Below are positions 1 through 64,000 of a DNA stretch of 64,000 nt, in pieces; positions within the stretch are counted from its first letter, which is position 1, and each line of letters opens with the position of its first letter. The stretch is taken from assembly GCA_030154105.1 (NCBI GenBank), contig JASKKP010000003.1:62001-126000 (forward strand), in the 5' to 3' direction. The position numbers and the translations under genes were made by a program. Source of the DNA: Bacillota bacterium. Lineage in GTDB: Bacteria; Bacillota; DTU030; DUMP01. Below the pieces are notes generated by a model. That model was not told the origin of the DNA. It was given only the letters and a program-made list of their open reading frames with translations, and ran no database searches.

Positions 1-1065
1 CTTTTTGCCCTGCGCTTTTATCTTCCCGGCCTCATCCTTCTTTATCCCAGTAAAGAAAGCCCCGGCGCCCTTCCTTCCTACCGCGACCAGCCCAAACTGG
101 CCGCCATCTTTCGCGAGTCGGAACGATGGGGGGAAATTCTAGGCGTAAGCGATGTTGCTTCACTCAATAGGCTCATAGCCGGCGGCTACGGTCCGGAACT
201 CATCCGCATTGCCGAGGCCCTGCACGAGAAAAAAATTGCCCAGATAGCCGACCAGATTACCCAGAACCGTGAGCGCATCCGCCTCGTCCTCATCGCCGGA
301 CCGTCTTCTTCCGGCAAGACCACTTTTGCCCAACGCTTGTATATTCAGCTGCGCGTCAACGGCCTCCGGCCGGTGACGATTTCCCTAGACGATTATTTCG
401 TCGACCGCGAACACACCCCGCGCGATGAAAACGGCGAATTGGACTTTGAGGCGCTGGAGGCCCTGGACCTAAAGCTTTTCAACCGCCACCTGGTACAGCT
501 TATCCAAGGCGAGGAGGTGGAAGTGCCGGTCTTCGACTTTAAGCGCGGCTGCCGCACCTGGGTCGGTCGGCGCCTAAAGGTGGAGCCCGGCCAGCCGATC
601 CTCATAGAGGGCATCCACGGGCTAAACGAAAAGCTTACGGCTTCCATCCCTAAAGATAAGAAGTTCAAAGTGTACGTGAGCGCCCTTACCCAGCTCAACG
701 TCGACCGCCACAACCGTATCCCTACCACCGACACGCGGCTTTTGCGCCGTATCGTGCGCGACAGCAAGTACCGCTCCGCCCAGGCTGAGGAAACCATCTT
801 GCGCTGGCCTTCGGTGCGGCGTGGGGAAGAACGCAATATTTTTCCCTTTCAGGAAGAAGCGGACGCCCTGTTCAACTCGGCTCTGGTGTACGAGCTTGCC
901 GTGCTCAAGCGCTACGCCGAACCGCTTCTGGCCGCGGTACCGGAGAAGAGCCCGGCCTACGGACAGGCCAAGATCCTCCTGAAATTCCTTTCCTATTTCC
1001 TCTCCCTCGACGCCGAAGCAGAGATACCGCGGACTTCTATTTTGCGGGAATTCATAGGGTTTTAA
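1..1065 (+). CDS. Nucleoside (uridine) kinase-like protein, C-terminal part (5' end outside window)
   Basis: The frame is open from base 1, so the gene starts upstream of the window; 354 codons are visible. A P-loop GPSSSGKT is encoded at about 298-321, followed by uridine-kinase/phosphoribulokinase-type sequence with a DDYFVDRE segment and an EGIHGLNE segment. In Firmicutes this domain usually sits behind a TGS/threonyl-tRNA-synthetase-like N-terminal half in a protein of about 550 residues; that half would lie outside the window. A TTG at 337 could open a shorter frame but lies downstream of the Walker A motif and is not credible as the start. The substrate is inferred from family only. Confidence 0.85.
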   Translation, partial: LFALRFYLPGLILLYPSKESPGALPSYRDQPKLAAIFRESERWGEILGVSDVASLNRLIAGGYGPELIRIAEALHEKKIAQIADQITQNRERIRLVLIAGPSSSGKTTFAQRLYIQLRVNGLRPVTISLDDYFVDREHTPRDENGELDFEALEALDLKLFNRHLVQLIQGEEVEVPVFDFKRGCRTWVGRRLKVEPGQPILIEGIHGLNEKLTASIPKDKKFKVYVSALTQLNVDRHNRIPTTDTRLLRRIVRDSKYRSAQAEETILRWPSVRRGEERNIFPFQEEADALFNSALVYELAVLKRYAEPLLAAVPEKSPAYGQAKILLKFLSYFLSLDAEAEIPRTSILREFIGF

Positions 1066-1115
1066 CCGAAGCCGGAAGCAGGACCGCCTGGCGAAAACAA
1101 GCTGAGCTGGAACTC

Positions 1116-1144
1116 TTGACTAGCAGGAGTAATTTGTGTATTAT
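1116..1144 (+). promoter_or_regulatory. Sigma-A promoter of groESL
   Basis: TTGACT (1116-1121) and TATTAT (1139-1144) are separated by 17 nt. The expected transcription start falls at the left arm of the CIRCE operator that follows, so a bound repressor would block initiation. Confidence 0.85.
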
Positions 1145-1156
1145 AGGTCTTGGTTG

Positions 1157-1183
1157 TTAGCACTCTCCCTTGGCGAGTGCTAA
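1157..1183 (+). promoter_or_regulatory. CIRCE operator (HrcA binding site)
   Basis: TTAGCACTC (1157-1165), 9-nt spacer, GAGTGCTAA (1175-1183): a perfect match to the CIRCE inverted repeat. It lies between the groESL promoter and the groES ribosome binding site, the standard place for HrcA repression of chaperonin operons in Firmicutes. hrcA itself is not in the window. Confidence 0.97.
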
Positions 1184-1209
1184 AAGTTACGAAAGGAGGG
1201 CCAAGAAGT

Positions 1210-1497
1210 ATGCTCAAACCGCTCGGCGACAGGATTGTGGTCAAAGCCATCACTGCCGAGGAGAAGACCAAGGGAGGTATCGTCCTACCCGATACGGCCA
1301 AGGAGAAGCCCCAGGAGGGCGAGGTTATTGCTGTGGGCCCGGGCCGGGTGCTGGACAACGGGCAACGAATCGCTCCCGAGGTTAAGGTTGGCGACCGCGT
1401 GATCTACGCCAAGTATGGCGGGACCGAGGTCAAGGTCGACGGCGAAGAATACCTTATCCTGCGCGAAAGCGACGTTCTGGCCATTGTTGAGAAATAA
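1210..1497 (+). CDS. groES: Co-chaperonin GroES
   Basis: Product of 95 residues, the normal size for the 10-kDa co-chaperonin. It begins [12 protein letters not shown] and contains the mobile-loop region [19 protein letters not shown] and the dome segment GPGRVLDNG. The ATG at 1210 is preceded by AAGGAGGG at 1193-1200; an upstream in-frame GTG at 1150 would run through the CIRCE operator and is rejected. GroES caps the GroEL cavity during ATP-driven folding in the cytoplasm. groEL follows after 18 nt, so the two form one operon under CIRCE/HrcA control. Confidence 0.98.
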
Positions 1498-3135
<1,638 letters not shown>

Positions 3136-3152
3136 GCCGCCGAGGTTTCAAG

Positions 3153-3186
3153 CCCGACCCCGCGAGGGGCCGGGTTATTTTATTTT
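3153..3186 (+). terminator. Intrinsic terminator of groESL
   Basis: A GC-rich stem CCCGACCCC/GGGGCCGGG around a GCGA loop (3153-3174) is followed by TTATTTTATTTT. It lies 18 nt after the groEL stop. Confidence 0.85.
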
Positions 3187-3253
3187 CATGTCCCCGGCCG
3201 CCGGGGAGTCGCCTTTCCGCACCGTTTTTACTATGTGCTTAATGTAAAATGCA

Positions 3254-3282
3254 TTGACTAAACATCCACACAATACTATAAT
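3254..3282 (+). promoter_or_regulatory. Sigma-A promoter for the FadR-type regulator gene
   Basis: TTGACT (3254-3259) and TATAAT (3277-3282) with a 17-nt spacer, close to consensus. An 8-bp palindrome AATGCATT (3248-3255) overlaps the -35 element and GTTACGG is repeated downstream (about 3284 and 3304); either could be part of an operator, but this is not shown. Confidence 0.8.
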
Positions 3283-3321
3283 AGTTACGGAAAACATAAA
3301 AATGGTTACGGAGGATTAAGC

Positions 3322-4041
3322 GTGAAAAAAAGGCTTTTGTTTCCCACTCTCGGGGAACAGCTTTTCGTTTGCCTTAAAGAGGCTATTCTTGCCAATCAAT
3401 ACCGCCCCGGCGAAGAACTGCCGATCGAAAAGCTGGCCGGCGAGTATGGAGTCAGCAACACACCGGTGCGCGAGGCGTTGGCCCGGTTGGCGAACGTCGG
3501 CTTGGTGAATATTATTCCGAATAAAGGGGCAGTGGTGGCACCGATCACCGAGAGGGATATCCAAGACGTCTGGGAAGTGCGTAGGCTCCTCGAACCCTAT
3601 GGGGCCGCTCTAGCCGCCGAGAGGTGCTCGGAAGAGGAATTGGACCTTCTCGTAACCGAGCTTGAAGAAGTATTGGCGCATCCGGAGGATTTTGCCGCCT
3701 ATACCCGGGTTTCTTTCGAGGTGCACGCGTTATTCTATAAGCACCTTGCCAACAGGCTTTTGCGCGAACTCTTGGAAAAAGTAAACATCCATTCAATCCG
3801 CATTCGTTCCTTTGTGGAAGGTAGCCGAAAGTCCGTGCGGGAGGAGATAGTGCGCCAGGTCGCCCGTGAGCACTTGGATATTGTCGAGGCACTGCGGCGC
3901 CGGGATGCTGAAGAGGCGAGCCGCCGGATACGAGAGCACCTGGGCGCCGGCGAACGGCGACTCCTTGGTGTGTTGCACGGCAGCGGGGATGGTACACACC
4001 AGGGGGGAGCGACCGGGGCGGCTGCAGAGGGAAACGGCTAA
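3322..4041 (+). CDS. GntR/FadR-family (FCD) transcriptional regulator
   Basis: Product of 239 residues: an N-terminal winged helix-turn-helix (about residues 10-75, with EKLAGEYGVSNTPVREALAR) and a C-terminal all-helical FCD ligand domain whose His residues in EVHALFYKHL and REHLDIVEAL fit the metal-binding positions of this subfamily. GTG start at 3322 after GGAGG. FCD regulators usually respond to organic acids; the next genes (4145 onward) encode a tricarboxylate transporter, so it probably controls that operon and itself. A close paralogue is encoded at 16651. Ligand unknown. Confidence 0.9.
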   Translation: MKKRLLFPTLGEQLFVCLKEAILANQYRPGEELPIEKLAGEYGVSNTPVREALARLANVGLVNIIPNKGAVVAPITERDIQDVWEVRRLLEPYGAALAAERCSEEELDLLVTELEEVLAHPEDFAAYTRVSFEVHALFYKHLANRLLRELLEKVNIHSIRIRSFVEGSRKSVREEIVRQVAREHLDIVEALRRRDAEEASRRIREHLGAGERRLLGVLHGSGDGTHQGGATGAAAEGNG

Positions 4042-4144
4042 AGTAGGAGGCGAAAGAGCTGGCTGCTGGGAGGTGGTGTGCAGAGAACAATCAGAGGGAA
4101 CCGGGAAGGAACTCCGGAAGGCCTAAGAAGAAGGGGGTAGTAAG

Positions 4145-5149
4145 ATGAGAAAGGCGTTGGGGTTACTTCTTGTGGTTGTACTGGGCCTGGGGGTTTTCGG
4201 TTGCAGTAAGCCAGCAGGCCAGGCAACGGAAGGGGAGAAGCCGGCGGCACCCAAGTATCCGGAAAAACCGATTACTTTCCTGGTGCCGTTTTCGGCGGGC
4301 GGCGGAAGCGACATCATGGCCCGGGCCATTGCCGGGGTGATGCAGAAAGAAGGGATCCTGCCGCAGCCGCTCGTGGTAGAGAACAAACCAGGCGGCAGTG
4401 GCTCCATCGGTTATAGCTACGTGGCCGGTAAAGTAGGCGATCCCTACATTATCAGCACGGTGAGTTCCAGCTTCTGGACAACGCCCTTGGCCGGAAATTC
4501 TCCTGTCAGCTACAAAGACTTTACGCCGGTGGCGGCGCTGGCCATGGATCCCTTCCTGCTTATGGTTAAGGAGGACTCGCCGTACAAAACCCTGGACGAC
4601 CTCATCAAAGCAGCCAAAGCAAAACCGGAGGGTTTGGCCGTCGGCGGCACGAGCGGGCTGTCCGACGACCGGGTTTGCACGGCCCTCTTGGAAAAACAGG
4701 CCGGCGTGAAATTCAATTTCGTTCCCTTTGAGGGCGGCGGCGATGCCATGACGGCCCTTTTGGGCGGGCACGTACAGCTTTGCTGGGCCAGCCCGGGCGA
4801 GGCGCTCAATCAGCTAGAGGCTAAGAAAGCAAGACCTCTTGCCGTTTCGACCGAAGAGCGGCTGGCGAAGCTGCCGGATGTTCCCACGTTTAAGGAATTG
4901 GGTTACGACCAGGTAGTTTTCTACCAATTCCGCGGCATCGTTGCCCCCAAGAACATTCCTGAAGAGGCGCTCAAAGTACTTGAAGAGGCTTTCAAGAAGC
5001 TGAGCGAGAGCCCAGCTTGGGAAAAAGAATACCTTGAGCCGAACATGGTGACGGCGCGCTACTTGCCGGCCAAAGAGTTCGGGGACGCTATCATTAAGCA
5101 AAACGAGCTTTATACCCAGATCTTTAAGGACCTTGGCCTGCTTAAATAA
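4145..5149 (+). CDS. tctC: Tripartite tricarboxylate transporter substrate-binding lipoprotein (TctC family), copy 1
   Basis: Product of 334 residues. A signal peptide ends in a lipobox VFGC with Cys20 as lipidation site, so the mature protein is anchored outside the membrane. The Bug/TctC fold is indicated by YPEKPITFLVPFSAGGGSD near the mature N-terminus and by the VPTFKELGYD segment. TctC proteins bind carboxylates and deliver them to TctAB. It is followed by tctB and tctA in the same order as the second copy at 10345-13377. Solute not predictable; carboxylates are the family norm. Confidence 0.93.
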   Translation: MRKALGLLLVVVLGLGVFGCSKPAGQATEGEKPAAPKYPEKPITFLVPFSAGGGSDIMARAIAGVMQKEGILPQPLVVENKPGGSGSIGYSYVAGKVGDPYIISTVSSSFWTTPLAGNSPVSYKDFTPVAALAMDPFLLMVKEDSPYKTLDDLIKAAKAKPEGLAVGGTSGLSDDRVCTALLEKQAGVKFNFVPFEGGGDAMTALLGGHVQLCWASPGEALNQLEAKKARPLAVSTEERLAKLPDVPTFKELGYDQVVFYQFRGIVAPKNIPEEALKVLEEAFKKLSESPAWEKEYLEPNMVTARYLPAKEFGDAIIKQNELYTQIFKDLGLLK

Positions 5150-5164
5150 CCGCACTAAAACTTT

Positions 5165-5193
5165 CCGGGGAAGGGCGCTCTGCCCTTCCCCGG
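5165..5193 (+). other. Intercistronic GC hairpin between tctC and tctB (copy 1)
   Basis: A perfect 12-bp stem, CCGGGGAAGGGC with its complement, closes a 5-nt loop. No U-tract follows (the next bases are GAGGCGG), so it is unlikely to be a full terminator. It sits 16 nt after the binding-protein stop. Such hairpins commonly protect the binding-protein mRNA from 3' decay. Confidence 0.7.
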
Positions 5194-5216
5194 GAGGCGG
5201 GAGGAGGGAAACGGCA

Positions 5217-5657
5217 ATGAGGCGCGCTAACCAGGCCGCAGCTCTCTGCCTACTGGCCCTAGCCGTATACATCAGTGTTACCGGCCTGGTTATGGGTTAC
5301 TATGAAAAATCTGCTCCGGGTCCAGGATTCTTGCCGTTTTGGATTGGTGTCTTCCTAGGGCTTTCTAGTCTGGGCATTCTTTGGGAAAGCCGGAGCTCCA
5401 AAGATGCGTCGCTTTTTCCGCCCGGGGCTTTTCGCACTCTGTTCGCAATCACCGGCGCAGGGGCGGCGGCCATCGGGCTGAGCTCCACCTTGGGCCTGCT
5501 GCTCGCTTTGGCGCTCCTGGCCGGATTTGCCGCCCGCTTCTTGGGTGCCTCTTGGAGCCAAACGGCCGTTACGGCAGTCGCTATTACTGTGACGTTTTAT
5601 TTTCTCTTCGTTCGTTTTCTTATGGTCAGCTTCCCCACCGGGATTCTCGGCATCTAG
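5217..5657 (+). CDS. tctB: Tripartite tricarboxylate transporter small membrane subunit (TctB family), copy 1
   Basis: Product of 146 residues with four hydrophobic segments, the size and topology of TctB. The ATG at 5217 is preceded by GGAGGGAAACGGCA; an in-frame extension to 5133 would overlap tctC and read through the hairpin, and is rejected. TctB is the small partner of the TctA channel. Sequence conservation in this family is low, so the call rests on size, topology and its place between tctC and tctA. Confidence 0.87.
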   Translation: MRRANQAAALCLLALAVYISVTGLVMGYYEKSAPGPGFLPFWIGVFLGLSSLGILWESRSSKDASLFPPGAFRTLFAITGAGAAAIGLSSTLGLLLALALLAGFAARFLGASWSQTAVTAVAITVTFYFLFVRFLMVSFPTGILGI

Positions 5658-5671
5658 GAGGGGCTACTCAC

Positions 5672-7177
5672 ATGGAAACACTTAGAATGCTCCTTTCCGG
5701 ATTTTCAGTAGCCCTGCAACCGGCAAACCTGCTCGCCTGCTTGATCGGGGTGGTTGCAGGAACGCTCGTCGGAGCTCTTCCTGGCCTGGGGCCTTCTACC
5801 GGTGTGGCTGTGCTTCTACCCCTGACGTTTGGTATGAACCCGGTTACGGCCATCGTTATGTTGGCCGGCATTTATTACGGAGCCATGTATGGCGGAGCTA
5901 TTGCTTCGATTCTCATAAACACGCCAGGCGATGCCGCCGCCGTGATGACCTGTTTAGACGGATATCCGCTGGCGCAGAAGGGCCAGGCTGGCGCGGCCCT
6001 GGGTATGGCCTCCTTCTCTTCTTTTATTGGGGGTACAATTTCGGTTGTGATCTTCACCTTCTTGGCGCCGGCCCTGGCGCAGGCCACACTTTGGTTTGGT
6101 CCGCCGGAATACTTCGCCCTTATGGTAATGGGCCTTTCTACTGTTTCGGGGCTGACGGGCAAATCACCGTTTAAAGGCATCGCTTCTATGTTAATCGGCT
6201 TGGCCCTGTCCTGTGTCGGAACCGACCTCGTTACCGGCCTGCCGCGCTTTTGCTTCGGCCGTCCGGAACTTTACAGCGGCGTGGAATTCATCACGGTGGC
6301 CTTAGGGCTTTTCGGGATTGCCGAACTCATCAGCCTGGCCGCCAGCGAAACGCCACAGCTGAGGCGAACTGAGGTAAGGCTTAACTTCCGCAATCTCCTT
6401 CCCAACAGAGAGGACTGGGCTGCCTCCTGGCCGCACATCCTGCGCGGCACGGGCATAGGCTTTTTCATCGGGATGCTGCCGGGAGCCGGCGGGACTATAG
6501 CTTCGTTTATTTCTTACTCCGCGGCGAAGCGCCTGTCCCGGCATCCGGAGAAGTTCGGCGAGGGCGCCATCGAGGGGGTTGCGGCTCCAGAATCGGCCAA
6601 CAACGCGGCTTCCGTCGGTGCCTTTGTGCCGCTTTTGGCGCTGGGAGTTCCCGGCTCGGCCACCACGGCCGTGCTCATGGGCGCGCTCATGATGTACAAC
6701 CTGCGCCCAGGGCCGCTAATCTTCGAGCGCAACCCGCAGTTTGTCTGGGGCTTGGTATCTTCGATGTATGTGGGCAACGTGATGCTGATGTTGCTGGTTT
6801 TGCTTTTTATCCCCTTGTTTGTAAGAGTGCTAGATATTCCCACACATACTCTTGTTGGTTGGGTTATCGCTTTTATCTTGGCCGGGTCGTTTGGCCTGAA
6901 CAACAGCCTCTTTGATGCCGGCATGACCGTGGCCTTCGGCTTCCTCGGCTACCTCATGAAGCGGCTTGAGTACCCGGCGGCTCCATTGGTTTTGGCCTTG
7001 GTGCTTGGAAACATGATGGAAAACTCTCTCCGGCAATCGCTACTTCTATCCCACGGGAGCCTAGCCATCTTTTTCACCCGGCCTTTATCCCTGGTGATTC
7101 TTCTTATTGCTGCGGCAGCGGTGCTGGTACCGGTAGTACGCAGCTTGACCCGAGCGAAACCAGCGCTCCAGCAGTAG
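5672..7177 (+). CDS. tctA: Tripartite tricarboxylate transporter large permease (TctA family), copy 1
   Basis: Product of 501 residues with about 12 membrane segments. The family signature GALPGLGPSTGVA lies near residue 35 and its second-half counterpart [13 protein letters not shown] near residue 270. ATG at 5672 follows AGGAGGGG; the same frame is open much further upstream in tctB, but the conserved TctA N-terminus (residues after METLRMLLSGF) fits this start. It forms the sodium- or proton-coupled transport channel. Last gene of the TctCBA set; the next gene starts 29 nt on and is probably co-transcribed. Confidence 0.95.
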   Translation: METLRMLLSGFSVALQPANLLACLIGVVAGTLVGALPGLGPSTGVAVLLPLTFGMNPVTAIVMLAGIYYGAMYGGAIASILINTPGDAAAVMTCLDGYPLAQKGQAGAALGMASFSSFIGGTISVVIFTFLAPALAQATLWFGPPEYFALMVMGLSTVSGLTGKSPFKGIASMLIGLALSCVGTDLVTGLPRFCFGRPELYSGVEFITVALGLFGIAELISLAASETPQLRRTEVRLNFRNLLPNREDWAASWPHILRGTGIGFFIGMLPGAGGTIASFISYSAAKRLSRHPEKFGEGAIEGVAAPESANNAASVGAFVPLLALGVPGSATTAVLMGALMMYNLRPGPLIFERNPQFVWGLVSSMYVGNVMLMLLVLLFIPLFVRVLDIPTHTLVGWVIAFILAGSFGLNNSLFDAGMTVAFGFLGYLMKRLEYPAAPLVLALVLGNMMENSLRQSLLLSHGSLAIFFTRPLSLVILLIAAAAVLVPVVRSLTRAKPALQQ

Positions 7178-7206
7178 TCCAACAATTCCTAGGAGGCGGT
7201 GAGTTC

Positions 7207-7932
7207 ATGTACATCAACGAAGATCTATGTATTGCTTGCCGGAGTTGTGTGCCGTACTGCCCGGTGGGGGCCATTCGGGTAGAGGAACCCGATCGGGTCT
7301 ATATTGACCAGGAGCATTGCACCGAGTGTGGGACCTGCCTGCGCATGGCCAGGTGCCCGTCAGATGCCCTCGTGGAGCCAGCCGAAGTTTACCAGGAGCC
7401 GCGGTCGGTGCGAAAGTTCTTCTCCGACCCAATGGCGACTCATAAGGAAACGCTCCTTCCCGGCCGGGGCACGGAGGAGGTTAAGACCAACGACGTAACC
7501 GCCCGGGTAAAGCGTGGGCAGGTGGGCATTGCCATCGAGATGGGCCGACCGGTCCTGGGGACGACTATGGCGGAAGTGGAGAAGGTAATCAAACGCCTGG
7601 CCGCCTTGGGAATTCGGCTGGAAAAGAATAATCCCCTTTCCTACCTAGTCGACGACCCGGAAACGGGGACCCTTAAACCGTGGGCTAAGAAAGAAAGAGT
7701 CATCTCCTGCATCATCGAGTTTTCGGTGCCGGCGGAGAGGCTGCGAGAGCTTCTCACCGCCATCCGAGAGCTGGCGGAAGAGGTGGACACGGTATTTTCC
7801 CTCGACTTAATCACCCGTTTCGATGAGGAAGGTAACATACCCGTTATTCCCATTTTGGAAGAGATGGGCATCCATTACCGCCCTAATGCCAAGATTAACT
7901 TGGGCCTGGGGCGCCCGCTCAGGGAGGAATAA
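7207..7932 (+). CDS. Protein with N-terminal double [4Fe-4S] ferredoxin domain and uncharacterised C-terminal domain
   Basis: Product of 241 residues. Cys8, 11, 14 and 18 form a standard CX2CX2CX3CP cluster motif; Cys38, 41, 44 and 50 form a second motif with unusual CX2CX2CX5CP spacing. Residues about 90-240 are an alpha/beta domain I do not recognise; it begins VKRGQVGIAIEMGRPVLG and contains VISCIIEFSVPAERL. No signal peptide or membrane segment. It lies 29 nt after tctA and 2 nt before the next gene, so it is in the transporter operon. It could pass electrons or sense redox state, but no function is assigned. Confidence 0.75.
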   Translation: MYINEDLCIACRSCVPYCPVGAIRVEEPDRVYIDQEHCTECGTCLRMARCPSDALVEPAEVYQEPRSVRKFFSDPMATHKETLLPGRGTEEVKTNDVTARVKRGQVGIAIEMGRPVLGTTMAEVEKVIKRLAALGIRLEKNNPLSYLVDDPETGTLKPWAKKERVISCIIEFSVPAERLRELLTAIRELAEEVDTVFSLDLITRFDEEGNIPVIPILEEMGIHYRPNAKINLGLGRPLREE

Positions 7933-7934
7933 AG

Positions 7935-8576
7935 ATGACGCACTCTTTACACCGCCGCGGCAGCATCGAATCCTTAAAGAAAGACTATGTGCTGCTTTTT
8001 ACTCCTGCGGCCAACATCAACCACGAAGGATCGCATGACAAGTTGCGCGAAATTGTCGATATCATCGCCGAAGCCGGCCCGACGAATATCGGCTCATATG
8101 AAGTTCGTAACATCTACGACGGCTCGACCATCGAAGACATCCGGGCCAACTTATCCAAGGCCAAGGTACCGCGCGTGCGCTGCTGTTTTTCCGACCGCGA
8201 GAAAGTCTTACGGGTCCTCAAAAAAGTAAAAGAAAGAGACTTCGGCATTTCTGTGACCGTAAGCGGCTTGATCGATGAAGTCCTCGCCATGGCCAGAGAG
8301 ATCGGCTTAAAACCGCATTCCATCAACCTATCCTTAGGCGTTTGGGGCCGGACGGAACGCCTTCCTTCGGAAACCATTATGGAAATTGTCACCATGTGTG
8401 GTCACGGCATGCTGGCTGCATCTTTGGTAAAAGAACAGGTTGAGCTTGTACGCCGCGGGAAAAAGACGGCGCGGCAGGCAGCAGAGGAGCTGGCTCGTCC
8501 ATGCACCTGCGGAATTGTCAACGTCGACCGGGCGGAGGGAATCCTGACTCGTTACCTTAAAGAGGGGGAAAAGTAA
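7935..8576 (+). CDS. Conserved-looking cytoplasmic protein of unknown function with Cys/His motifs
   Basis: Product of 213 residues, not recognised. Possible ligand residues are His30 and His34 (NINHEGSHDK), Cys83-Cys84, a CGH motif at residues 155-157 and PCTCG at 189-193. No membrane segment or signal peptide. ATG at 7935 is 2 nt after the ferredoxin-like gene, with GGAGGAATAA upstream, so translation is probably coupled. A terminator-like hairpin follows and then the LarA-family gene. The Cys and His content suggests metal or Fe-S binding. The pairing with the preceding gene suggests a two-protein unit; this is inference. Confidence 0.7.
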   Translation: MTHSLHRRGSIESLKKDYVLLFTPAANINHEGSHDKLREIVDIIAEAGPTNIGSYEVRNIYDGSTIEDIRANLSKAKVPRVRCCFSDREKVLRVLKKVKERDFGISVTVSGLIDEVLAMAREIGLKPHSINLSLGVWGRTERLPSETIMEIVTMCGHGMLAASLVKEQVELVRRGKKTARQAAEELARPCTCGIVNVDRAEGILTRYLKEGEK

Positions 8577-8924
8577 TTTTCTGCGCCAGTTTACGGGCGG
8601 ATGTAGAAGCTCATTATCAATCGCGGGAAATTAATTTGACCCAAGGGGGCGGGACCGCGGCTGGTCCCGGCCCTGTTCTTGTTCTGCCGTGCATGGAGTT
8701 ATATCGTGCGACTAGGCAGGATTTTTTGCGTAAATGTAGAATACAATAGCTAACACAGGGGTGATTATTTGTAATTCGAAAAAGGATTAGGCTAAACAAC
8801 ACAAAATATGATGCATGACATAAGATGTTGGATATATTACACACACAATTTTACGGCGCAGGCCCTTTGGCATACGATACGGGAAACGGCTCAAGTACCT
8901 TCCAAAAGAAAGGTGGGCACTTAA
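8577..8924 (+). other. Intergenic region: terminator-like hairpin, then AT-rich leader of the LarA-family gene
   Basis: The 348-nt gap starts with a hairpin at 8645-8685. The stretch 8700-8860 is clearly AT-richer than its surroundings and is the likely promoter region for the following gene, but no -35/-10 pair is convincing; TTGTAA...TAAACA near 8770-8800 is the best weak candidate. An ATGCAT palindrome near 8810 resembles the one overlapping the promoter at 3248-3255. No small gene is evident. Confidence 0.5.
8645..8685 (+). terminator. Probable terminator after the tctCBA-ferredoxin operon
   Basis: GGGACC/GGTCCC around a GCGGCT loop, extendable outward with GGGC/GGCCC, is followed by TGTTCTTGTTCTG. 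The tail is T-rich but not a pure U-tract, so efficiency is uncertain. Confidence 0.55.
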
Positions 8925-10226
8925 GTGCGAGTTGAGCTGCTATACGGAAAAGGCGGTACGGTTCCTCTTAATGTACCCGACGCAAATCTGGCCGGGGTTT
9001 ACTCGGCCAAAGAACGGCTGCCGTTGGCCGATCCCCATGGTGCTGTCCAAGAGGCCCTTAGGAACCCGGTAGGGGCCAGGCCACTGGCGGAAATTTGCCG
9101 GGGTAAGAAAACTGCCTGTATTGCCATTACCGACGCTTCAAGACCCAATATAGAGCGGGTGGTAATGCCGGTATTATTAGAGGAGCTCCATGCGGGCGGA
9201 ATACGCCAGGAAGACGTTACCATTTTGGTGGGCGTTGGCTCGCACCCGCCGGCGACGATGGCAGAGCTGGAGGAAAAGCTGGGATCCGAGATCTTGCACA
9301 ACTATCGCGTTGAAAATCACGACTGTTATTTGAGCCCGGTGGATTATTTGGGGACCACGTCGTTGGGAGTGCCGGTAGAGATTAATACCCTCTTTGCGCG
9401 GGCAGACCTTAAGATTGCCGTAGGGACGGTGCTGCCCCACCCGTTTGCCGGTTTTAGTGGCGGACCTAAGATGATGGCGGTCGGGATTGCCAGCTACAGA
9501 ACCATAGGGGCCTCGCACTCGCCGGCGATGATAAATCACCCCCAGTGTCGCTATGGCAACACGGCCGGCAACCCATTTTACCAGTCCGCCCTCGAGGTTG
9601 CGGAAATGGTCGGCCTCGATTTCATTGTAAACGGAGTTACCCGCGAGGATGACGGGAGCCTCGTTCAGGTGGTGGCCGGAGAGGTACGGGCAGCCCACGG
9701 TCAGCTGGTCGCCGGCCTGCAAAAGGACTTCCTGGTGAACATTCCGGGGCCGGCGGATATTGTTGTGGTTGCCACCGGCTACCCAAAGGATGGCAATATA
9801 TACCATGTATGCGCGTTGGGCGTCTGCGCTGTGGCCGGAGCGGCGGTGGGAAGTTCTTGCGTTCGGCCTGGCGGAGCAATTATCGCTGTTTCACCTATGG
9901 AAGAGGGAATCTATAACGAAGTTTTCTACAACACCCTAAAGGAAGCGACCACTCCCGATGAAGTGATAGCCCGGGTAGAGAGCTTGGCCGAACGCAAGCC
10001 GGGCCACCACCGGGCGTACGGCGTGGCCCAGGTGCTGAAACAATATCGCGTAATCATGGCCCAGTCAAAGATGGATCCCGAGCAAATTAGGGCCATCCAT
10101 ATGGAGGCGGTGGCCAGCGCTCAGGAAGCGCTGGACCGGGAACTTAAACGCTACGGTCCGGCGGCGAAAGTGCTCGTCCTCAACGGCACTCACCGTATGG
10201 TAATTTCTGTTGGCCACGGATCCTAA
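8925..10226 (+). CDS. larA: LarA-family nickel-pincer nucleotide enzyme (2-hydroxyacid racemase/epimerase)
   Basis: Product of 433 residues, the LarA/DUF2088 size. The active-site pattern of lactate racemase is present: His107 in GSHPP, His172 in PHPFAGFSGGPK, Lys182 in the same motif (the residue that tethers the pincer cofactor) and His198 in GASHS. GTG start at 8925 after AAAGGTGGG. LarA relatives racemise or epimerise various 2-hydroxyacids, so lactate is only one possibility. It stands between two carboxylate transporters and upstream of hydroxyacid dehydrogenases, which fits conversion of an imported hydroxyacid to the D form. The cofactor genes larB, larC and larE are not in the window. 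Confidence 0.88.
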   Translation: MRVELLYGKGGTVPLNVPDANLAGVYSAKERLPLADPHGAVQEALRNPVGARPLAEICRGKKTACIAITDASRPNIERVVMPVLLEELHAGGIRQEDVTILVGVGSHPPATMAELEEKLGSEILHNYRVENHDCYLSPVDYLGTTSLGVPVEINTLFARADLKIAVGTVLPHPFAGFSGGPKMMAVGIASYRTIGASHSPAMINHPQCRYGNTAGNPFYQSALEVAEMVGLDFIVNGVTREDDGSLVQVVAGEVRAAHGQLVAGLQKDFLVNIPGPADIVVVATGYPKDGNIYHVCALGVCAVAGAAVGSSCVRPGGAIIAVSPMEEGIYNEVFYNTLKEATTPDEVIARVESLAERKPGHHRAYGVAQVLKQYRVIMAQSKMDPEQIRAIHMEAVASAQEALDRELKRYGPAAKVLVLNGTHRMVISVGHGS

Positions 10227-10344
10227 AAACACCTGGCCGGGGAGTAAGCCATAAGTTTGGCGCGGGGGGGGGGTGAAGAGCGTGGTTTAAAGATTTCAAG
10301 TAGGGCGGACCGATAGGAGATGTTTACCGAAGGAGGGGGCATGG

Positions 10345-11355
10345 ATGCTTAGGTCTAGGCTTTTTCTGGCGGTTCTAGTCGGCATGCTCATTATTGCCGT
10401 GGTGGCGGGATGCGGCAGTCAACCGGCGGCCAAAGAGCCGGCGGGACAGGAGAAGAAGGGCCAAACGACGGCCGAGGAGTATCCGAATAGACCTATTCAG
10501 TTAATCGTTTCTTATGCTGCCGGCGGCGGTACAGACGTCGGGGCAAGACTCCTGACGCCATACTTGGAGAAAAAACTGGGACAGCCGGTTACAGTGGTTA
10601 ACATTACCGGAGGCGGCGGCTGGGTGGGCTGGACCCAGTTGGCTCATGCCAAACCCGACGGCTATACCATTGGTTATATAAATATACCGAATATGATTAT
10701 CGGTTATCTCGACCCGGCGATGAAAAGGAAGGAAAACCTAGAGAGCTTTGCCCCGATTGCCAATCACGTGCTCGACTATACCGTTTTTGCCGTGCGCAAA
10801 GACAGCAGGTTTAAGAACATCGATGAGCTGATCGACTACGCAAAAGAACACCCCGGCGAATTAAGCGCTACCTCAACCGGAGTGGGCAGTGACGAACACA
10901 TCTCATTGCTGGAGATCGAGAGAAAGACCGGAGCTAAGTTCCAAATGGTCCAGACGAAAGGATTCGCCGAGTGTCTGACCCAGGTACTCGGTGGTCACGT
11001 AGACGTCCTACTGGGCAATGTCGGCGAAGTTGTGGGGCCGGCAAGGAATGGAGACATCCGCGTTCTGGCAGTAATGAGCGAAGAACGGTCCGAGTATTTG
11101 CCCGATGTCCCTACACTTAAAGAAAAAGGGATCGACGTGATTAGTTTCGCCGCCAGGGGTATTGCCGCTCCAGCTGGTGTACCGCAAGAGATAATCGACA
11201 AGCTGGCTGAAGCTATTCAGGAAGCGATAGAGAATCCCGAACACAAGAAGAAAATGGAAGAACTTGGCCTGGCGCTCAAGTACATGCACGGTGAGGAGTA
11301 CCAGAACTTCCTGAAAGCCCAGGAACAGCGGATTAGAGACCTGATGGGCTGGTAG
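10345..11355 (+). CDS. tctC: Tripartite tricarboxylate transporter substrate-binding lipoprotein (TctC family), copy 2
   Basis: Product of 336 residues with a lipoprotein signal ending VVAGC (Cys23). The mature part starts with a charged linker and the typical YPNRPIQLIVSYAAGGGTD segment; VPTLKEKGIDVI matches the family's C-terminal lobe. ATG at 10345 follows AGGAGGGGGCATGG; a nearby ATG at 10341 is out of frame and stops at once. The 118-nt gap from the LarA-family gene contains a run of nine Gs near 10264 and no clear promoter, so it may be co-transcribed with that gene. Probably specific for a different carboxylate from copy 1. Confidence 0.93.
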   Translation: MLRSRLFLAVLVGMLIIAVVAGCGSQPAAKEPAGQEKKGQTTAEEYPNRPIQLIVSYAAGGGTDVGARLLTPYLEKKLGQPVTVVNITGGGGWVGWTQLAHAKPDGYTIGYINIPNMIIGYLDPAMKRKENLESFAPIANHVLDYTVFAVRKDSRFKNIDELIDYAKEHPGELSATSTGVGSDEHISLLEIERKTGAKFQMVQTKGFAECLTQVLGGHVDVLLGNVGEVVGPARNGDIRVLAVMSEERSEYLPDVPTLKEKGIDVISFAARGIAAPAGVPQEIIDKLAEAIQEAIENPEHKKKMEELGLALKYMHGEEYQNFLKAQEQRIRDLMGW

Positions 11356-11365
11356 ATAAAGTGGC

Positions 11366-11392
11366 CGGGGTGGGGTGCTAGGCCCTGCCCCG
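11366..11392 (+). other. Intercistronic GC hairpin between tctC and tctB (copy 2)
   Basis: CGGGGTGGGG pairs with CCCTGCCCCG (10 bp with two G-U pairs) around a 7-nt loop; no U-tract follows. It occupies the same position as the hairpin in the first transporter operon at 5165-5193, although the sequences differ. Confidence 0.65.
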
Positions 11393-11418
11393 TTCTTCCA
11401 GGAGGTGAACTCCTGAAA

Positions 11419-11862
11419 ATGCAAAGCGACCGGATAATCGCCGTCATTATTGTAGCCTTTAGTTTGTGGTTATACGGCGTTGCCGACGAATTCCCGAAAG
11501 GAACAGATACCTTTCCGAAGCTACTTTTGGTCACATTAATATTTCTGGCAACGCTTTTGTTCGCCCAAAGTCTTAGGCGGCAGCGGGAAAGTGTACATGC
11601 CGGTGAAAAATCGGAAAAGGTGTCGGCTCGTAACTTCGTACCTCCAGCAATAACCTTCTTGGGCTGTGTGGCTTTCGTTGCTTTGGTACCTGTGTTAGGG
11701 TACTTTACTTCCGGAGTATTGTTTAGCGCGGCCATGATGTTTTACCTAGGGGCCAGGCGAATGCGTACCTTCCTTATCTCCATTGCGGGCGTAATGCTCT
11801 TTATCTACATCTTGTTTATCATGCAACTGCGCGTACCTGTGCCGCACGGGCTGCTATTCTAA
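11419..11862 (+). CDS. tctB: Tripartite tricarboxylate transporter small membrane subunit (TctB family), copy 2
   Basis: Product of 147 residues with four hydrophobic segments: a first segment at the N-terminus (IIAVIIVAFSLWLYGVA), a second after residue 30, and two in the C-terminal half. ATG at 11419 with AGGAGGTGAACTCC upstream. It lies between tctC and tctA in the standard order. Low sequence conservation in TctB means the call rests mainly on topology and context. Confidence 0.87.
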   Translation: MQSDRIIAVIIVAFSLWLYGVADEFPKGTDTFPKLLLVTLIFLATLLFAQSLRRQRESVHAGEKSEKVSARNFVPPAITFLGCVAFVALVPVLGYFTSGVLFSAAMMFYLGARRMRTFLISIAGVMLFIYILFIMQLRVPVPHGLLF

Positions 11863-11877
11863 GGCGGGTGGATAACT

Positions 11878-13377
11878 ATGGAACTGACATTGCTACAGGT
11901 TATAAAACATGTCTTTTCTTTCCAATGCCTCATAGCAATGGCCATTGGTGTTGTGGGCGGGATAGTTGTGGGAGCCCTGCCCGGTTTGACTGCAACTATG
12001 GGTGTAGCGCTCCTGGTTCCGGTAACCTTCGGGATGGATCCGGCCGCGGGAATTTTGATGCTGATGGCTATCTACACTTCGGCTATTTACGGCGGATCTA
12101 TGTCGGCGATCTTGCTTCACACTCCTGGAACCCCGGCCTCGGCGGCGACGGCCATCGACGGCTATGCCCTCACCCAGCAGGGACAAGCAGGTACCGCCAT
12201 TAGGGTCTCGACTTACTCTTCTATGGTGGGCGGGCTTATCAGCTCTTTCTTCCTTCTGCTTTTGGCGCCACCGCTGTCTATGATATCTCTGAAGTTTGGT
12301 CCCCCAGAGTATTTCCTGTTGGCGCTGTTCGGCCTCTCCGTAATCAGCAGCTTGACATCGGGGTCACTGGTCAAGGGTTTGATCTCCGCGGTTTTCGGCC
12401 TACTACTGGGGACCATCGGGGTGGACGTTAATACAGGGTTTCCTCGGTTCACCTTCGGGATTACTTCCTTGGAATCAGGAGTTTCCTTGGTGCCGGCTAT
12501 GATCGGCCTGTTTTCCCTAAGCCAGGTCTTTATCATGAGCGAGACGGCCCGCGAAGAGAAGCACCGCGAAGCCAACGCAATTCGGGATTGGCGTTTCTTC
12601 CCGTCGCTGAGTGAAATCAAGGCTCTTAAGAATACCGTTTTACGATCGTCAATAATTGGCGTCATCATTGGTATGCTGCCAGGGGCCGGTGGGGACATAG
12701 CTTCCTGGGTTGGCTACAACGAAGCCAAACGCTTTTCGAAGCACCCGGAGAAATTCGGACACGGAGCCATTGAGGGTGTTGCCGGGCCGGAAGCGGCAAA
12801 CAATGCTGTGACCGGGGGTGCCTTGATCCCCCTGTTTACATTAGGAATTCCCGGCAGTGCCACGGCGGCCGTTTTGCTGGGCGGGCTGATGATTCACGGC
12901 CTTATTCCCGGCCGCGAGCTTTTTACCAAGTACGCAGAAATAACGTATACGGCTATGGTTGGTTTCATTTTTGCCAACATCTTCATAGGTATTGCCGGTA
13001 TGCTCCTCGCTCGTTATGTTACCTATGTCACACGGGTCCCGGCACGAGTCCTCGCTCCGAGCATCGTCGCGCTGTGCGTAATAGGTTCCTTCGCAATCGG
13101 TAACAACATGTTCGACGTTTGGACAATGGTTTTCTTTGGCGGTGTGGGTTACCTCATGCGCAAGTACGGATTCCATCCGGCTCCGGTTGTCCTAGGGCTT
13201 ATCCTCGGGCCCATGGCGGAACTTGGATTTCGCCAGTCGCTGCTCCTGGCTAAGGGTTCCATAGTCAGCTACTACTTATCCCGGCCGATCAGTGTGGTTC
13301 TCCTAGTGCTCATTGTGGCGTCTTTGATATCGCCGGTTATTCTGGAACGGCGGATGCAGGCGAAAGCAAACGCATGA
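11878..13377 (+). CDS. tctA: Tripartite tricarboxylate transporter large permease (TctA family), copy 2
   Basis: Product of 499 residues with about 12 membrane segments. [13 protein letters not shown] (near residue 35) and [13 protein letters not shown] (near residue 265) are the paired TctA signatures, and [13 protein letters not shown] is the conserved helix after the second. ATG at 11878, 15 nt after tctB. It is the channel subunit of the second TctCBA system. It is homologous to copy 1 but clearly diverged, arguing for different substrates rather than a recent duplication. Confidence 0.95.
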
Positions 13378-13647
13378 GGGACGGCTGCTAAAAAAGGTTT
13401 TACCTGGAACGGGCAGGCCCCGGCGTTATGCTTCGCTTCCTGTTGGGTCAAAGCGTATTCCAGGTAGCAACCGGAATCGTTTTTTCGATAGATTGGAATC
13501 AAAGAAAACCTATGGCTAGGAGGATTTTCCTCATAAGCCCAGAATAAACATCTAAACGGCCTGTTCTAACTTGCTTTCTGAAAGGGAGGGGTGCTCAGAG
13601 ATATTTGACAGTAAGCGGCGAGCGCCGTTTTTCGCTCGACTCCCTAA
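13378..13647 (+). other. Intergenic region with a long-range inverted repeat
   Basis: TACCTGGAA (13401-13409) and TTCCAGGTA (13458-13466) are perfect 9-bp arms about 48 nt apart. The intervening bases can form shorter internal pairs. CGGCGAGCGCCG followed by TTTTTCGC (about 13617-13636) is a small hairpin with a T-run that could act as a terminator. No protein-coding gene is seen; the region leads into the decayed TRAP locus. Confidence 0.45.
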
Positions 13648-13950
13648 AACAAGAAATACGCAGGAGAACAGAAAAGAAAAAAGGTACTGCCTTATGGAAG
13701 TCTTTTCTTAACGCTGCTGTTGGTGCTCGGCGGCTGTAGCAGCCAGCAGCCTGCTCAGCAGCAACAAAACCAGCAGCAGGGGCAGGCCCCGGCTCCGGCT
13801 GCCCAGGGCCAACAAATGGTACTGGCTACCGGCGGTACCGCGGGTACCTACTATCCGCTGGGCGGGGCTATGGCTCAGATTTGGAACTCCAAACTAGGCT
13901 ATAATGTTACCGCTCAGGCTACAGGTGCTTCGGTAGAAAACCTCATGTGA
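13648..13950 (+). pseudogene. TAXI-type TRAP solute-binding lipoprotein, N-terminal remnant
   Basis: An open frame encodes KRKKVLPYGSLFL, a hydrophobic signal and the lipobox LGGC, then a Gln/Ala-rich linker and MVLATGGTAGTYYPLGG, the standard N-terminus of TAXI-family TRAP binding proteins, up to TGASVENL. It then stops at 13948; about 250 residues are missing. The start codon is also gone: after the ribosome site AGGAG (13662-13666) the sequence reads ACAGAAAAG where one inserted T would restore ATG AAA AGA in the correct frame. Start loss and truncation make this a pseudogene. Confidence 0.8.
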
Positions 13951-14215
13951 CTCTGAATAACGAGATCCTGCTGGATAAGGCCGTATGGGATATGAATGGA
14001 GCAGGCCTTCCGGTAGGCCAGGAGGCGGGAATGGAGTTCGAACTCAAGGACGGAAAGTACATCCTCTCACATATGGGACGGCGGTACAAGGAAGTTGCCT
14101 TGGCCGTGGGCTGGGTGGCTCAGCACAAGTTGGTTTCCGCGGTCGTATTCTCCCATTATCACGGCTTACGCCTCCCGGTCGGGCCTGCACCTTTTGGCCG
14201 GGGAACAGCCCCGCT
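13951..14215 (+). pseudogene. DUF1850-like protein, C-terminal remnant
   Basis: Directly after the truncated binding protein the reading frame encodes DMNGAGLPVGQEAG and RRYKEVALAVGWVAQHKLV, which I read as the C-terminal half of a DUF1850 protein, a small gene often found between TAXI binding protein and permease genes. Near 14130 the frame shifts and continues as FRGRILPLSRLTPPGR, the expected ending. The N-terminal half is absent, consistent with a deletion fusing it to the binding-protein remnant. The family assignment is from memory of the motif pattern and is moderately sure. Confidence 0.6.
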
Positions 14216-15497
14216 GGCTCGTTGCGTACGAAGAATTCAGGTGGCTCAGGCTTTATCAAAAAATACCGGCGTCTGACAGGGGTTTGGGCCAGCATCATCC
14301 GCTGGCTGGCCATTGGTATGTCTTTATACCAGTTATATACGGCTATCTTCGGCGTGCTTCCGGCTCAGCTACAGCGGACCTGGCATCTTGGCTTTGCCCT
14401 TTCATTGATCTTCCTTTTATCCTAGCCGCAAGCGGCGCCCGGGGGCTGCCGCTTTCTTGATGGCGGAGTTCATTGGTATACCCTACGCTAGGATAACCCT
14501 GGCGGCAGCTATCCCGGCCGTTCTCTACTTTACCGGGGTAGGCATTGGTGTGCACTTGGAAGCGAGACGGACGGGCCTTAAGGGGTTACCGCCGGATCGA
14601 GTGCCCCAGCTGGGAAGAATTCTGCGCGAACGAGGCCAGCTGCTTATTCCCGTCCTCGGCTTGATTGTAGTTATGGCTACCGGAGCTACCCCGGTCAAAG
14701 CGGCCTTGTACGCTATTGCCTTGGCCCTGGTGGTAAGTGCTTTTTCCCCTAAAACTCGCCTTAAACCGGGCGATATCCTTGACGCCCTGGAACAGGGAGC
14801 GCGGGGAGCTCTGGGGGTGGCAGCAGCTACTGCCGCAGCCGGAATGATCGTCGGGTCGGTTACGCTTACCGGCCTGGGGCTGAAGCTGGCCAATGGGCTG
14901 GTAACGCTGGCAAAAGGCAATCTTCTCCTTACCATGTTCTACACCATGATCACGTCGCTCATTCTCGGCATGGGTTCTCCGACTACGGCCAACTACGTAA
15001 TCACTTCTACCATTGCTGCACCGGCGCTCGTTCACTTAGGTGTCCCCCTCTTGGCTGCCCACCTGTTCGTGTTCTATTTTGGCATTGTAGCCGACCTGAC
15101 GCCGCCGGTGGCACTGGCAGCTTATGCGGGGGCCGGTGTTGCCAAGGGTGAACCAATGCGTACGGGCATAAACGCTACCAAGCTGGCTGTAGGCGCTTTC
15201 TTAATTCCCTACATCTTTGTCATGTCGCCCCAGCTCCTCCTAGTGAATACCACCTTCCTGGGTGCTGTTCGCGTGGCCCTAGGGGCCATCGTAGGTATGG
15301 TTTCCATAGAATCGGGTGTACAGGGATGGCTACTCGTCGAGGCAAACGTTTTGGAAAGAATCCTCCTTGCAACCGCCGGCCTTATGCTCATCCACCCGGG
15401 CCTTGTGACAGACATGATCGGTCTTAGCCTGTTCCTAGCTCTCTACCTGGGTCAAAGGCGGCGAGCGAGGAAGCAGGGAATTAGCTATTTACTGTAA
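14216..15497 (+). pseudogene. TAXI-type TRAP transporter fused permease, internally deleted and frameshifted
   Basis: The N-terminal part (KKYRRLTGVWASIIRWLAIG and LYQLYTAIFGVLPAQLQRT) is typical of fused TRAP permeases. At about 14415 the frame shifts, continuing as YPSRKRRPG in the frame used to the end. That runs straight into AAAFLMAEFIGIPYARITL, which normally lies hundreds of residues further on, so an in-frame deletion of roughly 200-300 residues is inferred near 14436-14446. The rest (to 15497) is a good C-terminal half including GMGSPTTANYVI and the usual terminal helices. A frame from 14457 could give a 346-residue protein, but it lacks half the permease. Confidence 0.8.
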
Positions 15498-15583
15498 ATG
15501 CCTGGAAGGTACTGTAGCGTCTCGCTCCACTGCGGTGAATGCAGATGCTTTGCAGCTACCCTCTTTGAAGGAGGAGTGATACA

Positions 15584-16546
15584 ATGCCCAAAATCATCCA
15601 CGTAGACCTTATAAGCGCCGACCTTAAGCGGCTTTTTCTTGAGTTTCTTCCCGAAGGTTATGAGCTGGTCACGCGGGATGACGAGCGCTGGGAGGAGGTT
15701 CTGCCCACGGCCGATTACCTAATTGTCAACACGGCTCCCGTGGACGAAAAGCTCATCGACCGGGCGAAGTCGCTTAAACTGATTCATAAACTGGGAGCCG
15801 GCTATGACAACATCGACGTGGCGGCTGCTACAAGGCGCGGCATACCTGTGGCCCGCACCCCTGGTGCCAACATGGCCTCGGTGGCGGAGCTGGTCTTTGC
15901 CCTGGCCCTTACCCTCTATCGCAAACTGCACATTATTCTGGCGGAAACGAGGGCCGGTAAGTGGAACATGTGGCAGCACCGCCCCTTCTGCTATGAACTG
16001 GCCGGCAAACGCCTGGGCCTGGTGGGGTTTGGGAGTATCGGCCAAGCGGTGGCGAAACGGGCTTTAGCCTTCGATATGGAGGTGGTCTATTATAAGCGGC
16101 ACCCGCTTCCCGCCGATGCGACGCCGGGCGTCCGAGCCGTAAGCTTCGCTGAGCTCCTCCGGACGAGTGACATCGTAAGCCTACACGTTCCGCTTACGGA
16201 CGAGACGCGCGGCCTCATCGGGGAAGCGGAACTTAAAAGTATGAAACGAAATGCCATCCTTATCAACACGGCCCGCGGTTCGATTGTGGACGAACGCGCC
16301 CTTCTCACCGCCTTGGAGGAAGGGTGGATTGCGGGGGCCGCCCTTGATGTCGTGGCGGACCCGCCCCTGGCCGCAGATAGCCCGCTTTTCAAGCTCCCCA
16401 ACTTCCTCTGCACACCCCATATTGGAGCGGCCACGCGCGACGCCGACGCCCGGGTTCTTAAAATGGCCTACGCCAACATTGAGCGTGTGGAACGCGGCGA
16501 GGAACCGCTCCACGTGGTAAACCGTACTCGCCCGAACCAGGCCTAG
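15584..16546 (+). CDS. D-2-hydroxyacid dehydrogenase (phosphoglycerate dehydrogenase-like)
   Basis: Product of 320 residues, the size of catalytic D-isomer 2-hydroxyacid dehydrogenases without an ACT domain. The Rossmann motif LVGFGSIG lies near residue 145; NTARGSIVDE carries the substrate-binding Arg and CTPHIGAAT the catalytic His. ATG at 15584 with AAGGAGG upstream. It would oxidise a D-2-hydroxyacid with NAD(P). It is placed between the broken TRAP transporter and the second FadR-type regulator, consistent with oxidation of the hydroxyacid made by the LarA-family enzyme. Exact substrate unknown. Confidence 0.9.
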   Translation: MPKIIHVDLISADLKRLFLEFLPEGYELVTRDDERWEEVLPTADYLIVNTAPVDEKLIDRAKSLKLIHKLGAGYDNIDVAAATRRGIPVARTPGANMASVAELVFALALTLYRKLHIILAETRAGKWNMWQHRPFCYELAGKRLGLVGFGSIGQAVAKRALAFDMEVVYYKRHPLPADATPGVRAVSFAELLRTSDIVSLHVPLTDETRGLIGEAELKSMKRNAILINTARGSIVDERALLTALEEGWIAGAALDVVADPPLAADSPLFKLPNFLCTPHIGAATRDADARVLKMAYANIERVERGEEPLHVVNRTRPNQA

Positions 16547-16589
16547 CCTCGCCTGCAGGGAGAGGCCATCCTTACGAATCGATCATATA

Positions 16590-16618
16590 TTGACGGATAA
16601 GAAGAACAACTGTAAAAT
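16590..16618 (+). promoter_or_regulatory. Sigma-A promoter for the second FadR-type regulator and kor operon
   Basis: TTGACG (16590-16595) and TAAAAT (16613-16618) with a 17-nt spacer. It precedes the regulator gene and, with no terminator following, probably drives korDABC, sucCD and the second dehydrogenase as well. Confidence 0.75.
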
Positions 16619-16632
16619 GTATCCGAGATACA
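16618..16632 (+). promoter_or_regulatory. Candidate operator palindrome at the transcription start
   Basis: TGTATC-CGA-GATACA has perfect 6-bp arms and begins at the last base of the -10 element, covering the expected +1. This is a natural place for autorepression by the GntR/FadR-type product of the next gene. The same sequence is not seen upstream of the paralogue at 3322. Confidence 0.6.
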
Positions 16633-16650
16633 ATTTAGGAGGATGAGTCT

Positions 16651-17346
16651 TTGCAGAGCAGGGTGTTCTTTCACTCCTTGCGTGAGCAGCTCTTCCAGGC
16701 CATCAAGGAAGCGATTTTAACCAACAAGTACCGGCCGGGCGAAGAGCTTCAGATCGACAAGCTGGCAACCGAATACGGTGTGAGCACAACGCCGGTACGC
16801 GAGGCCCTGGTTCGTTTGGAAGGAATAGGGCTGGTCCGCCTTATTCCCAACCGTGGGGCCCAGGTAACCCTTATCACACCGGCCGATGTGCACCACATCT
16901 GGGAGGTCAGGCGGCTCCTTGAGCCATATGCGGCGCGGACGGCTGCTGAGCGCTGCTCAGCAGAGGAGTTAGACGCCCTGGAGGAAAAGTTGCAGCGCGT
17001 CCTGGCACGGCCGGAAGAGTTTTCCCTTTACACGGAATCCGACTTGGAGCTGCACGGACTATTGGTGAAGCATCTGACGAATAACGTGCTCAAGGACATC
17101 CTCGACCGCGTCAAGATGAGCTCGCTTAGAATGCGCTACTTTGCCGAAGAAAACATCCCTACTCTGAGGCAGGAGGTGATCCAGGAGGCGACCCGCGAGC
17201 ACTTGAGCATTGTTGCCGCGCTTCGGGCACGCAATGCAGACCAGGCGGAGAAAGAGGTCTACCGACACCTCTTAGGCGGCGAGCGGCGCACGCTCCTAGG
17301 CCTAAGAGCAAAGCATCTAGAACCAGATGACGGCCAGAAGCGGTAA
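16651..17346 (+). CDS. GntR/FadR-family (FCD) transcriptional regulator, second copy
   Basis: Product of 231 residues: winged helix-turn-helix (DKLATEYGVSTTPVREALVR) followed by an FCD domain with His residues in ELHGLLVKHL and REHLSIVAAL. TTG start at 16651 after AGGAGGATGAGTCT; there is no ATG or GTG as well placed. It is clearly paralogous to the regulator at 3322 along its whole length, so both may sense related carboxylic acids. It heads the kor/suc operon, and a palindrome at 16618-16632 is its likely binding site. Confidence 0.9.
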   Translation: MQSRVFFHSLREQLFQAIKEAILTNKYRPGEELQIDKLATEYGVSTTPVREALVRLEGIGLVRLIPNRGAQVTLITPADVHHIWEVRRLLEPYAARTAAERCSAEELDALEEKLQRVLARPEEFSLYTESDLELHGLLVKHLTNNVLKDILDRVKMSSLRMRYFAEENIPTLRQEVIQEATREHLSIVAALRARNADQAEKEVYRHLLGGERRTLLGLRAKHLEPDDGQKR

Positions 17347-17403
17347 AGCCCGGGCGGCAACAACACCTGTGGCCGAGCGAGGAACGAAACGGAGGGAGAA
17401 GTC

Positions 17404-17622
17404 GTGGGAAGGTCCTTTCATATCGAAATCAATACCAAGTGGTGCAAGAACTGCGGCATTTGTCTGGCTTTCTGCCCGCAAAAAGTTTTTACCTGGGATG
17501 AAAAGCAACGAATCGTAATCAGTTACCCGGAAAAATGCACGGGCTGCCTTCTTTGTGAGTACCGCTGCCCCGACTTGGCCATCGAAGTGCGTAAGGTAGA
17601 AGAGGAGGAGTCCCATGAGTAG
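17404..17622 (+). CDS. korD: 2-oxoacid:ferredoxin oxidoreductase, delta (ferredoxin) subunit
   Basis: Product of 72 residues with two [4Fe-4S] motifs: Cys14, 17, 20, 24 and Cys45, 48, 51, 55, each CX2CX2CX3CP. GTG start at 17404 after GGAGGGAGAAGTC. It overlaps the next gene by 8 nt. This is the electron-relay subunit of four-subunit KOR/VOR enzymes and receives electrons from the thiamine centre on the beta subunit. Gene order delta-alpha-beta-gamma is typical of 2-oxoglutarate oxidoreductases. Confidence 0.92.
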   Translation: MGRSFHIEINTKWCKNCGICLAFCPQKVFTWDEKQRIVISYPEKCTGCLLCEYRCPDLAIEVRKVEEEESHE

Positions 17623-18745
17623 GCGTGAGCTGATTCAAGGGAACGAAGCCTGCGCCCGCGGGGCGCTTAAAGCAGGAGTCCGATTCTGCGCCGGCTACCC
17701 GATCACTCCTTCCACCGACGTTGTCGAATTTCTGGCTCAGGAGCTGCCCAAAGTTGGTGGGCGCTTCATTCAGATGGAAGACGAAATCGCCAGCATGGGT
17801 GCCGTTCTCGGAGCGTCGGTAATGGGCGTTAAGGCGATGACGGTAACCAGCGGTCCGGGCTTCGATCTCATGCAGGAAAACATCGCCTTCGGAGCTATGG
17901 CCCAGCTCCCCTGCGTTGTCGTTAACGTGCAGAGGAGCGGTCCCAGCACAGGCGGTGCTACGCTCCCCGCACAGGGCGACCTCATCCAGGCCAAGTACGG
18001 CACTTCCGGTGACAGCCCGCGCATCGTGCTCTACCCGAACTCAGTGGAGGAAATCTACCGCCTCACCGTCAAAGCCTTCAACTATGCCGAACAGTACATG
18101 ACCCCAGTGATCCTCTTGATGGACGAAATCATCGGGCATATGCGGGAAGACGTGGACCTAGAAGCGATCGATGTGGGCGAAATTGTGGAGAGAAGGCGGA
18201 CTAACATTCCGCCCAGCGAGTATCGTCCCTATGAGGCCGACGAGACCGGCATTCCCATCCTCATGCCCTTCGGCAGTGGCTATCGGTACGTGGTCCAGGG
18301 TATGCACCACGACGTTTACGGTATGCCGAACCTCAGCGCAGCTAATGTTGAGGCTACGATTTACCAGATAAACAGCAAGATCGACCGTCATAAGGAAGAG
18401 ATTTGGCTCTGGGAAGAGAAAGAAACCGAGGATGCCGACATACTCTTGGTGGCGGTGGGTTGCGTGTCCCGTTCGGCGTTGGAGGTAGTAGAGCAGGCCA
18501 GGAAGAGGGGACTCAAGGTCGGGCTGTTCAGGCCGATCACGATCTGGCCGTTCCCGGAAGAGCCGCTGTCCCAGGTGCTGGCCCGGGTTAAAGCGGTTAT
18601 CGTCCCCGAGATGAACTGGGGGCAGCTGATTCACAAAGTAAAAGAGGTTAAGCCCGATAGGGTGGCTGCCGTTCCCATCAACAAATACGACGGCACGCTC
18701 ATCATGCCGGAGGAGATCCTTAAAGTGGTCGAGGAGGTCAAGTGA
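17615..18745 (+). CDS. korA: 2-oxoacid:ferredoxin oxidoreductase, alpha subunit
   Basis: Product of 376 residues, as expected for KorA without a fused gamma domain. The N-terminus GNEACARGALKAGVRFCAGY and the TSGPGFDLMQE segment are characteristic of the pyrimidine-binding half of the thiamine site. ATG at 17615 overlaps korD. With the beta subunit it decarboxylates a 2-oxoacid to the acyl-CoA, reducing ferredoxin. The downstream SucCD-like genes favour 2-oxoglutarate or another 2-oxo-dicarboxylate as substrate, but subunit sequence alone does not settle this. Confidence 0.93.
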   Translation: MSRRELIQGNEACARGALKAGVRFCAGYPITPSTDVVEFLAQELPKVGGRFIQMEDEIASMGAVLGASVMGVKAMTVTSGPGFDLMQENIAFGAMAQLPCVVVNVQRSGPSTGGATLPAQGDLIQAKYGTSGDSPRIVLYPNSVEEIYRLTVKAFNYAEQYMTPVILLMDEIIGHMREDVDLEAIDVGEIVERRRTNIPPSEYRPYEADETGIPILMPFGSGYRYVVQGMHHDVYGMPNLSAANVEATIYQINSKIDRHKEEIWLWEEKETEDADILLVAVGCVSRSALEVVEQARKRGLKVGLFRPITIWPFPEEPLSQVLARVKAVIVPEMNWGQLIHKVKEVKPDRVAAVPINKYDGTLIMPEEILKVVEEVK

Positions 18746-19551
18746 TGAGCTGGAAAGACTACATCAAACAGAACATGTTTCCGCTCTTTACCTGCTCCGG
18801 CTGCACCCACGGCACGGTAACGAACGCCTTCGTGCGCGTGGCGGATGAACTTAAGCTTGATAAAGACAAGACCGTAATCGTCTGTGCCATTGGCTGTGCC
18901 GGCCGCATTCCCACCTTCCTCGATTTTCCGGTGCTGCGCGTAACCCACGGGAGGGCTCTGGCCTTTGCCACCGGGATCAAACTTTCGCGCCCGGACGTGA
19001 AGGTAATCGCCCTCATGGGCGACGGAGACGCGCTGGCCATCGGCGGCAATCATTTCATTCATGCTGCCCGGCGCAACATTGACATTACGGCCATCGTCTC
19101 GCGCAACGAGATTTACGGCATGACCGGCGGCCAGTACGCCCCTACCACTCCCCCAGGAGCGCGCGCCACCACCGCCCCTTACGGTATGTTGGAGCCGGCT
19201 TTTGACACCTGCAAGGTAGCCGAGGGCGCGGGCGCGACCTACGTGGCTCGAAGCGACGCCTACCATGTTCAGCACCTGCAACGCACCCTTAAGGCCGCCC
19301 TGCAGCACAAGGGGTTTGCCGTAGTGGAGGTACTTACCAGCTGCCCAACCCAGTTTGGCCGGCGCAACAACCTGGCCGACCCGGCCAAGATGTTGGAACG
19401 GATTAAAGAGATGACCGTAACCAAGGCCCAAGCGGAGAAAATGACGCCGGAAGAGCTGGCAGGGAAGTTTGTGATCGGCGAATTCGTCAACACCTCGCGG
19501 CCGGAACTCACCGACATCTATGCCCAGGCATTTGCGGGAATGGGGGTTTAG
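18742..19551 (+). CDS. korB: 2-oxoacid:ferredoxin oxidoreductase, beta subunit
   Basis: Product of 269 residues. It has the thiamine diphosphate-binding motif GDGDALAIGGNHFIHAARRN and cysteines in FTCSGCTHG and IGCAGR that would bind the catalytic-subunit [4Fe-4S] cluster. ATG at 18742 overlaps the korA stop by 4 nt, indicating coupled translation. It carries the diphosphate half of the cofactor site and hands electrons to KorD. Confidence 0.93.
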   Translation: MMSWKDYIKQNMFPLFTCSGCTHGTVTNAFVRVADELKLDKDKTVIVCAIGCAGRIPTFLDFPVLRVTHGRALAFATGIKLSRPDVKVIALMGDGDALAIGGNHFIHAARRNIDITAIVSRNEIYGMTGGQYAPTTPPGARATTAPYGMLEPAFDTCKVAEGAGATYVARSDAYHVQHLQRTLKAALQHKGFAVVEVLTSCPTQFGRRNNLADPAKMLERIKEMTVTKAQAEKMTPEELAGKFVIGEFVNTSRPELTDIYAQAFAGMGV

Positions 19552-19554
19552 GCG

Positions 19555-20112
19555 ATGCGCGATGTAGAAAAGTGCGAGATCCGTATTAGCGGCTCCGGCG
19601 GGCAGGGCGTGGTGCTGGCCAGCATCATCTTTGCCGAGGCTCTGGTGGCTGAGGGCTACCATGTAATCCAGACCCAGGCTTACGGCGTGGAGGCGCGGGG
19701 CGGCGCTTCCCGGGGCGAGGTCTTATACGGCAAGGAACGTCCCAACTACCTGAGCGTGCGGCAACCCGATATCCTGGTAGCCATGACGCAGCAGGCTTGC
19801 GACCGGTACTTACCGAGCCTGAAGCCTGAGGGCACGCTGATTCTGGACTCTTTCTTCGTTGAAAGGCTGCCCGAACGGCAGACCGGGCGCACCTTCGCCG
19901 TTCCCTTGACCAAGATCGCCATTGACGAGCTGGGCAAACCGCTTTACGCGAACATCGTCATGCTCGGCTTTATGAACGGCGTGACGGAACAGGTGGCGCC
20001 TGAGCACCTGGAGGAGGCAGTCCTCAAACGGGTGGCACCGGCTTTTGCCGAGGAAAATCGCCGGGCGCTACGTCTAGGCTATGAGAAGGCGCGCTCTATG
20101 CTCAACAAATAA
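19555..20112 (+). CDS. korC: 2-oxoacid:ferredoxin oxidoreductase, gamma subunit
   Basis: Product of 185 residues beginning CEIRISGSGGQGVVLAS, the gamma-subunit signature, with GVEARGGASRGEV shortly after. The gamma subunit binds CoA and stabilises the complex. ATG at 19555 is 3 nt after korB. It completes a four-gene korDABC set; sucC starts 29 nt later with no terminator between. Confidence 0.93.
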   Translation: MRDVEKCEIRISGSGGQGVVLASIIFAEALVAEGYHVIQTQAYGVEARGGASRGEVLYGKERPNYLSVRQPDILVAMTQQACDRYLPSLKPEGTLILDSFFVERLPERQTGRTFAVPLTKIAIDELGKPLYANIVMLGFMNGVTEQVAPEHLEEAVLKRVAPAFAEENRRALRLGYEKARSMLNK

Positions 20113-20141
20113 GGAAACCGTGCGGCGAGGAGCTGAACCAG

Positions 20142-21293
20142 ATGAAGCTTTACGAGTACCAAGGTAAAGAGCTTTTTCGCAACTCAGGCATACCTACGCC
20201 TCGGGGCCACGTGATTAGAAACTTAGCGGAGCTGGACTCTTTGCTTCCTTCCCTCAGCTTCCCTGTTGTGGTTAAGGCCCAGGTCCTGGTAGGCGGCCGC
20301 GGGAAGGCGGGCGGAATAAAAACTGCAGCAAGTGCTGGCGAACTTCAAGAGTACGCCAAGAACCTTCTGGGCTCATTCCTCAAGGAGGACAAGGTTATAG
20401 CGCTTTTGATCGAGGAAAAAGTTGCTGCTCTCGAAGAATATTACCTGGGAGTAACCTTGGACCGCGCCACGCGCCAGCCGCTTATTCTCTTCAGCCGTAA
20501 GGGCGGCATGGATATAGAGGAAGTGGCTAAAGAAACGCCTGAGGCCATCGCCCGGATTCATGTGGACCCTCAGATGGGACTTCGGAACTTCCACTTGGAG
20601 CAGTTGGTTAAGGCTGGAGGAGTTACTGACCCAGACGTCAAAAAGGGTGTACAGCAGGTAGCCCAGGCCCTCTACCGGCTTTGGGATACCAGCGATGCTG
20701 CGTTGGTGGAAATTAACCCGCTCATGGTGCTGGCCGACAAAACGGTTGTGGCGGCGGACGCCAAAGTGGATATCGACGACAGTGCCCTTTTCCGCCATCC
20801 CGAGCTGGAGGCCTTCCGCCGCGAACTACCAGAGAGCGAGCTCGAGCGGGCGGCTCGGGAAACGGGCTTCCTGTATATCGACATTGATCCCGAGGGCAAC
20901 GTGGGCGTAATCAGCAACGGCTCGGGGATGATCATGTCCTGCATCGATTGGATCGCGCGGCACGGCGGGAAGGTAACCTGTGCCTTGGACCTGGGGGGCG
21001 GAGCGACGGCAGACCGGGTAGCGCGAGGCATTGGAATTGTCCTCAGAAATCCTAAAGTAAAGTCGCTCCTTATCAGCATCTTCGGGGGCATTACCCGCTG
21101 CGACGAGATCGCCGGCGGCATTGTGCGGGCGGTGACGGAAAAGGATGTAAACATTCCTATCGTAGCGCGCTTGGAAGGTACGAACAAAGAAAAAGGCCTC
21201 GCCCTCTTGGCCGAAGTGAGCGGCAAAACCATCGAGATTGCTGCAACTTTGCCCGAGGCGGCGGATAAAGTCTTACGGGTGCAGGGTAGGTGA
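20142..21293 (+). CDS. sucC: Succinyl-CoA ligase-like (ADP-forming) beta subunit
   Basis: Product of 383 residues, the SucC size. An ATP-grasp N-terminal domain (KLYEYQGKELFRNSGIPTP, VVKAQVLVGGRGKAGG) is followed by the C-terminal CoA-ligase domain with NGSGMIMSCID and IFGGITRCDEIAGGI. ATG at 20142. With the alpha subunit it converts an acyl-CoA, ADP and phosphate to the free acid, CoA and ATP. Placement after korDABC suggests it harvests the acyl-CoA made there as ATP. Succinate is the default substrate; a related acid is possible (see the alpha subunit). Confidence 0.9.
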   Translation: MKLYEYQGKELFRNSGIPTPRGHVIRNLAELDSLLPSLSFPVVVKAQVLVGGRGKAGGIKTAASAGELQEYAKNLLGSFLKEDKVIALLIEEKVAALEEYYLGVTLDRATRQPLILFSRKGGMDIEEVAKETPEAIARIHVDPQMGLRNFHLEQLVKAGGVTDPDVKKGVQQVAQALYRLWDTSDAALVEINPLMVLADKTVVAADAKVDIDDSALFRHPELEAFRRELPESELERAARETGFLYIDIDPEGNVGVISNGSGMIMSCIDWIARHGGKVTCALDLGGGATADRVARGIGIVLRNPKVKSLLISIFGGITRCDEIAGGIVRAVTEKDVNIPIVARLEGTNKEKGLALLAEVSGKTIEIAATLPEAADKVLRVQGR

Positions 21294-21299
21294 TGTTAA

Positions 21300-22175
21300 A
21301 TGAGCATACTTATTGACCAAAACACCAGGCTCCTAGTTCAAGGAATAACCGGGCGCGAAGGCCAGTTCCATACCGCGCGCATGCTGGAATACGGCACCAA
21401 TGTGGTCGGCGGCGTTACGCCCGGCAAAGGCGGGCTGACCGTGCACGGAGTGCCCGTTTTCGACACCGTTGCTGAAGCCGTCCGGGCTACCGGCGCTAAC
21501 GCCAGTGTTCTGTTCGTCCCCCCGCGCCTGACGCTGGATGCGATCTTTGAGGCGCTGGCCGCCGGGTTAAAAACGGTGATCAGCATTGCCGAAGGCGTGC
21601 CGGTGAAGGACATGCTTCAGGTTTACCACTACACCAAGAACCTGCCGGATGTGCACGTGATCGGCCCGAATTCCTTCGGCGTAATCAGCCCCGGTAAGGC
21701 CAAAGCTGGTTTCATGGCCCACGAGATTTACAGCCAAGGGCCCGTCGGGCTCATGTCCCGCAGCGCCACTAATTCCTACGAAACTGTACTCGGCCTTACT
21801 CGCCGGGGCATCGGACAGTCCACCTGCGTGGGTGTAGGAGGCGATACGATTCCGGGGACGAGTTTTGTCGACCTTCTTCCTCTTTTTGAGGCCGACGAAC
21901 AGACGAAGGCCGTGGTGCTCATCGGGGAAATTGGGGGGGCGGACGAAGAAATCGCTGCCGAGTACATCAAAAATCACATGACCAAACCGGTGGTGGCGTA
22001 TATTGCCGGCCGGAACGCCCCAAAAGGGAAGAAGATGGGTCATGCCGGTGCCATTGTGGGGGCCAGCGGGGTTGGGAGCGCCCAGAGCAAGATCGAAGCC
22101 CTGGCGGCTGCCGGCGCTTACATCGCCGAAAGCCCCGATCATATTGGCGAACTTCTGGAAAAGATCCTGAGCTAA
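21300..22175 (+). CDS. sucD: Succinyl-CoA ligase-like (ADP-forming) alpha subunit
   Basis: Product of 291 residues with the N-terminal CoA-binding Rossmann domain ([20 protein letters not shown]) and the phosphohistidine motif GHAGAIV with His248; GEIGGADEE carries the usual partner Glu. The segment that reads SRSGTLTYE in typical SucD is SRSATNSYE here. This could alter acyl-group preference, so the enzyme may act on a succinate analogue such as malate or another dicarboxylate. ATG at 21300, 6 nt after sucC. Otherwise full length and normal. Confidence 0.88.
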
Positions 22176-22197
22176 AGCGCCGAAGGGGGGCACTCTG

Positions 22198-23166
22198 ATG
22201 GCTAAGTATAAAGTTGTGCTTACCGATAACATCTTTCCGGACCTGAACCTTGAACGCGAGATGCTGGCGGCGGCCGGCGCGGAGCTGGTTGAAGTTAAGG
22301 ACCCGGCCGATCTTTTAGCCGAGATCCGCGATGCCGACGCCATAATCAATACGTATGCCAAACTTACGGCGGAGATCATCGACCAGCTGGAAAAATGCAA
22401 ACTCATCATCCGCAACGGCATCGGCGTAGATACCATCGACGTCGAAGCAGCCTCGCGGCGCGGAATAATGGTGGCCAACATTCCTACCTACTGCCTGGAG
22501 GAGGTGGCCACCCACGCTACCGCCCTGATCTTGGCCTGCAACCGGAAAATCGTCTACCTCAACAATAAGGTCAAAAACGGCATTTGGGATGTGAAACTGG
22601 CGATTCCGATTCAGGCGGCCGAGGTGAGTGTGGTAGGACTTGTGGGCTTTGGCCGGATACCGCGTTCGGTGAGCGGGAAACTCAAAGCCCTAGGTTTTAA
22701 GGTAATTGCTTACGATCCCTATGTGTCCCAGGCCGAGGCCGACCCGTACGGCGTTACCATGGTCGATTTCGCCACCTTAATCAAAAAGGCAGATTACGTC
22801 TCCATCCATTGCCCCCTCACCCGCGAGACACGCGGCATGTTCAACTACCAGGTTTTCCAAGAGATGAAGCGGAGCGCGTACCTCATCAATACGGCCCGCG
22901 GGGCGGTGGTGAATGAGAAGGACCTGGTGGCGGCCCTCCGAGACGGCCTTATTGCGGGTGCGGCCTTGGACGTCCTAGAGACGGACGGCATTGCTCCTGA
23001 CCATCCTTTCCTCAGCATGGAAAATGTGATCATCACGCCCCACGCCGCCTGGTATAGCGAGCAGTCCATTCTGCGCCGCCGTACCCAGACCGTGGAAGAG
23101 GTAATCAAGGTTTTGCAGGGCGGCGAGCCGACATCCTTTGTCAACAAAAAGACCATAAAAAAGTAG
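22198..23166 (+). CDS. D-2-hydroxyacid dehydrogenase, CtBP-like subfamily
   Basis: Product of 322 residues. NTARGAVVNE holds the substrate Arg and TPHAAWYSEQS the catalytic His in the form typical of the C-terminal-binding-protein-like group. The nucleotide motif reads GLVGFGRIPRSV: the third Gly of GxGxxG is Pro, which is unusual. ATG at 22198 with AAGGGGGG upstream, 22 nt after sucD, so it ends the kor-suc operon. It is distinct from the dehydrogenase at 15584. Likely oxidises or reduces a 2-hydroxyacid/2-oxoacid pair that feeds or drains the kor reaction. Confidence 0.88.
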   Translation: MAKYKVVLTDNIFPDLNLEREMLAAAGAELVEVKDPADLLAEIRDADAIINTYAKLTAEIIDQLEKCKLIIRNGIGVDTIDVEAASRRGIMVANIPTYCLEEVATHATALILACNRKIVYLNNKVKNGIWDVKLAIPIQAAEVSVVGLVGFGRIPRSVSGKLKALGFKVIAYDPYVSQAEADPYGVTMVDFATLIKKADYVSIHCPLTRETRGMFNYQVFQEMKRSAYLINTARGAVVNEKDLVAALRDGLIAGAALDVLETDGIAPDHPFLSMENVIITPHAAWYSEQSILRRRTQTVEEVIKVLQGGEPTSFVNKKTIKK

Positions 23167-23186
23167 AGGCCCCACTGCTTACCAGA

Positions 23187-23214
23187 GAAGCCCGGATTCT
23201 TCCGGGCCTTCTTT
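23187..23214 (+). terminator. Intrinsic terminator of the kor-suc operon
   Basis: CCCGG/CCGGG flanked by GAAG/CTTC forms a stem around ATTCTT, followed by CTTCTTTA. It lies about 20 nt after the dehydrogenase stop at 23166. Confidence 0.75.
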
Positions 23215-23308
23215 ACGGAACCGAAGAGGGAGGGGTTTAGCAAGTGGTAACAGGAAGGACGGGGGATAATACTCGGGAGTCATCGGGAGAAGGGAGGAGG
23301 GAAGCGCG

Positions 23309-24100
23309 GTGAAGATCGGGCTCTTCGACTCCGGCCTAGGGGGCCTTACCGTGGTGCGCGAGGTTAAGCGCCAGCTGCCGGAAGCGAGCATAGAGTTTTT
23401 CGGCGACAACGGGCGCAACCCGTACGGCCCGCGCCCGCGGGAGGAGATTGTTAGATTTTCGCGGCAAATTCTAGACTTTCTGGCGGAGAAGGGAATTGAC
23501 CTGGCGATCATCGCCTGCAATACGGCTACGGCGGCCGCACTCTCCGAAGTGCAGGGAGCGTACCCGTTCCCCGTCCTGGGGGTGATTGAACCCGGAGCCA
23601 GAGCAGCCCTGGCGGTGAGCAAAAACCGCCGGATCGGGGTGATTGCCACGCAGTTTACCATAGAAAGCGGCGCCTATACCCTCACGCTACAAAGCTTGGA
23701 CCCGGAGGTACAGGTACTCGGCCAGGCGTGCCCGCTTTTTACTCCCCTCGTGGAACAAGGGAAAACGTCTGGCCCGGAGGTAGAGGCGGCGGCCCGCGAG
23801 TACCTGACCACGTTTCAGGGCAGCGGTATAGACACCCTGGTGCTCGGCTGCACGCACTACCCGCTACTTTTGGACGTCATTCGGCAGCACCTAGACCCTG
23901 GGATTAACATCGTCGACCCGGCAGAGGCCACTGTGGCCCAGGCAAAGTCCTTGCTCAAGACGAAGGTTGCGGCACCCGCCGCCGTTCCGCCTACCTACCG
24001 CTTCTACACCAGCGGAGACCCAGAACTTTTTGCCCGCCTGGGAAGCAACATCCTAGGCTGCCCGCTTGAACATGTCGAAAGAGTAACTTTCCCCACATAG
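23309..24100 (+). CDS. murI: Glutamate racemase
   Basis: Product of 263 residues. It begins KIGLFDSGLGGLTVVREV and has both catalytic cysteine motifs, IIACNTATAAA near residue 70 and LGCTHYPLL near residue 185, plus GDNGRNPYGPR. GTG start at 23309 after GGGAGGAGGGAAGCG. Makes D-glutamate for peptidoglycan in the cytoplasm. It follows the kor-suc terminator and is unrelated to that pathway. Confidence 0.97.
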   Translation: MKIGLFDSGLGGLTVVREVKRQLPEASIEFFGDNGRNPYGPRPREEIVRFSRQILDFLAEKGIDLAIIACNTATAAALSEVQGAYPFPVLGVIEPGARAALAVSKNRRIGVIATQFTIESGAYTLTLQSLDPEVQVLGQACPLFTPLVEQGKTSGPEVEAAAREYLTTFQGSGIDTLVLGCTHYPLLLDVIRQHLDPGINIVDPAEATVAQAKSLLKTKVAAPAAVPPTYRFYTSGDPELFARLGSNILGCPLEHVERVTFPT

Positions 24101-24185
24101 CTTCGCCTGGTGCTTCAAGCTGCAGCGCGGGCAAAGAAAGTTAAAAAGCGAGAAAGCGGGCGTTGCTTTTGCCCGAGCGAAAACC

Positions 24186-24213
24186 AGTCGGGGGCCGGTT
24201 GCTCGGCCCCCGA
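24186..24213 (-). terminator. Intrinsic terminator for the UPF0158 gene
   Basis: GTCGGGGGCCG pairs perfectly over 11 bp with CGGCCCCCGAC around a 6-nt loop. On the - strand the hairpin follows the gene ending at 24220 and is trailed by TGGTTTTCGC. It may also stop transcription arriving from murI. Confidence 0.75.
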
Positions 24214-24219
24214 CTTACC

Positions 24220-24654
24220 TTACGCGTCGAGAATAAAACCTTCGCGCGCAAGCCATTTTCTCGCTCGCTCCAGCAGGCAGCGGCGGTGATAGGCTTCCCA
24301 CTTTTCCGCTACAGCCGGGAAGTCTTTGACGGCGGCAAGAAAACGCAGGATGGCGGCTTTCCCACTTAAAGCCCGGCGCAACTCAGCCTGGGCCACCGGA
24401 TCATCCAGGCGCGCCACGAAAGCCTGCATATCATGATAAACTTCGCGCGGCGAACCGTGGGGAATATGGCGGTAACGGGCCGGACGCGACTTGTAGTAAG
24501 CAAAGCGGTTCTCGTGCTCCTCAAGGGAATGTTCGCCCGAACGGAGGGAGATAACAGTTCCCGTAATGACATCCAGAAAGGCTTCTTCGGCCAAGGAAGT
24601 GCAGGCCATGGCCTTGAGAAGGCCTTCCAGGTCTACTCGCAGCCGTCGAGGCAT
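24220..24654 (-). CDS. UPF0158-family protein
   Basis: Product of 144 residues, soluble and rich in Arg and Glu. The AQAELRRALSGKAAILRFLAAVKDF region and the conserved WEAYHRR near the C-terminus fit the UPF0158 family, which has no established biochemical function. ATG at 24654 is preceded on the - strand by GGAAAGGAGGGAGAAT. It has its own promoter and terminator and is the only - strand gene in the first 42 kb. The family assignment is from motif recognition. Confidence 0.75.
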   Translation of the reverse strand: MPRRLRVDLEGLLKAMACTSLAEEAFLDVITGTVISLRSGEHSLEEHENRFAYYKSRPARYRHIPHGSPREVYHDMQAFVARLDDPVAQAELRRALSGKAAILRFLAAVKDFPAVAEKWEAYHRRCLLERARKWLAREGFILDA

Positions 24655-24681
24655 ATTCTCCCTCCTTTCCCAGCTAAACCT

Positions 24682-24711
24682 ATTGTAACACGAACTTTCT
24701 CATTCCCACAA
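24682..24711 (-). promoter_or_regulatory. Promoter of the UPF0158 gene
   Basis: On the - strand TTGTGG, an 18-nt spacer and TACAAT preceded by TGT (extended -10). It lies 28 nt upstream of the ATG. Confidence 0.6.
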
Positions 24712-24811
24712 CGATCTTTAAAGAAAATCAGAGAATTTTATCCACGAACCGAGCGGCCGAGAAGTGGACGCGGAGTTGTATGGCTTTGGAGTGGTTCCGA
24801 GAAAAGAAACA

Positions 24812-24820
24812 TGGTATAAT
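24812..24820 (+). promoter_or_regulatory. Extended -10 promoter for nfo
   Basis: TGGTATAAT has a perfect -10 and the extended TG. The -35 region 17 nt upstream (TGGTTC) is poor. It lies 33 nt before the nfo start codon. Confidence 0.6.
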
Positions 24821-24852
24821 TTGTCCGATTAAGAAAAGAGGCGGTGGGATGC

Positions 24853-25722
24853 ATGATCATCGGGGCGCATTTATCGATAAGCAAAGGGTACCCCGCAGCG
24901 GTCCGCGAGGCGGCCAAGCTAGGACTTAACGGCTTTCAATATTTTACGCGCAACCCGCGCGGCGGCGCGATTCGGCGCCTGGCCGTAGAGGAGATCGCTG
25001 CATTTCGTAATGAGCGGGGGGCGGCAGGTTTAAAGGCGGTGATAGCGCACCTTCCCTACACCGTGAACCTCGGGAGCAGCGAGAGGCGGCTGCAGGAATT
25101 TGCGACCATGGTGGTCCGGGAAGATGTGGAACGTGCGCGTTTGTTGGGAGTAGAGCTCGTCGTAGCCCATCCCGGACACTACGGTGAGGAAGGGCGGGAA
25201 CCCGGCCTCGCACGCGTGGCCGAGGTGCTCAAAAGTGGGCTTAGCGGACAGGAGGAAGGCCCCGTCTTTTGCCTGGAGACCATGGCGGGGCAGGGGCATG
25301 AAATCGGCGGGCGCTTGGAAGAGCTCGCAGCGCTCATAAAAACCTTAGAGGCCGAGGTTCGAATTGGGCTATGCCTCGATTCGGCCCACCTTTTTGCCGC
25401 CGGCTGGGACCTTAGAACCTGGGCGGGAATTGATAAGTTGATAACAAGGGTGGACGAGCTCGTCGGCTGGGATAAAGTACGCGCCCTCCATCTCAACGAC
25501 TCCAAAGCTCCGCTGGGAAGCCGGCGCGACCGCCATGAGCTTATCGGCCGCGGCGAGCTCGGTCCGGAAGGAATAAGGGCGATTGTCACGCACCCTGAGC
25601 TTAAGAAGCTGCCTTTTTTCCTCGAGACGCCGGTAAAGGAGTACCGCGAATACGCGTCTGAGGCCAAGTTGGTGCGCAGCCTGGCGGGCTTGACAGAAGA
25701 AGCCGAGGACGATAGAGTATGA
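24853..25722 (+). CDS. nfo: Endonuclease IV-like AP endonuclease (TIM barrel)
   Basis: Product of 289 residues. It begins MIIGAHLSISKGYPAAVREA and has the zinc-ligand segments ELVVAHPGHYG, LCLDSAHLFAAGWD and ALHLNDSKAPLGSRRDRH of the endonuclease IV family. ATG at 24853 is chosen over an in-frame GTG at 24844 because the family's MxxGAHxS start fits it exactly. Cleaves DNA 5' to abasic sites in base-excision repair. Preceded by an extended -10 promoter; the Fur-family gene follows 70 nt later. Confidence 0.93.
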   Translation: MIIGAHLSISKGYPAAVREAAKLGLNGFQYFTRNPRGGAIRRLAVEEIAAFRNERGAAGLKAVIAHLPYTVNLGSSERRLQEFATMVVREDVERARLLGVELVVAHPGHYGEEGREPGLARVAEVLKSGLSGQEEGPVFCLETMAGQGHEIGGRLEELAALIKTLEAEVRIGLCLDSAHLFAAGWDLRTWAGIDKLITRVDELVGWDKVRALHLNDSKAPLGSRRDRHELIGRGELGPEGIRAIVTHPELKKLPFFLETPVKEYREYASEAKLVRSLAGLTEEAEDDRV

Positions 25723-25792
25723 TTGATACCGAGTCTCAGCGCTATCACTGTTTGGTTTTGAGCGGTAAGGTCATCCGAAGGAAGGATGAGCC

Positions 25793-26239
25793 ATGCGGGC
25801 AGAGGAGATGCTACAGACGCTGGTTGCCCATGGTTACCGGCTTACAGAACCGCGGCAGGCCCTCCTCGAAGTGATTGCCTGTCGGCCCGGCTGGTTTTCT
25901 GTTCGGGAACTCTCTGAGGACCTGGGGCAGAAAAAAATCCGTGTGGGGCGGGCCACGATCTTTCGCACCCTCAATCTTCTTGTAGACTTAGGGCTTCTCG
26001 AGCGAGTCCGTGGGGCCAATGAGGTAGAAGGTTATGTGGTAACGGGGGCCGGCGAGCATCATCACCACCTTATCTGCTCGCGCTGCGGGCGGGTAGAGGA
26101 GCTTCCCGAGTGCCCGGTGGCCGAGCGCTTGGCGGAACTCGCGGCCGAACGCCAGTTTCAGGTGGTGAGCCACAACCTGGAGGTCTACGGAGTTTGCATC
26201 CAGTGCTTACGCCAGGAAAGCTTAGAGCAAGAGAAATAA
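25793..26239 (+). CDS. Fur-family metal-dependent regulator
   Basis: Product of 148 residues. The winged helix (LSEDLGQKKIRVGRATIFRTLNLLVDLGLLERV) is followed by the His-rich sensor segment GEHHHHLICSRCGRVEEL and a C-terminal CIQC; the two CxxC motifs form the structural zinc site. Which metal it senses (Fe, Zn, Mn or peroxide) cannot be read from this. The next gene encodes a putative manganese exporter, which hints at a Mn or Fe role. ATG at 25793 with GAAGGATGAGCC upstream. Confidence 0.92.
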   Translation: MRAEEMLQTLVAHGYRLTEPRQALLEVIACRPGWFSVRELSEDLGQKKIRVGRATIFRTLNLLVDLGLLERVRGANEVEGYVVTGAGEHHHHLICSRCGRVEELPECPVAERLAELAAERQFQVVSHNLEVYGVCIQCLRQESLEQEK

Positions 26240-26307
26240 AGGGCGCAATGTATGTTAAGTTTGCCTGCTGGTGAGACTAAGTATCAATTGCTAGTGGGGG
26301 CGAAAAA

Positions 26308-27189
26308 ATGAACTTTCTTCGCGAAGCGCTGGCGGAAGCCTGGGGCGACACGCTGGAAATGGTGCCGTTACTGTTTTTGCTCTTCCTTCTCCTGGAAGAA
26401 GTGCAACATCGCCTGGGAGGCAGATTGGGTGCCTGGCTCAGGGAGGCCGGACGATGGGGCCCGCTGGCCGGTGCCGGCTTGGGAATCATTCCCCAGTGCG
26501 GCTTTTCCGTTTTGGCCAGCCTTCTTTACCTCAGGGGGCTCATCACGCCGGGAACGCTTCTGGCCGTATTCCTGGCCACGTCTGATGAAGCCGTACCGGT
26601 GATGCTAGCGCAGCCGGCCAAAATCGGCTACATAGCACCGCTTCTTATGGTGAAGTTTGGGCTGGGTGTGGCAGGGGGTTACCTGACCGACTTCATATTC
26701 AGGCATGACGGACGCCCGGCATTAGCCGAACGAAATGGCGGCCTGCCTAAGCTAGGCGGCCATATTCCCGGCGAGCATGCCCACCCGGTGCGCGCGGCCA
26801 CGATGTTTTACCACGCCGCACGACAAACTGTACACACCTACGCTTTTGTCTTAGCCGCTTCGACCCTTCTCAATATCGGGGTAGAACTTGTAGGGTTCTC
26901 CGGTGTCTCCCGGCTACTCTTGGTGGGTAGCCCCTCCCAGCCCGTACTGGCCGCACTGATTGGGCTAATTCCCAACTGCGCGGCTTCGGTCGTCCTGGCC
27001 CAGCTTTACCTGGAGGGGGCTTTGAGCTTCGGCGCTGCCGTGGCCGGGCTCGGGGCGGCCGCCGGCTTGGGCCTACTCGTGCTTGCCCGGCATAACTCTC
27101 CGCGGGATACCTTAAGGCTCGTCGGGTTCCTTCTGGCCTTTGCCGTGCTGGCGGGCCTGCTTCTTCCGGCGCGGCCGGTAGTATGGTGA
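26308..27189 (+). CDS. Putative manganese/metal transporter, polytopic membrane protein
   Basis: Product of 293 residues with eight to ten hydrophobic segments. It shows internal duplication: GIIPQCGFSVLASLLYLRG in the first half and GLIPNCAASVVLAQLYLEG in the second. This paired motif is typical of the membrane family annotated as putative manganese transporter or arsenic-efflux-like. A His-rich cytoplasmic loop (GGHIPGEHAHPV) lies between the halves. ATG at 26308. It follows a Fur-family regulator by 68 nt, consistent with metal homeostasis. Direction and ion are inferred. Confidence 0.75.
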   Translation: MNFLREALAEAWGDTLEMVPLLFLLFLLLEEVQHRLGGRLGAWLREAGRWGPLAGAGLGIIPQCGFSVLASLLYLRGLITPGTLLAVFLATSDEAVPVMLAQPAKIGYIAPLLMVKFGLGVAGGYLTDFIFRHDGRPALAERNGGLPKLGGHIPGEHAHPVRAATMFYHAARQTVHTYAFVLAASTLLNIGVELVGFSGVSRLLLVGSPSQPVLAALIGLIPNCAASVVLAQLYLEGALSFGAAVAGLGAAAGLGLLVLARHNSPRDTLRLVGFLLAFAVLAGLLLPARPVVW

Positions 27190-27200
27190 AACTTACCCCG

Positions 27201-27229
27201 TTGACGGAAGGAAAAATATCTGGTAGGGA
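27201..27229 (+). promoter_or_regulatory. Possible promoter for plsY and the glp region
   Basis: TTGACG (27201-27206), 17-nt spacer, TAGGGA preceded by TGG. The -10 is imperfect. It lies 58 nt upstream of the plsY start. Confidence 0.4.
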
Positions 27230-27286
27230 AGAATATGTAGAAGCAGGGAAGAGGAGGGCCGAAAGAAGGGGGGAAAGGATGAAAAA

Positions 27287-27868
27287 ATGCTGGCCAGTAT
27301 CATTATTGCCTACCTTCTCGGATCGGTTCCCTGTGGTTATATCATTGGGAAAATAAAAGGGCGAGACATCCGGCGCTACGGAAGCGGCAACATAGGTACG
27401 GCCAATGCGCTGCGCGTTCTTGGCCTCCCTGCGGCTTTGGTTGTGCTTTTGGGCGATACGGTCAAAGGACTTTTGGGCGTTTTCATAGGGTATCGGTTGG
27501 GAGGCTCTAATGCGGCTGCCGTTCTCAGCGGGATTGCGGCCGTCTGCGGCCACAACTGGTCGCTTTTTCTCGGGTTTAAAGGCGGCAAGGGCGTAGCGAC
27601 GGCTTTTGGGGCTGCTTTGGGCCTTTCGCCCCTGCTCGCCCTGGCGCTTGTGCCCGTCTGGGTTCTGTCCGTGGTCTTCACGCGCTATTCGTCGCTGGGC
27701 TCCATCCTAGCGGCAGGTCTCGCCCCCGTTGCGGCACTTGTTTTGCGTCAGGGATGGCCGGCCTTTTTCTTCGCGCTTATAGCCGGGACCATGGTTATCT
27801 GGCGGCACAAGAGTAACATCAAGCGGCTGCTTACGGGCACGGAACTTAGGCTGGGCGACCGCGTGTAA
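27287..27868 (+). CDS. plsY: Glycerol-3-phosphate acyltransferase PlsY
   Basis: Product of 193 residues with five hydrophobic segments. It starts with the conserved YLLGSVPCGYIIGK, followed by IRRYGSGNIGTANALR, and later GHNWSLFLGFKGGKGVAT, the three active-site motifs of PlsY. It transfers the acyl group of acyl-phosphate to glycerol 3-phosphate, the first step of phospholipid synthesis. ATG at 27287; an ATG at 27279 is out of frame. It is followed 14 nt later by glpP, placing G3P use next to G3P production. Confidence 0.96.
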   Translation: MLASIIIAYLLGSVPCGYIIGKIKGRDIRRYGSGNIGTANALRVLGLPAALVVLLGDTVKGLLGVFIGYRLGGSNAAAVLSGIAAVCGHNWSLFLGFKGGKGVATAFGAALGLSPLLALALVPVWVLSVVFTRYSSLGSILAAGLAPVAALVLRQGWPAFFFALIAGTMVIWRHKSNIKRLLTGTELRLGDRV

Positions 27869-27881
27869 GGGATGTGGGGCG

Positions 27882-28523
27882 ATGGATCTAGAGAATTATA
27901 CCCGTGCGAACCCCATTATTGCGGCGGTACGCGACGTGGCCGACCTAGAACAAGCCCTAAAGGCTACGGTGCGAGCTGTTTTTCTTTTAACCGGAGACAT
28001 CAACAACGTAGCCGACTGCGTGCGGTCTGCCCGGAGCGCGGGAAAGGGGATTTACCTGCACCTCGACCTGCTGGAGGGCTTGGGGAAGGACAAGGCGGCG
28101 GTCCGTTTCCTGGCGGAGGAGGCGCGCCCGGACGGCATAATCACCACCCGCAGTAACCTAATCCAGGCAGCGAAAAAGGAGGGCCTGTATACCATTCAGC
28201 GTATTTTTATTCTAGATTCCTTATCCATTGAAACGGGGATTGCCAACGTAAAGGCGACGCTTCCGGATGCAGTAGAATGCCTGCCGGGAATTCTGCCCCG
28301 CGTCTTCGGCGAATTGGTCAAGAAACTTCCTTTGCCCATCATCGCCGGCGGCCTTATTAAGTATCCTGAAGAAATCTGCGAGGTCCTCAGAACAGGCGTT
28401 AAGGCAGTCTCGGTGAGCAACAAAAAATTATGGAATTTCTTTCGGGGTGAGGAGGAATTCTGGGAGTTCTGTAGAATAAATAAAAAGCAGGAGGCCGGTT
28501 ATACTGGCCCACAAGAAAAATAA
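27882..28523 (+). CDS. glpP: Glycerol uptake operon antiterminator GlpP, copy 1
   Basis: Product of 213 residues, the GlpP size. Recognisable segments are NPIIAAVRDV, VFLLTGDINNV, HLDLLEGLGKDKAAVRFL, RPDGIITTRSNLIQAAKK, ECLPGILPRV and LPIIAGGLIK. In Bacillus GlpP binds glycerol 3-phosphate and glp leader RNA and allows transcription past a leader terminator. Here the glpK leader begins within 10 nt of the glpP stop and contains exactly such a terminator/antiterminator pair, so this protein is the probable factor. ATG at 27882. Confidence 0.94.
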   Translation: MDLENYTRANPIIAAVRDVADLEQALKATVRAVFLLTGDINNVADCVRSARSAGKGIYLHLDLLEGLGKDKAAVRFLAEEARPDGIITTRSNLIQAAKKEGLYTIQRIFILDSLSIETGIANVKATLPDAVECLPGILPRVFGELVKKLPLPIIAGGLIKYPEEICEVLRTGVKAVSVSNKKLWNFFRGEEEFWEFCRINKKQEAGYTGPQEK

Positions 28524-28530
28524 ATAACCG

Positions 28531-28550
28531 AGGACGGAGATGTGGAGAAA

Positions 28551-28555
<5 letters not shown>
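28531..28555 (+). promoter_or_regulatory. Putative GlpP-binding antiterminator hairpin in the glpK leader
   Basis: AGGAC (28531-28535) pairs with GTCCT (28551-28555) around a 15-nt loop GGAGATGTGGAGAAA. The loop matches the one at 30269-30283 at 13 of 15 positions while the stem sequence differs completely and still pairs. The 3' strand is shared with the terminator that follows, so the two structures exclude each other. Confidence 0.75.
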
Positions 28556-30216
<1,661 letters not shown>

Positions 30217-30263
30217 GCTCAACTTTTAATGTTCAAGCTTAATCGCAGCAGAAAACGAGGCCC

Positions 30264-30288
30264 GTGGCGGAGATGAGGAGATAGCCAC
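30264..30288 (+). promoter_or_regulatory. Putative GlpP-binding antiterminator hairpin in the glpA leader
   Basis: GTGGC (30264-30268) pairs with GCCAC (30284-30288) around a 15-nt loop GGAGATGAGGAGATA. It has the same stem length, loop length and loop sequence (two differences) as the element before glpK, with a wholly different but still complementary stem. The 3' strand GCCAC is also the first part of the terminator stem. Confidence 0.75.
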
Positions 30289-30358
30289 ACCCGAGGCAGG
30301 AGAAACCGCGTAACCGTTGCTTCCCGGGTTTCTCTCGGGTGTGGCTTACTCATTTTTC
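30284..30358 (+). terminator. Leader terminator (attenuator) between glpK and glpA
   Basis: GCCACACCCGAG (30284-30295) pairs perfectly with CTCGGGTGTGGC (30334-30345). AGAAACC (30301-30307) and GGTTTCT (30327-30333) extend the stem inward past a 5-nt bulge, giving 19 bp in all. TTACTCATTTTTC follows. It is a strong hairpin that would stop readthrough from glpK unless the antiterminator forms. Confidence 0.85.
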
Positions 30359-30384
30359 AGCCGCCCAAGAAGGAGGTCCGTTTT

Positions 30385-31872
30385 ATGGAGAGACTAAAGG
30401 CCGACGTGGTGATCGTTGGCGCCGGAATTATCGGCACCGCCATCGCCCGTGAGCTCGCCCGCTACGAGCTCGAGGTGTTCCTAGTAGAAAAGGAGGCGGA
30501 CGTGGCCTGCGGCTCCACTAAGGCCAACACCGCCATCGTGCATGCCGGCTATGACGCTCATCCGGGTACCTGGAAGGCGAGACTTAACGTGCGCGGCAAT
30601 GCCGTCTTCCCGCAGATCTGCCGCGAACTGGAGGTCCCCTTCAAACAGACGGGAACCCTCGTGGTGGCCTTGAAGGAAGACGAGGTGCCCCACCTTTATG
30701 AGCTCTTGGAGCGGGGGCATGTGAACGGGGTTCCCGACCTGGAAATCATCGGCCGGGAAGAGCTCCTGTGCCGCGAGCCGAATGTGAATCCTAAGGCGGT
30801 GGCCGCCCTCTGGGCGCCCACCGGGGGTATCGTCAACGCCTGGGAACTGGCCATCGCCCAAGCCGAGAATGCCGTGGAAAACGGGGTGAAACTGCTTCTG
30901 CAGCAGCCGGTGACCAGGATCGAGTTAGAAGACGGCCGGGTGCGCACCGTATTCACCCCGGATTTCGCCATCGAAACGCGCTTTGTGGTCAATGCGGCCG
31001 GCCGCTACTCGGACGAGGTCGCCCGCCTCGTTGGACAGGAGAACTTCCGTATCGTGCCGCGCAAGGGCGAGTACTACGTCTTTGACAAGCGTTTCGGGCA
31101 CATGGCAAACTGCCCACTCTTCCCCGTGCCCACGGCGATTTCCAAGGGAATCCTGGTGACACCCACGGTGGAAGGCAACCTGCTCATCGGGCCTAATGCC
31201 CAGGATCTGGAAGACAAGGAGGATCTGCGCACCACACCAGCCGGCCTAAAGGAAGTACTGACGCAGGCTCTGGAACTCATGCCGGACCTGCCGGTCAAGG
31301 ACGCCATTACCAACTTTGCCGGCCTCCGGGCGGTGGCTAAGCCCAGCAACGACTTTGTTCTCGGCCCTGCTCCGGGTGTGCCGAACTTCATCAACGCCGC
31401 CGGCATCCAGTCGCCAGGCCTCACAGCTGCTCCGGCGGTGGCCGAGGAAGTCCGTGACCACCTGCAGGAAGCGGGGCTGGAGCTTCACGGGAAGAAAAAG
31501 TTCAATCCCTACCGTAAACGCATTACCCCCTTCCGCGAACTGAGCCGCGAGGAGCAGGCGAAGCTGATCGAGCAAGACCCGCGTTACGGGCAGATCGTCT
31601 GCCGCTGCGAAACGGTGACCGAGGCTGAGGTAGTCCAGGCGCTGCACCGGCCGGTGCCTTGCACTACCATGGACGGCGTGAAGCGGCGTACCCGAGCGGG
31701 AATGGGGCGTTGCCAGGGCGGTTTCTGCACGCCGCGCGTGGCGGCCATCCTGGCCCGAGAGTTGGGTCTTTCCCTGGACGAAGTGACGAAAAAGGGCGGC
31801 GCCTCAAAACTCCTTCTGGGCCGCACCAAAGATATTCTCCTTTCCGAGGAGGAGGCTGAGGCGCATGCGTAA
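30385..31872 (+). CDS. glpA: FAD-dependent glycerol-3-phosphate dehydrogenase (GlpA-type) with C-terminal [2Fe-2S] BFD-like domain
   Basis: Product of 495 residues. An N-terminal Rossmann FAD motif (VVIVGAGIIGTAIARELAR) and the DAO/GlpD fold occupy about residues 1-380. From about residue 395 the BFD-like domain has cysteines in IVCRCETVTEAEV and GRCQGGFCTPRV. Oxidises glycerol 3-phosphate to dihydroxyacetone phosphate. It overlaps the next flavoprotein by 8 nt; GlpA, that protein and DUF1667 form the common clostridial trio. ATG at 30385 with AAGGAGGTCC upstream. Confidence 0.92.
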   Translation: MERLKADVVIVGAGIIGTAIARELARYELEVFLVEKEADVACGSTKANTAIVHAGYDAHPGTWKARLNVRGNAVFPQICRELEVPFKQTGTLVVALKEDEVPHLYELLERGHVNGVPDLEIIGREELLCREPNVNPKAVAALWAPTGGIVNAWELAIAQAENAVENGVKLLLQQPVTRIELEDGRVRTVFTPDFAIETRFVVNAAGRYSDEVARLVGQENFRIVPRKGEYYVFDKRFGHMANCPLFPVPTAISKGILVTPTVEGNLLIGPNAQDLEDKEDLRTTPAGLKEVLTQALELMPDLPVKDAITNFAGLRAVAKPSNDFVLGPAPGVPNFINAAGIQSPGLTAAPAVAEEVRDHLQEAGLELHGKKKFNPYRKRITPFRELSREEQAKLIEQDPRYGQIVCRCETVTEAEVVQALHRPVPCTTMDGVKRRTRAGMGRCQGGFCTPRVAAILARELGLSLDEVTKKGGASKLLLGRTKDILLSEEEAEAHA

Positions 31873-33145
31873 GATCGAGTGCGACGTGGCCGTGGTAGGA
31901 GCGGGGCCGGCGGGACTCGCCGCGGCCGGGCGCGCCAAGGCGGCGGGTGCCGGGCGCGTGCTGCTCATCGAGCGCGACCGCGAACTGGGCGGCATCCTGC
32001 AGCAGTGCATCCACAACGGCTTTGGACTGCACCTTTTTGGTGAAGAGCTTACCGGGCCGGAGTATGCCTATCGCTTTATCACGGAAAACCAAGCTGCGGG
32101 CGTTGAGGTTCTTCTGGGGACCATGGTCCTCGAGGTCCGCCCGGACCGGCGCCTCTACGCCATAAACCGCCGGGACGGTATGCTGGAGATTCAGGCCGGT
32201 GCCGTGATCTTGGCCATGGGTTGCCGCGAGCGCAATCGCGGAGCAGTTACCATTCCAGGGACGCGGCCGGCAGGCATCTTCACGGCCGGAACGGCGCAGC
32301 GGTTTGTCAACATGGAAGGGTTTATGCCAGGCCGGCGCATCGTCATCTTGGGCTCGGGGGACATCGGTCTTATCATGGCCCGCCGCTTTGCCTGGGAAGG
32401 GGCCAAGGTGGAGGGCGTTTTCGAGATCATGCCCTACTCTAACGGCCTGACCCGCAACGTAGTCCAGTGCCTCCACGATAACGACATCCCCCTCTATCTC
32501 AGCCATACGGTGGTGGAGATCCACGGCCAGGAGCGGGTGGAAGGCGTGACCGTGGCCAAAGTGGATGAGAAGCTGACGCCTATTCCCGGCACCGAACGGC
32601 GCGTACCCTGCGATACGCTACTTCTTTCTGTAGGGCTGATTCCCGAAAACGAACTCAGCCGTGACGCCAACATTGAACTCGATCCCGTAACTGGCGGGCC
32701 GGTGGTGAGCGACGAAATGGAGACCTCACTTCCGGGGATCTTCGCCTGCGGCAACGTGGTGCACGTGCACGATCTGGTGGATAATGTTACCCGTGAAAGC
32801 TGGCTGGCCGGCGAAGGAGCGGCGCGCCTGGTGCAGGGCAGGCAACCGCGGGGACCGCTTCTTAATACCCGCGCCGGCGAAGGCATCCGTTACGTGGTGC
32901 CACACCGCCTTCATCTTGCCAATCTGAAGGAGCGGGAGACTACGCTCTACATGCGCGTGCGCGAACCGGCCGAGCACGTGCGCATCGAAGCGCTTCTGGA
33001 TGGTGAACCCATCTTGAGCGTGCGCGAGCGGGTGGTGCGCCCGGCAGAGATGGTGAGCGTGAAGATTCCGCCCGGCTCCATCCCGGAGGGGCGTACGGCC
33101 ACGGAGCTGACGCTGCGCGTGGTGAAAGAAGGTGAGCGGGGATGA
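31865..33145 (+). CDS. NAD(FAD)-dependent oxidoreductase partner of GlpA (GlpB-like)
   Basis: Product of 426 residues with the FAD motif VAVVGAGPAGLAAAGRAKA at the N-terminus, ELGGILQQCIHNGFG shortly after, and a second nucleotide motif VILGSGDIGLIMARR near residue 165. CGNVVHVHDLVDNV near residue 300 is the typical late FAD contact. It resembles the pyridine nucleotide-disulfide-type subunit that accompanies GlpA in anaerobes and probably passes electrons from G3P oxidation onward. It overlaps glpA by 8 nt and the DUF1667 gene by 4 nt, so all three are translationally coupled. Confidence 0.88.
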   Translation: MRKIECDVAVVGAGPAGLAAAGRAKAAGAGRVLLIERDRELGGILQQCIHNGFGLHLFGEELTGPEYAYRFITENQAAGVEVLLGTMVLEVRPDRRLYAINRRDGMLEIQAGAVILAMGCRERNRGAVTIPGTRPAGIFTAGTAQRFVNMEGFMPGRRIVILGSGDIGLIMARRFAWEGAKVEGVFEIMPYSNGLTRNVVQCLHDNDIPLYLSHTVVEIHGQERVEGVTVAKVDEKLTPIPGTERRVPCDTLLLSVGLIPENELSRDANIELDPVTGGPVVSDEMETSLPGIFACGNVVHVHDLVDNVTRESWLAGEGAARLVQGRQPRGPLLNTRAGEGIRYVVPHRLHLANLKERETTLYMRVREPAEHVRIEALLDGEPILSVRERVVRPAEMVSVKIPPGSIPEGRTATELTLRVVKEGERG

Positions 33146-33534
33146 GCAAAGAGCGGAAGTTAATCTGCATCGTGTGTCCGGTAGGCTGCGAAATCACAGC
33201 TACCATCGATGAAGAGAAAAAAGAAATTGTGAGCTTCACCGGCAATCAATGCCGGCGCGGCGCCGCCTACGCCAAAGACGAGATTTTTGCTCCTAAACGG
33301 GTGCTTACCACCACCGTCCGCGTAGAAGGCGGCTTTCTACCTGTGGTGCCGGTTAGGACGGCGGAGCCCATCCCCAAGGACAAGATCCGGGATGCTCTTA
33401 AGGAGCTGGCAGCCCTGAAGGTGACGGCCCCCGTAGCTTTCCACCAGGTCATTTGCCCCAACGTGGCAGGAACAGGAGTGGCCGTCATAGCCGAGCGCCC
33501 CTTGCCGGCCGAGCCAGGAGAAAAAGCCGGCTAA
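33142..33534 (+). CDS. DUF1667 Cys-rich protein, third member of the GlpA module
   Basis: Product of 130 residues. CIVCPVGCEI near the N-terminus and NQCRRG about 20 residues later give four cysteines suited to an Fe-S cluster; a further Cys lies in VICPNVAG. DUF1667 proteins regularly follow the GlpA/GlpB-like pair in Firmicutes and may be the electron-transfer subunit in place of GlpC. ATG at 33142 overlaps the preceding stop by 4 nt. Function beyond electron transfer is inference. Confidence 0.88.
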   Translation: MSKERKLICIVCPVGCEITATIDEEKKEIVSFTGNQCRRGAAYAKDEIFAPKRVLTTTVRVEGGFLPVVPVRTAEPIPKDKIRDALKELAALKVTAPVAFHQVICPNVAGTGVAVIAERPLPAEPGEKAG

Positions 33535-33902
33535 GGCCGACCCCTGGCGGCCGGTGCCCCTCGGGCACCAGCCGGCAGGCCCTGGCGCCCGGCAAAGGCC
33601 GGGCAAAGGTAAGATCGGACGCCCGGTTGGCCCTAAAAGCGAGGCTGTCATACGGTTCCCGGCTTAAGGAATAAGGTTAAATAGGATCATTGCCCCACCT
33701 CCCGGGCGGACCGGCGAATTCAGACTACAACAGAGCAAAAAAAGATCGATGATAGTGGAAGGTAAGTTCCGAAGAAGCAGCGAATTTTGCTTCTGACGGT
33801 TGGTAGCCACCGCACGGAGGCATGGGGCGCGGCCACAGCTGGTCTGCTTGTCCCGAACGGTCATGGTGAGAATGCCTGCTTAAGGGCAAAGGGGGAAAGG
33901 AA
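33535..33902 (+). other. Intergenic region with tandem GC hairpins
   Basis: Two strong hairpins follow the DUF1667 gene: GGTGCCC/GGGCACC at 33553-33569 and GCCCGGC/GCCGGGC at 33587-33604, neither with a U-tract. From 33660 the sequence becomes AT-richer; GAAGCA/TGCTTC (about 33773-33795) is a further small hairpin. No convincing promoter or gene is seen. It may contain the promoter and leader of the second glpP, but the conserved GlpP loop found at the other two leaders is absent. Confidence 0.5.
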
Positions 33903-34502
33903 ATGACGCAGCTTTGGCGCTGGTTAGCTACCAGCCCGGTTATCGCGGTCGTACGCAGCGGCGATGCCGCTACCGAAGCCCTGAACGCTCCAGCGCGCTG
34001 CGTCTTCTTGGCTACCGGTGATATTTCCGACGTCGGTACGTATATCAGCCGTTTTCACAGCCGGGAAAAGGTGGTCTTCCTTCATACCGATCTTATTGCC
34101 GGCCTGGAGAGCGATCAGGCAGCGGTACACTTTATCGCCCGCCGCCTTAGGCCAGACGGCATCCTGACCACACACGGCCAGCTTGTGCGGGCCGCGCGAA
34201 AAGAGGGGCTGCTCACCGTGCAGAGCCTTTTCCTCCTTGATTCGCTGGCCGTAAAAAGCGGCCTAAACGCCGTGCTCAAGAGCTGCCCTACGGCGGTTCA
34301 GGTGCTGCCGGGTATCTTGCCGCGAGTGATCCGCGAGCTCAAGTCGATGTGTTCCTTGCCCATCATTGCAGGTGGCCTTATCCGCAGCCAAGTGGACGTA
34401 GAGGAGGCGTTGGCGGCTGGAGCTATAGCCTGTGCTACAGGAGAACCGCGGCTGTGGTGGTACCGCAAGGTAGAAACAGTGCCCAGCGCAGGACGCGGGT
34501 AG
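33903..34502 (+). CDS. glpP: GlpP-family antiterminator, copy 2
   Basis: Product of 199 residues with the same framework as the copy at 27882: SPVIAVVRSG, VFLATGDISDV, HTDLIAGLESDQAAVHFI, RPDGILTTHGQLVRAARK, QVLPGILPRV and LPIIAGGLIR. The two are clearly diverged. ATG at 33903 after GGGGAAAGGAA. The next gene encodes an unassigned membrane protein, so this copy may control it, or act on a different leader or ligand. A second GlpP in one cluster is unusual. Confidence 0.9.
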   Translation: MTQLWRWLATSPVIAVVRSGDAATEALNAPARCVFLATGDISDVGTYISRFHSREKVVFLHTDLIAGLESDQAAVHFIARRLRPDGILTTHGQLVRAARKEGLLTVQSLFLLDSLAVKSGLNAVLKSCPTAVQVLPGILPRVIRELKSMCSLPIIAGGLIRSQVDVEEALAAGAIACATGEPRLWWYRKVETVPSAGRG

Positions 34503-34581
34503 GGGGGTGGTAGCTCAAAAAGTGGTCCTGGTTCCTGGTTCTTGTTTTCCGAAAGAGATTTGAAGAAGGAGGAGGAAAGGA

Positions 34582-35460
34582 ATGGCGATTGACGTTAGCG
34601 CCCTCGTAGCATCTTTTGGCGGTGGCGTTGTGGGCGCAGCCTTGGGCGGACTCCCAGCCTTCATCCTTACAGGTTTTGCTGTACTGGCCGGTGTGGCAGC
34701 TGGCTTTTTCGGGCAACCACAAGCCGCCGCGATCGTCAACTCGGTGGCGTTCGGTCCTTTCCTTGGACCGCACATCGCTTTTGCCGGCGGTGTGGCAGCG
34801 GCGGCTTACGCGGCGCGTAAGGGCCTGGACGTTACGGGTAAAGATATCGGCGTGCCGCTTACCAAGTTCAACGATCCGGGCGTCCTCTTTGTGGGTGGCG
34901 TCTTCGGTGTGCTGGGTTACCTCCTTAACGCCCTGTGGGTGGGTATGGGCCTAAAGACGGATACGGTAGCTTTTACGGTGGCCGTCTCGGCGATCATTGC
35001 TCGGGCGGTGTTCCTCGGTGACGGGCCCTTCGGCAGCCTGCCGGCGGAGATGAAAGATAAAGGCTTCGGCGGCCGCTTCGTAGTTACGGAAGGGCACTGC
35101 TGGCTACCCTGGCAGAAAGATTTCGGGCAGCTGGTAGTGCTCGGCCTGGGCTTCGGCCTGGCGGCCGGGATATTGGCTGTGACCACGGGACAGCCGGTAC
35201 TCGCCTTCGGTATCAGCGCCGCTTCCTTGGTTTTCTTGGAGTTTACTCCCGGCTTCCCCGTAACCCATCATATTACCTTACCGGCAGCGCTGGCGGCCGC
35301 TGCCACCAACAGCGTGATCATGGGCGGCGTGTTCGGGATTCTTGGCGCACTTTTTGGAGAATTCTTCGCTCGGCTTTTCTACAACTACGGCAAGAACCAC
35401 ATCGACCCACCGGCCTGCGCCATTGCCCTGGCGACGACGATAATTCTTCTTTTCCTGTAG
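34582..35460 (+). CDS. Polytopic membrane protein of unknown function, candidate C3-compound permease
   Basis: Product of 292 residues with about eight hydrophobic segments, rich in Gly and Ala. Polar conserved-looking residues are in [50 protein letters not shown] and [12 protein letters not shown] do not recognise the family with certainty. It is not an aquaporin-type GlpF: no NPA box is present. Context is strong, between glpP copy 2 and the dha regulator, so it may import glycerol or dihydroxyacetone, for which no other carrier is encoded nearby. ATG at 34582 after AAGGAGGAGG. Confidence 0.65.
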
Positions 35461-35476
35461 GGAAGTTTGTGCTAGC

Positions 35477-35503
35477 GGCCCCCGCGCGGGGGCCGTACTT
35501 TTT
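35477..35503 (+). terminator. Intrinsic terminator after the membrane protein gene
   Basis: GGCCCCC and GGGGGCC close a GCGC loop (35477-35494), followed by GTACTTTTT. It separates the glpP2-permease unit from the regulator gene. Confidence 0.88.
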
Positions 35504-35533
35504 ACCGGCTTGGCCCCGAAGGAGGTAGGACGC

Positions 35534-37603
35534 GTGACGTACAACAAGCCGGCCGTCATCCAACACGGCCGCGGCGTACATGCACGGGTGGCGGCTATGG
35601 TGGTGAAAAAGGCGACGGAGTTGGCTCGTTCATACGGCGTGGAGTTGGAGCTGGAGACGGCCGACGGGCGGCGGGTGCCGGCGACGAGTATGCTGGCCGT
35701 GCTGGGGCTAAACCTCCGGCAGGGTGCGGTGCTGAACGTTTCCGCTCGGGGAGACGGGGCGCAGGCTGCAGTGGAAGAGCTGGCGCTTTTTCTCCAGAGC
35801 GACTTTGCCACCGATGGCCAGGCGTCTCTAAGCCAGGTGGACGAGCTTCTGGACGAAACCACCCTAACGGCCGAGCAGATCTTTACCAGTATGGCTGCCG
35901 GCCTGGTGGTCACCGATGCCCGCGACCGGGTGGTAGTTTTTAATCCGGCGGCCGAACGCCTTTTTCGGCTTCCCGCGCGTATGGCCTTGGGCCGGCCGGC
36001 AGGAGAATTCTGGCCGGAAGCCGCCCTCGAAGTGGTGCGAGTAAGTGGGCAGCCGGCGACGCGGCACCTCGAATTGCCGGGCGGCGCAGTCTTGGCCACT
36101 CTAACTCCCATCCGCTTGGCGGGGGAAAGCCAGGGCGTGGTGACGCTTCTGGAGGATATCTCCCGTGTTGAACAGCTGGCCGGCGAGCTCCGGGCGGTAA
36201 AAGAGCTCAAGGAGCGGCTGCAGCTGATCTTGGATACCGTGCACGACGGTATTTCGGTAGTAGATAAAGACGGAGTTATTACCTACGTCAACCCGGCGTA
36301 CGAGGAGATCGTCGGCCAGCGCCGAAGTGACCTCGTGGGGAAGAACATTTTTGTTCTTTCGCCTCACGGTGCCCGCGCCCGGGCCCTGAAGAGCGGGGAA
36401 AAAGTGCTGGGTGCGTTGACGCACAAACCCAATGGGCGAACGCTCGTGGCCAACGTTTCCCCGATCTGGGTGGAAGGAGAAATCTGCGGTGCCGTTTCCG
36501 TAGTAAAAGATGTTTCGGAAGTGGAAAAGCTGGCCGAGCATCTGCATAAAGTTATGGCCCGGGCCGAATACTTGGAGCAGGAGCTCAGCCGGGCCCGGGA
36601 GCTTCCTGCAGCCTTTCAAGGTATTATCGGGAGTAGCGGCGCCCTGCGCGAAGCGCTGGCGGTGGCCCAGAAGGCTGCGGCCAGCACTTCGACCGTTCTC
36701 ATCCGTGGCGAAAGCGGCACCGGCAAGGAACTGGTGGCCCGTGCCCTGCACGCGGCCAGCCCTCGAGCTAAAAAGCCGTTCGTGCGGGTCAATTGTGCGG
36801 CCATCCCCGGGCCGCTCCTGGAAAGCGAACTCTTCGGCCACGAAAAGGGCGCCTTCACTGGAGCCTGGCAGCGCCGGCACGGTCGCTTCGAGCTGGCGGA
36901 CGGCGGCACCATCTTTCTCGATGAGATTGGGGACATGGAGCCCCCCATGCAGGCCAAGCTCCTTAGAGTGTTGCAGGAGCGCGAATTCGAACGCGTAGGC
37001 GGCGAGACCACCATCAAGGTAGATGTCCGCATTATCGCCGCCACCAACCGCAACCTGGAGGAGATGGTGCGTACGGGCCGCTTCCGCGAGGACCTTTATT
37101 GGCGGCTGAATGTAATTACCATCTTTCTTCCCCCGCTGCGGGAACGGCGGGAGGACATCCCGCGCCTGGCCGAGTATTTTCTCACCAAACTGGCCAAACA
37201 ACTCGGCAAAGATGTGCGCGGAATTGCGCCCGAAGCTATGGCCTGTCTGGAGAAGTATAGCTGGCCGGGTAATGTGCGCGAGCTCGAGAACGTCATTGAA
37301 CGGGCGGTCAACCTGGCCGAAGGTACGATCATCACCGCCGCCGACCTGCCCGCTTACGTTCGCGAGGGCGGGATACCGAGCGAAGGCGTACCGACGGCCG
37401 AGGACGGCCCCCTCCTTCCTTTCGCCGCCTACGAGAAGGCCATTCTTGCCCGGGCGCTCAAAGAGTGCGGAAGCTTCCGCGCAGCGGCCAGGGCCCTGGG
37501 CCTGGACCACAAGACCGTGGCCGCGCGGGCACGTAAGTATCACCTGACCGGCGGGCAGGCCCGAGAAGGTGGCCGGCGGATGCGGGCGGCCAGGCCGCTG
37601 TAG
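35534..37603 (+). CDS. Sigma-54-dependent activator with N-terminal HPr domain, two PAS domains, AAA+ and Fis-type HTH
   Basis: Product of 689 residues. Residues 1-90 are HPr-like: [11 protein letters not shown] aligns with the HPr active site (His16), and Ser52 sits where HPr kinase would act. PAS domains lie at about 112-205 and 230-335. The AAA+ domain has Walker A GESGTGKE (392-399), the sigma-54 contact GAFTGA (439-444) and DEIGDM. A Fis-type helix-turn-helix lies at about 636-674. GTG at 35534 is chosen for its AAGGAGGTAGGACGC ribosome site. A consensus -24/-12 promoter with paired palindromes stands before dhaK, so it almost certainly activates the dha operon. Confidence 0.92.
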
Positions 37604-37643
37604 ACCTGCCCGGATGGTGCCGGCGGAGCGAAATTACCCGGGC

Positions 37644-37681
37644 GGGGAAGTATTCCCCGGCCTTTCGGGGAGAATTTCCCC
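37644..37681 (+). promoter_or_regulatory. Tandem upstream activator sites for the sigma-54 regulator
   Basis: GGGGAAGTATTCCCC (37644-37658) and GGGGAGAATTTCCCC (37667-37681) are two 15-bp palindromes of the form GGGGAR-N3-TTCCCC. Their centres are 23 bp apart, about two helical turns, and 74-97 bp upstream of the -12 element: the usual arrangement for an enhancer-binding protein. Confidence 0.82.
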
Positions 37682-37732
37682 AAGAAGCTGCCGCCACGGT
37701 TGCGCCCGGCTCGTCTGGCTTGGATTCCGGGT

Positions 37733-37749
37733 TTGGCATGTTCCTTGCA
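37733..37749 (+). promoter_or_regulatory. Sigma-54 (-24/-12) promoter of the dha operon
   Basis: TTGGCATGTTCCTTGCA matches the TGGCAY-N5-TTGCA consensus, with the invariant GG and GC separated by exactly 10 nt. It lies 63 nt upstream of the dhaK start codon. Confidence 0.9.
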
Positions 37750-37812
37750 CTGCCTTGGGGTAGGGCCGTATGGGAAGCGGCGTCATGAGCAAAAAAGAAG
37801 GAGGAGTAGAGG

Positions 37813-38811
37813 ATGAAAAAGCTCATTAACCAGCCGGATCGCGTGGTGGAGGATATGCTGGCGGGGATGGCCGCAGCCTATCCCCAGTACATCCGCCTGC
37901 TCCCGGACCTCAACGTGGTGGTGCGCGCGGATGCCCCGGTTAAAGGCAAAGTGGCGCTCGTTTCGGGTGGCGGCAGCGGCCACGAACCCACCCACGGCGG
38001 TTACGTGGGCCGCGGCATGCTGGACGCGGCCTGCGCGGGTAACGTCTTCACTTCTCCCACTCCCGACCAAGTGCTGGCGGCCATCAAGGCGGTAGATGGC
38101 GGCGCCGGCGTACTCCTGGTGGTAAAGAACTACACCGGCGATATCATGAACTTCGACATGGCGGCGGAGATGGCGGCGGCGGAGGGCATCGAGACGGCCA
38201 GCGTAGTGGTGAACGACGACGTGGCGGTGGAAAACAGCACGTGGACGCAGGGACGGCGCGGCATCGCCGGTACTATCTTTGTGCATAAGATCGCCGGCGC
38301 CAAGGCCCAGGCCGGCGGGAGCCTCTCCGAGGTGAAGGCCGTGGCCGAGAAGGTCATCGCCAACGTCCGGAGCATGGGCATGGCGCTTACCCCGTGCGTA
38401 GTGCCCGCGGCGGGCAAGCCGAACTTTACCCTGGCCGAGGATGAAATGGAGATCGGCATGGGCATTCACGGTGAACCGGGAACGCACCGCGAGAAGATCA
38501 AGACTGCCGATGAGATCACCGCCCACCTGACGGAAAAAGTCCTGAACGACCTGCCCTTTAAGAGCGGGGATGAGGTGGCGGTGATGGTTAACGGCTTGGG
38601 CGGGACGCCGCTCATGGAGCTCTTTATCGTCAATAAGAAAGTGGCCGCTATGCTGGCGGAGCGCGGCATCAAAGTCTTCCGCACCTACGTGGGCGAATTT
38701 ATGACTTCGCTGGAGATGGCCGGTTGCTCGGTGACCCTACTCAGACTTGATGAAGAGCTTAAGGAACTTCTGGCGGCCCCGGCCGACACCCCGGGGTTCA
38801 AGCAGCTCTAA
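37813..38811 (+). CDS. dhaK: PTS-dependent dihydroxyacetone kinase, substrate-binding subunit DhaK
   Basis: Product of 332 residues. GGGSGHEPTHGGYVGRGMLD near residue 55 is the DhaK signature, and GIHGEPG with His219 carries the residue that binds dihydroxyacetone covalently. ATG at 37813 after AAGGAGGAGTAGAGG. With DhaL and DhaM it phosphorylates dihydroxyacetone using PEP-derived phosphate. First gene of the sigma-54-controlled operon. Confidence 0.96.
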   Translation: MKKLINQPDRVVEDMLAGMAAAYPQYIRLLPDLNVVVRADAPVKGKVALVSGGGSGHEPTHGGYVGRGMLDAACAGNVFTSPTPDQVLAAIKAVDGGAGVLLVVKNYTGDIMNFDMAAEMAAAEGIETASVVVNDDVAVENSTWTQGRRGIAGTIFVHKIAGAKAQAGGSLSEVKAVAEKVIANVRSMGMALTPCVVPAAGKPNFTLAEDEMEIGMGIHGEPGTHREKIKTADEITAHLTEKVLNDLPFKSGDEVAVMVNGLGGTPLMELFIVNKKVAAMLAERGIKVFRTYVGEFMTSLEMAGCSVTLLRLDEELKELLAAPADTPGFKQL

Positions 38812-38821
38812 AGTTCTGGGG

Positions 38822-38844
38822 AGGGGCACCCGGACGGTGCCCCT
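38822..38844 (+). other. Intercistronic hairpin between dhaK and dhaL
   Basis: AGGGGCACC pairs perfectly with GGTGCCCCT around CGGAC. TAACCCTTTA follows, so it is not a clear terminator. It may set the dhaK to dhaL ratio by attenuating transcription or protecting the dhaK 3' end. Confidence 0.6.
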
Positions 38845-38879
38845 AACCCTTTACACTAAACGAGCGGGGGACGAAAAAA

Positions 38880-39518
38880 GTGCCTTTAACAGCCCAGGAA
38901 CTTATGGACATGATTCGCGCCATCGGGCAGACCCTAGAGGAGAATAAGGCGTTTCTGACGGAGCTAGACAGCGCCATCGGCGATGCCGACCACGGCATCA
39001 ACATGGCTAAGGGCTTCCACGCCGTGGAAGAGAAGCTACCGGACCTGACGGGAAAAGATGCGGGGACCATCTTAAAGACCGTAGGCATGACTCTGGTAAG
39101 CACTGTGGGCGGGGCGGCCGGACCGCTTTACGGTACGGCTTTTATGCGGGCCGGGATGGCCGTCGGGTCTAAGGAGGTACTGGATACCCGTGACCTGGTA
39201 CGGGCGCTGGAGGCGGCCATCCAAGGGATTAAGCAGAGGGGCAAGGCCGAACGCGGTGACAAAACGATGATCGACGCTTTGGAGCCGGCGTATGAGGCCA
39301 TCGAAAAAGAGATCGCCGCCGGCAAAGAGGCGGGCGCGGCCCTGGCCGCGGGCGTAGCGGCGGCGGAAGCCGGCGTGGAATATACCAAGGGTATCATCGC
39401 CCGCAAGGGCCGGGCAAGCTATCTCGGTGAGCGAAGCATCGGCCATCAAGATCCCGGTGCTACCTCTAGCTACCTCATTCTAAAGACGATGGCCGAATTT
39501 CTGTCTGGGAGGAAGTAA
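38880..39518 (+). CDS. dhaL: Dihydroxyacetone kinase ADP-binding subunit DhaL
   Basis: Product of 212 residues. AIGDADHGINMAKGF near residue 35 provides the Mg-binding aspartates, and GGAAGPLYGTAF and a C-terminal GRASYLGERSIGHQDPG complete the nucleotide site. GTG start at 38880 after an AGCGGGGGACG stretch. DhaL keeps bound ADP as coenzyme and is rephosphorylated by DhaM. 1 nt separates its stop from the next gene. Confidence 0.95.
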   Translation: MPLTAQELMDMIRAIGQTLEENKAFLTELDSAIGDADHGINMAKGFHAVEEKLPDLTGKDAGTILKTVGMTLVSTVGGAAGPLYGTAFMRAGMAVGSKEVLDTRDLVRALEAAIQGIKQRGKAERGDKTMIDALEPAYEAIEKEIAAGKEAGAALAAGVAAAEAGVEYTKGIIARKGRASYLGERSIGHQDPGATSSYLILKTMAEFLSGRK

Positions 39519-39519
39519 C

Positions 39520-40044
39520 ATGGCGGAACTTAGTGGAAAGCGGGTAGCCGTTCTCGTGGAGGAGGGCTTCGAAGACTTGGAGCTCTGGTACCCCGTCCTG
39601 CGCCTTAGGGAGGCCGGGGCTACCGTGGAAGTTATCGGCACGGGCAGCGCCCCGGAATACCGGGGAAAGTACGGGCTTTTAAGCCGCCCGGATAAGACCA
39701 TTGATCAGGTGCAGGCAAAGGATTATGACGGTCTGGTGGTGCCGGGCGGCTGGGCGCCGGATAAACTGCGCCGCTACAGTGCGGTGCTGGCCTTTGTGCG
39801 CGAAATTTTCGCCGCGCAAAAGCCTGTAGGTGCCATCTGCCACGCCCCGTGGGTCTTAATTTCCGCCGGCGTTCTGAAGGGCAGAACGGCCACGTCGGTG
39901 GTGGCGATCAAGGATGATGTGGAAAACGCCGGTGCTTCTTGGGTGGATAGGCCGGTAGTCCAGGACGGCAATCTAATCACCTCGCGCAAACCCGACGATC
40001 TGCCCGATTTCTGCCGCACCCTGATCGCCGCCTTCGCTAGATAG
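39520..40044 (+). CDS. DJ-1/PfpI-family protein in the dha operon
   Basis: Product of 174 residues. GAICHAPWVLISAG contains the nucleophilic Cys of the DJ-1/PfpI fold, with the family's N-terminal VAVLVEEGFEDLELWYPVLRL segment holding the conserved Glu. Members act as proteases, glyoxalases or deglycases. Placed between dhaL and dhaM, it may deal with methylglyoxal or glycation damage arising from triose metabolism; this is inference from context. ATG at 39520. Confidence 0.88.
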   Translation: MAELSGKRVAVLVEEGFEDLELWYPVLRLREAGATVEVIGTGSAPEYRGKYGLLSRPDKTIDQVQAKDYDGLVVPGGWAPDKLRRYSAVLAFVREIFAAQKPVGAICHAPWVLISAGVLKGRTATSVVAIKDDVENAGASWVDRPVVQDGNLITSRKPDDLPDFCRTLIAAFAR

Positions 40045-40055
40045 AAGGGCCGACC

Positions 40056-40451
40056 ATGGTAGGCATAGTTATCGTTTCCCATTCCGCCGAGGTGGCGGAA
40101 GGCACCAAGAAGCTGGCGCAACAGATGACTCCTCCGGAGCTGCCGCTCGCCGCCGCCGGTGGCACGCGCGACGGCCGCCTGGGCACGGATGCCACGCTTA
40201 TCCAAGAAGCTATCCAGTCCGTGGCCGGCCCGGACGGGGTGGTGGTGTTGGCCGACCTGGGAAGCGCCGTTCTCAGCACGGAGATGGCGCTGGAGCTTCT
40301 TCCGGCCGAAGTACGGGAGCGGGTGGTGCTGGCCGATGCGCCGCTGGTGGAAGGAGCCGTGGCGGCGGCCGTGGAAAGCAGCTTGGGTAAGAGTTTGGTC
40401 GAGGTGAAGGCGGCGGCTGAGGCGGCGCGGAATCTGAGCAAGGTTTCCTGA
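40056..40451 (+). CDS. dhaM: PTS-dependent dihydroxyacetone kinase phosphotransfer subunit DhaM (EIIA domain only)
   Basis: Product of 131 residues beginning MVGIVIVSHSAEVAEG, with the phosphorylated His9 of the mannose-type EIIA fold. VVVLADLGSAVLSTEMAL is the second family signature. In E. coli DhaM is a fusion of EIIA, HPr and part of enzyme I; here those parts are separate proteins encoded by this and the next two genes. Passes phosphate from HPr to DhaL. ATG at 40056. Confidence 0.93.
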   Translation: MVGIVIVSHSAEVAEGTKKLAQQMTPPELPLAAAGGTRDGRLGTDATLIQEAIQSVAGPDGVVVLADLGSAVLSTEMALELLPAEVRERVVLADAPLVEGAVAAAVESSLGKSLVEVKAAAEAARNLSKVS

Positions 40452-40509
40452 ACGGGATTGAACCGAGAGATAACCTTAGGAGAAGTTTGATGTAGGTAAG
40501 GGGAAGAGC

Positions 40510-40779
40510 ATGCAGCAGCGAACGGTTACGCTCACGAACAAACTCGGCCTTCACGCCCGGCCCGCGGCGGCTTTTGTGCAGAAGGCCAACCAGTTTCAAG
40601 CGGCGATCTCCGTGCGGGCAGGGCAGAAAGAAGCGAACGCCAAGAGCATCCTCAGCATTCTCGCCCTCGGGGCCCGGCAGGGCGATACCATAACCATCGT
40701 GGCCGACGGTCCTGACGAGGAACGGGCGTTGGCGGAGCTGTGCGCCTTTCTCGCTGCGGGCTGTGGCGAAGGCAACTGA
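40510..40779 (+). CDS. ptsH: HPr-family phosphocarrier protein
   Basis: Product of 89 residues. LTNKLGLHARPAAAFVQKA carries the phosphoryl-accepting His15, and NAKSILSILALGARQGD contains the Ser46-type regulatory site. ATG at 40510. It receives phosphate from the enzyme I encoded next and probably serves DhaM. Because it lies in the dha operon with no sugar PTS permease nearby, it may be dedicated to dihydroxyacetone phosphorylation. Confidence 0.95.
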   Translation: MQQRTVTLTNKLGLHARPAAAFVQKANQFQAAISVRAGQKEANAKSILSILALGARQGDTITIVADGPDEERALAELCAFLAAGCGEGN

Positions 40780-40803
40780 AGCTAACTATGGGGGCTGGAA
40801 AAT

Positions 40804-42516
40804 GTGTGGCAGGGCGTAGGAGCCGCGCCGGGAATTGCCATCGGCCCGGCGGTGGTGGTCAAAAGATCCCAAGGGGAGGTTTCCTCGGAAACCGGGGCCG
40901 CTATTGATCCCCGGCGAGAAGAGGCGCGCCTGGCGGAAGCCGAACGGGCCGTGCGCGCAGAAATTGCCGCCCTGCGGGAACGGACGGAGCGCGAGCTCGG
41001 CGCAGAGCAGGCTGCGATTTTTACCGCCCACCTCCTCATGCTGGAAGACCCGGCCCTGGTGGGCGAAGCGCGGCGTCTCATTGCCACCGAAGGGCTCTCG
41101 GCGGTTACGGCCGTAAAGCGCGTGGTGGCCGAATTAAGCGCGACCTTGGCCGCCCTCCCCGACGAGTACCTGCGCGAGCGGGCGGCCGACGTGCGCGACG
41201 TGGGAGAGCGCCTTCTGGCCTACCTGACCGGAACGGCGGAGCAGGAACTGGTCCTTAAGGAACCGGCAGTGGTGGTGGGAACGGACCTTACGCCGTCCCA
41301 GACCGCGCGGCTGCCTAAGGATAAACTTCTCGGCCTCGCCAGCGCCGCCGGCGGGCGCACCTCGCACGTGGCCATCCTGGCCCGCTCGCTGGGTATCCCC
41401 GCCGTGGTGGGCTTGGGTGAGGCGTGGATAAGCGAGGTGCGCGACGGGGACCTCCTGGTAGTGGATGGGACGCAGGGCCTCGTCCTGGTAAACCCGGACT
41501 CCGCCGAGCTCGCCGCCTGGCGTAAGCGACAGGCACAGGAAAAGGCGGAAAAGGAGCGCCTGGCCGCCCTCCGTTCTTTGCCCGCCGTAACCAGTGACGG
41601 CCGGCGGCTGGAGCTTGCGGCCAATATCGGAAGCCCGGCGGATGTGGAAGTAGCCAAGGCCTCTGGGGCGGAGGGCGTAGGGCTCTTGCGCACCGAATTC
41701 CTCTATATGGATAGAAATGAACTTCCCACCGAAGACGAGCAGTTCGAAGCCTACCGCGCCGTCGCTCGGGCTTTCTCTCCCCAGCCCGTGATCATCCGCA
41801 CTCTAGACGTGGGCGGGGACAAGGACATTCCCTACCTCGGGCTGAAGCGCGAAGAAAACCCCTTTCTGGGCCTTAGGGCCATACGGTTTTCCCTGGCGCG
41901 CCCGGACATTTTCCGGACGCAGCTTAGGGCCATCCTCAGGGCGAGCTCCTACGGCAACGTGAAAATCATGTTTCCCATGGTTGCCGCCCTTCAAGAAGTG
42001 CGGGCGGCCCGGGCGCACCTCGAGGCCGTACGGGAGGAACTAACTGCGGCGGGGGAGAAGGTGGCGCAAAGAATTGAGGTCGGAATCATGGTGGAGGTGC
42101 CGGCGGCCGCTCTGGCAGCCGACCTCTTGGCTTCGGAAGTGGACTTTTTCAGCATCGGCTCGAACGACCTCATCCAGTACACCTTAGCTGCCGACCGCCA
42201 CAACGAACGGGTAGCCTACCTATATGAACCCTTCCACCCTGCCGTGTTGCGCCTTATCGAGCGCACCATCAGCGCCGCCCACCGGGCGGGGATTTGGGCC
42301 GGGATGTGCGGGGAACTCGCCGGCGACCCGCTGGCCGCGCCGCTCCTTTTGGGGCTGGGGCTGGATGAGTTCAGCATGGCGGCGAGTTCGATTCCGGTGG
42401 TGAAGGAGCGCCTGCGCTCCCTAAGCTACGAAGAGGCCCAGGGCCTGGCGCGCGTGGCCCTGTCTCTACCGGACGCCGAAGCCGTGCGCGCGCTTCTCGC
42501 CGAACGAAGGGAGTAA
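40804..42516 (+). CDS. ptsI: PTS enzyme I (phosphoenolpyruvate-protein phosphotransferase)
   Basis: Product of 570 residues, the full enzyme I length. [21 protein letters not shown] contains the phosphorylated His188; [15 protein letters not shown] and the PEP-binding [19 protein letters not shown] and [11 protein letters not shown] segments follow. GTG start at 40804 after GGGGGCTGGAAAAT. Takes phosphate from PEP and gives it to HPr. Last gene of the dha operon; a bidirectional terminator follows. Confidence 0.95.
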
Positions 42517-42523
42517 AGAAAAG

Positions 42524-42552
42524 GCCCTGGCGATTAAGGCCAGGGCTCTTTT
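42524..42552 (+). terminator. Convergent terminator between ptsI and the DtxR-family gene
   Basis: GCCCTGGC (42524-42531) and GCCAGGGC (42539-42546) close a 7-nt loop, followed by TCTTTT; on the other strand the hairpin is trailed by CTTTTC. It overlaps the last codons of the convergent - strand gene and can serve both directions. Confidence 0.8.
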
Positions 42553-43019
42553 CCGCTCCGGAACTCTTCCCAGGCGGCCCGGCAGTCCGGGTGCCGGGCG
42601 AAAAAGGCGAGCAGCTTTTCTACGGCCTGGAGGGCGGGGGAACTGATGTTGTGCTCGATTTTTTCCGCATCCTCCAGCACTTCTCCTACCCCGAGGAAGC
42701 GGAGGAAACTTTCCAGCGTGTTGTGACGGCGGAGGAGAAAGCGCCCGATTTCTTCCCCGCGCGGCGTCAGCCGGATGATGCTGTATTTTTCATAGACCAG
42801 AAAATCGGCTTCGGCCAGCCGCTGGATCATGCGCGAGGCCGAGGGCGGCTGCACGTGCAGGGCCTGCGCGACCTCCAGCACCCGGGTGTAGCCCTCCTCG
42901 GCAGACAAGCGGTAGATCATCTCCAGGTAGTCCTCCATGCTGGGGGTAAGGCTATCCGGATGCTGGGAGCTGTGTAGGGAGTAGCCGCGAAAAGTGTAAA
43001 AATCTTTACTGCCTCTCAT
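42534..43019 (-). CDS. DtxR/MntR-family metal-dependent regulator
   Basis: Product of 161 residues. The N-terminal winged helix (PSMEDYLEMIYRLSAEEGYTRV and ALHVQPPSASRMIQRLAEA) is typical of DtxR/MntR, followed by the metal-dimerisation segment HNTLESFLRFLGV and EDAEKIEHNIS. No C-terminal SH3 domain, so MntR-like in size. ATG at 43019. It is downstream of feoA-feoB on the same strand and is likely the Fe(II)- or Mn(II)-responsive controller of that operon. Confidence 0.9.
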   Translation of the reverse strand: MRGSKDFYTFRGYSLHSSQHPDSLTPSMEDYLEMIYRLSAEEGYTRVLEVAQALHVQPPSASRMIQRLAEADFLVYEKYSIIRLTPRGEEIGRFLLRRHNTLESFLRFLGVGEVLEDAEKIEHNISSPALQAVEKLLAFFARHPDCRAAWEEFRSGKEPWP

Positions 43020-43080
43020 CCTCGATTCCCCCCGGCAGCAGATTTTCCCGCTTTCTAATTCTATGGCACAGGCGGGCCGT

Positions 43081-44472
43081 TCAGAACCCTGCCAGGATAA
43101 GGTTAAGGAGGACGAGAACGAAAGCGGCTACCGTGAGAGGAAGGAAAAAGGCTACGGTGGTCCAGCGCAGGCTGCGCGTTTCCCGGTAAATGGTCCAAAG
43201 GGTCGTGCTGCAGGGAAAATGGAGGAGGGAAAAGAGCATCACCGAAAGCGCCGTACCTAAATGCCACCCGTGGGCGGTAAGGAGGGCGTGGAGGGCGGCC
43301 AGGCTGTCTGGGTAAATAAGGGCGCCTTCGGCGAGGTACGTCATCACCGCAATGGGTAGCACGATCTCGTTGGCCGGCAGGCCTAAAAAGAAGGCGAGCA
43401 AGACGACGCCGTCTAGGCCCAGGAGCCGCGCCGGTCTGTCAAGCCAATCCGCCGCGCGGAGGAGAAGGCTGGTTCCTCCCAGATGGGTGTTGGCCAAAAG
43501 CCAGGTCACTGCGCCGGCCGGGGCGGCCATGGTGACGGCGCGGCCCAGGACGAAAATGGTGCGGTCCAGGAGGGAGCGCACGAGGATCCGCGACACTTGG
43601 GGAGGCCGGTACGGTGGCAGTTCGAGAAGAAAGGCCGAAGGGATGCCTCTGAGCAGGGTTCGCGTGAGCAGCCAGGAGACCAGAAAAGTTATGGCCACGC
43701 CCACGAGAACCAGGGCCAGTACGGCCAGGGCCGAAAAAAGGGCGGCTCCGGGGAAGAAAACTGCACCCCTGATAAACAGGGTACTTAGGGCGATTAGCGT
43801 AGGAAAGCGGCCGTTGCAAGGTATGAAACTATTGGTCAGGACGGCGATAAGCCGTTCGCGCGGCGACTCGATGATGCGGCAGGCGATGACCCCGGCGGCG
43901 TTGCAGCCGAAGCCCATGCTCATGGTTAAGGCCTGCTTGCCGTGGGCTCCGGCCCACTGAAAGAGGCGATCCAGGTTAAAAGCCGCGCGGGGGAGATACC
44001 CGAGGTCTTCGAGCAGGCTGAAAAGGGGAAAGAAGATGGCCATCGGAGGAAGCATCACGGCTACCACCCAGCTCGTCGTCCGGTAAACGCCGAAGACCAG
44101 AAGGCCGTGGAACCAGGCCGGTGTTCCCCAACCCGTAAGCGCGGCGTTCAGTGCCGCCTCGCCGCGGGCGAAAAGGGCGGAGAGAAGCTGCGAAGGGTAG
44201 TTGGCGCCCTCTAGGGTAAGCCAGAAAATTCCCGTTAAAAGAAGTAGCATGATGGGAAAGCCAAACTCTCGCGAGGTAAGGAGGAGGTCGAGGCGCTCCT
44301 GCCAAGCCGGTGCCGGCTTCGCCTGATTTTTCAGAGTGCGGGCGGCAATGGCCTGCGCCTCCGCGTAGATCGTCCTTGCCAACTCATCGTGCAGGGCGGC
44401 GGGGGCCAGGGAGCGCGCTTGCTGCCAGGCTTGAACCAGGGCATGTCGCTCCCGGTTTTCTAATTCAACCAT
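43081..44472 (-). CDS. feoB: FeoB membrane domain (split ferrous iron transporter, permease part)
   Basis: Product of 463 residues with about ten membrane segments and the FeoB gate motifs SMGFGCNAAGVIACRIIESPRER and NSFIPCNGRFPTLIAL. The usual N-terminal GTPase domain is absent and encoded by the next gene upstream on this strand. The two overlap by 13 nt in different frames. ATG at 44472 has its own ribosome site (GGGAGGGTGGGAGC), which argues for a genuine split rather than a sequencing frameshift. Carries Fe(II) across the inner membrane. Confidence 0.9.
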   Translation of the reverse strand: MVELENRERHALVQAWQQARSLAPAALHDELARTIYAEAQAIAARTLKNQAKPAPAWQERLDLLLTSREFGFPIMLLLLTGIFWLTLEGANYPSQLLSALFARGEAALNAALTGWGTPAWFHGLLVFGVYRTTSWVVAVMLPPMAIFFPLFSLLEDLGYLPRAAFNLDRLFQWAGAHGKQALTMSMGFGCNAAGVIACRIIESPRERLIAVLTNSFIPCNGRFPTLIALSTLFIRGAVFFPGAALFSALAVLALVLVGVAITFLVSWLLTRTLLRGIPSAFLLELPPYRPPQVSRILVRSLLDRTIFVLGRAVTMAAPAGAVTWLLANTHLGGTSLLLRAADWLDRPARLLGLDGVVLLAFFLGLPANEIVLPIAVMTYLAEGALIYPDSLAALHALLTAHGWHLGTALSVMLFSLLHFPCSTTLWTIYRETRSLRWTTVAFFLPLTVAAFVLVLLNLILAGF

Positions 44473-45206
44473 GCTCCCACCCTCCCGGGCTCTAGCGACG
44501 GGCGGCGCTCAGGGCTTACCTCTTGGGCGGCGGGGTACCCCAGGCGCGCCAAGAGGGCTACGTCGTTTTCCAAAAGGCGCAGGGCCAGCCAACGCGGGTT
44601 GAACCGGCCGATCAAGGGAGCCAGGAAGGGCATGAGGTGTGCTACGGCAGTTTCTACTTCTGCGCCGTAGGTTATTCGGCGCGGCTTCGGAACGGCACGG
44701 CCGGTGGCTACGTCCAGGATTGCCTCTTTCAACTCTTCAAGGCCTTCCCCCCGGCGGGCGGCACACGGGACCACCGGGACGGCGAGCTCATGCGCCAAAA
44801 GCCCTGTGTCCACCTCCAGCGCCAGGCGCCGGGCTTCGTCCATCAAGTTAAGGCAGACGATGACGCTCGGTGTCAGTTCCAGCACTTGGAGCACCAGGTT
44901 GAGGTTGCGTTCCAGGCGGGTGGCATCGGTAACCACCACGGTGGCCGCCGGGCGTTCGAAACAGATGAAGTCGCGGGTGACCTCTTCGTCGGGCGAGTTG
45001 GGGAAAAGGGAATACGTTCCCGGCAGGTCCACTAAAGTAAAGCGCAGGCCGCGCCAGGCGAACTCGCCCCGGGCCAAGGTGACGGTCTTTCCCGGCCAGT
45101 TGCCCGTATGCTGCCTGAGGCCCGTGAGGGCGTTAAAGACCGTACTTTTTCCGGTGTTCGGATTACCGGCGAGGGCCACCAGCAGGCCTTTGCTTAAAGA
45201 CATCAT
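44460..45206 (-). CDS. feoB: FeoB GTPase domain (split ferrous iron transporter, N-terminal part)
   Basis: Product of 248 residues. GNPNTGKSTVFNALTG is the P-loop (G1), VDLPGTYSLFP is G3, and CLNLMDEA is G4; a helical GDI-like region follows. It ends where the first membrane helix of FeoB would begin. ATG at 45206 overlaps feoA by 4 nt. It would act in trans with the membrane protein encoded next to form a complete FeoB. Confidence 0.92.
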   Translation of the reverse strand: MMSLSKGLLVALAGNPNTGKSTVFNALTGLRQHTGNWPGKTVTLARGEFAWRGLRFTLVDLPGTYSLFPNSPDEEVTRDFICFERPAATVVVTDATRLERNLNLVLQVLELTPSVIVCLNLMDEARRLALEVDTGLLAHELAVPVVPCAARRGEGLEELKEAILDVATGRAVPKPRRITYGAEVETAVAHLMPFLAPLIGRFNPRWLALRLLENDVALLARLGYPAAQEVSPERRPSLEPGRVGAWLN

Positions 45207-45460
45207 CCTACCCTCCTTACTTTGATCTGCCGTGCCACGGCAACCCTCAGGGCTATGGCCGCACCCCGGGCTTTATAGGCTACGGGATCGCCCAGAGGGC
45301 TTTTAAACAGGACCTCTATTCTCGTTCCCGGCACTAAGCCCAGATCGAGAAGGCGCCTTCTTAAGGCCCCGGTTGCTTCTAAGGTGGTAATCTCACCGCT
45401 TTCCCCAGGAGATAGGGAGGCGAGGGTAGTTTCTTCGCCGCTCGGCACTGGGCGTTGCAC
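45203..45460 (-). CDS. feoA: FeoA-like ferrous iron transport protein
   Basis: Product of 85 residues from the GTG at 45460, an SH3-like domain with LRRRLLDLGLVPGTRIEVLF, the FeoA signature. The frame is open to a TTG at 45490, but that TTG has no ribosome site, while the GTG is preceded by GGGGGGACGAAAA. First gene of a feoA-feoB-feoB-dtxR operon on the - strand. FeoA assists FeoB in Fe(II) uptake. Confidence 0.85.
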   Translation of the reverse strand: MQRPVPSGEETTLASLSPGESGEITTLEATGALRRRLLDLGLVPGTRIEVLFKSPLGDPVAYKARGAAIALRVAVARQIKVRRVG

Positions 45461-45671
45461 TTTTCGTCCCCCCAAATCTAGCGTTGTCAAACAAACTTAG
45501 CCTGCATTAACTTCGCTGCCATCTTATGCGGCCTAAGTGCCGGCTGCTACCTAGAGCAGGAATCGGCCGACCCGTGGCGAATTAGAACGGGAAAAGGTTT
45601 GGACAAGGGGAGCGAAAAAGGAGCGGGCGCAGAAGGAAAAAAGAGCGGGCGCGTACAAAGGAGGGGAGAGG
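45461..45671. other. Divergent intergenic region between feoA and the pdu two-component system
   Basis: About 210 nt shared by feoA (leftward) and the PocR-kinase gene (rightward). No convincing promoter or Fur/DtxR-type palindrome was found. The stretch near 45600-45670 is purine-rich on the + strand. Confidence 0.4.
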
Positions 45672-46922
45672 ATGGCCATACGGCGCTATTTTCACCTGCG
45701 CGACGTGGTAGAGGTCTCGGTATTGCAGGAGGTTCAAGACCGGTTTTCCGATGCCACGGGGCTTGCGGCAATCATTGTCGATTACCAGGGCAAACCCGTG
45801 GTGCGTTACAGCAATTTCCGCCCGTTCTGCGCCCGGGTCCGCCAATATGCCAGTGGGCGCGAGGGCTGTGAGCAGTCCGACGCCCACGCCGGCCTGGAGG
45901 CGGTGCGCGAGGGCCGGCCCTATATCTACCGCTGCCACATGGGGCTTGTAGACCTGGCCGCCCCCATTGTGGTAAACGGTCAGTATCTGGGATCCATCAT
46001 GGCCGGCCAGGTGCTGGTCGAGGAAGAGACCATGGCCATCCTAGACCGGATTGCCAAACCGGGATTGAATTTGGCCCAACATCCGGAGTTAAAGCAGCTT
46101 TTAGAAACCATTCCCGTCATGCCTTTCGATAAAGTAAAGGCTTCAGCCCAGCTTATGTACTCCATAGCCAACTATATAGCCGAAAAGGGCGTAGCCAACT
46201 TAGTACAGCAACAACTTAATGAGCAGAATATGCGCCTCATGGAAGAGGCCAAAGCACGGGCCGAACTGGAAAAAGCGTTAAAAGAGGCCGAACTTAAAGC
46301 CCTCCAGTCGCAGATCAACCCGCACTTCCTTTTTAACACCTTAAACACCATCAGCCGTCTGGCCCTCCTAGAAGGGGCGCCGAAGACCCAAGAAGTGGTC
46401 TTTGCCCTGGCTGAGCTTCTGCGCGGTAGTCTCCGCAAAATCGGACAGGTGGCCACGCTCCGCGATGAGATTGCCTACATCCGGCACTATCTCCTTATTC
46501 AAGAGACGCGCTTTCGTGATCGCATTCAGGTGGAACTGGACATCGATGAAGACTGTTTGGACTCGGAGATACCGCTACTTACGCTGCAGCCCTTGGTGGA
46601 GAACGCCATCGTCCACGGCTTGGAGCCGAAAGAGGAAGGCGGCCACCTTACGGTTAGGGCCGTGAGGCAAGGAGACGAGGTGCGCATTGAGGTGATCGAC
46701 GATGGGTTGGGCATGCCGCCTGAGGTGGTGGAAGAAATCGTCCGCCTGGAGTCCAAGCGCTCGGGCCGCAGCCACCTGACCGGCCTGGGGATAAGCAACG
46801 TGCACAAGCGGCTGCAGTATCACTTCGGCGCTGAGTACCATTGGGACATCCAGAGCCGGTTGGGCGAAGGGACTAAGATCACCCTTTTTCTGCCCTACCG
46901 GCCGGCCAAGGCGGGAAGCTAA
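45672..46922 (+). CDS. Sensor histidine kinase with PocR ligand-binding domain
   Basis: Product of 416 residues, no membrane segment. Residues about 10-175 are a PocR sensory domain (FSDATGLAAIIVDYQGKPV, GREGCEQSDAHAGLEA, CHMGLVDLAAPIVVNGQYLG). A coiled coil (about 178-208) leads to a LytS/YesM-type kinase with His218 in QSQINPHFLFNTLN, and an ATPase domain with DDGLGMPPEV and GLGISNVHKRL. In Salmonella the PocR domain is on the AraC-type pdu activator; here it is on a soluble kinase. Together with the next gene and the adjacent pdu operon it is the likely diol/glycerol sensor. Confidence 0.92.
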   Translation: MAIRRYFHLRDVVEVSVLQEVQDRFSDATGLAAIIVDYQGKPVVRYSNFRPFCARVRQYASGREGCEQSDAHAGLEAVREGRPYIYRCHMGLVDLAAPIVVNGQYLGSIMAGQVLVEEETMAILDRIAKPGLNLAQHPELKQLLETIPVMPFDKVKASAQLMYSIANYIAEKGVANLVQQQLNEQNMRLMEEAKARAELEKALKEAELKALQSQINPHFLFNTLNTISRLALLEGAPKTQEVVFALAELLRGSLRKIGQVATLRDEIAYIRHYLLIQETRFRDRIQVELDIDEDCLDSEIPLLTLQPLVENAIVHGLEPKEEGGHLTVRAVRQGDEVRIEVIDDGLGMPPEVVEEIVRLESKRSGRSHLTGLGISNVHKRLQYHFGAEYHWDIQSRLGEGTKITLFLPYRPAKAGS

Positions 46923-48545
46923 ATGGTGAAGGTGCTTTTGGTCGACGACGAGCCTCTAGAATGTGAGGCAATCCGCTTTATTCTGGAGCGCGAACGGCCT
47001 GAAGTGCAGGTGGTGGGGCAGGCCGGATCGGGACGCCTGGCCCTAAAGCTGGCCCGCGAGCTGAGGCCCGACATCGTATTCATGGACATCCAGATGCCGG
47101 GAATCGGGGGACTTGAGGCTACTCAAGCCCTGAAAGAGGCTGTTCCCGGCGTGAAGGTGGTAATGCTTACCGCCTACGACGAATTTGATTTCGCGCAGCG
47201 GGCGCTTAAGCTGGGAGCCAGCGACTACCTACTTAAACCGGCCCGGCCGCAAGAAATTCTGCGCGTGGTCGACAACATGTGCCGCGAGCTGGCGGAAGCT
47301 GCGGCGAGGGAGGAGGAGGAAAAACGCCTGCGCCAGGAGCTGGAGGCGATGATGCCCTTTATTGCCACCGGCCTGGTACTGGACCTGGTGAGCGGGCGCA
47401 GCACAAACTTGGAGCAACTAAAGGAACGGGCCAGCTTCCTCGGTTTGGGTCCCGGCCCGTACCAGGTGCTCCTGGTGGACATCGATCACTTTGCCGCCAG
47501 CACCCAGGCCCGGCGGGAGGTAGAGCGCCAAGTGCTCAAGAAAGAGGTCTACCAGGCTTTGCTGCGCACCTTGCAGGATAACGCCCAGGGCCTGGTGACA
47601 CCTCTTGGAAGCGATACCTTCCTCGTTCTAGCCTGTGTGCCGGGCGGCAAAGAGGCAGCCCTTGAGCTGGCGGAGAAGCTACGGGAGGCGGTGGCCTCAT
47701 CCACTCCCTGCACGGTTACGGTGGGGGTGGGGACGACCTGCGCGGACCTGGCCGAAGTGCCGCTGTCCTACGCGGCCGCGCAGCGCGCCGTCCGGTACGG
47801 GAGCTTTTTTGGCGCGGATCAGGTGGTGGCGAGCTCCGAATTGGAACGGGGCGACGCGGAGAGCACTTTCTATCCTTACGAGTTGGAAGCCCGCCTGGCC
47901 CAGAGCGTGCGGCTCGGTGAAGCCGAGACCGCCCGGGCCGTCTTTCGCGAGCTATGGCAGAGGCTCAGCGCGGCCACGGCCGGCGAAGCCGAGCTTGCCC
48001 GCGCCCGTGCTTTGGAATTGGCCACGGTGCTGACGCGCGCAGCCTTAGAAGGCGGGGCGGAATCTAGCGTGCTTTCGGTTCTGCAGCGCGCTTCGCTGGA
48101 GGAGCTCACCGCCGCCCCCACGGCGGCCGCCGTGAAGGAGTGGGTCCGGGCCGTGCTCGACGAGTGCTTGAAGGCGGTAGAGGCCAGCCAGGCGGCTTTG
48201 CGCAGCGAAGTTATTGGCCAGGCCAAGCGCTATATAAATCAGCACTTCCGCGAACCGGTGTCCCTTGAGGACGTGGCAAGAGAGGTTCATCTGAGCCCCT
48301 TCTATCTTAGCCGCCTCTTTAAGGAGAAAGAGGGGGTGAACTTCGTAGATTACCTGACCCGTCTCCGTTTAGAAGAAGCCAAAAAGCTCTTGGCTCAGAC
48401 CAACGATACCGTGGCCGCCATTGCCGAGCAGGTAGGCTACGCGGAGGCCAACTATTTCAGCCGCATTTTCCGCCGGCATTTCGGCATGAGCCCCAGCGAG
48501 TACCGAGAGCGGCGATTTCGGGCGGCCGCCGAACCGCAGGGCTGA
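46923..48545 (+). CDS. YesN-type response regulator with AraC-family DNA-binding domain
   Basis: Product of 540 residues. Receiver domain at 1-120 with phospho-acceptor Asp55 in FMDIQMPG. A long middle region (about 140-420) is of the YesN type. Two AraC helix-turn-helix units lie at about 435-535 (SLEDVAREVHLSPFYLSRLFKEK and AEQVGYAEANYFSRIFRRHFG). It begins directly after the kinase stop, so the pair is coupled. Probable activator of the pdu operon that starts 220 nt downstream. Confidence 0.93.
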   Translation: MVKVLLVDDEPLECEAIRFILERERPEVQVVGQAGSGRLALKLARELRPDIVFMDIQMPGIGGLEATQALKEAVPGVKVVMLTAYDEFDFAQRALKLGASDYLLKPARPQEILRVVDNMCRELAEAAAREEEEKRLRQELEAMMPFIATGLVLDLVSGRSTNLEQLKERASFLGLGPGPYQVLLVDIDHFAASTQARREVERQVLKKEVYQALLRTLQDNAQGLVTPLGSDTFLVLACVPGGKEAALELAEKLREAVASSTPCTVTVGVGTTCADLAEVPLSYAAAQRAVRYGSFFGADQVVASSELERGDAESTFYPYELEARLAQSVRLGEAETARAVFRELWQRLSAATAGEAELARARALELATVLTRAALEGGAESSVLSVLQRASLEELTAAPTAAAVKEWVRAVLDECLKAVEASQAALRSEVIGQAKRYINQHFREPVSLEDVAREVHLSPFYLSRLFKEKEGVNFVDYLTRLRLEEAKKLLAQTNDTVAAIAEQVGYAEANYFSRIFRRHFGMSPSEYRERRFRAAAEPQG

Positions 48546-48573
48546 GTCAACCAGGCGGCAAAAAAAGTAAGAA

Positions 48574-48613
48574 AAAAGGCAAGAAGGCATCCACCGCCTT
48601 CTTGCCTTTTTAC
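48574..48613 (+). terminator. Intrinsic terminator after the two-component system
   Basis: AAAAGGCAAGAAGGC pairs perfectly with GCCTTCTTGCCTTTT around a 7-nt loop and ends in a T-run. It insulates the regulators from the pdu operon. Confidence 0.92.
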
Positions 48614-48768
48614 TTGCCGAAGGCACCTAGCTGGAACCCGTCTGCCAACTTTTCCGTAAAAGACAACATGGCATCACCCCTCGGCAAAAAGCGTTACAGG
48701 ATTAGGCCGGGGAAGGGCGAAACAAGAACGGCGACGGAAGAAGTGCCCGAACCTGAGGAGGTAGGGGC
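48614..48768 (+). promoter_or_regulatory. Presumed pdu operon promoter region
   Basis: The 155 nt between the terminator and pduU must hold the pdu promoter if the operon starts here. No good -35/-10 pair, sigma-54 promoter or B12-box is visible, as expected for a promoter that depends on an AraC-type activator. Confidence 0.4.
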
Positions 48769-49110
48769 GTGCCGGAAGAGAAGCCGCGCGTCGTCCAAGA
48801 ATACGTCCCCGGCAAACAGGTAACGTTGGCCCACCTGATCGCCCACCCAGATGTCAGGCTTGCGGAAAAGCTGGGCCTTACGGCAGGGCAGGCGATCGGC
48901 ATCATGACGATAACGCTGAGCGAAGGAGCCATCATTGCCGCCGACCGCGCGGTAAAGGTAGCTGCGGTGGAGGTGGGCTTCGTGGATCGCTTCACGGGAT
49001 CTTTAGTGATAACCGGGCCAGTTGGAGCGGTAGAAACCGCTTTGCGGGAAGCAACGGCTTTTCTCGGCCGGGAACTTGGCTTCCAAGCGGCCCCGCTGAC
49101 GCGCTCGTAA
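48769..49110 (+). CDS. pduU: Microcompartment shell protein PduU/EutS family
   Basis: Product of 113 residues. [13 protein letters not shown] and [28 protein letters not shown] are typical of the circularly permuted BMC hexamer PduU/EutS. GTG start at 48769 after GAGGAGGTAGGG. Forms a minor shell hexamer with a beta-barrel cap. First gene of the operon; in Salmonella pduU is near the end of the operon, so the order here is rearranged. Confidence 0.93.
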
Positions 49111-49111
49111 A

Positions 49112-49573
49112 ATGCGTTTCTTGGTTGTAGGCCCGCGCGGCGCCGGCAAGAGCACGTTGATCCGGACCCTCACCGGTTGCGGCGGCAAGGTCGGCAAAAC
49201 CCAGATGATTGAGTGCCTGGGGGAAGCTTTGGACACGCCCGGCGAGTACCTTGAGCTTCCGCGTTTTTACCGGGCGCTTCTCGTTACCGCCCAGGAGGCG
49301 GATGTGGTGCTGTGGGTGGCGGCAGCCTCCGGGCCGCGTTTTTGCCCGCCGCCGGGTTTAGCTTCTTCCTTCTGCCGGCCGGTACTAGGCGTCATTACCA
49401 AGATGGATGTGCCGGGCGCAGACGCCGAGGCGGCCAGAGAAGAGCTGAGGCAGGCCGGCGTAAAAGAACCATACTTTCTCGTTTCGGCTTATACCGGCTC
49501 CGGGCTGGCTGCTCTGGCCGCAAAGCTGAAGCTTCCTTCGGCAACTGGATGGAAGAACATGGGAAGGGGGTGA
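49112..49573 (+). CDS. pduV: PduV/EutP-family GTPase-like protein
   Basis: Product of 153 residues beginning [20 protein letters not shown], a P-loop of the EutP/PduV family. [11 protein letters not shown] supplies a G4-like motif. ATG at 49112 is 1 nt after pduU, and the pduU-pduV pair is conserved in pdu operons, where PduV is thought to link the compartment to the cell interior. Exact activity is unsettled for the family. Confidence 0.9.
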
Positions 49574-49643
49574 AGGGCCAAAGGCGGGAGACGGCGGGGC
49601 AGACAAATATGGTATGAATATTCGCAAAGGAGGCAAAAACAGG

Positions 49644-49919
<276 letters not shown>

Positions 49920-49967
49920 AGCGCACTGCTCTAAGTTCCCAATCCAAAACGGAGGTGTGAGTGACTG

Positions 49968-50759
49968 ATGAAAGACGAACTGGTCGAAAAGATCGTCCAG
50001 GAAGTCCTCAAGAAGGCCGAGACCGCGGCGCCGGCGGCCCAACCGGTTGCCCCAGCCAAGGCGTCCGCGTGCAACATCACCGAGTTTGTCGGCACCGCGC
50101 TGGGCGATACCATCGGTCTCGTCATTGCCAACGTCGATCCGGCCCTCCACGAGCGCATGGGCATCGACCCAAAGTACCGTTCCATCGGCATTTTCAGCGG
50201 CCGCACGGGAGCTGGCCCGCAGATCATGGCGGCGGACGAGGCGGTAAAGGCCACCAACACCGAGATCGTCAGCATCGAACTGCCGCGTGACACCAAGGGC
50301 GGGGCCGGTCACGGCAGCCTCATCATCTTCGGCGCCGAAGAGGTGAGCGATGCTCGGCGGGCGGTGGAGGTAGCCCTCAAGGAGCTGGAGCGTACCTTCG
50401 GGGATGTTTACACCAACGACGCCGGCCATCTGGAATTCCAGTACACCGCGCGGGCCAGCTTCGCCTGCAACAAGGCCTTTGGCGCCCCCATCGGCAAAGC
50501 CTTTGGTCTGACGGTGGGAGCTCCGGCGGGCATCGGTGTGGTTATCGCCGATACGGCAGTTAAGGCGGCCAACGTGGATGTAATCGGTTATGCCAGCCCC
50601 AGCAAGGGCACCAGCCTGACCAACGAGGCCATCCTCTTCATCAGCGGCGATTCGGGCGCCGTACGCCAGGCGCTTATTGCGGCCCGCGAAGTCGGCATTA
50701 AGCTTCTCGGGGCCCTCGGTGCAACTCCGGCTTCCCTCACCGGCAAGCCTTACATCTAA
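49968..50759 (+). CDS. pduB: Tandem-domain trimeric shell protein PduB
   Basis: Product of 263 residues with two permuted BMC domains (about 40-145 and 150-255), including TIGLVIANVDPALHERMG and GAPAGIGVVIADTAVKAANVD. The N-terminus MKDELVEKIVQEVLKK is an encapsulation-peptide-like amphipathic helix, as on Salmonella PduB. ATG at 49968. Trimers of this type are gated pores, and PduB's N-terminus ties the enzyme core to the shell. Confidence 0.94.
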   Translation: MKDELVEKIVQEVLKKAETAAPAAQPVAPAKASACNITEFVGTALGDTIGLVIANVDPALHERMGIDPKYRSIGIFSGRTGAGPQIMAADEAVKATNTEIVSIELPRDTKGGAGHGSLIIFGAEEVSDARRAVEVALKELERTFGDVYTNDAGHLEFQYTARASFACNKAFGAPIGKAFGLTVGAPAGIGVVIADTAVKAANVDVIGYASPSKGTSLTNEAILFISGDSGAVRQALIAAREVGIKLLGALGATPASLTGKPYI

Positions 50760-50907
50760 GGCTCAGTCGATGCCTACACGGCCCTCAAGCGGCGTCCCAA
50801 AGCCGGGGTAAAGCGCACCTGACGCGCCTCGCCGAAAAGCCCGAGAATGGCGACTTCTAAGACGCTTCGCCGGGGCGGAAACATTACTCAACAAGGAGGG
50901 ATAATCC

Positions 50908-52575
50908 TTGAAGAGATCCAAGCGCTTTGAGGTCTTGGAGAATCGACCGGTCCACCAGGACGGCTTCGTTCACGAGTGGGCGGAAGTCGGCCTTGTGGCC
51001 ATGAACGGTCCCAACGACCCTAAGCCTAGCATCAAGATCGAAAACGGCCGCGTGGTGGAGATGGACGGGAAACCGCGCAGCGAATTCGACATGATCGACC
51101 AGTTCATCGCCGACCATGCGATCAACCTGGAGCTGGCGGAAAAGGTGGCCGCCATGGATTCCCGGGAACTGGCCAAGATGATCGTCGACGTCAACGTGCC
51201 GCGCTCCGAAATTGTCAAACTCACCACCGCCATGACGCCGGCCAAGATCTGCGAAGTCGTGGGGCACATGAACGTGGTGGAAATGATGATGGCCCTGCAG
51301 AAGATGCGGGCGCGTAAAACCCCCGATATTCAGTGCCACGTAACCAGCCTCACCGACAACCCCGTTCAGATTGCCGCCGATGCGGCCGAGGCAGCCCTGC
51401 GCGGCTTCAACGAGATGGAAACTACCGTTGGTATCGTGCGTTACGCGCCCTTTAACGCCATGGCCCTCCTCATCGGTTCACAAACCGGCCGCGGCGGCGT
51501 TCTCACCCAGTGCGCCCTGGAGGAGGCTACCGAGCTCCAGCTCGGCATGAAGGGCTTTACGGCTTACGCCGAGACCATCTCCGTGTACGGTACCGAGAAC
51601 GTCTTTGTCGACGGTGACGATACGCCCTGGTCCAAGGCCTTCCTAGCTTCTGCCTATGCTTCCCGTGGCCTGAAGATGCGTTTCACCTCCGGGACGGGCT
51701 CCGAGGTACAGATGGGTTATGCCGAAGGCAAGTCCATGCTTTACCTCGAGGCGCGCTGCGTCTACATCACCAAGGGCGCGGGGGTGCAAGGGCTGCAGAA
51801 CGGCTCGATCAGCTGCATCGGTGTGCCGGGTGCGGTGCCGGGCGGCATCCGCGCTGTTCTGGCGGAGAACCTCATCACCACCATGTTGGACCTCGAGGTA
51901 GCTTCCGGTAACGATCAGACCTTCAGCCACTCCGACATCCGGCGCACGGCCAGGACGATGATGCAGTTCCTGCCGGGAACCGACTTTATCTTCTCCGGCT
52001 ACAGCGCCGTTCCCAACTATGACAACATGTTCGCCGGCTCCAATTTCGACGCCGAAGACTACGACGATTACCTGGTGCTGCAGCGCGACCTGATGGTGGA
52101 CGGTGGCCTGCGGCCTGTTTCCGAGGAAGAGGTTATTGCTATTCGTAACAAAGCTGCGCGGGCCCTGCAGGCGGTCTTCAAGGAACTCGGCCTGCCGCCC
52201 ATCACCGACGAAGAGGTTGAAGCGGCTACCTATGCCCACGGCAGCAAAGATATGCCGCCGCGCAACGTGGTAGAAGACCTGAAGGCGGCCGAAGAGCTCT
52301 TCAAGGGACCGGCTACAGGTCTAGACATCGTCAAAGCCCTAGCCAAGAACGGCTTCGAGGATGTGGCCAACAACGTGCTCGGGATGCTCAAGCAGCGCGT
52401 GTCCGGCGACTACCTGCATACCTCCTCGATCATCGACAAGAACTTCGTGGTAAAAAGCGCCGTCAACGACCCCAACGACTACGCTGGCCCCGGCACAGGT
52501 TACAGGATCTCCCCCGAGCGTTGGGAAGAGATCAAGAACATTCCGTGGGCCATGCGGCCGGACCAGATCGGCTAG
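50908..52575 (+). CDS. pduC: Propanediol/glycerol dehydratase large subunit
   Basis: Product of 555 residues, the full size of the B12-dependent diol dehydratase alpha subunit. KRSKRFEVLENRPVHQDGFV begins the protein, and GSQTGRGGVLTQCALEEATEL and SGTGSEVQMGYAEGKSMLYL are barrel segments that line the adenosylcobalamin active site. TTG start at 50908 with AAGGAGGGATAATCC upstream. Converts 1,2-propanediol to propionaldehyde or glycerol to 3-hydroxypropionaldehyde. A 148-nt gap of unknown content separates it from pduB. Confidence 0.97.
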   Translation: MKRSKRFEVLENRPVHQDGFVHEWAEVGLVAMNGPNDPKPSIKIENGRVVEMDGKPRSEFDMIDQFIADHAINLELAEKVAAMDSRELAKMIVDVNVPRSEIVKLTTAMTPAKICEVVGHMNVVEMMMALQKMRARKTPDIQCHVTSLTDNPVQIAADAAEAALRGFNEMETTVGIVRYAPFNAMALLIGSQTGRGGVLTQCALEEATELQLGMKGFTAYAETISVYGTENVFVDGDDTPWSKAFLASAYASRGLKMRFTSGTGSEVQMGYAEGKSMLYLEARCVYITKGAGVQGLQNGSISCIGVPGAVPGGIRAVLAENLITTMLDLEVASGNDQTFSHSDIRRTARTMMQFLPGTDFIFSGYSAVPNYDNMFAGSNFDAEDYDDYLVLQRDLMVDGGLRPVSEEEVIAIRNKAARALQAVFKELGLPPITDEEVEAATYAHGSKDMPPRNVVEDLKAAEELFKGPATGLDIVKALAKNGFEDVANNVLGMLKQRVSGDYLHTSSIIDKNFVVKSAVNDPNDYAGPGTGYRISPERWEEIKNIPWAMRPDQIG

Positions 52576-52604
52576 AAAACGGCTAGAGAAAGGGGTGGAA
52601 AGGT

Positions 52605-53264
52605 ATGCAGATTAGTGAACAGCTCGTTCGCCAAGTGGTGCAAGAAGTTCTGGCCAGCATGGGACAGGCAGAGCCGGCGAAGGCTTCGGCGCCCGAAGCG
52701 CCTGCTCAGCCGGTGAGCGGGCTCACCCTGACGGAGCTGGGCCCGGCGCAGCCCGGGACGAAGGCCGACGAAGTGGTCATCGGGTTGGCACCGGCCTTCG
52801 GGCTATACCAGACGAAGACGATTCTCGGGATTCCCCACGCCGTTGTCCTGCGCGAGATGATTGCCGGCATCGAGGAGGAGGGGCTCAGGGCGCGGGTAAT
52901 CCGGGTGCGGCATACCTCGGACGTGGCCTTTGTGGCCCATACGGCGGCCAAACTTTCCGGGTCCGGGATCGGCATCGGCATCCAGTCCCGGGGTACAACT
53001 GTCATCCACCAGAAAGACCTGGATCCGCTCTCCAACCTGGAGCTTTTCCCGCAGTGCCCGTTACTTAAGCCTGAGACCTACCGGGCCATCGGGCGCAACG
53101 CAGCCCGCTACGCCAAGGGCGGCTCCCCGAACCCGGTGCCCACCGAGAACGACCAGATGGCCCGCCCCAAATATCAGGCGGTAGCGGCGGTGCTCCATAT
53201 CAAAGAAACCGAGCACGTGGACCGCAACGCGAAACCGGTTGAACTTGCCGTCAGCTTTAAATAG
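52605..53264 (+). CDS. pduD: Propanediol dehydratase medium subunit
   Basis: Product of 219 residues. The N-terminal helix [20 protein letters not shown] is an encapsulation peptide, followed by a Pro/Ala linker and the catalytic-partner domain with [20 protein letters not shown] and [12 protein letters not shown], which contacts cobalamin. ATG at 52605 after AAAGGGGTGG. The signal peptide directs the holoenzyme to the compartment lumen. Confidence 0.96.
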
Positions 53265-53281
53265 GGGAGGTGACGCAGGTG

Positions 53282-53800
53282 ATGCAGGAGAACCTAATCG
53301 AGGAGATCGTTCGGGAAGTGCTTAAATCCTTACAGAACAACCAGGCGTCGGCTCCGGCCTGCAAAGCCCAGAGTGAGAGCAAGACCAGTCTGGACCCCGC
53401 CCGCGACTACCCGCTGGCCACGAAACGGCCGGAGCTCGTGAAAACGCCCACGGGCAAATCGCTCTCCGACATTACGCTTGAAGCGGTGCTGAAGGGCGAG
53501 ATCACGCCTCAGGATGTCCGCATTACACCCGAGACGCTGGAAATGCAGGCGGAAATTGCCGAGAAGGTCGGCCGGCATCAGTTCGCCCGGAACCTCAGGC
53601 GGGCTGCGGAACTTACGCACATTCCCGACCAGCGCATCCTCGAAATCTACCGGGCTCTGCGGCCGTACCGCTCCACCAAGGAAGAGCTCCTGGCCATTGC
53701 CGATGAGCTGGAACAAAAATATGGGGCACGCATGAATGCCACCCTGGTGCGGGAAGCGGCAGAGGTGTACGAACGGCGCGGCAGGCTGCGCAGCGCTTAA
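53282..53800 (+). CDS. pduE: Propanediol dehydratase small subunit
   Basis: Product of 172 residues from the ATG at 53282 (GTGs at 53270 and 53279 are alternatives; GGGGAGG lies at 53264-53270). An encapsulation-like helix MQENLIEEIVREVLKSLQNN opens the protein, followed by a linker and the helical small-subunit domain with YPLATKRPELVKTPTGK and LRRAAELTHIPDQRILEIYRALRP. Completes the pduCDE dehydratase. Confidence 0.95.
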   Translation: MQENLIEEIVREVLKSLQNNQASAPACKAQSESKTSLDPARDYPLATKRPELVKTPTGKSLSDITLEAVLKGEITPQDVRITPETLEMQAEIAEKVGRHQFARNLRRAAELTHIPDQRILEIYRALRPYRSTKEELLAIADELEQKYGARMNATLVREAAEVYERRGRLRSA

Positions 53801-53845
53801 GAATACGCGAAACACCTGACGGTAGGCCGGGTGTTGGAGGTGGAA

Positions 53846-55669
53846 ATGTTGCAACGCATCGCCGGAGTGGATGTGGGAAATGCTACTACTGAGGTTGCTC
53901 TTGCCGAGCTCGGCCCCGAGGGTCTCAAGTTTTTAGCCAGCAGCCTGGTTCCCACAACCGGAATCAAGGGGACGCGCCAGAACCTGCACGGGATCTTTAG
54001 CGCCCTGCGCCAGGCGCTGGATAAAGCCGGGCTGGGGCTCAAAGACCTCGACCTCATACGCATTAACGAGGCGGCTCCAGTTATTGGGGATGTGGCCATG
54101 GAGACCATCACGGAGACGGTTATTACCGAATCCACGATGATCGGCCACAATCCGACCACTCCGGGCGGGTTGGGCCTGGGCACGGGCTTCACCACGCCGA
54201 TCGCCGACCTTTCGCGGCAGGCGCCCGGCACCAAAGTGCTGGTGATCGTTCCGGGTAACTGGGATTTCGCAGTGGCGGCCGAGGAGATCAACCGTGCCCT
54301 GGCCCGGGGCGTAGATGTTCAAGGCGTGATCGCCCAACGCGACGATGGTGTGCTGATCGCCAATCGGTTGTCCAAACCGCTTCCCGTCGTGGATGAAGTG
54401 CGGCTCATCGACAAGGTGCCCGTAGGGATGCTGGCAGCTATCGAAGTGGCTCCGCCCGGTGCGGCGATTACGACGCTCTCCAATCCCTACGGCATTGCTA
54501 CCGTGTTTGGGCTTTCCCCTGAGGAGACCAAGGCCGTCGTGCCCATGGCCCGGGCCCTCATCGGAAACCGTTCGGCGGTGGTCATCAAGACTCCGGCGGG
54601 AGATGTGCGGGAACGGCGCATTGCCGCCGGGAAGCTGACCCTCATCGGCGAGCGCCATTCCCGCACCGTCGACGTGGAGGAAGGCGCGGAGGCGATTATG
54701 GAGGCCCTGGCCCAGGTGGCGCCGCTCAAAGACGTTCGCGGGGAGCCGGGGACGAATGCGGGCGGCATGCTGGAGCGCGTACGCCAGGTTATGGCCGAAC
54801 TTACGGGCAAACCGGCGGCAGAAGTAACCATCCAGGACCTCCTGGCGGTAGATACCTTCATACCCCAAAAAGTCCGGGGCGGAATCGCCGAGGAGTTTTC
54901 CCTGGAAAACGCCGTCGGCCTGGCGGCCATGGTGAAGGCGGACCGCCTGCAGATGGAAAAGATCGCCCAAGCGCTCACGGAAGAAACGGGCATCAAAGTG
55001 GAAGTAGGTGGGGTGGAGGCCAACATGGCCATCCGGGGAGCGCTCACCACGCCGGGCACGAGCCCCCCGTTGGCCATTCTGGATCTAGGGGCAGGCTCCA
55101 CCGATGCCGCCCTAATTACCAAGAGCGGCGAGGTACGCTCGGTCCACCTGGCGGGAGCCGGCAACATGGTCACACTTCTCATCGGTGCCGAACTCGGGCT
55201 GGACGACTTCGGCCTGGCCGAAGACATCAAGCGCTATCCGCTGGCCAAGGTGGAGAGCCTGTACCACATCCGGCATGAGGACGGGAGCGTCCAGTTCTTC
55301 AACGAGCCCCTTCCGGCGGAGGTGTTCGCCCGGGTGGTCCTCATCAAAGACGGCGCCTTGGTGCCGCTCCCGGGTGAACACAGCTTGGAAAAGGTGCGGA
55401 GCGTGCGGCGCGAGGCCAAACGCCGCGTTTTTGTCGAAAACAGCGTCCGTGCCCTCAAACAGGTGATCCCCACCGGAAACATCCGCGACATCGAGTTCGT
55501 TGCCCTGGTGGGAGGGTCATCTTTGGACTGGGAGGTGGCCGGCTTCATCACCGACCGCTTGGCCGAGTACGGGGTGGTAGCCGGTCAGGCCAACGTGCGC
55601 GGCACGGAAGGACCGCGCAATGCCGTGGCCACAGGATTGGTCCTGGCATACCAGGAGAGTAGGGAGTGA
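53846..55669 (+). CDS. pduG: Diol dehydratase reactivase large subunit
   Basis: Product of 607 residues. It begins RIAGVDVGNATTEVALAEL, an actin-fold nucleotide motif, with LDLGAGSTDAALI near residue 415 and VALVGGSSLDWEVAGFI near the C-terminus. ATG at 53846 with GGAGGTGG is preferred to GTG at 53831. Exchanges damaged cobalamin out of the dehydratase in an ATP-dependent reaction. It overlaps pduH by 4 nt. Confidence 0.96.
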   Translation: MLQRIAGVDVGNATTEVALAELGPEGLKFLASSLVPTTGIKGTRQNLHGIFSALRQALDKAGLGLKDLDLIRINEAAPVIGDVAMETITETVITESTMIGHNPTTPGGLGLGTGFTTPIADLSRQAPGTKVLVIVPGNWDFAVAAEEINRALARGVDVQGVIAQRDDGVLIANRLSKPLPVVDEVRLIDKVPVGMLAAIEVAPPGAAITTLSNPYGIATVFGLSPEETKAVVPMARALIGNRSAVVIKTPAGDVRERRIAAGKLTLIGERHSRTVDVEEGAEAIMEALAQVAPLKDVRGEPGTNAGGMLERVRQVMAELTGKPAAEVTIQDLLAVDTFIPQKVRGGIAEEFSLENAVGLAAMVKADRLQMEKIAQALTEETGIKVEVGGVEANMAIRGALTTPGTSPPLAILDLGAGSTDAALITKSGEVRSVHLAGAGNMVTLLIGAELGLDDFGLAEDIKRYPLAKVESLYHIRHEDGSVQFFNEPLPAEVFARVVLIKDGALVPLPGEHSLEKVRSVRREAKRRVFVENSVRALKQVIPTGNIRDIEFVALVGGSSLDWEVAGFITDRLAEYGVVAGQANVRGTEGPRNAVATGLVLAYQESRE

Positions 55670-56196
55670 AGAGAGTGGGCCTGGAGGAGCGGGCGCAGAG
55701 GGAAAAGCCTCACGTAAAGGTATATCGAACTTCGGATGCGCCGGCGGAGGTTTGCCGGGAGGTAGAATACGGCCTCGAGGAAGAGGGTATTCCCGGCATG
55801 CTGAGCACCGTTGAAGCCCTAAAAAGCGCGGTGGAGCTGGCCTTCGCCGCCGCCCAGGCTTCACCTCTGGGAACGGGCATAGGTATTGCCGCCGACGGCC
55901 TGGCCGTGCACTATAGCCGTCTACCGCAGGATAAACCATTATTTTACGCGGCAAAAGCCGACTGCCATCCGGCCGAGGCCCGGCGCCTGGGCGCCAACGC
56001 GGCCCGGTTGGTCAAGGGCATTCCCTTCAAGGAAAAGGAGGATACGCCGCTCCCCGTCGGTTCCCGCGGGCCGGCGCCGACGGCTGAAGAGGACCTAAAG
56101 GAGCTGGTTGCGGCGGTGGTCAAAAGGGTGCTGGCGGAGATGGGCCAGGCCAGAGGAGGTGGAGACGGTGGAGCAAGAAGCGCTGGGGCTCATTGA
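55666..56196 (+). CDS. pduH: Diol dehydratase reactivase small subunit with C-terminal encapsulation-like helix
   Basis: Product of 176 residues. The first 115 or so are PduH-like (VKVYRTSDAPAEVCREVEYG, GIPGMLSTV, ARRLGANAARLVKG). After a Pro-rich linker the C-terminus adds EDLKELVAAVVKRVLAEMGQ, a helix that looks like the encapsulation peptides at the N-termini of PduD and PduE. GTG start at 55666 overlapping pduG. The last 29 nt overlap the next gene. The C-terminal extension is the unusual part. Confidence 0.9.
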   Translation: MKRVGLEERAQREKPHVKVYRTSDAPAEVCREVEYGLEEEGIPGMLSTVEALKSAVELAFAAAQASPLGTGIGIAADGLAVHYSRLPQDKPLFYAAKADCHPAEARRLGANAARLVKGIPFKEKEDTPLPVGSRGPAPTAEEDLKELVAAVVKRVLAEMGQARGGGDGGARSAGAH

Positions 56197-56857
56197 GACG
56201 GTGGGGCTGGCTGCAGCGGTGGAGGGCGCCGATGCCGCCCTCAAGGCGGCCAGCGTCCGGCTGCTCGGTTATGAGCTTACCCGCGGCGGCGGGATGGTGA
56301 CGGTGAAAATTATAGGCGACGTCTCGGCGGTGCAGGCGGCCGTTACGGCCGGAGCCATGGCGGCTAGCCGGGTGGGTAAAGTAGTCAGCAAACACGTCAT
56401 ACCGCGCCCACACGAGGAGCTGGCGAAACTGATCCATTCACCGGAGACGGTGGGGGAAGGGAAGCCGGCCCGCAAGGTGGCGGCGGAAGAAAAGGCTAAG
56501 CAAGAAGAGGCAAAGCCCGCCGAAGAGGCCCGAGAATCCGGGGCTCAGGCGGGGCCGGCAGGGACGGTAGCCGGGCCGGAAGCTCCGGGAGCGGAGGGTA
56601 CTGCGGCCGCCGAAGCCGAGACCGAACCTGTAGCCGGGCCAGAAGCAACGCCTGCCGGGCCCGGCGAGGTGCCGAAACCGGTAGAAATCGACCGGCCGGC
56701 TTCCGCACGCCTGGAGGAATACCCGGAACCTGTGTTACCGGCCGCCGCCAGCGGCGAGAAACCTCCTGTGTCCGAAGTATGTAACCTGTGCGGTGACCCC
56801 GCTTGCCCCCGCCGCAAGGGCGAACCCCGTTCTCGGTGCATCCATTACGCGGAGTAA
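56168..56857 (+). CDS. pduK: Shell protein PduK: BMC domain with Cys-rich C-terminal tail
   Basis: Product of 229 residues. BMC domain at about 1-90 (ALGLIETVGLAAAVEGADAAL, KHVIPRPHEEL), then about 110 residues of Ala/Pro/Glu-rich low-complexity linker, and a C-terminal motif CNLCGDPACPRRKG plus a later RCIHY. The four Cys and one His fit an Fe-S or zinc site. GTG at 56168 with GAGGAGGTGG upstream; it overlaps pduH. Minor shell component. Confidence 0.88.
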   Translation: MEQEALGLIETVGLAAAVEGADAALKAASVRLLGYELTRGGGMVTVKIIGDVSAVQAAVTAGAMAASRVGKVVSKHVIPRPHEELAKLIHSPETVGEGKPARKVAAEEKAKQEEAKPAEEARESGAQAGPAGTVAGPEAPGAEGTAAAEAETEPVAGPEATPAGPGEVPKPVEIDRPASARLEEYPEPVLPAAASGEKPPVSEVCNLCGDPACPRRKGEPRSRCIHYAE

Positions 56858-56869
56858 GGAGGGCTTGAT

Positions 56870-57142
56870 ATGGGCGAAGCGCTGGGCCTAATCGAAACCC
56901 AAGGGCTCGTGGGAGCCATCGAAGCTGCCGATGCCATGGTCAAGGCGGCCAACGTAACGCTGGTCGGCTACGAAAAAATCGGCAGCGGGCTGGTTACGGT
57001 GATGGTGCGCGGAGATGTGGGCGCGGTGAAGGCGGCAACCGACGCCGGAGCGGCGGCGGCCAGCCGCGTGGGCAAAGTCGTATCCGTCCACGTCATTCCA
57101 CGCCCGCATTCGGATACCGAAAAAATTCTGCCTCACGCCTAA
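56870..57142 (+). CDS. pduA: Microcompartment hexameric shell protein PduA/PduJ type, copy 2
   Basis: Product of 90 residues, almost identical to the copy at 49644 ([53 protein letters not shown]). ATG at 56870 after AAGGAGGGCTTGAT. As pduA and pduJ are near-duplicates, which copy is which cannot be fixed from sequence alone; the labels are conventional. Confidence 0.94.
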
Positions 57143-57199
57143 GAGGCAGGCGGGATTCCTTTTCCCGATCTTCAGCGAAGTGAAAGAGGAAGTGACCCG

Positions 57200-57883
57200 A
57201 TGGCAGAGAACGAAAGCTTGGTGGCCCAAGTGGTTGCGGCCGTACTCGCCCGCCTTAACGATCAGTCTACCCAAGCTGCCGGAGGGGGCGAGAAACTCCT
57301 AATCCCCGTGGGGGTGTCTGCCCGGCACGTTCACCTTTCACCGGAGGACGTGGCCGAGCTGTTCGGTCCCGGTTACAACCTTACCCCCAAAAAGCCGCTG
57401 CAACCCGGGCAGTATGCCGCCGAAGAGACGGTAACCCTGGTTGGGCCGAAAGGGACTCTGACCAAAGTGCGGGTGCTGGGGCCCCCGCGCGGCCACACAC
57501 AGGTAGAAGTCTCCGTGACCGACTGCTTTACTCTAGGGATTCCGCCTGTGGTGCGCGCTTCCGGGCACATTGCCGGCACGCCGGGAATTACCATTGTCGG
57601 CCCGAAAGGGGCGCGCTTCCTGCGCGAGGGGGTGATTGTGGCGCTCCGCCACATTCACATCACCCCTTCGGAGGCCGCCGCCTGGGGGCTCAAAGACGGC
57701 GACATGGTAGAGGTGGCGGTGCCGGCCGGCGACCGGGCCCTTACCTTTGGCCAGGTGTTGGTGCGCGTGTCGGCGGCCTCCCAACTGGAACTGCACATTG
57801 ATACCGACGAAGCCAACGCCGCCGGACTAAAATCCGGCGACTACGTAGAACTTAAGCGGGGCGGGGAGAGAAGAGGTGCGTGA
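57200..57883 (+). CDS. pduL: Phosphate propanoyltransferase
   Basis: Product of 227 residues. The N-terminal MAENESLVAQVVAAVLARL is an encapsulation peptide. IPVGVSARHVHLSPEDVAELFG and VALRHIHITPSEAAAWGLKDGD are the paired zinc-binding PTAC motifs. ATG at 57200 after GAGGAAGTGACCCG. Converts propionyl-CoA to propionyl phosphate in the lumen, recycling CoA. It overlaps the next gene by 8 nt. Confidence 0.96.
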   Translation: MAENESLVAQVVAAVLARLNDQSTQAAGGGEKLLIPVGVSARHVHLSPEDVAELFGPGYNLTPKKPLQPGQYAAEETVTLVGPKGTLTKVRVLGPPRGHTQVEVSVTDCFTLGIPPVVRASGHIAGTPGITIVGPKGARFLREGVIVALRHIHITPSEAAAWGLKDGDMVEVAVPAGDRALTFGQVLVRVSAASQLELHIDTDEANAAGLKSGDYVELKRGGERRGA

Positions 57884-58700
57884 GTTGGAACGGGCCAATG
57901 CCCTCATCGCCGCCCTCGCTGAGCGCATGGCCCCGCAGCCGGCCCTCCCACCCACCGGCCCCGTGCGCGTAGGCGTCGATGTGGGCACGGCCAACGTGGT
58001 CAGCGTGGCGCTGGGCGCCGACGGGACACCCTTGGCAGGGGAGATCACCCCTGCCCGGGTGGTGCGGGAAGGGATGATTGTGGACTACGTGGGGGCTGTG
58101 GAGATCGTTCGCCGGCAGATTAGCTCCCTTCGCGCGCGCTTGGGGGTAGAACTTACGCGCGGTGCCTCGGCCATCCCGCCCGGGACCGAGGCGGGAAATG
58201 CCAAGGTCACCCGGCACGTGTTGGAAGCGGCCGACCTGGAGGTTACGACGATTGTGGACGAACCGACGGCCGCAGCCCGCGTCCTCGGGATTAAGGACGG
58301 AGCAGTGGTGGATGTAGGCGGAGGCACCACGGGAATCTCGGTACTTAGAGACGGCCAGGTGATCTACACAGCGGACGAACCAACCGGGGGCACCCATCTC
58401 GACCTGGTGATAGCCGGTCGTTTTGGTATTTCCACCGAGGAGGCCGAAGCGCTAAAGCGCGACCCGGAGGAGCAGCCGAAGCTTTTTCCCGTCGTCCGCC
58501 CAGTGCTGGAGAAGATGGCCACCATCGTCCGGCGCCACATTGAGGGCTACGGAGTGCAGGCGGTATACCTGGTGGGCGGCACCTGTGCCTTTTCCGGGTT
58601 TAAGCGGGTGATGGAGGAAGAGATTCGTCTCCCCGTCTACCTCCCGCTTCACCCGCTCTTGGTGACACCGCTAGGAATTGCCATGTCTTGTGCGGGGTGA
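57876..58700 (+). CDS. eutJ: EutJ-like actin-fold chaperone
   Basis: Product of 274 residues. VRVGVDVGTANVVSVALG, TIVDEPTAAARVLG and GAVVDVGGGTTGISVL are the phosphate and adenosine motifs of the Hsp70/actin fold as in EutJ, and AVYLVGGTCAFSGFKRVM completes it. GTG start at 57876 overlapping pduL. EutJ is normally an ethanolamine-operon gene; its presence among pdu genes is a mixed arrangement also seen in some Firmicutes. Presumed chaperone for compartment enzymes. Confidence 0.9.
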   Translation: MRELERANALIAALAERMAPQPALPPTGPVRVGVDVGTANVVSVALGADGTPLAGEITPARVVREGMIVDYVGAVEIVRRQISSLRARLGVELTRGASAIPPGTEAGNAKVTRHVLEAADLEVTTIVDEPTAAARVLGIKDGAVVDVGGGTTGISVLRDGQVIYTADEPTGGTHLDLVIAGRFGISTEEAEALKRDPEEQPKLFPVVRPVLEKMATIVRRHIEGYGVQAVYLVGGTCAFSGFKRVMEEEIRLPVYLPLHPLLVTPLGIAMSCAG

Positions 58701-58706
58701 TGAAGG

Positions 58707-59465
58707 ATGGAAGTGGACGAAAACGCCCTGGTGGAAAAGATCGTCTCTGAGGTGCTGCGGCGGTTGGCGGGCCGGGGCAAAAGGGCGCTCGCGCTGTTTT
58801 GCGGTGGTACCATCGGAGCCCCCGAGGGCCGGGCGGAACTGAAAAAGCTGCAAAGCGCCGGGTTTACCGTGCGGGCGGTCCTTACTCCCGCCGCCGAACG
58901 GGTGCTGGGAAAAGAATGGCTAAGGAGCGAACTGGGCGAGATTGAGGTAGTGACTGAAGCAGACGGCAAGGCTCCGGGCGCGCTGCTGAAAGAAGCGGAC
59001 CTGACGCTGGTTCCGGTACTTACCCTCAACACGGCGGCGAAGGTGGCCCACGGCATTGCCGATACTTTGGTAGCGACCCTGATTATGGATAGCCTCCTTA
59101 CAGGTAGGCCGGTTTTTGCCGCCAGAGATGCCTGCGACCTGACCAACCCGGTGCGGGCCCAGCTGGGCATGGATAAGGCCGCTCCCGCCTACCGGGCCCT
59201 TTTAACCGGAAACCTGGAGCGCCTGGCTGAGTTCGGTGTGCGGCTGGTAGGGGTGACGGAACTTGCGGCGGCCGTACTGGGCGAAGCAAGACCCAAAGAG
59301 CCGGCGCCCAAGGCGACAGGTGGTACCTTCACCGGGCGCGTGCTGAGTCGCACGGATGTTGCCGCCTTCGAAGGGTCGGTGCTCAAGGTGAGCGCCGGGA
59401 CCCTGATAACACCTCTCGCCCGCGACCTGGCCCGGGATCGGGGAATCGAGATCGTCGTCGGCTAG
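58707..59465 (+). CDS. Microcompartment-associated flavoprotein with N-terminal encapsulation peptide
   Basis: Product of 252 residues. MEVDENALVEKIVSEVLRRL is an encapsulation-like helix. The body (ALALFCGGTIGAPEGRAEL, LTLVPVLTLNTAAKVAHGIADTL) resembles the flavoprotein/Dfp fold that binds FMN. The last 45 residues (SRTDVAAFEGSVLKV, TLITPLARDLARDRGIEIVV) match a C-terminal segment common on compartment accessory proteins. ATG at 58707. Function within the lumen is unknown; it occupies the position where Salmonella has pduM. Confidence 0.75.
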   Translation: MEVDENALVEKIVSEVLRRLAGRGKRALALFCGGTIGAPEGRAELKKLQSAGFTVRAVLTPAAERVLGKEWLRSELGEIEVVTEADGKAPGALLKEADLTLVPVLTLNTAAKVAHGIADTLVATLIMDSLLTGRPVFAARDACDLTNPVRAQLGMDKAAPAYRALLTGNLERLAEFGVRLVGVTELAAAVLGEARPKEPAPKATGGTFTGRVLSRTDVAAFEGSVLKVSAGTLITPLARDLARDRGIEIVVG

Positions 59466-59517
59466 TTTCCAGCTCCGGGCGCCGTGTCTCACCTCTGAAG
59501 GTTAGAGGGGTGGAATA

Positions 59518-59790
59518 ATGTTTGTCGGTAAGGTCATTGGTAACGTCGTGGCTACCAAGAAAGATGAACGGTTGGTGGGAACTAAGCTCCTTATCGTCCG
59601 GCCGGTAGATCCCGAAGGGCGCCCGGACGGCCGCAGCCAGGTGGCCGTAGATGTGGTGGGGGCTGGGATTGGGGAAATAGTCCTGGTGGCGGAAGGAAGT
59701 TCGGCCCGGCAGGCCGTGCGGCAGCCCGATTCTCCCATCGATGCCGCCATCGTGGGCATTGTGGATACGATGGAGGTCGGAGGCCGATGA
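59518..59790 (+). CDS. pduN: Pentameric vertex shell protein PduN/EutN
   Basis: Product of 90 residues beginning MFVGKVIGNVVATKKDERLVG, with DVVGAGIGEIVLVAEGSSAR: the EutN/CcmL pentamer fold that caps the polyhedral vertices. ATG at 59518 after AGAGGGGTGG. It overlaps pduO by 4 nt (ATGA). Confidence 0.96.
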   Translation: MFVGKVIGNVVATKKDERLVGTKLLIVRPVDPEGRPDGRSQVAVDVVGAGIGEIVLVAEGSSARQAVRQPDSPIDAAIVGIVDTMEVGGR

Positions 59791-60773
59791 AGGTATACAC
59801 CCGAACCGGGGACAAAGGCGAAACGAGCCTGTGGGGCGGCCAACGGGTTTCCAAAGCGGACCTGCAGGTAGAGGCCTACGGCACCGTAGATGAGGCCAGT
59901 TCTTTCCTGGGCCTCGCGCGCGGTTTTGTGCGCAGCCGACGTGCCCGGGAGCTCCTGCCGGAGCTGCAGAAGAAGCTGCAGATCCTGGCCTCGGAACTGG
60001 CCAGCACACCGGAAGGGCTCATGAAGCTAAAAGAGCGGCTGCAGGAAGAAGACATCCGGCGGCTGGAAAAGGCCATCGACGAGATCCAGGAGTTGCTTCC
60101 CCCCCAGACCGGCTTCGTTCTGCCCGGCGGTACGCCGGGCGCGGGTGCCCTGGACGTGGCGCGGGCCGTCGTCCGGCGTGCAGAGCGGCTGGCGGTACGG
60201 TTGCGGCAAGAACGGCGCCTGCGCGAAGAAATCGTGCGGTACTTAAACCGCCTCTCGGATCTTCTTTACGTCCTGGCCCGAGCCGAGGCCCACGAGGAGC
60301 TGGTGCAGATGGTTAAGGAGAAGGTGCTGGAGCGGCTGGGAGGCGCTCCTAAAAAGCTCACCTTGGAAGTGGCCCGCCAGCTCATTCTAGCGGCCGAGCG
60401 GCGCGCCCAGGATCTGGGGCTGCCAGTGGTGGCTGCGGTGGTGGACGCGGCCGGGCACCTCCTAGCCCTGGAGCGCCAGGAAGGCGCGCTGATTGCCAGC
60501 GTCGACATCGCCTGGAAAAAGGCGTATACTGCGGCCACGCTTAAGATGCCTACGCACGCGCTGGCCGAGCTGGCCCAGCCGGGCCGGCCCCTCTTCGGCA
60601 TTGAAGCAACGAATGAAGGACGCCTGGTAATCTTCGGTGGAGGTTTTCCCTTGCTGAACGGGGACCAGGTGATGGGTGCCGTGGGGGTGAGCGGCGGCAC
60701 CGTCGAACAGGACATCGAAGTTGCTCAGGCAGCGGTAAAAGTTTGGGAGGAGGAGAACGTAAGTGGCAACTAG
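59787..60773 (+). CDS. pduO: Cob(I)alamin adenosyltransferase PduO with C-terminal PduOC (HbpS-like) domain
   Basis: Product of 328 residues. N-terminal PduO-type adenosyltransferase (about 1-180): YTRTGDKGETSLWGGQRVSK, EAYGTVDEASSFLGLAR, RYLNRLSDLLYVLARAEA. From about 190 a DUF336/HbpS-like domain follows (LTLEVARQLILAAERRAQ, VVDAAGHLLALERQEGA), which in PduO binds haem. ATG at 59787. Regenerates adenosylcobalamin for the dehydratase. Confidence 0.95.
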   Translation: MKVYTRTGDKGETSLWGGQRVSKADLQVEAYGTVDEASSFLGLARGFVRSRRARELLPELQKKLQILASELASTPEGLMKLKERLQEEDIRRLEKAIDEIQELLPPQTGFVLPGGTPGAGALDVARAVVRRAERLAVRLRQERRLREEIVRYLNRLSDLLYVLARAEAHEELVQMVKEKVLERLGGAPKKLTLEVARQLILAAERRAQDLGLPVVAAVVDAAGHLLALERQEGALIASVDIAWKKAYTAATLKMPTHALAELAQPGRPLFGIEATNEGRLVIFGGGFPLLNGDQVMGAVGVSGGTVEQDIEVAQAAVKVWEEENVSGN

Positions 60774-62172
60774 TGCCGGCACTCTGGACATAACGGAGGT
60801 AGTGCGCCAGGTAATGGCGCGCCTAAAAGAAGTGGAAAGGAGCGGCCGGCCGGGCACCGGGCCGTGCGGCGTGTATGCCAGTATGGAGGAGGCCATCCAG
60901 CGGGCCGAGGCGGCGCAGAAAAAGGTTGCCCGCATGACCCTCGAAGAACGCGAAAAATGTATTGCGGCCATCCGCGCCACCCTGCGGGCCCATGCGCGCG
61001 AGTTATCCGAAATGGCGGTGCAGGAGACGGGGATGGGCCGCGTTGAGGATAAGATCATTAAAAACAACCTGGTGGCCGACAAGACGCCGGGTACGGAAGA
61101 CCTGATCACCGAAGCCTGGAGCGGCGACCGGGGACTTACTTTGGTGGAGATGTCCCCCTTTGGGGTAATCGGGGCCATCACTCCGTCCACCAACCCTACG
61201 GAGACGGTCTTCTGCAACGCCATCGGCATGTTTGCCGCCGGCAACAGTGTGGTTTTTAGCCCGCATCCGGGAGCCAAGGCGGTTTCGCTTCGGGCGGTGG
61301 AGCTGATCAATCAGGCCATCCAGGAAGCCGGCGGGCCGGAAGATGCGGTGACTTCGGTAGCCGAACCCAGCATCGAGGCCGCACAGGTGCTCTTTAAGCA
61401 CCCGGCGGTGCGCCTTCTGGTGGCGACGGGTGGCCCCGGTGTCGTGCACGCCGCTTTGACTTCCGGCAAAAAGGCCATCGGTGCCGGAGCCGGCAACCCG
61501 CCCGTGGTGGTGGACGAGACAGCCGACATCGAAAAGGCCGGGCATGACATCATAGCCGGTGGCACCTTCGACAACAACCTGCCCTGTATTGCCGAAAAAG
61601 AGATCATCGCGGTGGAAAGCGTTGCCGACTACCTTCTCTTCAACCTCCTCAAGAACGGGGCGGTACAGCTTAAAGACCGCCGGGACATCGACCGCCTGGC
61701 CGAGGTGGTGCTCACGCCCGAAGGAAAGCCCAGCCGCAAGTTCATCGGGCGTGATGCGGCCGTGCTACTTAAGGCCATCGGCAAAGAGGTTCCCCCCGAG
61801 ACGCGCGGTATTGTGGTGGAAGTGGAAAAAGAGCACCCCTTTGTGCAGGAAGAGCTTATGATGCCGATTCTGCCGCTGGTGCGGGTACGGAATGTGGATG
61901 AGGCCATCGAATTTGCCGTCGAGGTGGAGCACGGCAACCGGCACACGGCCATCATGCATTCCAAAAACGTGGACAATATGACCCGCCTGGCACGGGAGAT
62001 CCAGACAACCATCTTCGTCAAGAACGGCCCCTCTTATGCCGGAATCGGTGTGGGCGGCGAGGGCTTTGCCACCTTTACCATTGCCGGGCCGACCGGGGAG
62101 GGCCTGACCTCAGCGCGCACCTTCACCCGTAAGCGCCGGTGCGTGCTCGTCGACGCCTTCTCGATCCGCTGA
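60763..62172 (+). CDS. pduP: CoA-acylating propionaldehyde dehydrogenase
   Basis: Product of 469 residues. An encapsulation helix (LDITEVVRQVMARLKEV) opens the protein. FGVIGAITPSTNPTETVFCN, GAGNPPVVVDETAD and NNLPCIAEKE with the catalytic Cys275 are the family markers. GTG start at 60763 overlapping pduO by 11 nt. Oxidises the aldehyde to acyl-CoA with NAD inside the compartment; PduL uses the product. Confidence 0.96.
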   Translation: MATSAGTLDITEVVRQVMARLKEVERSGRPGTGPCGVYASMEEAIQRAEAAQKKVARMTLEEREKCIAAIRATLRAHARELSEMAVQETGMGRVEDKIIKNNLVADKTPGTEDLITEAWSGDRGLTLVEMSPFGVIGAITPSTNPTETVFCNAIGMFAAGNSVVFSPHPGAKAVSLRAVELINQAIQEAGGPEDAVTSVAEPSIEAAQVLFKHPAVRLLVATGGPGVVHAALTSGKKAIGAGAGNPPVVVDETADIEKAGHDIIAGGTFDNNLPCIAEKEIIAVESVADYLLFNLLKNGAVQLKDRRDIDRLAEVVLTPEGKPSRKFIGRDAAVLLKAIGKEVPPETRGIVVEVEKEHPFVQEELMMPILPLVRVRNVDEAIEFAVEVEHGNRHTAIMHSKNVDNMTRLAREIQTTIFVKNGPSYAGIGVGGEGFATFTIAGPTGEGLTSARTFTRKRRCVLVDAFSIR

Positions 62173-62179
62173 AGCGGGG

Positions 62180-63538
62180 GTGAAGGCCGTGAATCCTCTC
62201 GCTGAGCTGGCCCGGGTTTCCGGCGTCGTGGGTGCCGGCGGGGCCGGTTTTCCTACCCACGTCAAATTAGACGCGCAGGTTGAATATGTGGTACTCAACG
62301 GGGCCGAATGCGAACCGCTCCTTCAGGTAGACCAGGAGCTCCTCATTTCCGCTAGCCCCCGCCTCGCAGCCATGCTCGAAGAAGTACGTCGGGCCTTGGG
62401 AGCCAAGGAGGGCAGGATTGCCGTCAAGGCCAAGCACCAAGAGGCCGTAGCCGCAGCCGAGCGGGCGGTGGCCGAGTACCCTGCGCTCAGCGTGGTTCCC
62501 CTGGGCGACTTTTACCCGGCAGGCGATGAGTTCGTGCTGGTTTACGAGACCACGGGCCGCCTGGTGCCCCAGGGTGGTATCCCCCTTCAGGTGGGGGTTG
62601 TAGTTCTCAACGTGGAGACCCTGTGGAATTTGGCCGAGGCCAAGGAAGGACGGCCCGTCACCCACAAGTGGGTAACGGTCGCCGGCGCTGTGGCCAGCCC
62701 CGGCACCTTCCGGGTGCCGCTCGGGGTGAGCATCGCGGAGATGATTGCCCTGGCGGGCGGTCCGACCGTGCCGGATTTTGCCGTCCTAAACGGCGGACCC
62801 ATGATGGGGAAACTCGTAGAGAAGCTCAGCGATCCCGTCACCAAGACCACCAAGGGCCTTGTGGTTCTGCCGGCCACGAGCCCGGTGGTCCAGGTGCGGG
62901 CGAAACCGCTTCCCGCCGTTCTCCGCCAGGCCCGGGCGGCGTGCTGCCAGTGCCAGGAGTGTACGGACCTTTGCCCACGCCGCCTTCTGGGGCACGAGCT
63001 TGCCCCCCACAAGATAATGCTGGCGGCAAGTTACGCGGGCGGCCCGGCAGCGGCGCCGATCACGGCCGCCTTTCTTTGTTCCGAGTGCGGCGTTTGCGAC
63101 CTCTATGCCTGCCCGATGGGGCTTTCCCCGCGGCGGGTTAGCCAGGCGCTCAAAGAAGAGCTGGCGCATCGCGGCATTAAAAACCCCCATAGGAGTGCGC
63201 CGGCGGGGCCGCACCCTTGGCGGGCTTATCGCCGCGTGCCGGTGACGCGCCTTCTGCCGCGGCTGGGACTTAAACCGTATGAGCGACCGGCGCCCGTGCG
63301 GGAAGCGGCCTTGACGCCGCACAAGGTGGTCCTACCGCTCCGGCAGCACGTGGGCGTGCCGGCGGAGCCGGTGGTAGAGGTGGGGGACAAGGTAGAAGCC
63401 GGGCAGCTTGTAGCCGAAATTCCCGACGGAAAGCTGGGAAGCCGCCTTTTTGCCAGCATTTCCGGCTATGTGGCCGAGCGGACGCCGGCCGCCCTGGTTT
63501 TAACACGCGAGCCGCAGGGAAGGGGAGGGCAAAGGTGA
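62180..63538 (+). CDS. pduS: Cobalamin reductase PduS (RnfC-like)
   Basis: Product of 452 residues. GVVGAGGAGFPTHVKLDAQ near the N-terminus is the RnfC/NuoF-like flavin motif, and NGAECEPLLQVDQELL follows. Two [4Fe-4S] motifs are in CCQCQECTDLCPRRLL and CSECGVCDLYACPMG. The last 70 residues are a barrel-sandwich segment. GTG start at 62180 (a GTG at 62189 is an alternative). Supplies reduced cobalamin to PduO. It overlaps pduT by 4 nt. Confidence 0.94.
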   Translation: MKAVNPLAELARVSGVVGAGGAGFPTHVKLDAQVEYVVLNGAECEPLLQVDQELLISASPRLAAMLEEVRRALGAKEGRIAVKAKHQEAVAAAERAVAEYPALSVVPLGDFYPAGDEFVLVYETTGRLVPQGGIPLQVGVVVLNVETLWNLAEAKEGRPVTHKWVTVAGAVASPGTFRVPLGVSIAEMIALAGGPTVPDFAVLNGGPMMGKLVEKLSDPVTKTTKGLVVLPATSPVVQVRAKPLPAVLRQARAACCQCQECTDLCPRRLLGHELAPHKIMLAASYAGGPAAAPITAAFLCSECGVCDLYACPMGLSPRRVSQALKEELAHRGIKNPHRSAPAGPHPWRAYRRVPVTRLLPRLGLKPYERPAPVREAALTPHKVVLPLRQHVGVPAEPVVEVGDKVEAGQLVAEIPDGKLGSRLFASISGYVAERTPAALVLTREPQGRGGQR

Positions 63539-64000
63539 AAAAGGCTCTAGGCTTTATCGAGTATAAGAGCATCGCCCGCGGGGTGGCAGCCGCCGATGCC
63601 ATGCTCAAAGGCGGGCATGTGGAACTCGTTCAAGCTACCGTCATTTGCCCGGGCAAGTTCATCGCCATGGTGGCCGGCGATGTAGGGGCGGTACAGGCGG
63701 CGGTAGAGCGCGGGTTTAATTTCGATCCGCCCTTTGCCATCGCCAAGTTCGTTCTCCCCAACGTCCACCCGGCGGTTCTCCCGGCCCTTACCGCAACGAC
63801 ACCGGCGGAGCCGAAGGGGGCTTTCGGCATTGTTGAAACTATTGATGCCGCTTCAGCCGTCGTGGCCGGCGATACGGCAGCTAAGGCCGGCAACGTAGAA
63901 CTTTTGGAAATCCGCCTGGCCAGGGGCATGGGCGGTAAAGCTTTTGTCTTTCTCTCCGGGGAGCTGGCGGCGGTAGAAGCGGCCGTCCGGAGCGCCGAGA
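63535..64000 (+). CDS. pduT: Fe-S shell protein PduT, N-terminal part (runs off the window)
   Basis: 155 residues are visible and the frame is open to the end. Two BMC domains: ALGFIEYKSIARGVAAADAM, and from about residue 98 AFGIVETIDAASAVVAGDTA. Cys38 in VICPGKF is the residue that holds the central [4Fe-4S] cluster of PduT trimers. GTG start at 63535 after GAAGGGGAGGGC. Thought to pass electrons across the shell, fitting its place beside PduS. Confidence 0.94.
   Translation, partial: MKKALGFIEYKSIARGVAAADAMLKGGHVELVQATVICPGKFIAMVAGDVGAVQAAVERGFNFDPPFAIAKFVLPNVHPAVLPALTATTPAEPKGAFGIVETIDAASAVVAGDTAAKAGNVELLEIRLARGMGGKAFVFLSGELAAVEAAVRSAE

Follow-up and report, generated by a model that had tools for sequence, protein, structure and literature searches.

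What do two adjacent genes without a family name contribute to an operon for the uptake of organic acids? The question is raised by a run of genes near the left end of the window, i.e., the whole 64,000 nt stretch of Bacillota DNA that was analysed (contig JASKKP010000003.1), in which a GntR regulator, tctC, tctB and tctA are followed by genes A and B, with A-B at the end of the run. The preliminary description placed the pair between tctA and larA, and suggested a redox or metal-handling role in hydroxyacid metabolism. The features of the locus are as follows:

3322..4041, + strand: GntR/FCD regulator, with which the presumed operon begins (PF07729 and PF00392)
4145..5149, + strand: tctC, substrate receptor of a tripartite tricarboxylate transporter, upstream of A-B (PF03401, 165.8 bits)
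5205..5657, + strand: tctB, start codon uncertain (PF07331, 58.8 bits)
5660..7177, + strand: tctA (PF01970, 551.2 bits)
7207..7932, + strand: gene A, 241 aa, a 2[4Fe-4S] ferredoxin domain followed in the same chain by a C-terminal domain of no known family
7207..7401, + strand: gene A residues 1-65, 2[4Fe-4S] ferredoxin domain (Pfam Fer4; fold match Z 7.8 to Clostridium acidurici ferredoxin, 1fca)
7462..7506, + strand: gene A residues 86-100, signature loop GRGTEExKTNDVTxR, partly of low confidence in the AlphaFold2 model
7513..7818, + strand: gene A residues 103-204, predicted ferredoxin-like domain of ACT/PII-type topology (AlphaFold2)
7935..8576, + strand: gene B, 213 aa, nameless family
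7935..7961, + strand: gene B residues 1-9, N-terminal motif MTHSLHRRG (M-[TS]-H-[ST]-L-H-R-x-G), found at the starts of homologous ORFs
7971..8270, + strand: gene B residues 13-112, predicted ferredoxin-like beta-alpha-beta domain (AlphaFold2; weak match to SbtB)
8394..8405, + strand: gene B residues 154-157, MCGH motif with C155, G156 and H157 invariant
8502..8513, + strand: gene B residues 190-193, CxCG motif with C190, C192 and G193 invariant
8925..10226, + strand: larA homologue, a neighbour (PF09861, 186.7 bits)

Gene A starts 29 nt after tctA, and only 2 nt separate it from gene B. The ORF coordinates and the tight coupling of the two genes were confirmed, and the coupling reaches far beyond this genome. 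The position between tctA and larA is true locally, but the larA homologue starts 349 nt downstream of gene B and is no general partner of A-B; it is probably a neighbour of the cassette and not part of it. No Rfam match was found in the whole window or in the 8560-8940 gap, and promoter and terminator scans returned about as many matches as chance gives. The GntR/FCD regulator is kept in a relative (L026). Further along the window (13678-15497), a TAXI-TRAP transporter operon survives only as remnants; the same relative has this operon intact. About 90 of the 338 residues of the receptor are left, and the membrane subunit lacks residues 77-298. A third region (49968-62172) carries, judged from translations only, a look-alike of a pdu-type propanediol/glycerol utilisation set (shell protein, dehydratase, reactivase and aldehyde dehydrogenase).

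The cysteines of gene A are spaced C8-x2-C11-x2-C14-x3-C18 and C38-x2-C41-x2-C44-x5-C50, and the domain scores 44.8 bits against the Pfam Fer4 profile (cut-off 21.1). The dual [4Fe-4S] pattern described earlier, with CX2CX2CX5C as its second spacing, is sound, and all eight cysteines are invariant in 58 homologues. In the same set, conservation continues beyond the ferredoxin domain, at G86-R-G-T-x-E91-x-K93 (where G86, R87, G88, T89, E91 and K93 are invariant), G113-R-P, P143, S167 and K229-x-N-x-G-x-G-x-P. The best Pfam match of the C-terminal domain among the four sequences scanned has an E-value of 0.017, below the curated cut-off, and a sequence search of solved structures with gene A gave ferredoxin-type matches only.

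Among 86 homologues of gene B, for which an M[TS]H start was an inclusion criterion, the invariant positions are M1, H3, R7, G104, G111, G138, C155-G-H157, C190-x-C-G193 and N196, while H6 and H128 are nearly invariant. Two of the four motifs first pointed out in this protein, CGH and CxCG, are thus invariant, but the H-x3-H (H30/H34) and CC (C83/C84) motifs are not conserved. The N-terminal motif, M-[T/S]-H-[S/T]-L-H-R, was overlooked at that stage. The start region is visible in 122 of 125 B ORFs, and reads M[TS]H in 121 and MTN in one (L110). In the 115 ORFs that were counted, again with an M[TS]H start as criterion, R7 is present in all 115, and H6 and L5 in 114 each. The stop codon of gene A is close by, leaving little room for an N-terminal extension of gene B, and as the motif lies at the extreme start of the protein, the residue set free by loss of the methionine could be functional.

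Four loci carry second B copies that stop at about residue 139, before the MCGH motif and the Cys region (L059:15070-15489, L060:11420-11839, L061:11432-11854 and L065:7965-8381). Selenocysteine and frameshifts were considered and rejected, as reading past the stop and in other frames revealed no C-terminal domain, and the copies look like real truncations. Their lack of the Cys region indicates that it is not always needed. When the 86 homologues were compared one by one with Pfam and NCBIfam, no family matched more than two of them (best E 1e-4), and a PDB search by sequence with gene B gave nothing credible. The earlier impression that neither protein matches a known family was thus correct for gene B, which is without a Pfam or NCBIfam family, and for the C-terminal domain of gene A, which is without a Pfam family. 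A likeness of MCGH to the active-site motif of proline racemases found no support in any scan and was dropped.

Single-chain AlphaFold2 models of both proteins are good, with a mean pLDDT of 88.7 for gene B and 89.6 for gene A. In these models, residues 103-204 of gene A and 13-112 of gene B are ferredoxin-like beta-alpha-beta domains, and their fold matches include PII-like proteins and ACT domains. The matches are weak: for gene A, e.g., CPII (5d4n) with Z 6.3 and an rmsd of 2.4 over 72 residues, and for gene B, at best, SbtB (6wue) with Z 5.7 and an rmsd of 6.3 over 87 residues. Scores of this size to PII/ACT-type folds may reflect just a common arrangement. Foldseek gave no match below E 0.001 for either model, the best (2.4e-3) coming from the ferredoxin part of gene A. 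Homology between A and B was also considered, and none was detectable (hhalign probability 3.4).

A search of 41 genomes, comprising that of the window and 40 relatives, found gene B in five, and a complete genome of the same genus has nine B matches. In a sample of the phylum, 20 of 299 genomes gave a match, two of these very short. A scan of 84,980 species genomes (one genome per species), baited with the N-terminal and CxCG motifs of gene B, of which one sufficed per locus, found relatives encoded at 309 places or more. Of these places, the best 80 were analysed, as 78 loci, so that the motif conservation and neighbourhood counts lean to closer, motif-carrying relatives. By NCBI ranks, which are rough since some records are titled 'Deltaproteobacteria bacterium', these best-scoring loci belong to Bacillota (33), Thermodesulfobacteriota (18), Myxococcota (10), Chloroflexota (8), Pseudomonadota (5), Synergistota (1) and Chlorobiota (1), with two unranked, and most come from metagenome bins. 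Among the cultured bacteria, Desulfosporosinus lacus has the pair in its genome. The viral contigs and plasmids searched contained no relative of B.

The two genes are rarely apart. In 120 of 125 B ORFs (from 95 stretches, of which 76 are named loci, 18 come from relatives and one is the first 20 kb of the window), gene A lies directly upstream on the same strand, and in 109 of these the gap is between -4 and +22 nt. Of the five exceptions, L052 and L071 are at contig edges, L040 has a frameshift in A, L046 has the two genes in the order B-A, and L023 is a fragment. Within 11 whole genomes, A lies within 300 bp of 37 of the 39 B matches, the others being an A split into two matches and a fragment; conversely, B is beside 37 of 40 A matches, the rest being a split A and two partial matches (one at a contig end). 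A 490-residue ORF in L040 that looked like a natural A-B fusion was discarded as an artefact, the A part ending in a shifted frame and B having its own start. The evolutionary distances of A and B are correlated (r 0.78, 113 pairs; none of 1000 permutations as high), and among the nine paralogous pairs of one genome the correlation is 0.96. TctA distances fail to track the pair, with values over 54 pairs of 0.82 for A-B, 0.35 for A-TctA and 0.36 for B-TctA. Since the distances of A and B agree while those of TctA diverge, the two proteins are very probably specific partners that act as a pair and have been combined with different transporters.

Decayed copies of A or B occur beside intact ones or alone (L010:5494-6088, L023:6762-7127), and point to a cassette that is both amplified and lost. 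In some stretches, the same TctCBA genes or partners are accompanied by two or three pairs (L043, L044, L045, L049, L060, L061, L089 and L108), which may represent two successive steps or hetero-oligomers.

If larA is no general partner, which genes accompany the pair? The 11 whole genomes, all picked for carrying B, contain 53 TctA genes, of which 20 have B at a distance of no more than 3 kb, against 0.42 expected from the length covered, while the corresponding values for full-length LarA are 2 of 33 and 0.31. For aldehyde oxidoreductase-type (AOR) genes, the counts are 3 of 62 within 3 kb (0.51 expected) and 5 of 62 within 6 kb (0.89 expected). Only three of the 39 B genes have a full-length LarA within 6 kb, and in the closest relative, whose A-B is 94% identical, larA is a 136-residue remnant. 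The co-occurrence anticipated for the locus is thus strong for TctA but weak for LarA.

Around 118 B genes, the families found within 5 kb on the same strand were TctA (59), TctC (56), CooF-like (27), FNOR (27), CO dehydrogenase (CODH)-like (22), AOR (15), DUF1932 dehydrogenase (15), DapA family (13), HIBDH (12), Ldh2 (10), TRAP (10) and LarA (6). The family names rest on one representative per cluster, and the cluster labels TRAP, DctP, TAXI, D2HDH, FAH, KorAB, MoaD and AOR are a reading of sequence, supplemented for AOR by PF02730 positions. At least one carboxylate transporter, hydroxyacid or sugar-acid enzyme, or AOR/CooF/FNOR/KorAB gene lies within this distance and on the same strand for 104 of the 118; the other 14, some of them on short contigs, have no partner of the listed kinds. 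In sum, A-B is an obligate pair of co-evolving genes with a ferredoxin domain in A, can be present in several copies per genome, and lies in the organic-acid operons of bacteria that are for the most part anaerobes.

Partner types cluster on the A-B tree, with 26 changes against 58.1 for shuffled labels, and 6 against 24.5 for the CODH-like type; the tree was made by a quick method and has some long branches, and near-copies add to the clustering. Such clustering is as expected if A-B versions have become specialised. The window's own operon has neither a CooF nor an FNOR homologue. One A-B subtype has a divergent ThiF-MobB fusion gene beside it (L017:3875-5383; homologues in L013, L020 and L022), which suggests a link to the Mo/W pterin cofactor of AOR.

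The CODH-like partners bear on function. A profile of 18 of these proteins matches solved CO dehydrogenases over the full length (E 6e-86), and an alignment with two true CODHs from related genomes (L117, L118) served to check the metal ligands of the partners. All 18 keep the four B-cluster cysteines. Ligands of the Ni-containing C-cluster, whose numbering we take from the C. hydrogenoformans enzyme, with C295 least sure on account of gapped columns, are lost in a graded manner in CooF/FNOR operons (e.g., L085:434-1894): all six are present in two partners (L098, L110), four in three (L058, L068 from Halanaerobium, L069), one in four (L073, L079, L102, L077) and none in nine, so that 13 of the 18 have at most one. 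The series looks like a stepwise loss of the active site among CO dehydrogenase relatives that share one operon context. Should the subunit next to A-B be able to do without its Ni site but not without the one cluster, the simplest reading of this subunit would be an electron conduit. The genome of the window also has a true CODH (G000:C18:40275-42142, before the window), which reads in two pieces (model positions 1-37 and 37-621), apparently through a frameshift or assembly error.

That the Ni site is mostly lost while the B cluster is kept beside A-B is a main reason to prefer a redox function, and we tentatively read A-B as an obligate two-subunit Fe-S redox module of anaerobic organic-acid catabolism, a reading held with less than even confidence. 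The imported carboxylate, or its first product, would be bound by the conserved Arg, Lys, Glu and Asn residues of the C-terminal domain of A and by B. In B, a reactive metal or Fe-S site could be formed by C155, H157, C190, C192 and perhaps the N-terminal Thr-His-x-x-His as putative ligands. The two [4Fe-4S] clusters of A would carry electrons, exchanging them with ferredoxin or handing them to a dedicated partner, either CooF/FNOR (NAD) or CooF/AOR. In lineages with CooF/FNOR, the CO dehydrogenase relative, its Ni site mostly lost, would be only a conduit between A-B and CooF. The part played by the module could be substrate oxidation itself or electron relay alone, and its substrate class (hydroxy or sugar acids, tricarboxylates) is suggested by the neighbours only. 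The redox role in hydroxyacid metabolism proposed at the outset is in keeping with the eight invariant cysteines of A, the CooF/FNOR/AOR partners and the hydroxyacid and sugar-acid enzymes nearby, but LarA does not stand as a meaningful partner. Several points count against the redox module: neither A nor B has a recognisable flavin, NAD or nucleotide domain, the fold matches are weak, the short B copies do without the Cys region, 14 of the 118 B genes have none of the listed partners, the CooF/FNOR set is missing beside A-B in the window, and both new domains are predicted to be ferredoxin-like in topology, which is common among regulators.

The last point leads to a different reading, in which A and B would be two PII/ACT-like proteins that sense redox state and ligands, using the Fe-S clusters as sensor, and gate the transporter or nearby enzymes. 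SbtB, CPII and ACT domains among the fold matches of both new domains, and the strong adjacency to TctA, would suit such a role, yet the fold scores (Z 5.7 for B, 6.3 for A) are within the range of common arrangements, A and B evolve with each other and not with TctA (r 0.82 versus 0.35), and many pairs are beside AOR, CODH-like or dehydrogenase genes and not beside a tripartite tricarboxylate transporter. We regard a regulator as unlikely. Chemistry without redox is another doubtful candidate. Aconitase-type dehydratases hold a [4Fe-4S] cluster with an open site by three cysteines, and A-B might act on hydroxy or sugar acids as an Fe-S hydro-lyase or isomerase without redox chemistry, with C155, C190 and C192 of B holding the cluster and A binding the carboxylate. 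B does have three invariant cysteines and an invariant histidine, A has invariant Arg, Lys, Glu and Asn, and several neighbours act before or after dehydrations (IlvD/EDD, DapA family, Ldh2, HIBDH). A hydro-lyase, however, has no need for the invariant 2[4Fe-4S] ferredoxin of A or for CooF/FNOR and AOR partners; the short B copies lack the cysteines, and neither protein has a profile match to Fe-S hydroxyacid dehydratases of the aconitase, IlvD/EDD or serine dehydratase types.

Least to be expected is that A-B has no substrate of its own and serves neighbouring metalloenzymes (AOR, CODH-like, dehydrogenases) as electron donor or maturation factor. The ferredoxin domain of A, and the pairs that sit beside AOR together with MoaD-like, ThiF-MobB and CooF genes, argue for it; against it, most pairs are beside transporters, no metalloenzyme is common to all, and nine B matches in one genome are seemingly more than an accessory role needs. 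The preferred redox module also has a more far-reaching form, which we consider highly improbable: A-B would be the catalytic unit of a new class of Fe-S enzymes for organic acids, plugged into a CODH-derived electron transfer system in which, in several lineages, the CODH subunit of a CooF/FNOR complex lost its Ni site and kept one cluster as a wire, and the free N-terminus of B (Thr-His-x-x-His once the methionine is gone) would supply part of the ligands of the catalytic metal.

Neither new domain is assigned to a family, and the cassette matches no system that we found; its chemistry may prove to be of a known type. A search of the literature, with preprints and most subscription papers outside its scope, returned no description that we recognised as the A-B pair. 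Encoded at 309 places or more, with as many as nine B copies per genome, and nameless in Pfam and NCBIfam, the pair appears to mark a missing step in the use of organic acids by anaerobes, and offers a testable gene pair for many tctCBA operons.

Several known systems resemble parts of the cassette. Residues 1-65 of gene A are like the 2[4Fe-4S] bacterial ferredoxins of the Clostridium acidurici type in cluster motifs and fold, but gene A adds about 175 residues, comprising the signature loop and a ferredoxin-like domain absent from Pfam. The PII-like proteins SbtB and CPII, and ACT domains, may share the beta-alpha-beta topology that is predicted for A 103-204 and B 13-112, but the fold scores are weak, no sequence match exists and A and B have extra Cys/His motifs. 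The larA homologue downstream of the pair in this window is reminiscent of lactate racemase operons, but larA is rarely near other A-B pairs. The nearest described kinds to the CODH-like partners are the clade G and mini-CooS Ni-CODHs, treated in two surveys by Inoue and others (PMC6344411, PMC8776680). Short or low-scoring proteins were excluded from both surveys, and proteins with changed B-cluster or C-terminal C-cluster cysteines also from the second (PMC8776680); these filters would exclude most CODH homologues of A-B operons. Known CODH/CooF/FNOR sets contain the same genes as these loci, i.e., CooF, a CODH homologue and FNOR, but here the set is linked to A-B and most of the CODH homologues are without the ligands of the Ni site.

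Follow-up and report, generated by a model that had tools for sequence, protein, structure and literature searches.

A predicted sigma-54-dependent control unit for dihydroxyacetone breakdown in a Bacillota bacterium, with paired G-rich operators and an HPr-containing activator

The region 37643-37749 of the window (the whole stretch of 64,000 nucleotides analysed here) is the predicted control region of a sigma-54-dependent dhaK-dhaL-pfpI-dhaM-ptsH-ptsI operon, and its promoter, its operators and the enhancer-binding protein (EBP) encoded just before it very probably act as a single control unit. The original prediction, which had read promoter, activator sites and activator as one unit governing the dihydroxyacetone operon, is supported, as the combination is kept in a close relative (G001) and in distant relatives. 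That prediction left out the HPr domain of the EBP, the family operator TTGATA-N5-TATCAA and a published prediction for the Clostridiales. The arrangement recurs across many related bacteria and is therefore real and of a largely known kind; its docking sequence is unusual. The features of the unit are as follows.

35534-37603, plus strand: EBP, with the order HPr-PAS-PAS-AAA+(GAFTGA)-Fis-type HTH
37643-37659, no strand assigned: predicted upstream activator site 1, CGGGGAAGTATTCCCCG, a palindrome perfect except in the middle
37666-37682, no strand assigned: predicted upstream activator site 2, CGGGGAGAATTTCCCCA, 23 bp from site 1
37733-37749, plus strand: sigma-54 -24/-12 promoter TTGGCATGTTCCTTGCA, read directly and predicted from sequence
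37813-38811, plus strand: dhaK, dihydroxyacetone kinase subunit K, with a strong ribosome-binding site AAGGAGGAG conserved in G001
38880-39518, plus strand: dhaL (Dak2)
39520-40044, plus strand: DJ-1/PfpI-family gene within the operon, shared with G001 and L115
40056-40451, plus strand: dhaM, single-domain phosphoryl donor subunit of the EIIA-Man type (TIGR02364)
40510-40779, plus strand: free-standing HPr (ptsH-like)
40804-42516, plus strand: PTS enzyme I (ptsI-like)

The intergenic region between the EBP gene and dhaK (37604-37812) was read directly. It carries a perfect -24/-12 element, TGGCATGTTCCTTGCA (37734-37749), in which GG (37735-37736) and GC (37747-37748) are separated by exactly 10 bases, and the claimed GG-N10-GC spacing is thus exact. 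A pattern search of the window for TGGCAYG-N5-TGCW with no mismatch returned the dhaK promoter alone. This promoter belongs to a set of 12 perfect TGGCAY-N5-TTGCW matches that the 2.10-Mb genome contains. No sigma-70-like promoter was found in the dhaK upstream region. The usual spacing from the -12 places the predicted start of dhaK transcription at about 37759-37761, and rpoN, on whose presence the prediction depended, is encoded elsewhere in the genome (PF04552, E 2.3e-61). A tiny frame (37784-37812, MSKKEGGV-stop; MQEGGV-stop in G001) overlaps the dhaK ribosome-binding site and is probably a by-product of the conservation of that site.

Upstream of the promoter lie two palindromes of 15 bp, GGGGAAGTATTCCCC (37644-37658, centre 37651) and GGGGAGAATTTCCCC (37667-37681, centre 37674), which precede the GC of the -12 by 97 and 74 bp, respectively; the second has one arm mismatch (GGGGAG/TTCCCC). 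Their form (GGGGAR-N3-TTCCCC), the 23 bp between their centres and their distance from the -12 are as originally described. A scan of the 2.1-Mb genome for this pattern found perfect matches at just these two places, and likewise within the window. In 20,000 dinucleotide shuffles of this spacer between the EBP gene and dhaK, one such palindrome appeared in 9 and two in none, while a repeated palindrome pair of any sequence appeared in 11. The 608 real tiles of 210 bp taken from the window contained a pair in 2 cases, both overlapping the site upstream of dhaK. The size of the regulon in this genome was judged by pattern searches, in which the remaining perfect -24/-12 sites of the 12 had no perfect or one-mismatch palindrome nearby. 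A palindrome-like match at 26480 was dismissed as it has no -24/-12 nearby, and the glycerol operon of the window was rejected as a second target, having neither a comparably strong -24/-12 nor a site.

The gene preceding dhaK does encode a sigma-54 activator, as had been claimed. Its Pfam domains are PTS-HPr, two PAS, Sigma54_activat, AAA lid and HTH_50, and it retains Walker A, an arginine-finger region and an intact GAFTGA at residue 447 of the reading frame; an AAA+ domain with Walker A and a GAFTGA loop together with an HTH makes it an enhancer-binding protein. Walker A and the sigma-54 contact loop (GAFTGA or GSFTGA) were present in all 12 EBPs checked. Translation likely starts at GTG 35534, which has AAGGAGG 8 bases upstream, rather than at TTG 35510 of the longest frame. 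Between the start of the activator gene and the preceding gene, which encodes a membrane protein, a strong hairpin is followed by T5 (35475-35505; GCGGCCCCCGCGCGGGGGCCGT ACTTTTT), and G001 has a similar hairpin with a weaker T-run at that place. This hairpin, with the glpP antiterminator gene 1 kb upstream, could set the expression of the activator.

Within the order, the EBP was found in one of seven other genomes, namely G001, which belongs to the same genus and has an EBP 82% identical to that of the window. From glpK to enzyme I, its genes follow the order of the window as far as tested. In G001, TGGGGGAATACTACCCA and TGGGGAAGTATTCCCCA are retained with a spacing of exactly 23 bp. The one farther upstream is an imperfect palindrome, and the centre of the nearer one lies 72 bp from the -12 of a perfect TGGCACGCTGCTTGCA. 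In the alignment of the two spacers between the EBP gene and dhaK, the palindromes, the -24/-12 and the ribosome-binding site are kept and the rest has diverged. Hence the one relative of the same genus that keeps the activator has not lost the palindromes, but has both of them along with the -24/-12.

More distant relatives were collected by searching the phylum with the HPr-PAS part of the EBP and by further searches; a contig scan gave one full-length relative, from Clostridium simiarum, whose presence among the relatives puts the organism of the window in that phylum as well. Across the phylum, EBPs of the HPr-PAS kind adjoin dhaKLM, ptsHI, divergent ptsI, dhaM or glpK, with dhaKLM as the neighbour in 7/11 of the first loci fetched. 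Upstream of the -24/-12 promoters of these targets stands a 17-bp site, which is TTGATA-N5-TATCAA in most relatives, (C/T)GGGGA-N5-TCCCC(G/A) in the window and G001, and mixed in L111, L112 and L193-L195 (e.g., TTGGGAAAAAGTATCAA and TTGATACTTTTTCCCAA). Nearly all of the sites share G, A, T and C at positions 3, 6, 12 and 15, respectively. By their sameness of frame and of turn-of-helix spacing, the palindromes of the window are the G-rich version of this predicted family site. A perfect family site lies within 350 bp upstream of 28 of the 31 target promoters (the window included) as against 0.29% of shuffles, a comparison that measures enrichment and is not a blind test, because the regular expression was built with these sites in view. 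The independent cases are somewhat fewer than 31, as L053 and L201 are probably one genome and L117-L119 are close kin. The three promoters at which no perfect family site was found are those of glpP in L113 and L196 and of ptsH in L199; both L113 and L196 do have a perfect site upstream of dhaK, and their glpP sites are weaker. Where sites occur in pairs, their spacing is 22-23, 30-33 or 42 bp, or about 2, 3 or 4 helical turns, which would put them roughly on one helix face. The distances of 74 and 97 bp between site and promoter in the window are accompanied by 52-105 bp in several relatives. In Clostridium-type loci some of the sites are directly 5' of the EBP start, which suggests that the EBP also regulates its own gene there.

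The regulon of some relatives, which belong to other families, extends further. L113, L117-L119 and L196 have a second -24/-12 before glpP, with full or weaker sites, and their regulon therefore includes glycerol genes; taken with L203, in which the EBP precedes glpK-glpA and glpK has sites and a -24/-12, the regulon spans glycerol uptake and oxidation. The glycerol operon of the window differs from all of these in lacking the sites. In the window, two paralogues of glpP (glycerol-3-phosphate responsive antiterminator; 27884-28450 and 33903-34502) flank the glpK-glpA genes. Between glpP and the activator, a predicted membrane protein of 292 aa (34582-35460), 90% identical in G001 and without a Pfam or NCBIfam match, is perhaps a permease for glycerol or dihydroxyacetone. 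The DJ-1/PfpI gene, which adjoins dhaKL in L115, possibly serves in methylglyoxal detoxification. Downstream, on the minus strand (43081-45206), FeoB is apparently split, its GTPase-domain and permease-domain genes overlapping by a few bases.

Palindromes of this kind might instead work in RNA, or as the terminator of the activator gene, rather than by binding a protein. The two can form one long hairpin (-32.6 kcal/mol for a 65-base stretch, z = -2.4), and in several relatives too the two sites are inverted copies. However, no T-run follows the palindromes and no terminator-like match was found there. L113 has, beyond the site, another hairpin that does carry a T-run; Clostridium-type loci have the same sites between divergent genes, where a terminator would make no sense. 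The terminator reading was rejected, and an RNA role meets the difficulty that the sites are upstream of the predicted transcription start. Such a function is thus very improbable, and the palindromes are better read as operators.

The arms of these operators appear to change with the recognition helix of the EBP. Among 36 distinct EBPs of the Thr type (G[LIV]T[HR]), the half-sites are GATA in 122 of 136 cases, and with the two Asp-type EBPs, those of the window (GLDHKT at the start of the helix) and G001, they are GGGA in 6 of 6. The EBP of L115 is Asn-type (GINHKT), and TGGGGAAAAATTCCCCA stands there before dhaK with a perfect -24/-12; the immediate neighbour of the EBP gene in L115 is dhaM, upstream of which no clear site was seen. 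The G-rich arms thus coincide with a change from Thr to Asp or Asn at the start of the recognition helix, a covariation that rests on two independent changes and is a lead rather than proof; a search for further Asn-type relatives of G237 found none. The G-rich arms as a mere effect of G+C content were also considered, a view weakened by L115, L111 and L112. Base composition alone does not explain them, because the L115 stretch carries TGGGGAAAAATTCCCCA at 37% G+C; L111 and L112, at 60-61% G+C, retain one TTGATA arm per site.

The assignment of the sites to this EBP rests on position and conservation, in a genome with no fewer than nine genes for EBP-like proteins and surely with many for further DNA-binding proteins. 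A different regulator, e.g., a repressor of the operon, might therefore occupy the palindromes with the activator bound elsewhere. This is improbable, since throughout the phylum the frame of the site goes with this EBP, whether the promoter is that of dhaK, ptsH, ptsI or glpK, and the base change in the arms accompanies the change in the recognition helix of that EBP.

The promoter, the operators, their conservation, their co-occurrence with the EBP, its domain content and rpoN are all read from the sequences; the working of the unit is modelled on known EBP families. The EBP would bind the two 17-bp operators on roughly the same face of the helix and form an AAA+ ring, and a short loop of DNA would bring it to the RNA polymerase-sigma54 waiting at 37733-37749. 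Hydrolysis of ATP would then open the promoter, with transcription beginning near 37760. The HPr domain may sense how far the enzyme I-HPr-DhaM chain is phosphorylated. Phosphate drained through DhaM in the presence of dihydroxyacetone would leave the HPr domain of the EBP dephosphorylated and the EBP active, and full phosphorylation of the chain would keep the EBP inactive. The HPr domain has about an even chance of being such a phosphorylation sensor, and both this role and the sign of its effect are conjectural. The proposal draws on the invariance of His-x-Arg, on the occurrence of the EBP with PTS genes and on the presence of enzyme I and HPr genes among its targets.

The phosphorylatable His of the HPr motif (GxHxRxAA) is present in every EBP aligned, and the equivalent of Ser46 is not conserved. 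The window EBP has the His-x-Arg active site along with an insertion, and the Pro after His-x-Arg, present in the two ordinary HPr proteins of the genome, is gone; with that Pro missing and an insertion present, it cannot be taken for granted that enzyme I phosphorylates the domain. The main rival to sensing by HPr accepts the promoter and operators as real and makes the domain a docking module only, with the EBP sensing through a PAS ligand or through contact with DhaK or DhaL. The lost Pro fits this, as do the two PAS domains between HPr and AAA+. Ligand binding has been suggested for most Clostridiales EBPs by Nie et al. (PMC6615313), and the title of Baechler et al. (2005; listed in PMC3162934) has the binding of DhaK as what controls DhaR in E. 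coli. Yet His-x-Arg is invariant among EBPs that share only some 30-50% of their residues, and the genes of enzyme I and HPr recur as targets. Moreover, in the family of the window the EBP occurs in two genomes only, both with a separate HPr, and in none of the four genomes lacking HPr. A docking role is a serious possibility to which somewhat less than even credence may be given. Phosphorylation sensing can be joined with the helix covariation in a bolder proposal, namely that the EBP is at once a phosphate acceptor in the PTS chain feeding the kinase under its control and a one-protein flux sensor that responds to the drain of phosphate by opening a sigma-54 promoter, and that Thr versus Asp/Asn switches its site from TTGATA-N5-TATCAA to TGGGGA-N5-TCCCCA; this is tentative, and the balance is rather against it.

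The promoter, operator, activator and operon make up one predicted unit for the breakdown of dihydroxyacetone and glycerol that recurs across the phylum, and the operator TTGATA-N5-TATCAA with its G-rich variant offers a handle for finding such units. The HPr-fused activator raises the question of whether a transcription activator could read metabolic flux directly, by branching off the phosphate chain. Likewise, the covariation of Thr with Asp/Asn bears on site choice by Fis-type EBPs.

Several known systems resemble this unit. In Acetobacterium, Clostridium and Geosporobacter, an EBP named 'DhaQ' was predicted to control dhaKLM and ptsI (Nie et al., 2019; PMC6615313). Both systems have an EBP over dhaKLM and ptsI, an upstream activator site and a -24/-12, and PTS-HPr is among the EBP domains listed for Clostridiales. 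The window unit appears to be a member of the DhaQ regulon kind, the two being likened by their targets and taxa. It differs in coming from a distant, G+C-rich lineage, in its G-rich arms and in its distances of 74-97 bp to the promoter, shorter than the 100-250 bp usual for activator sites in Clostridiales (PMC6615313). For C. beijerinckii dhaKLM a sigma-54 promoter was predicted, so that both operons have a -24/-12 in front of dhaKLM, but the text available describes no activator or upstream site there, unlike in the window (PMC6510779).

E. coli DhaR is likewise an EBP-type activator of dhaKLM, and the window EBP matches the NCBIfam DhaR model over residues 215-680, with a score well below the cut-off of the model. 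However, DhaR is reported to have lost its dependence on sigma-54 (PMC3162934), whereas the window EBP keeps GAFTGA and has an HPr domain, and the sigma-54 independence and degenerate GAFTGA that mark DhaR are not found in it. The operon differs from the E. coli DhaR system as well in having separate DhaM, HPr and enzyme I. The PRD-type EBPs controlled by the PTS (LevR/CelR) are also PTS-linked sigma-54 activators, but their PRD domains are C-terminal to AAA+ (PMC6615313), in contrast to the N-terminal HPr domain of the window EBP, which has no PRD. Since the DhaQ regulon and a sigma-54 promoter for C. beijerinckii dhaKLM had already been predicted, the window is a new member and ordinary in kind. 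A literature search for the TTGATA/TATCAA motif in connection with dhaK and sigma-54 gave no relevant hit. What appears to be new is the distant lineage, the predicted operator family and the candidate one-residue switch of specificity.
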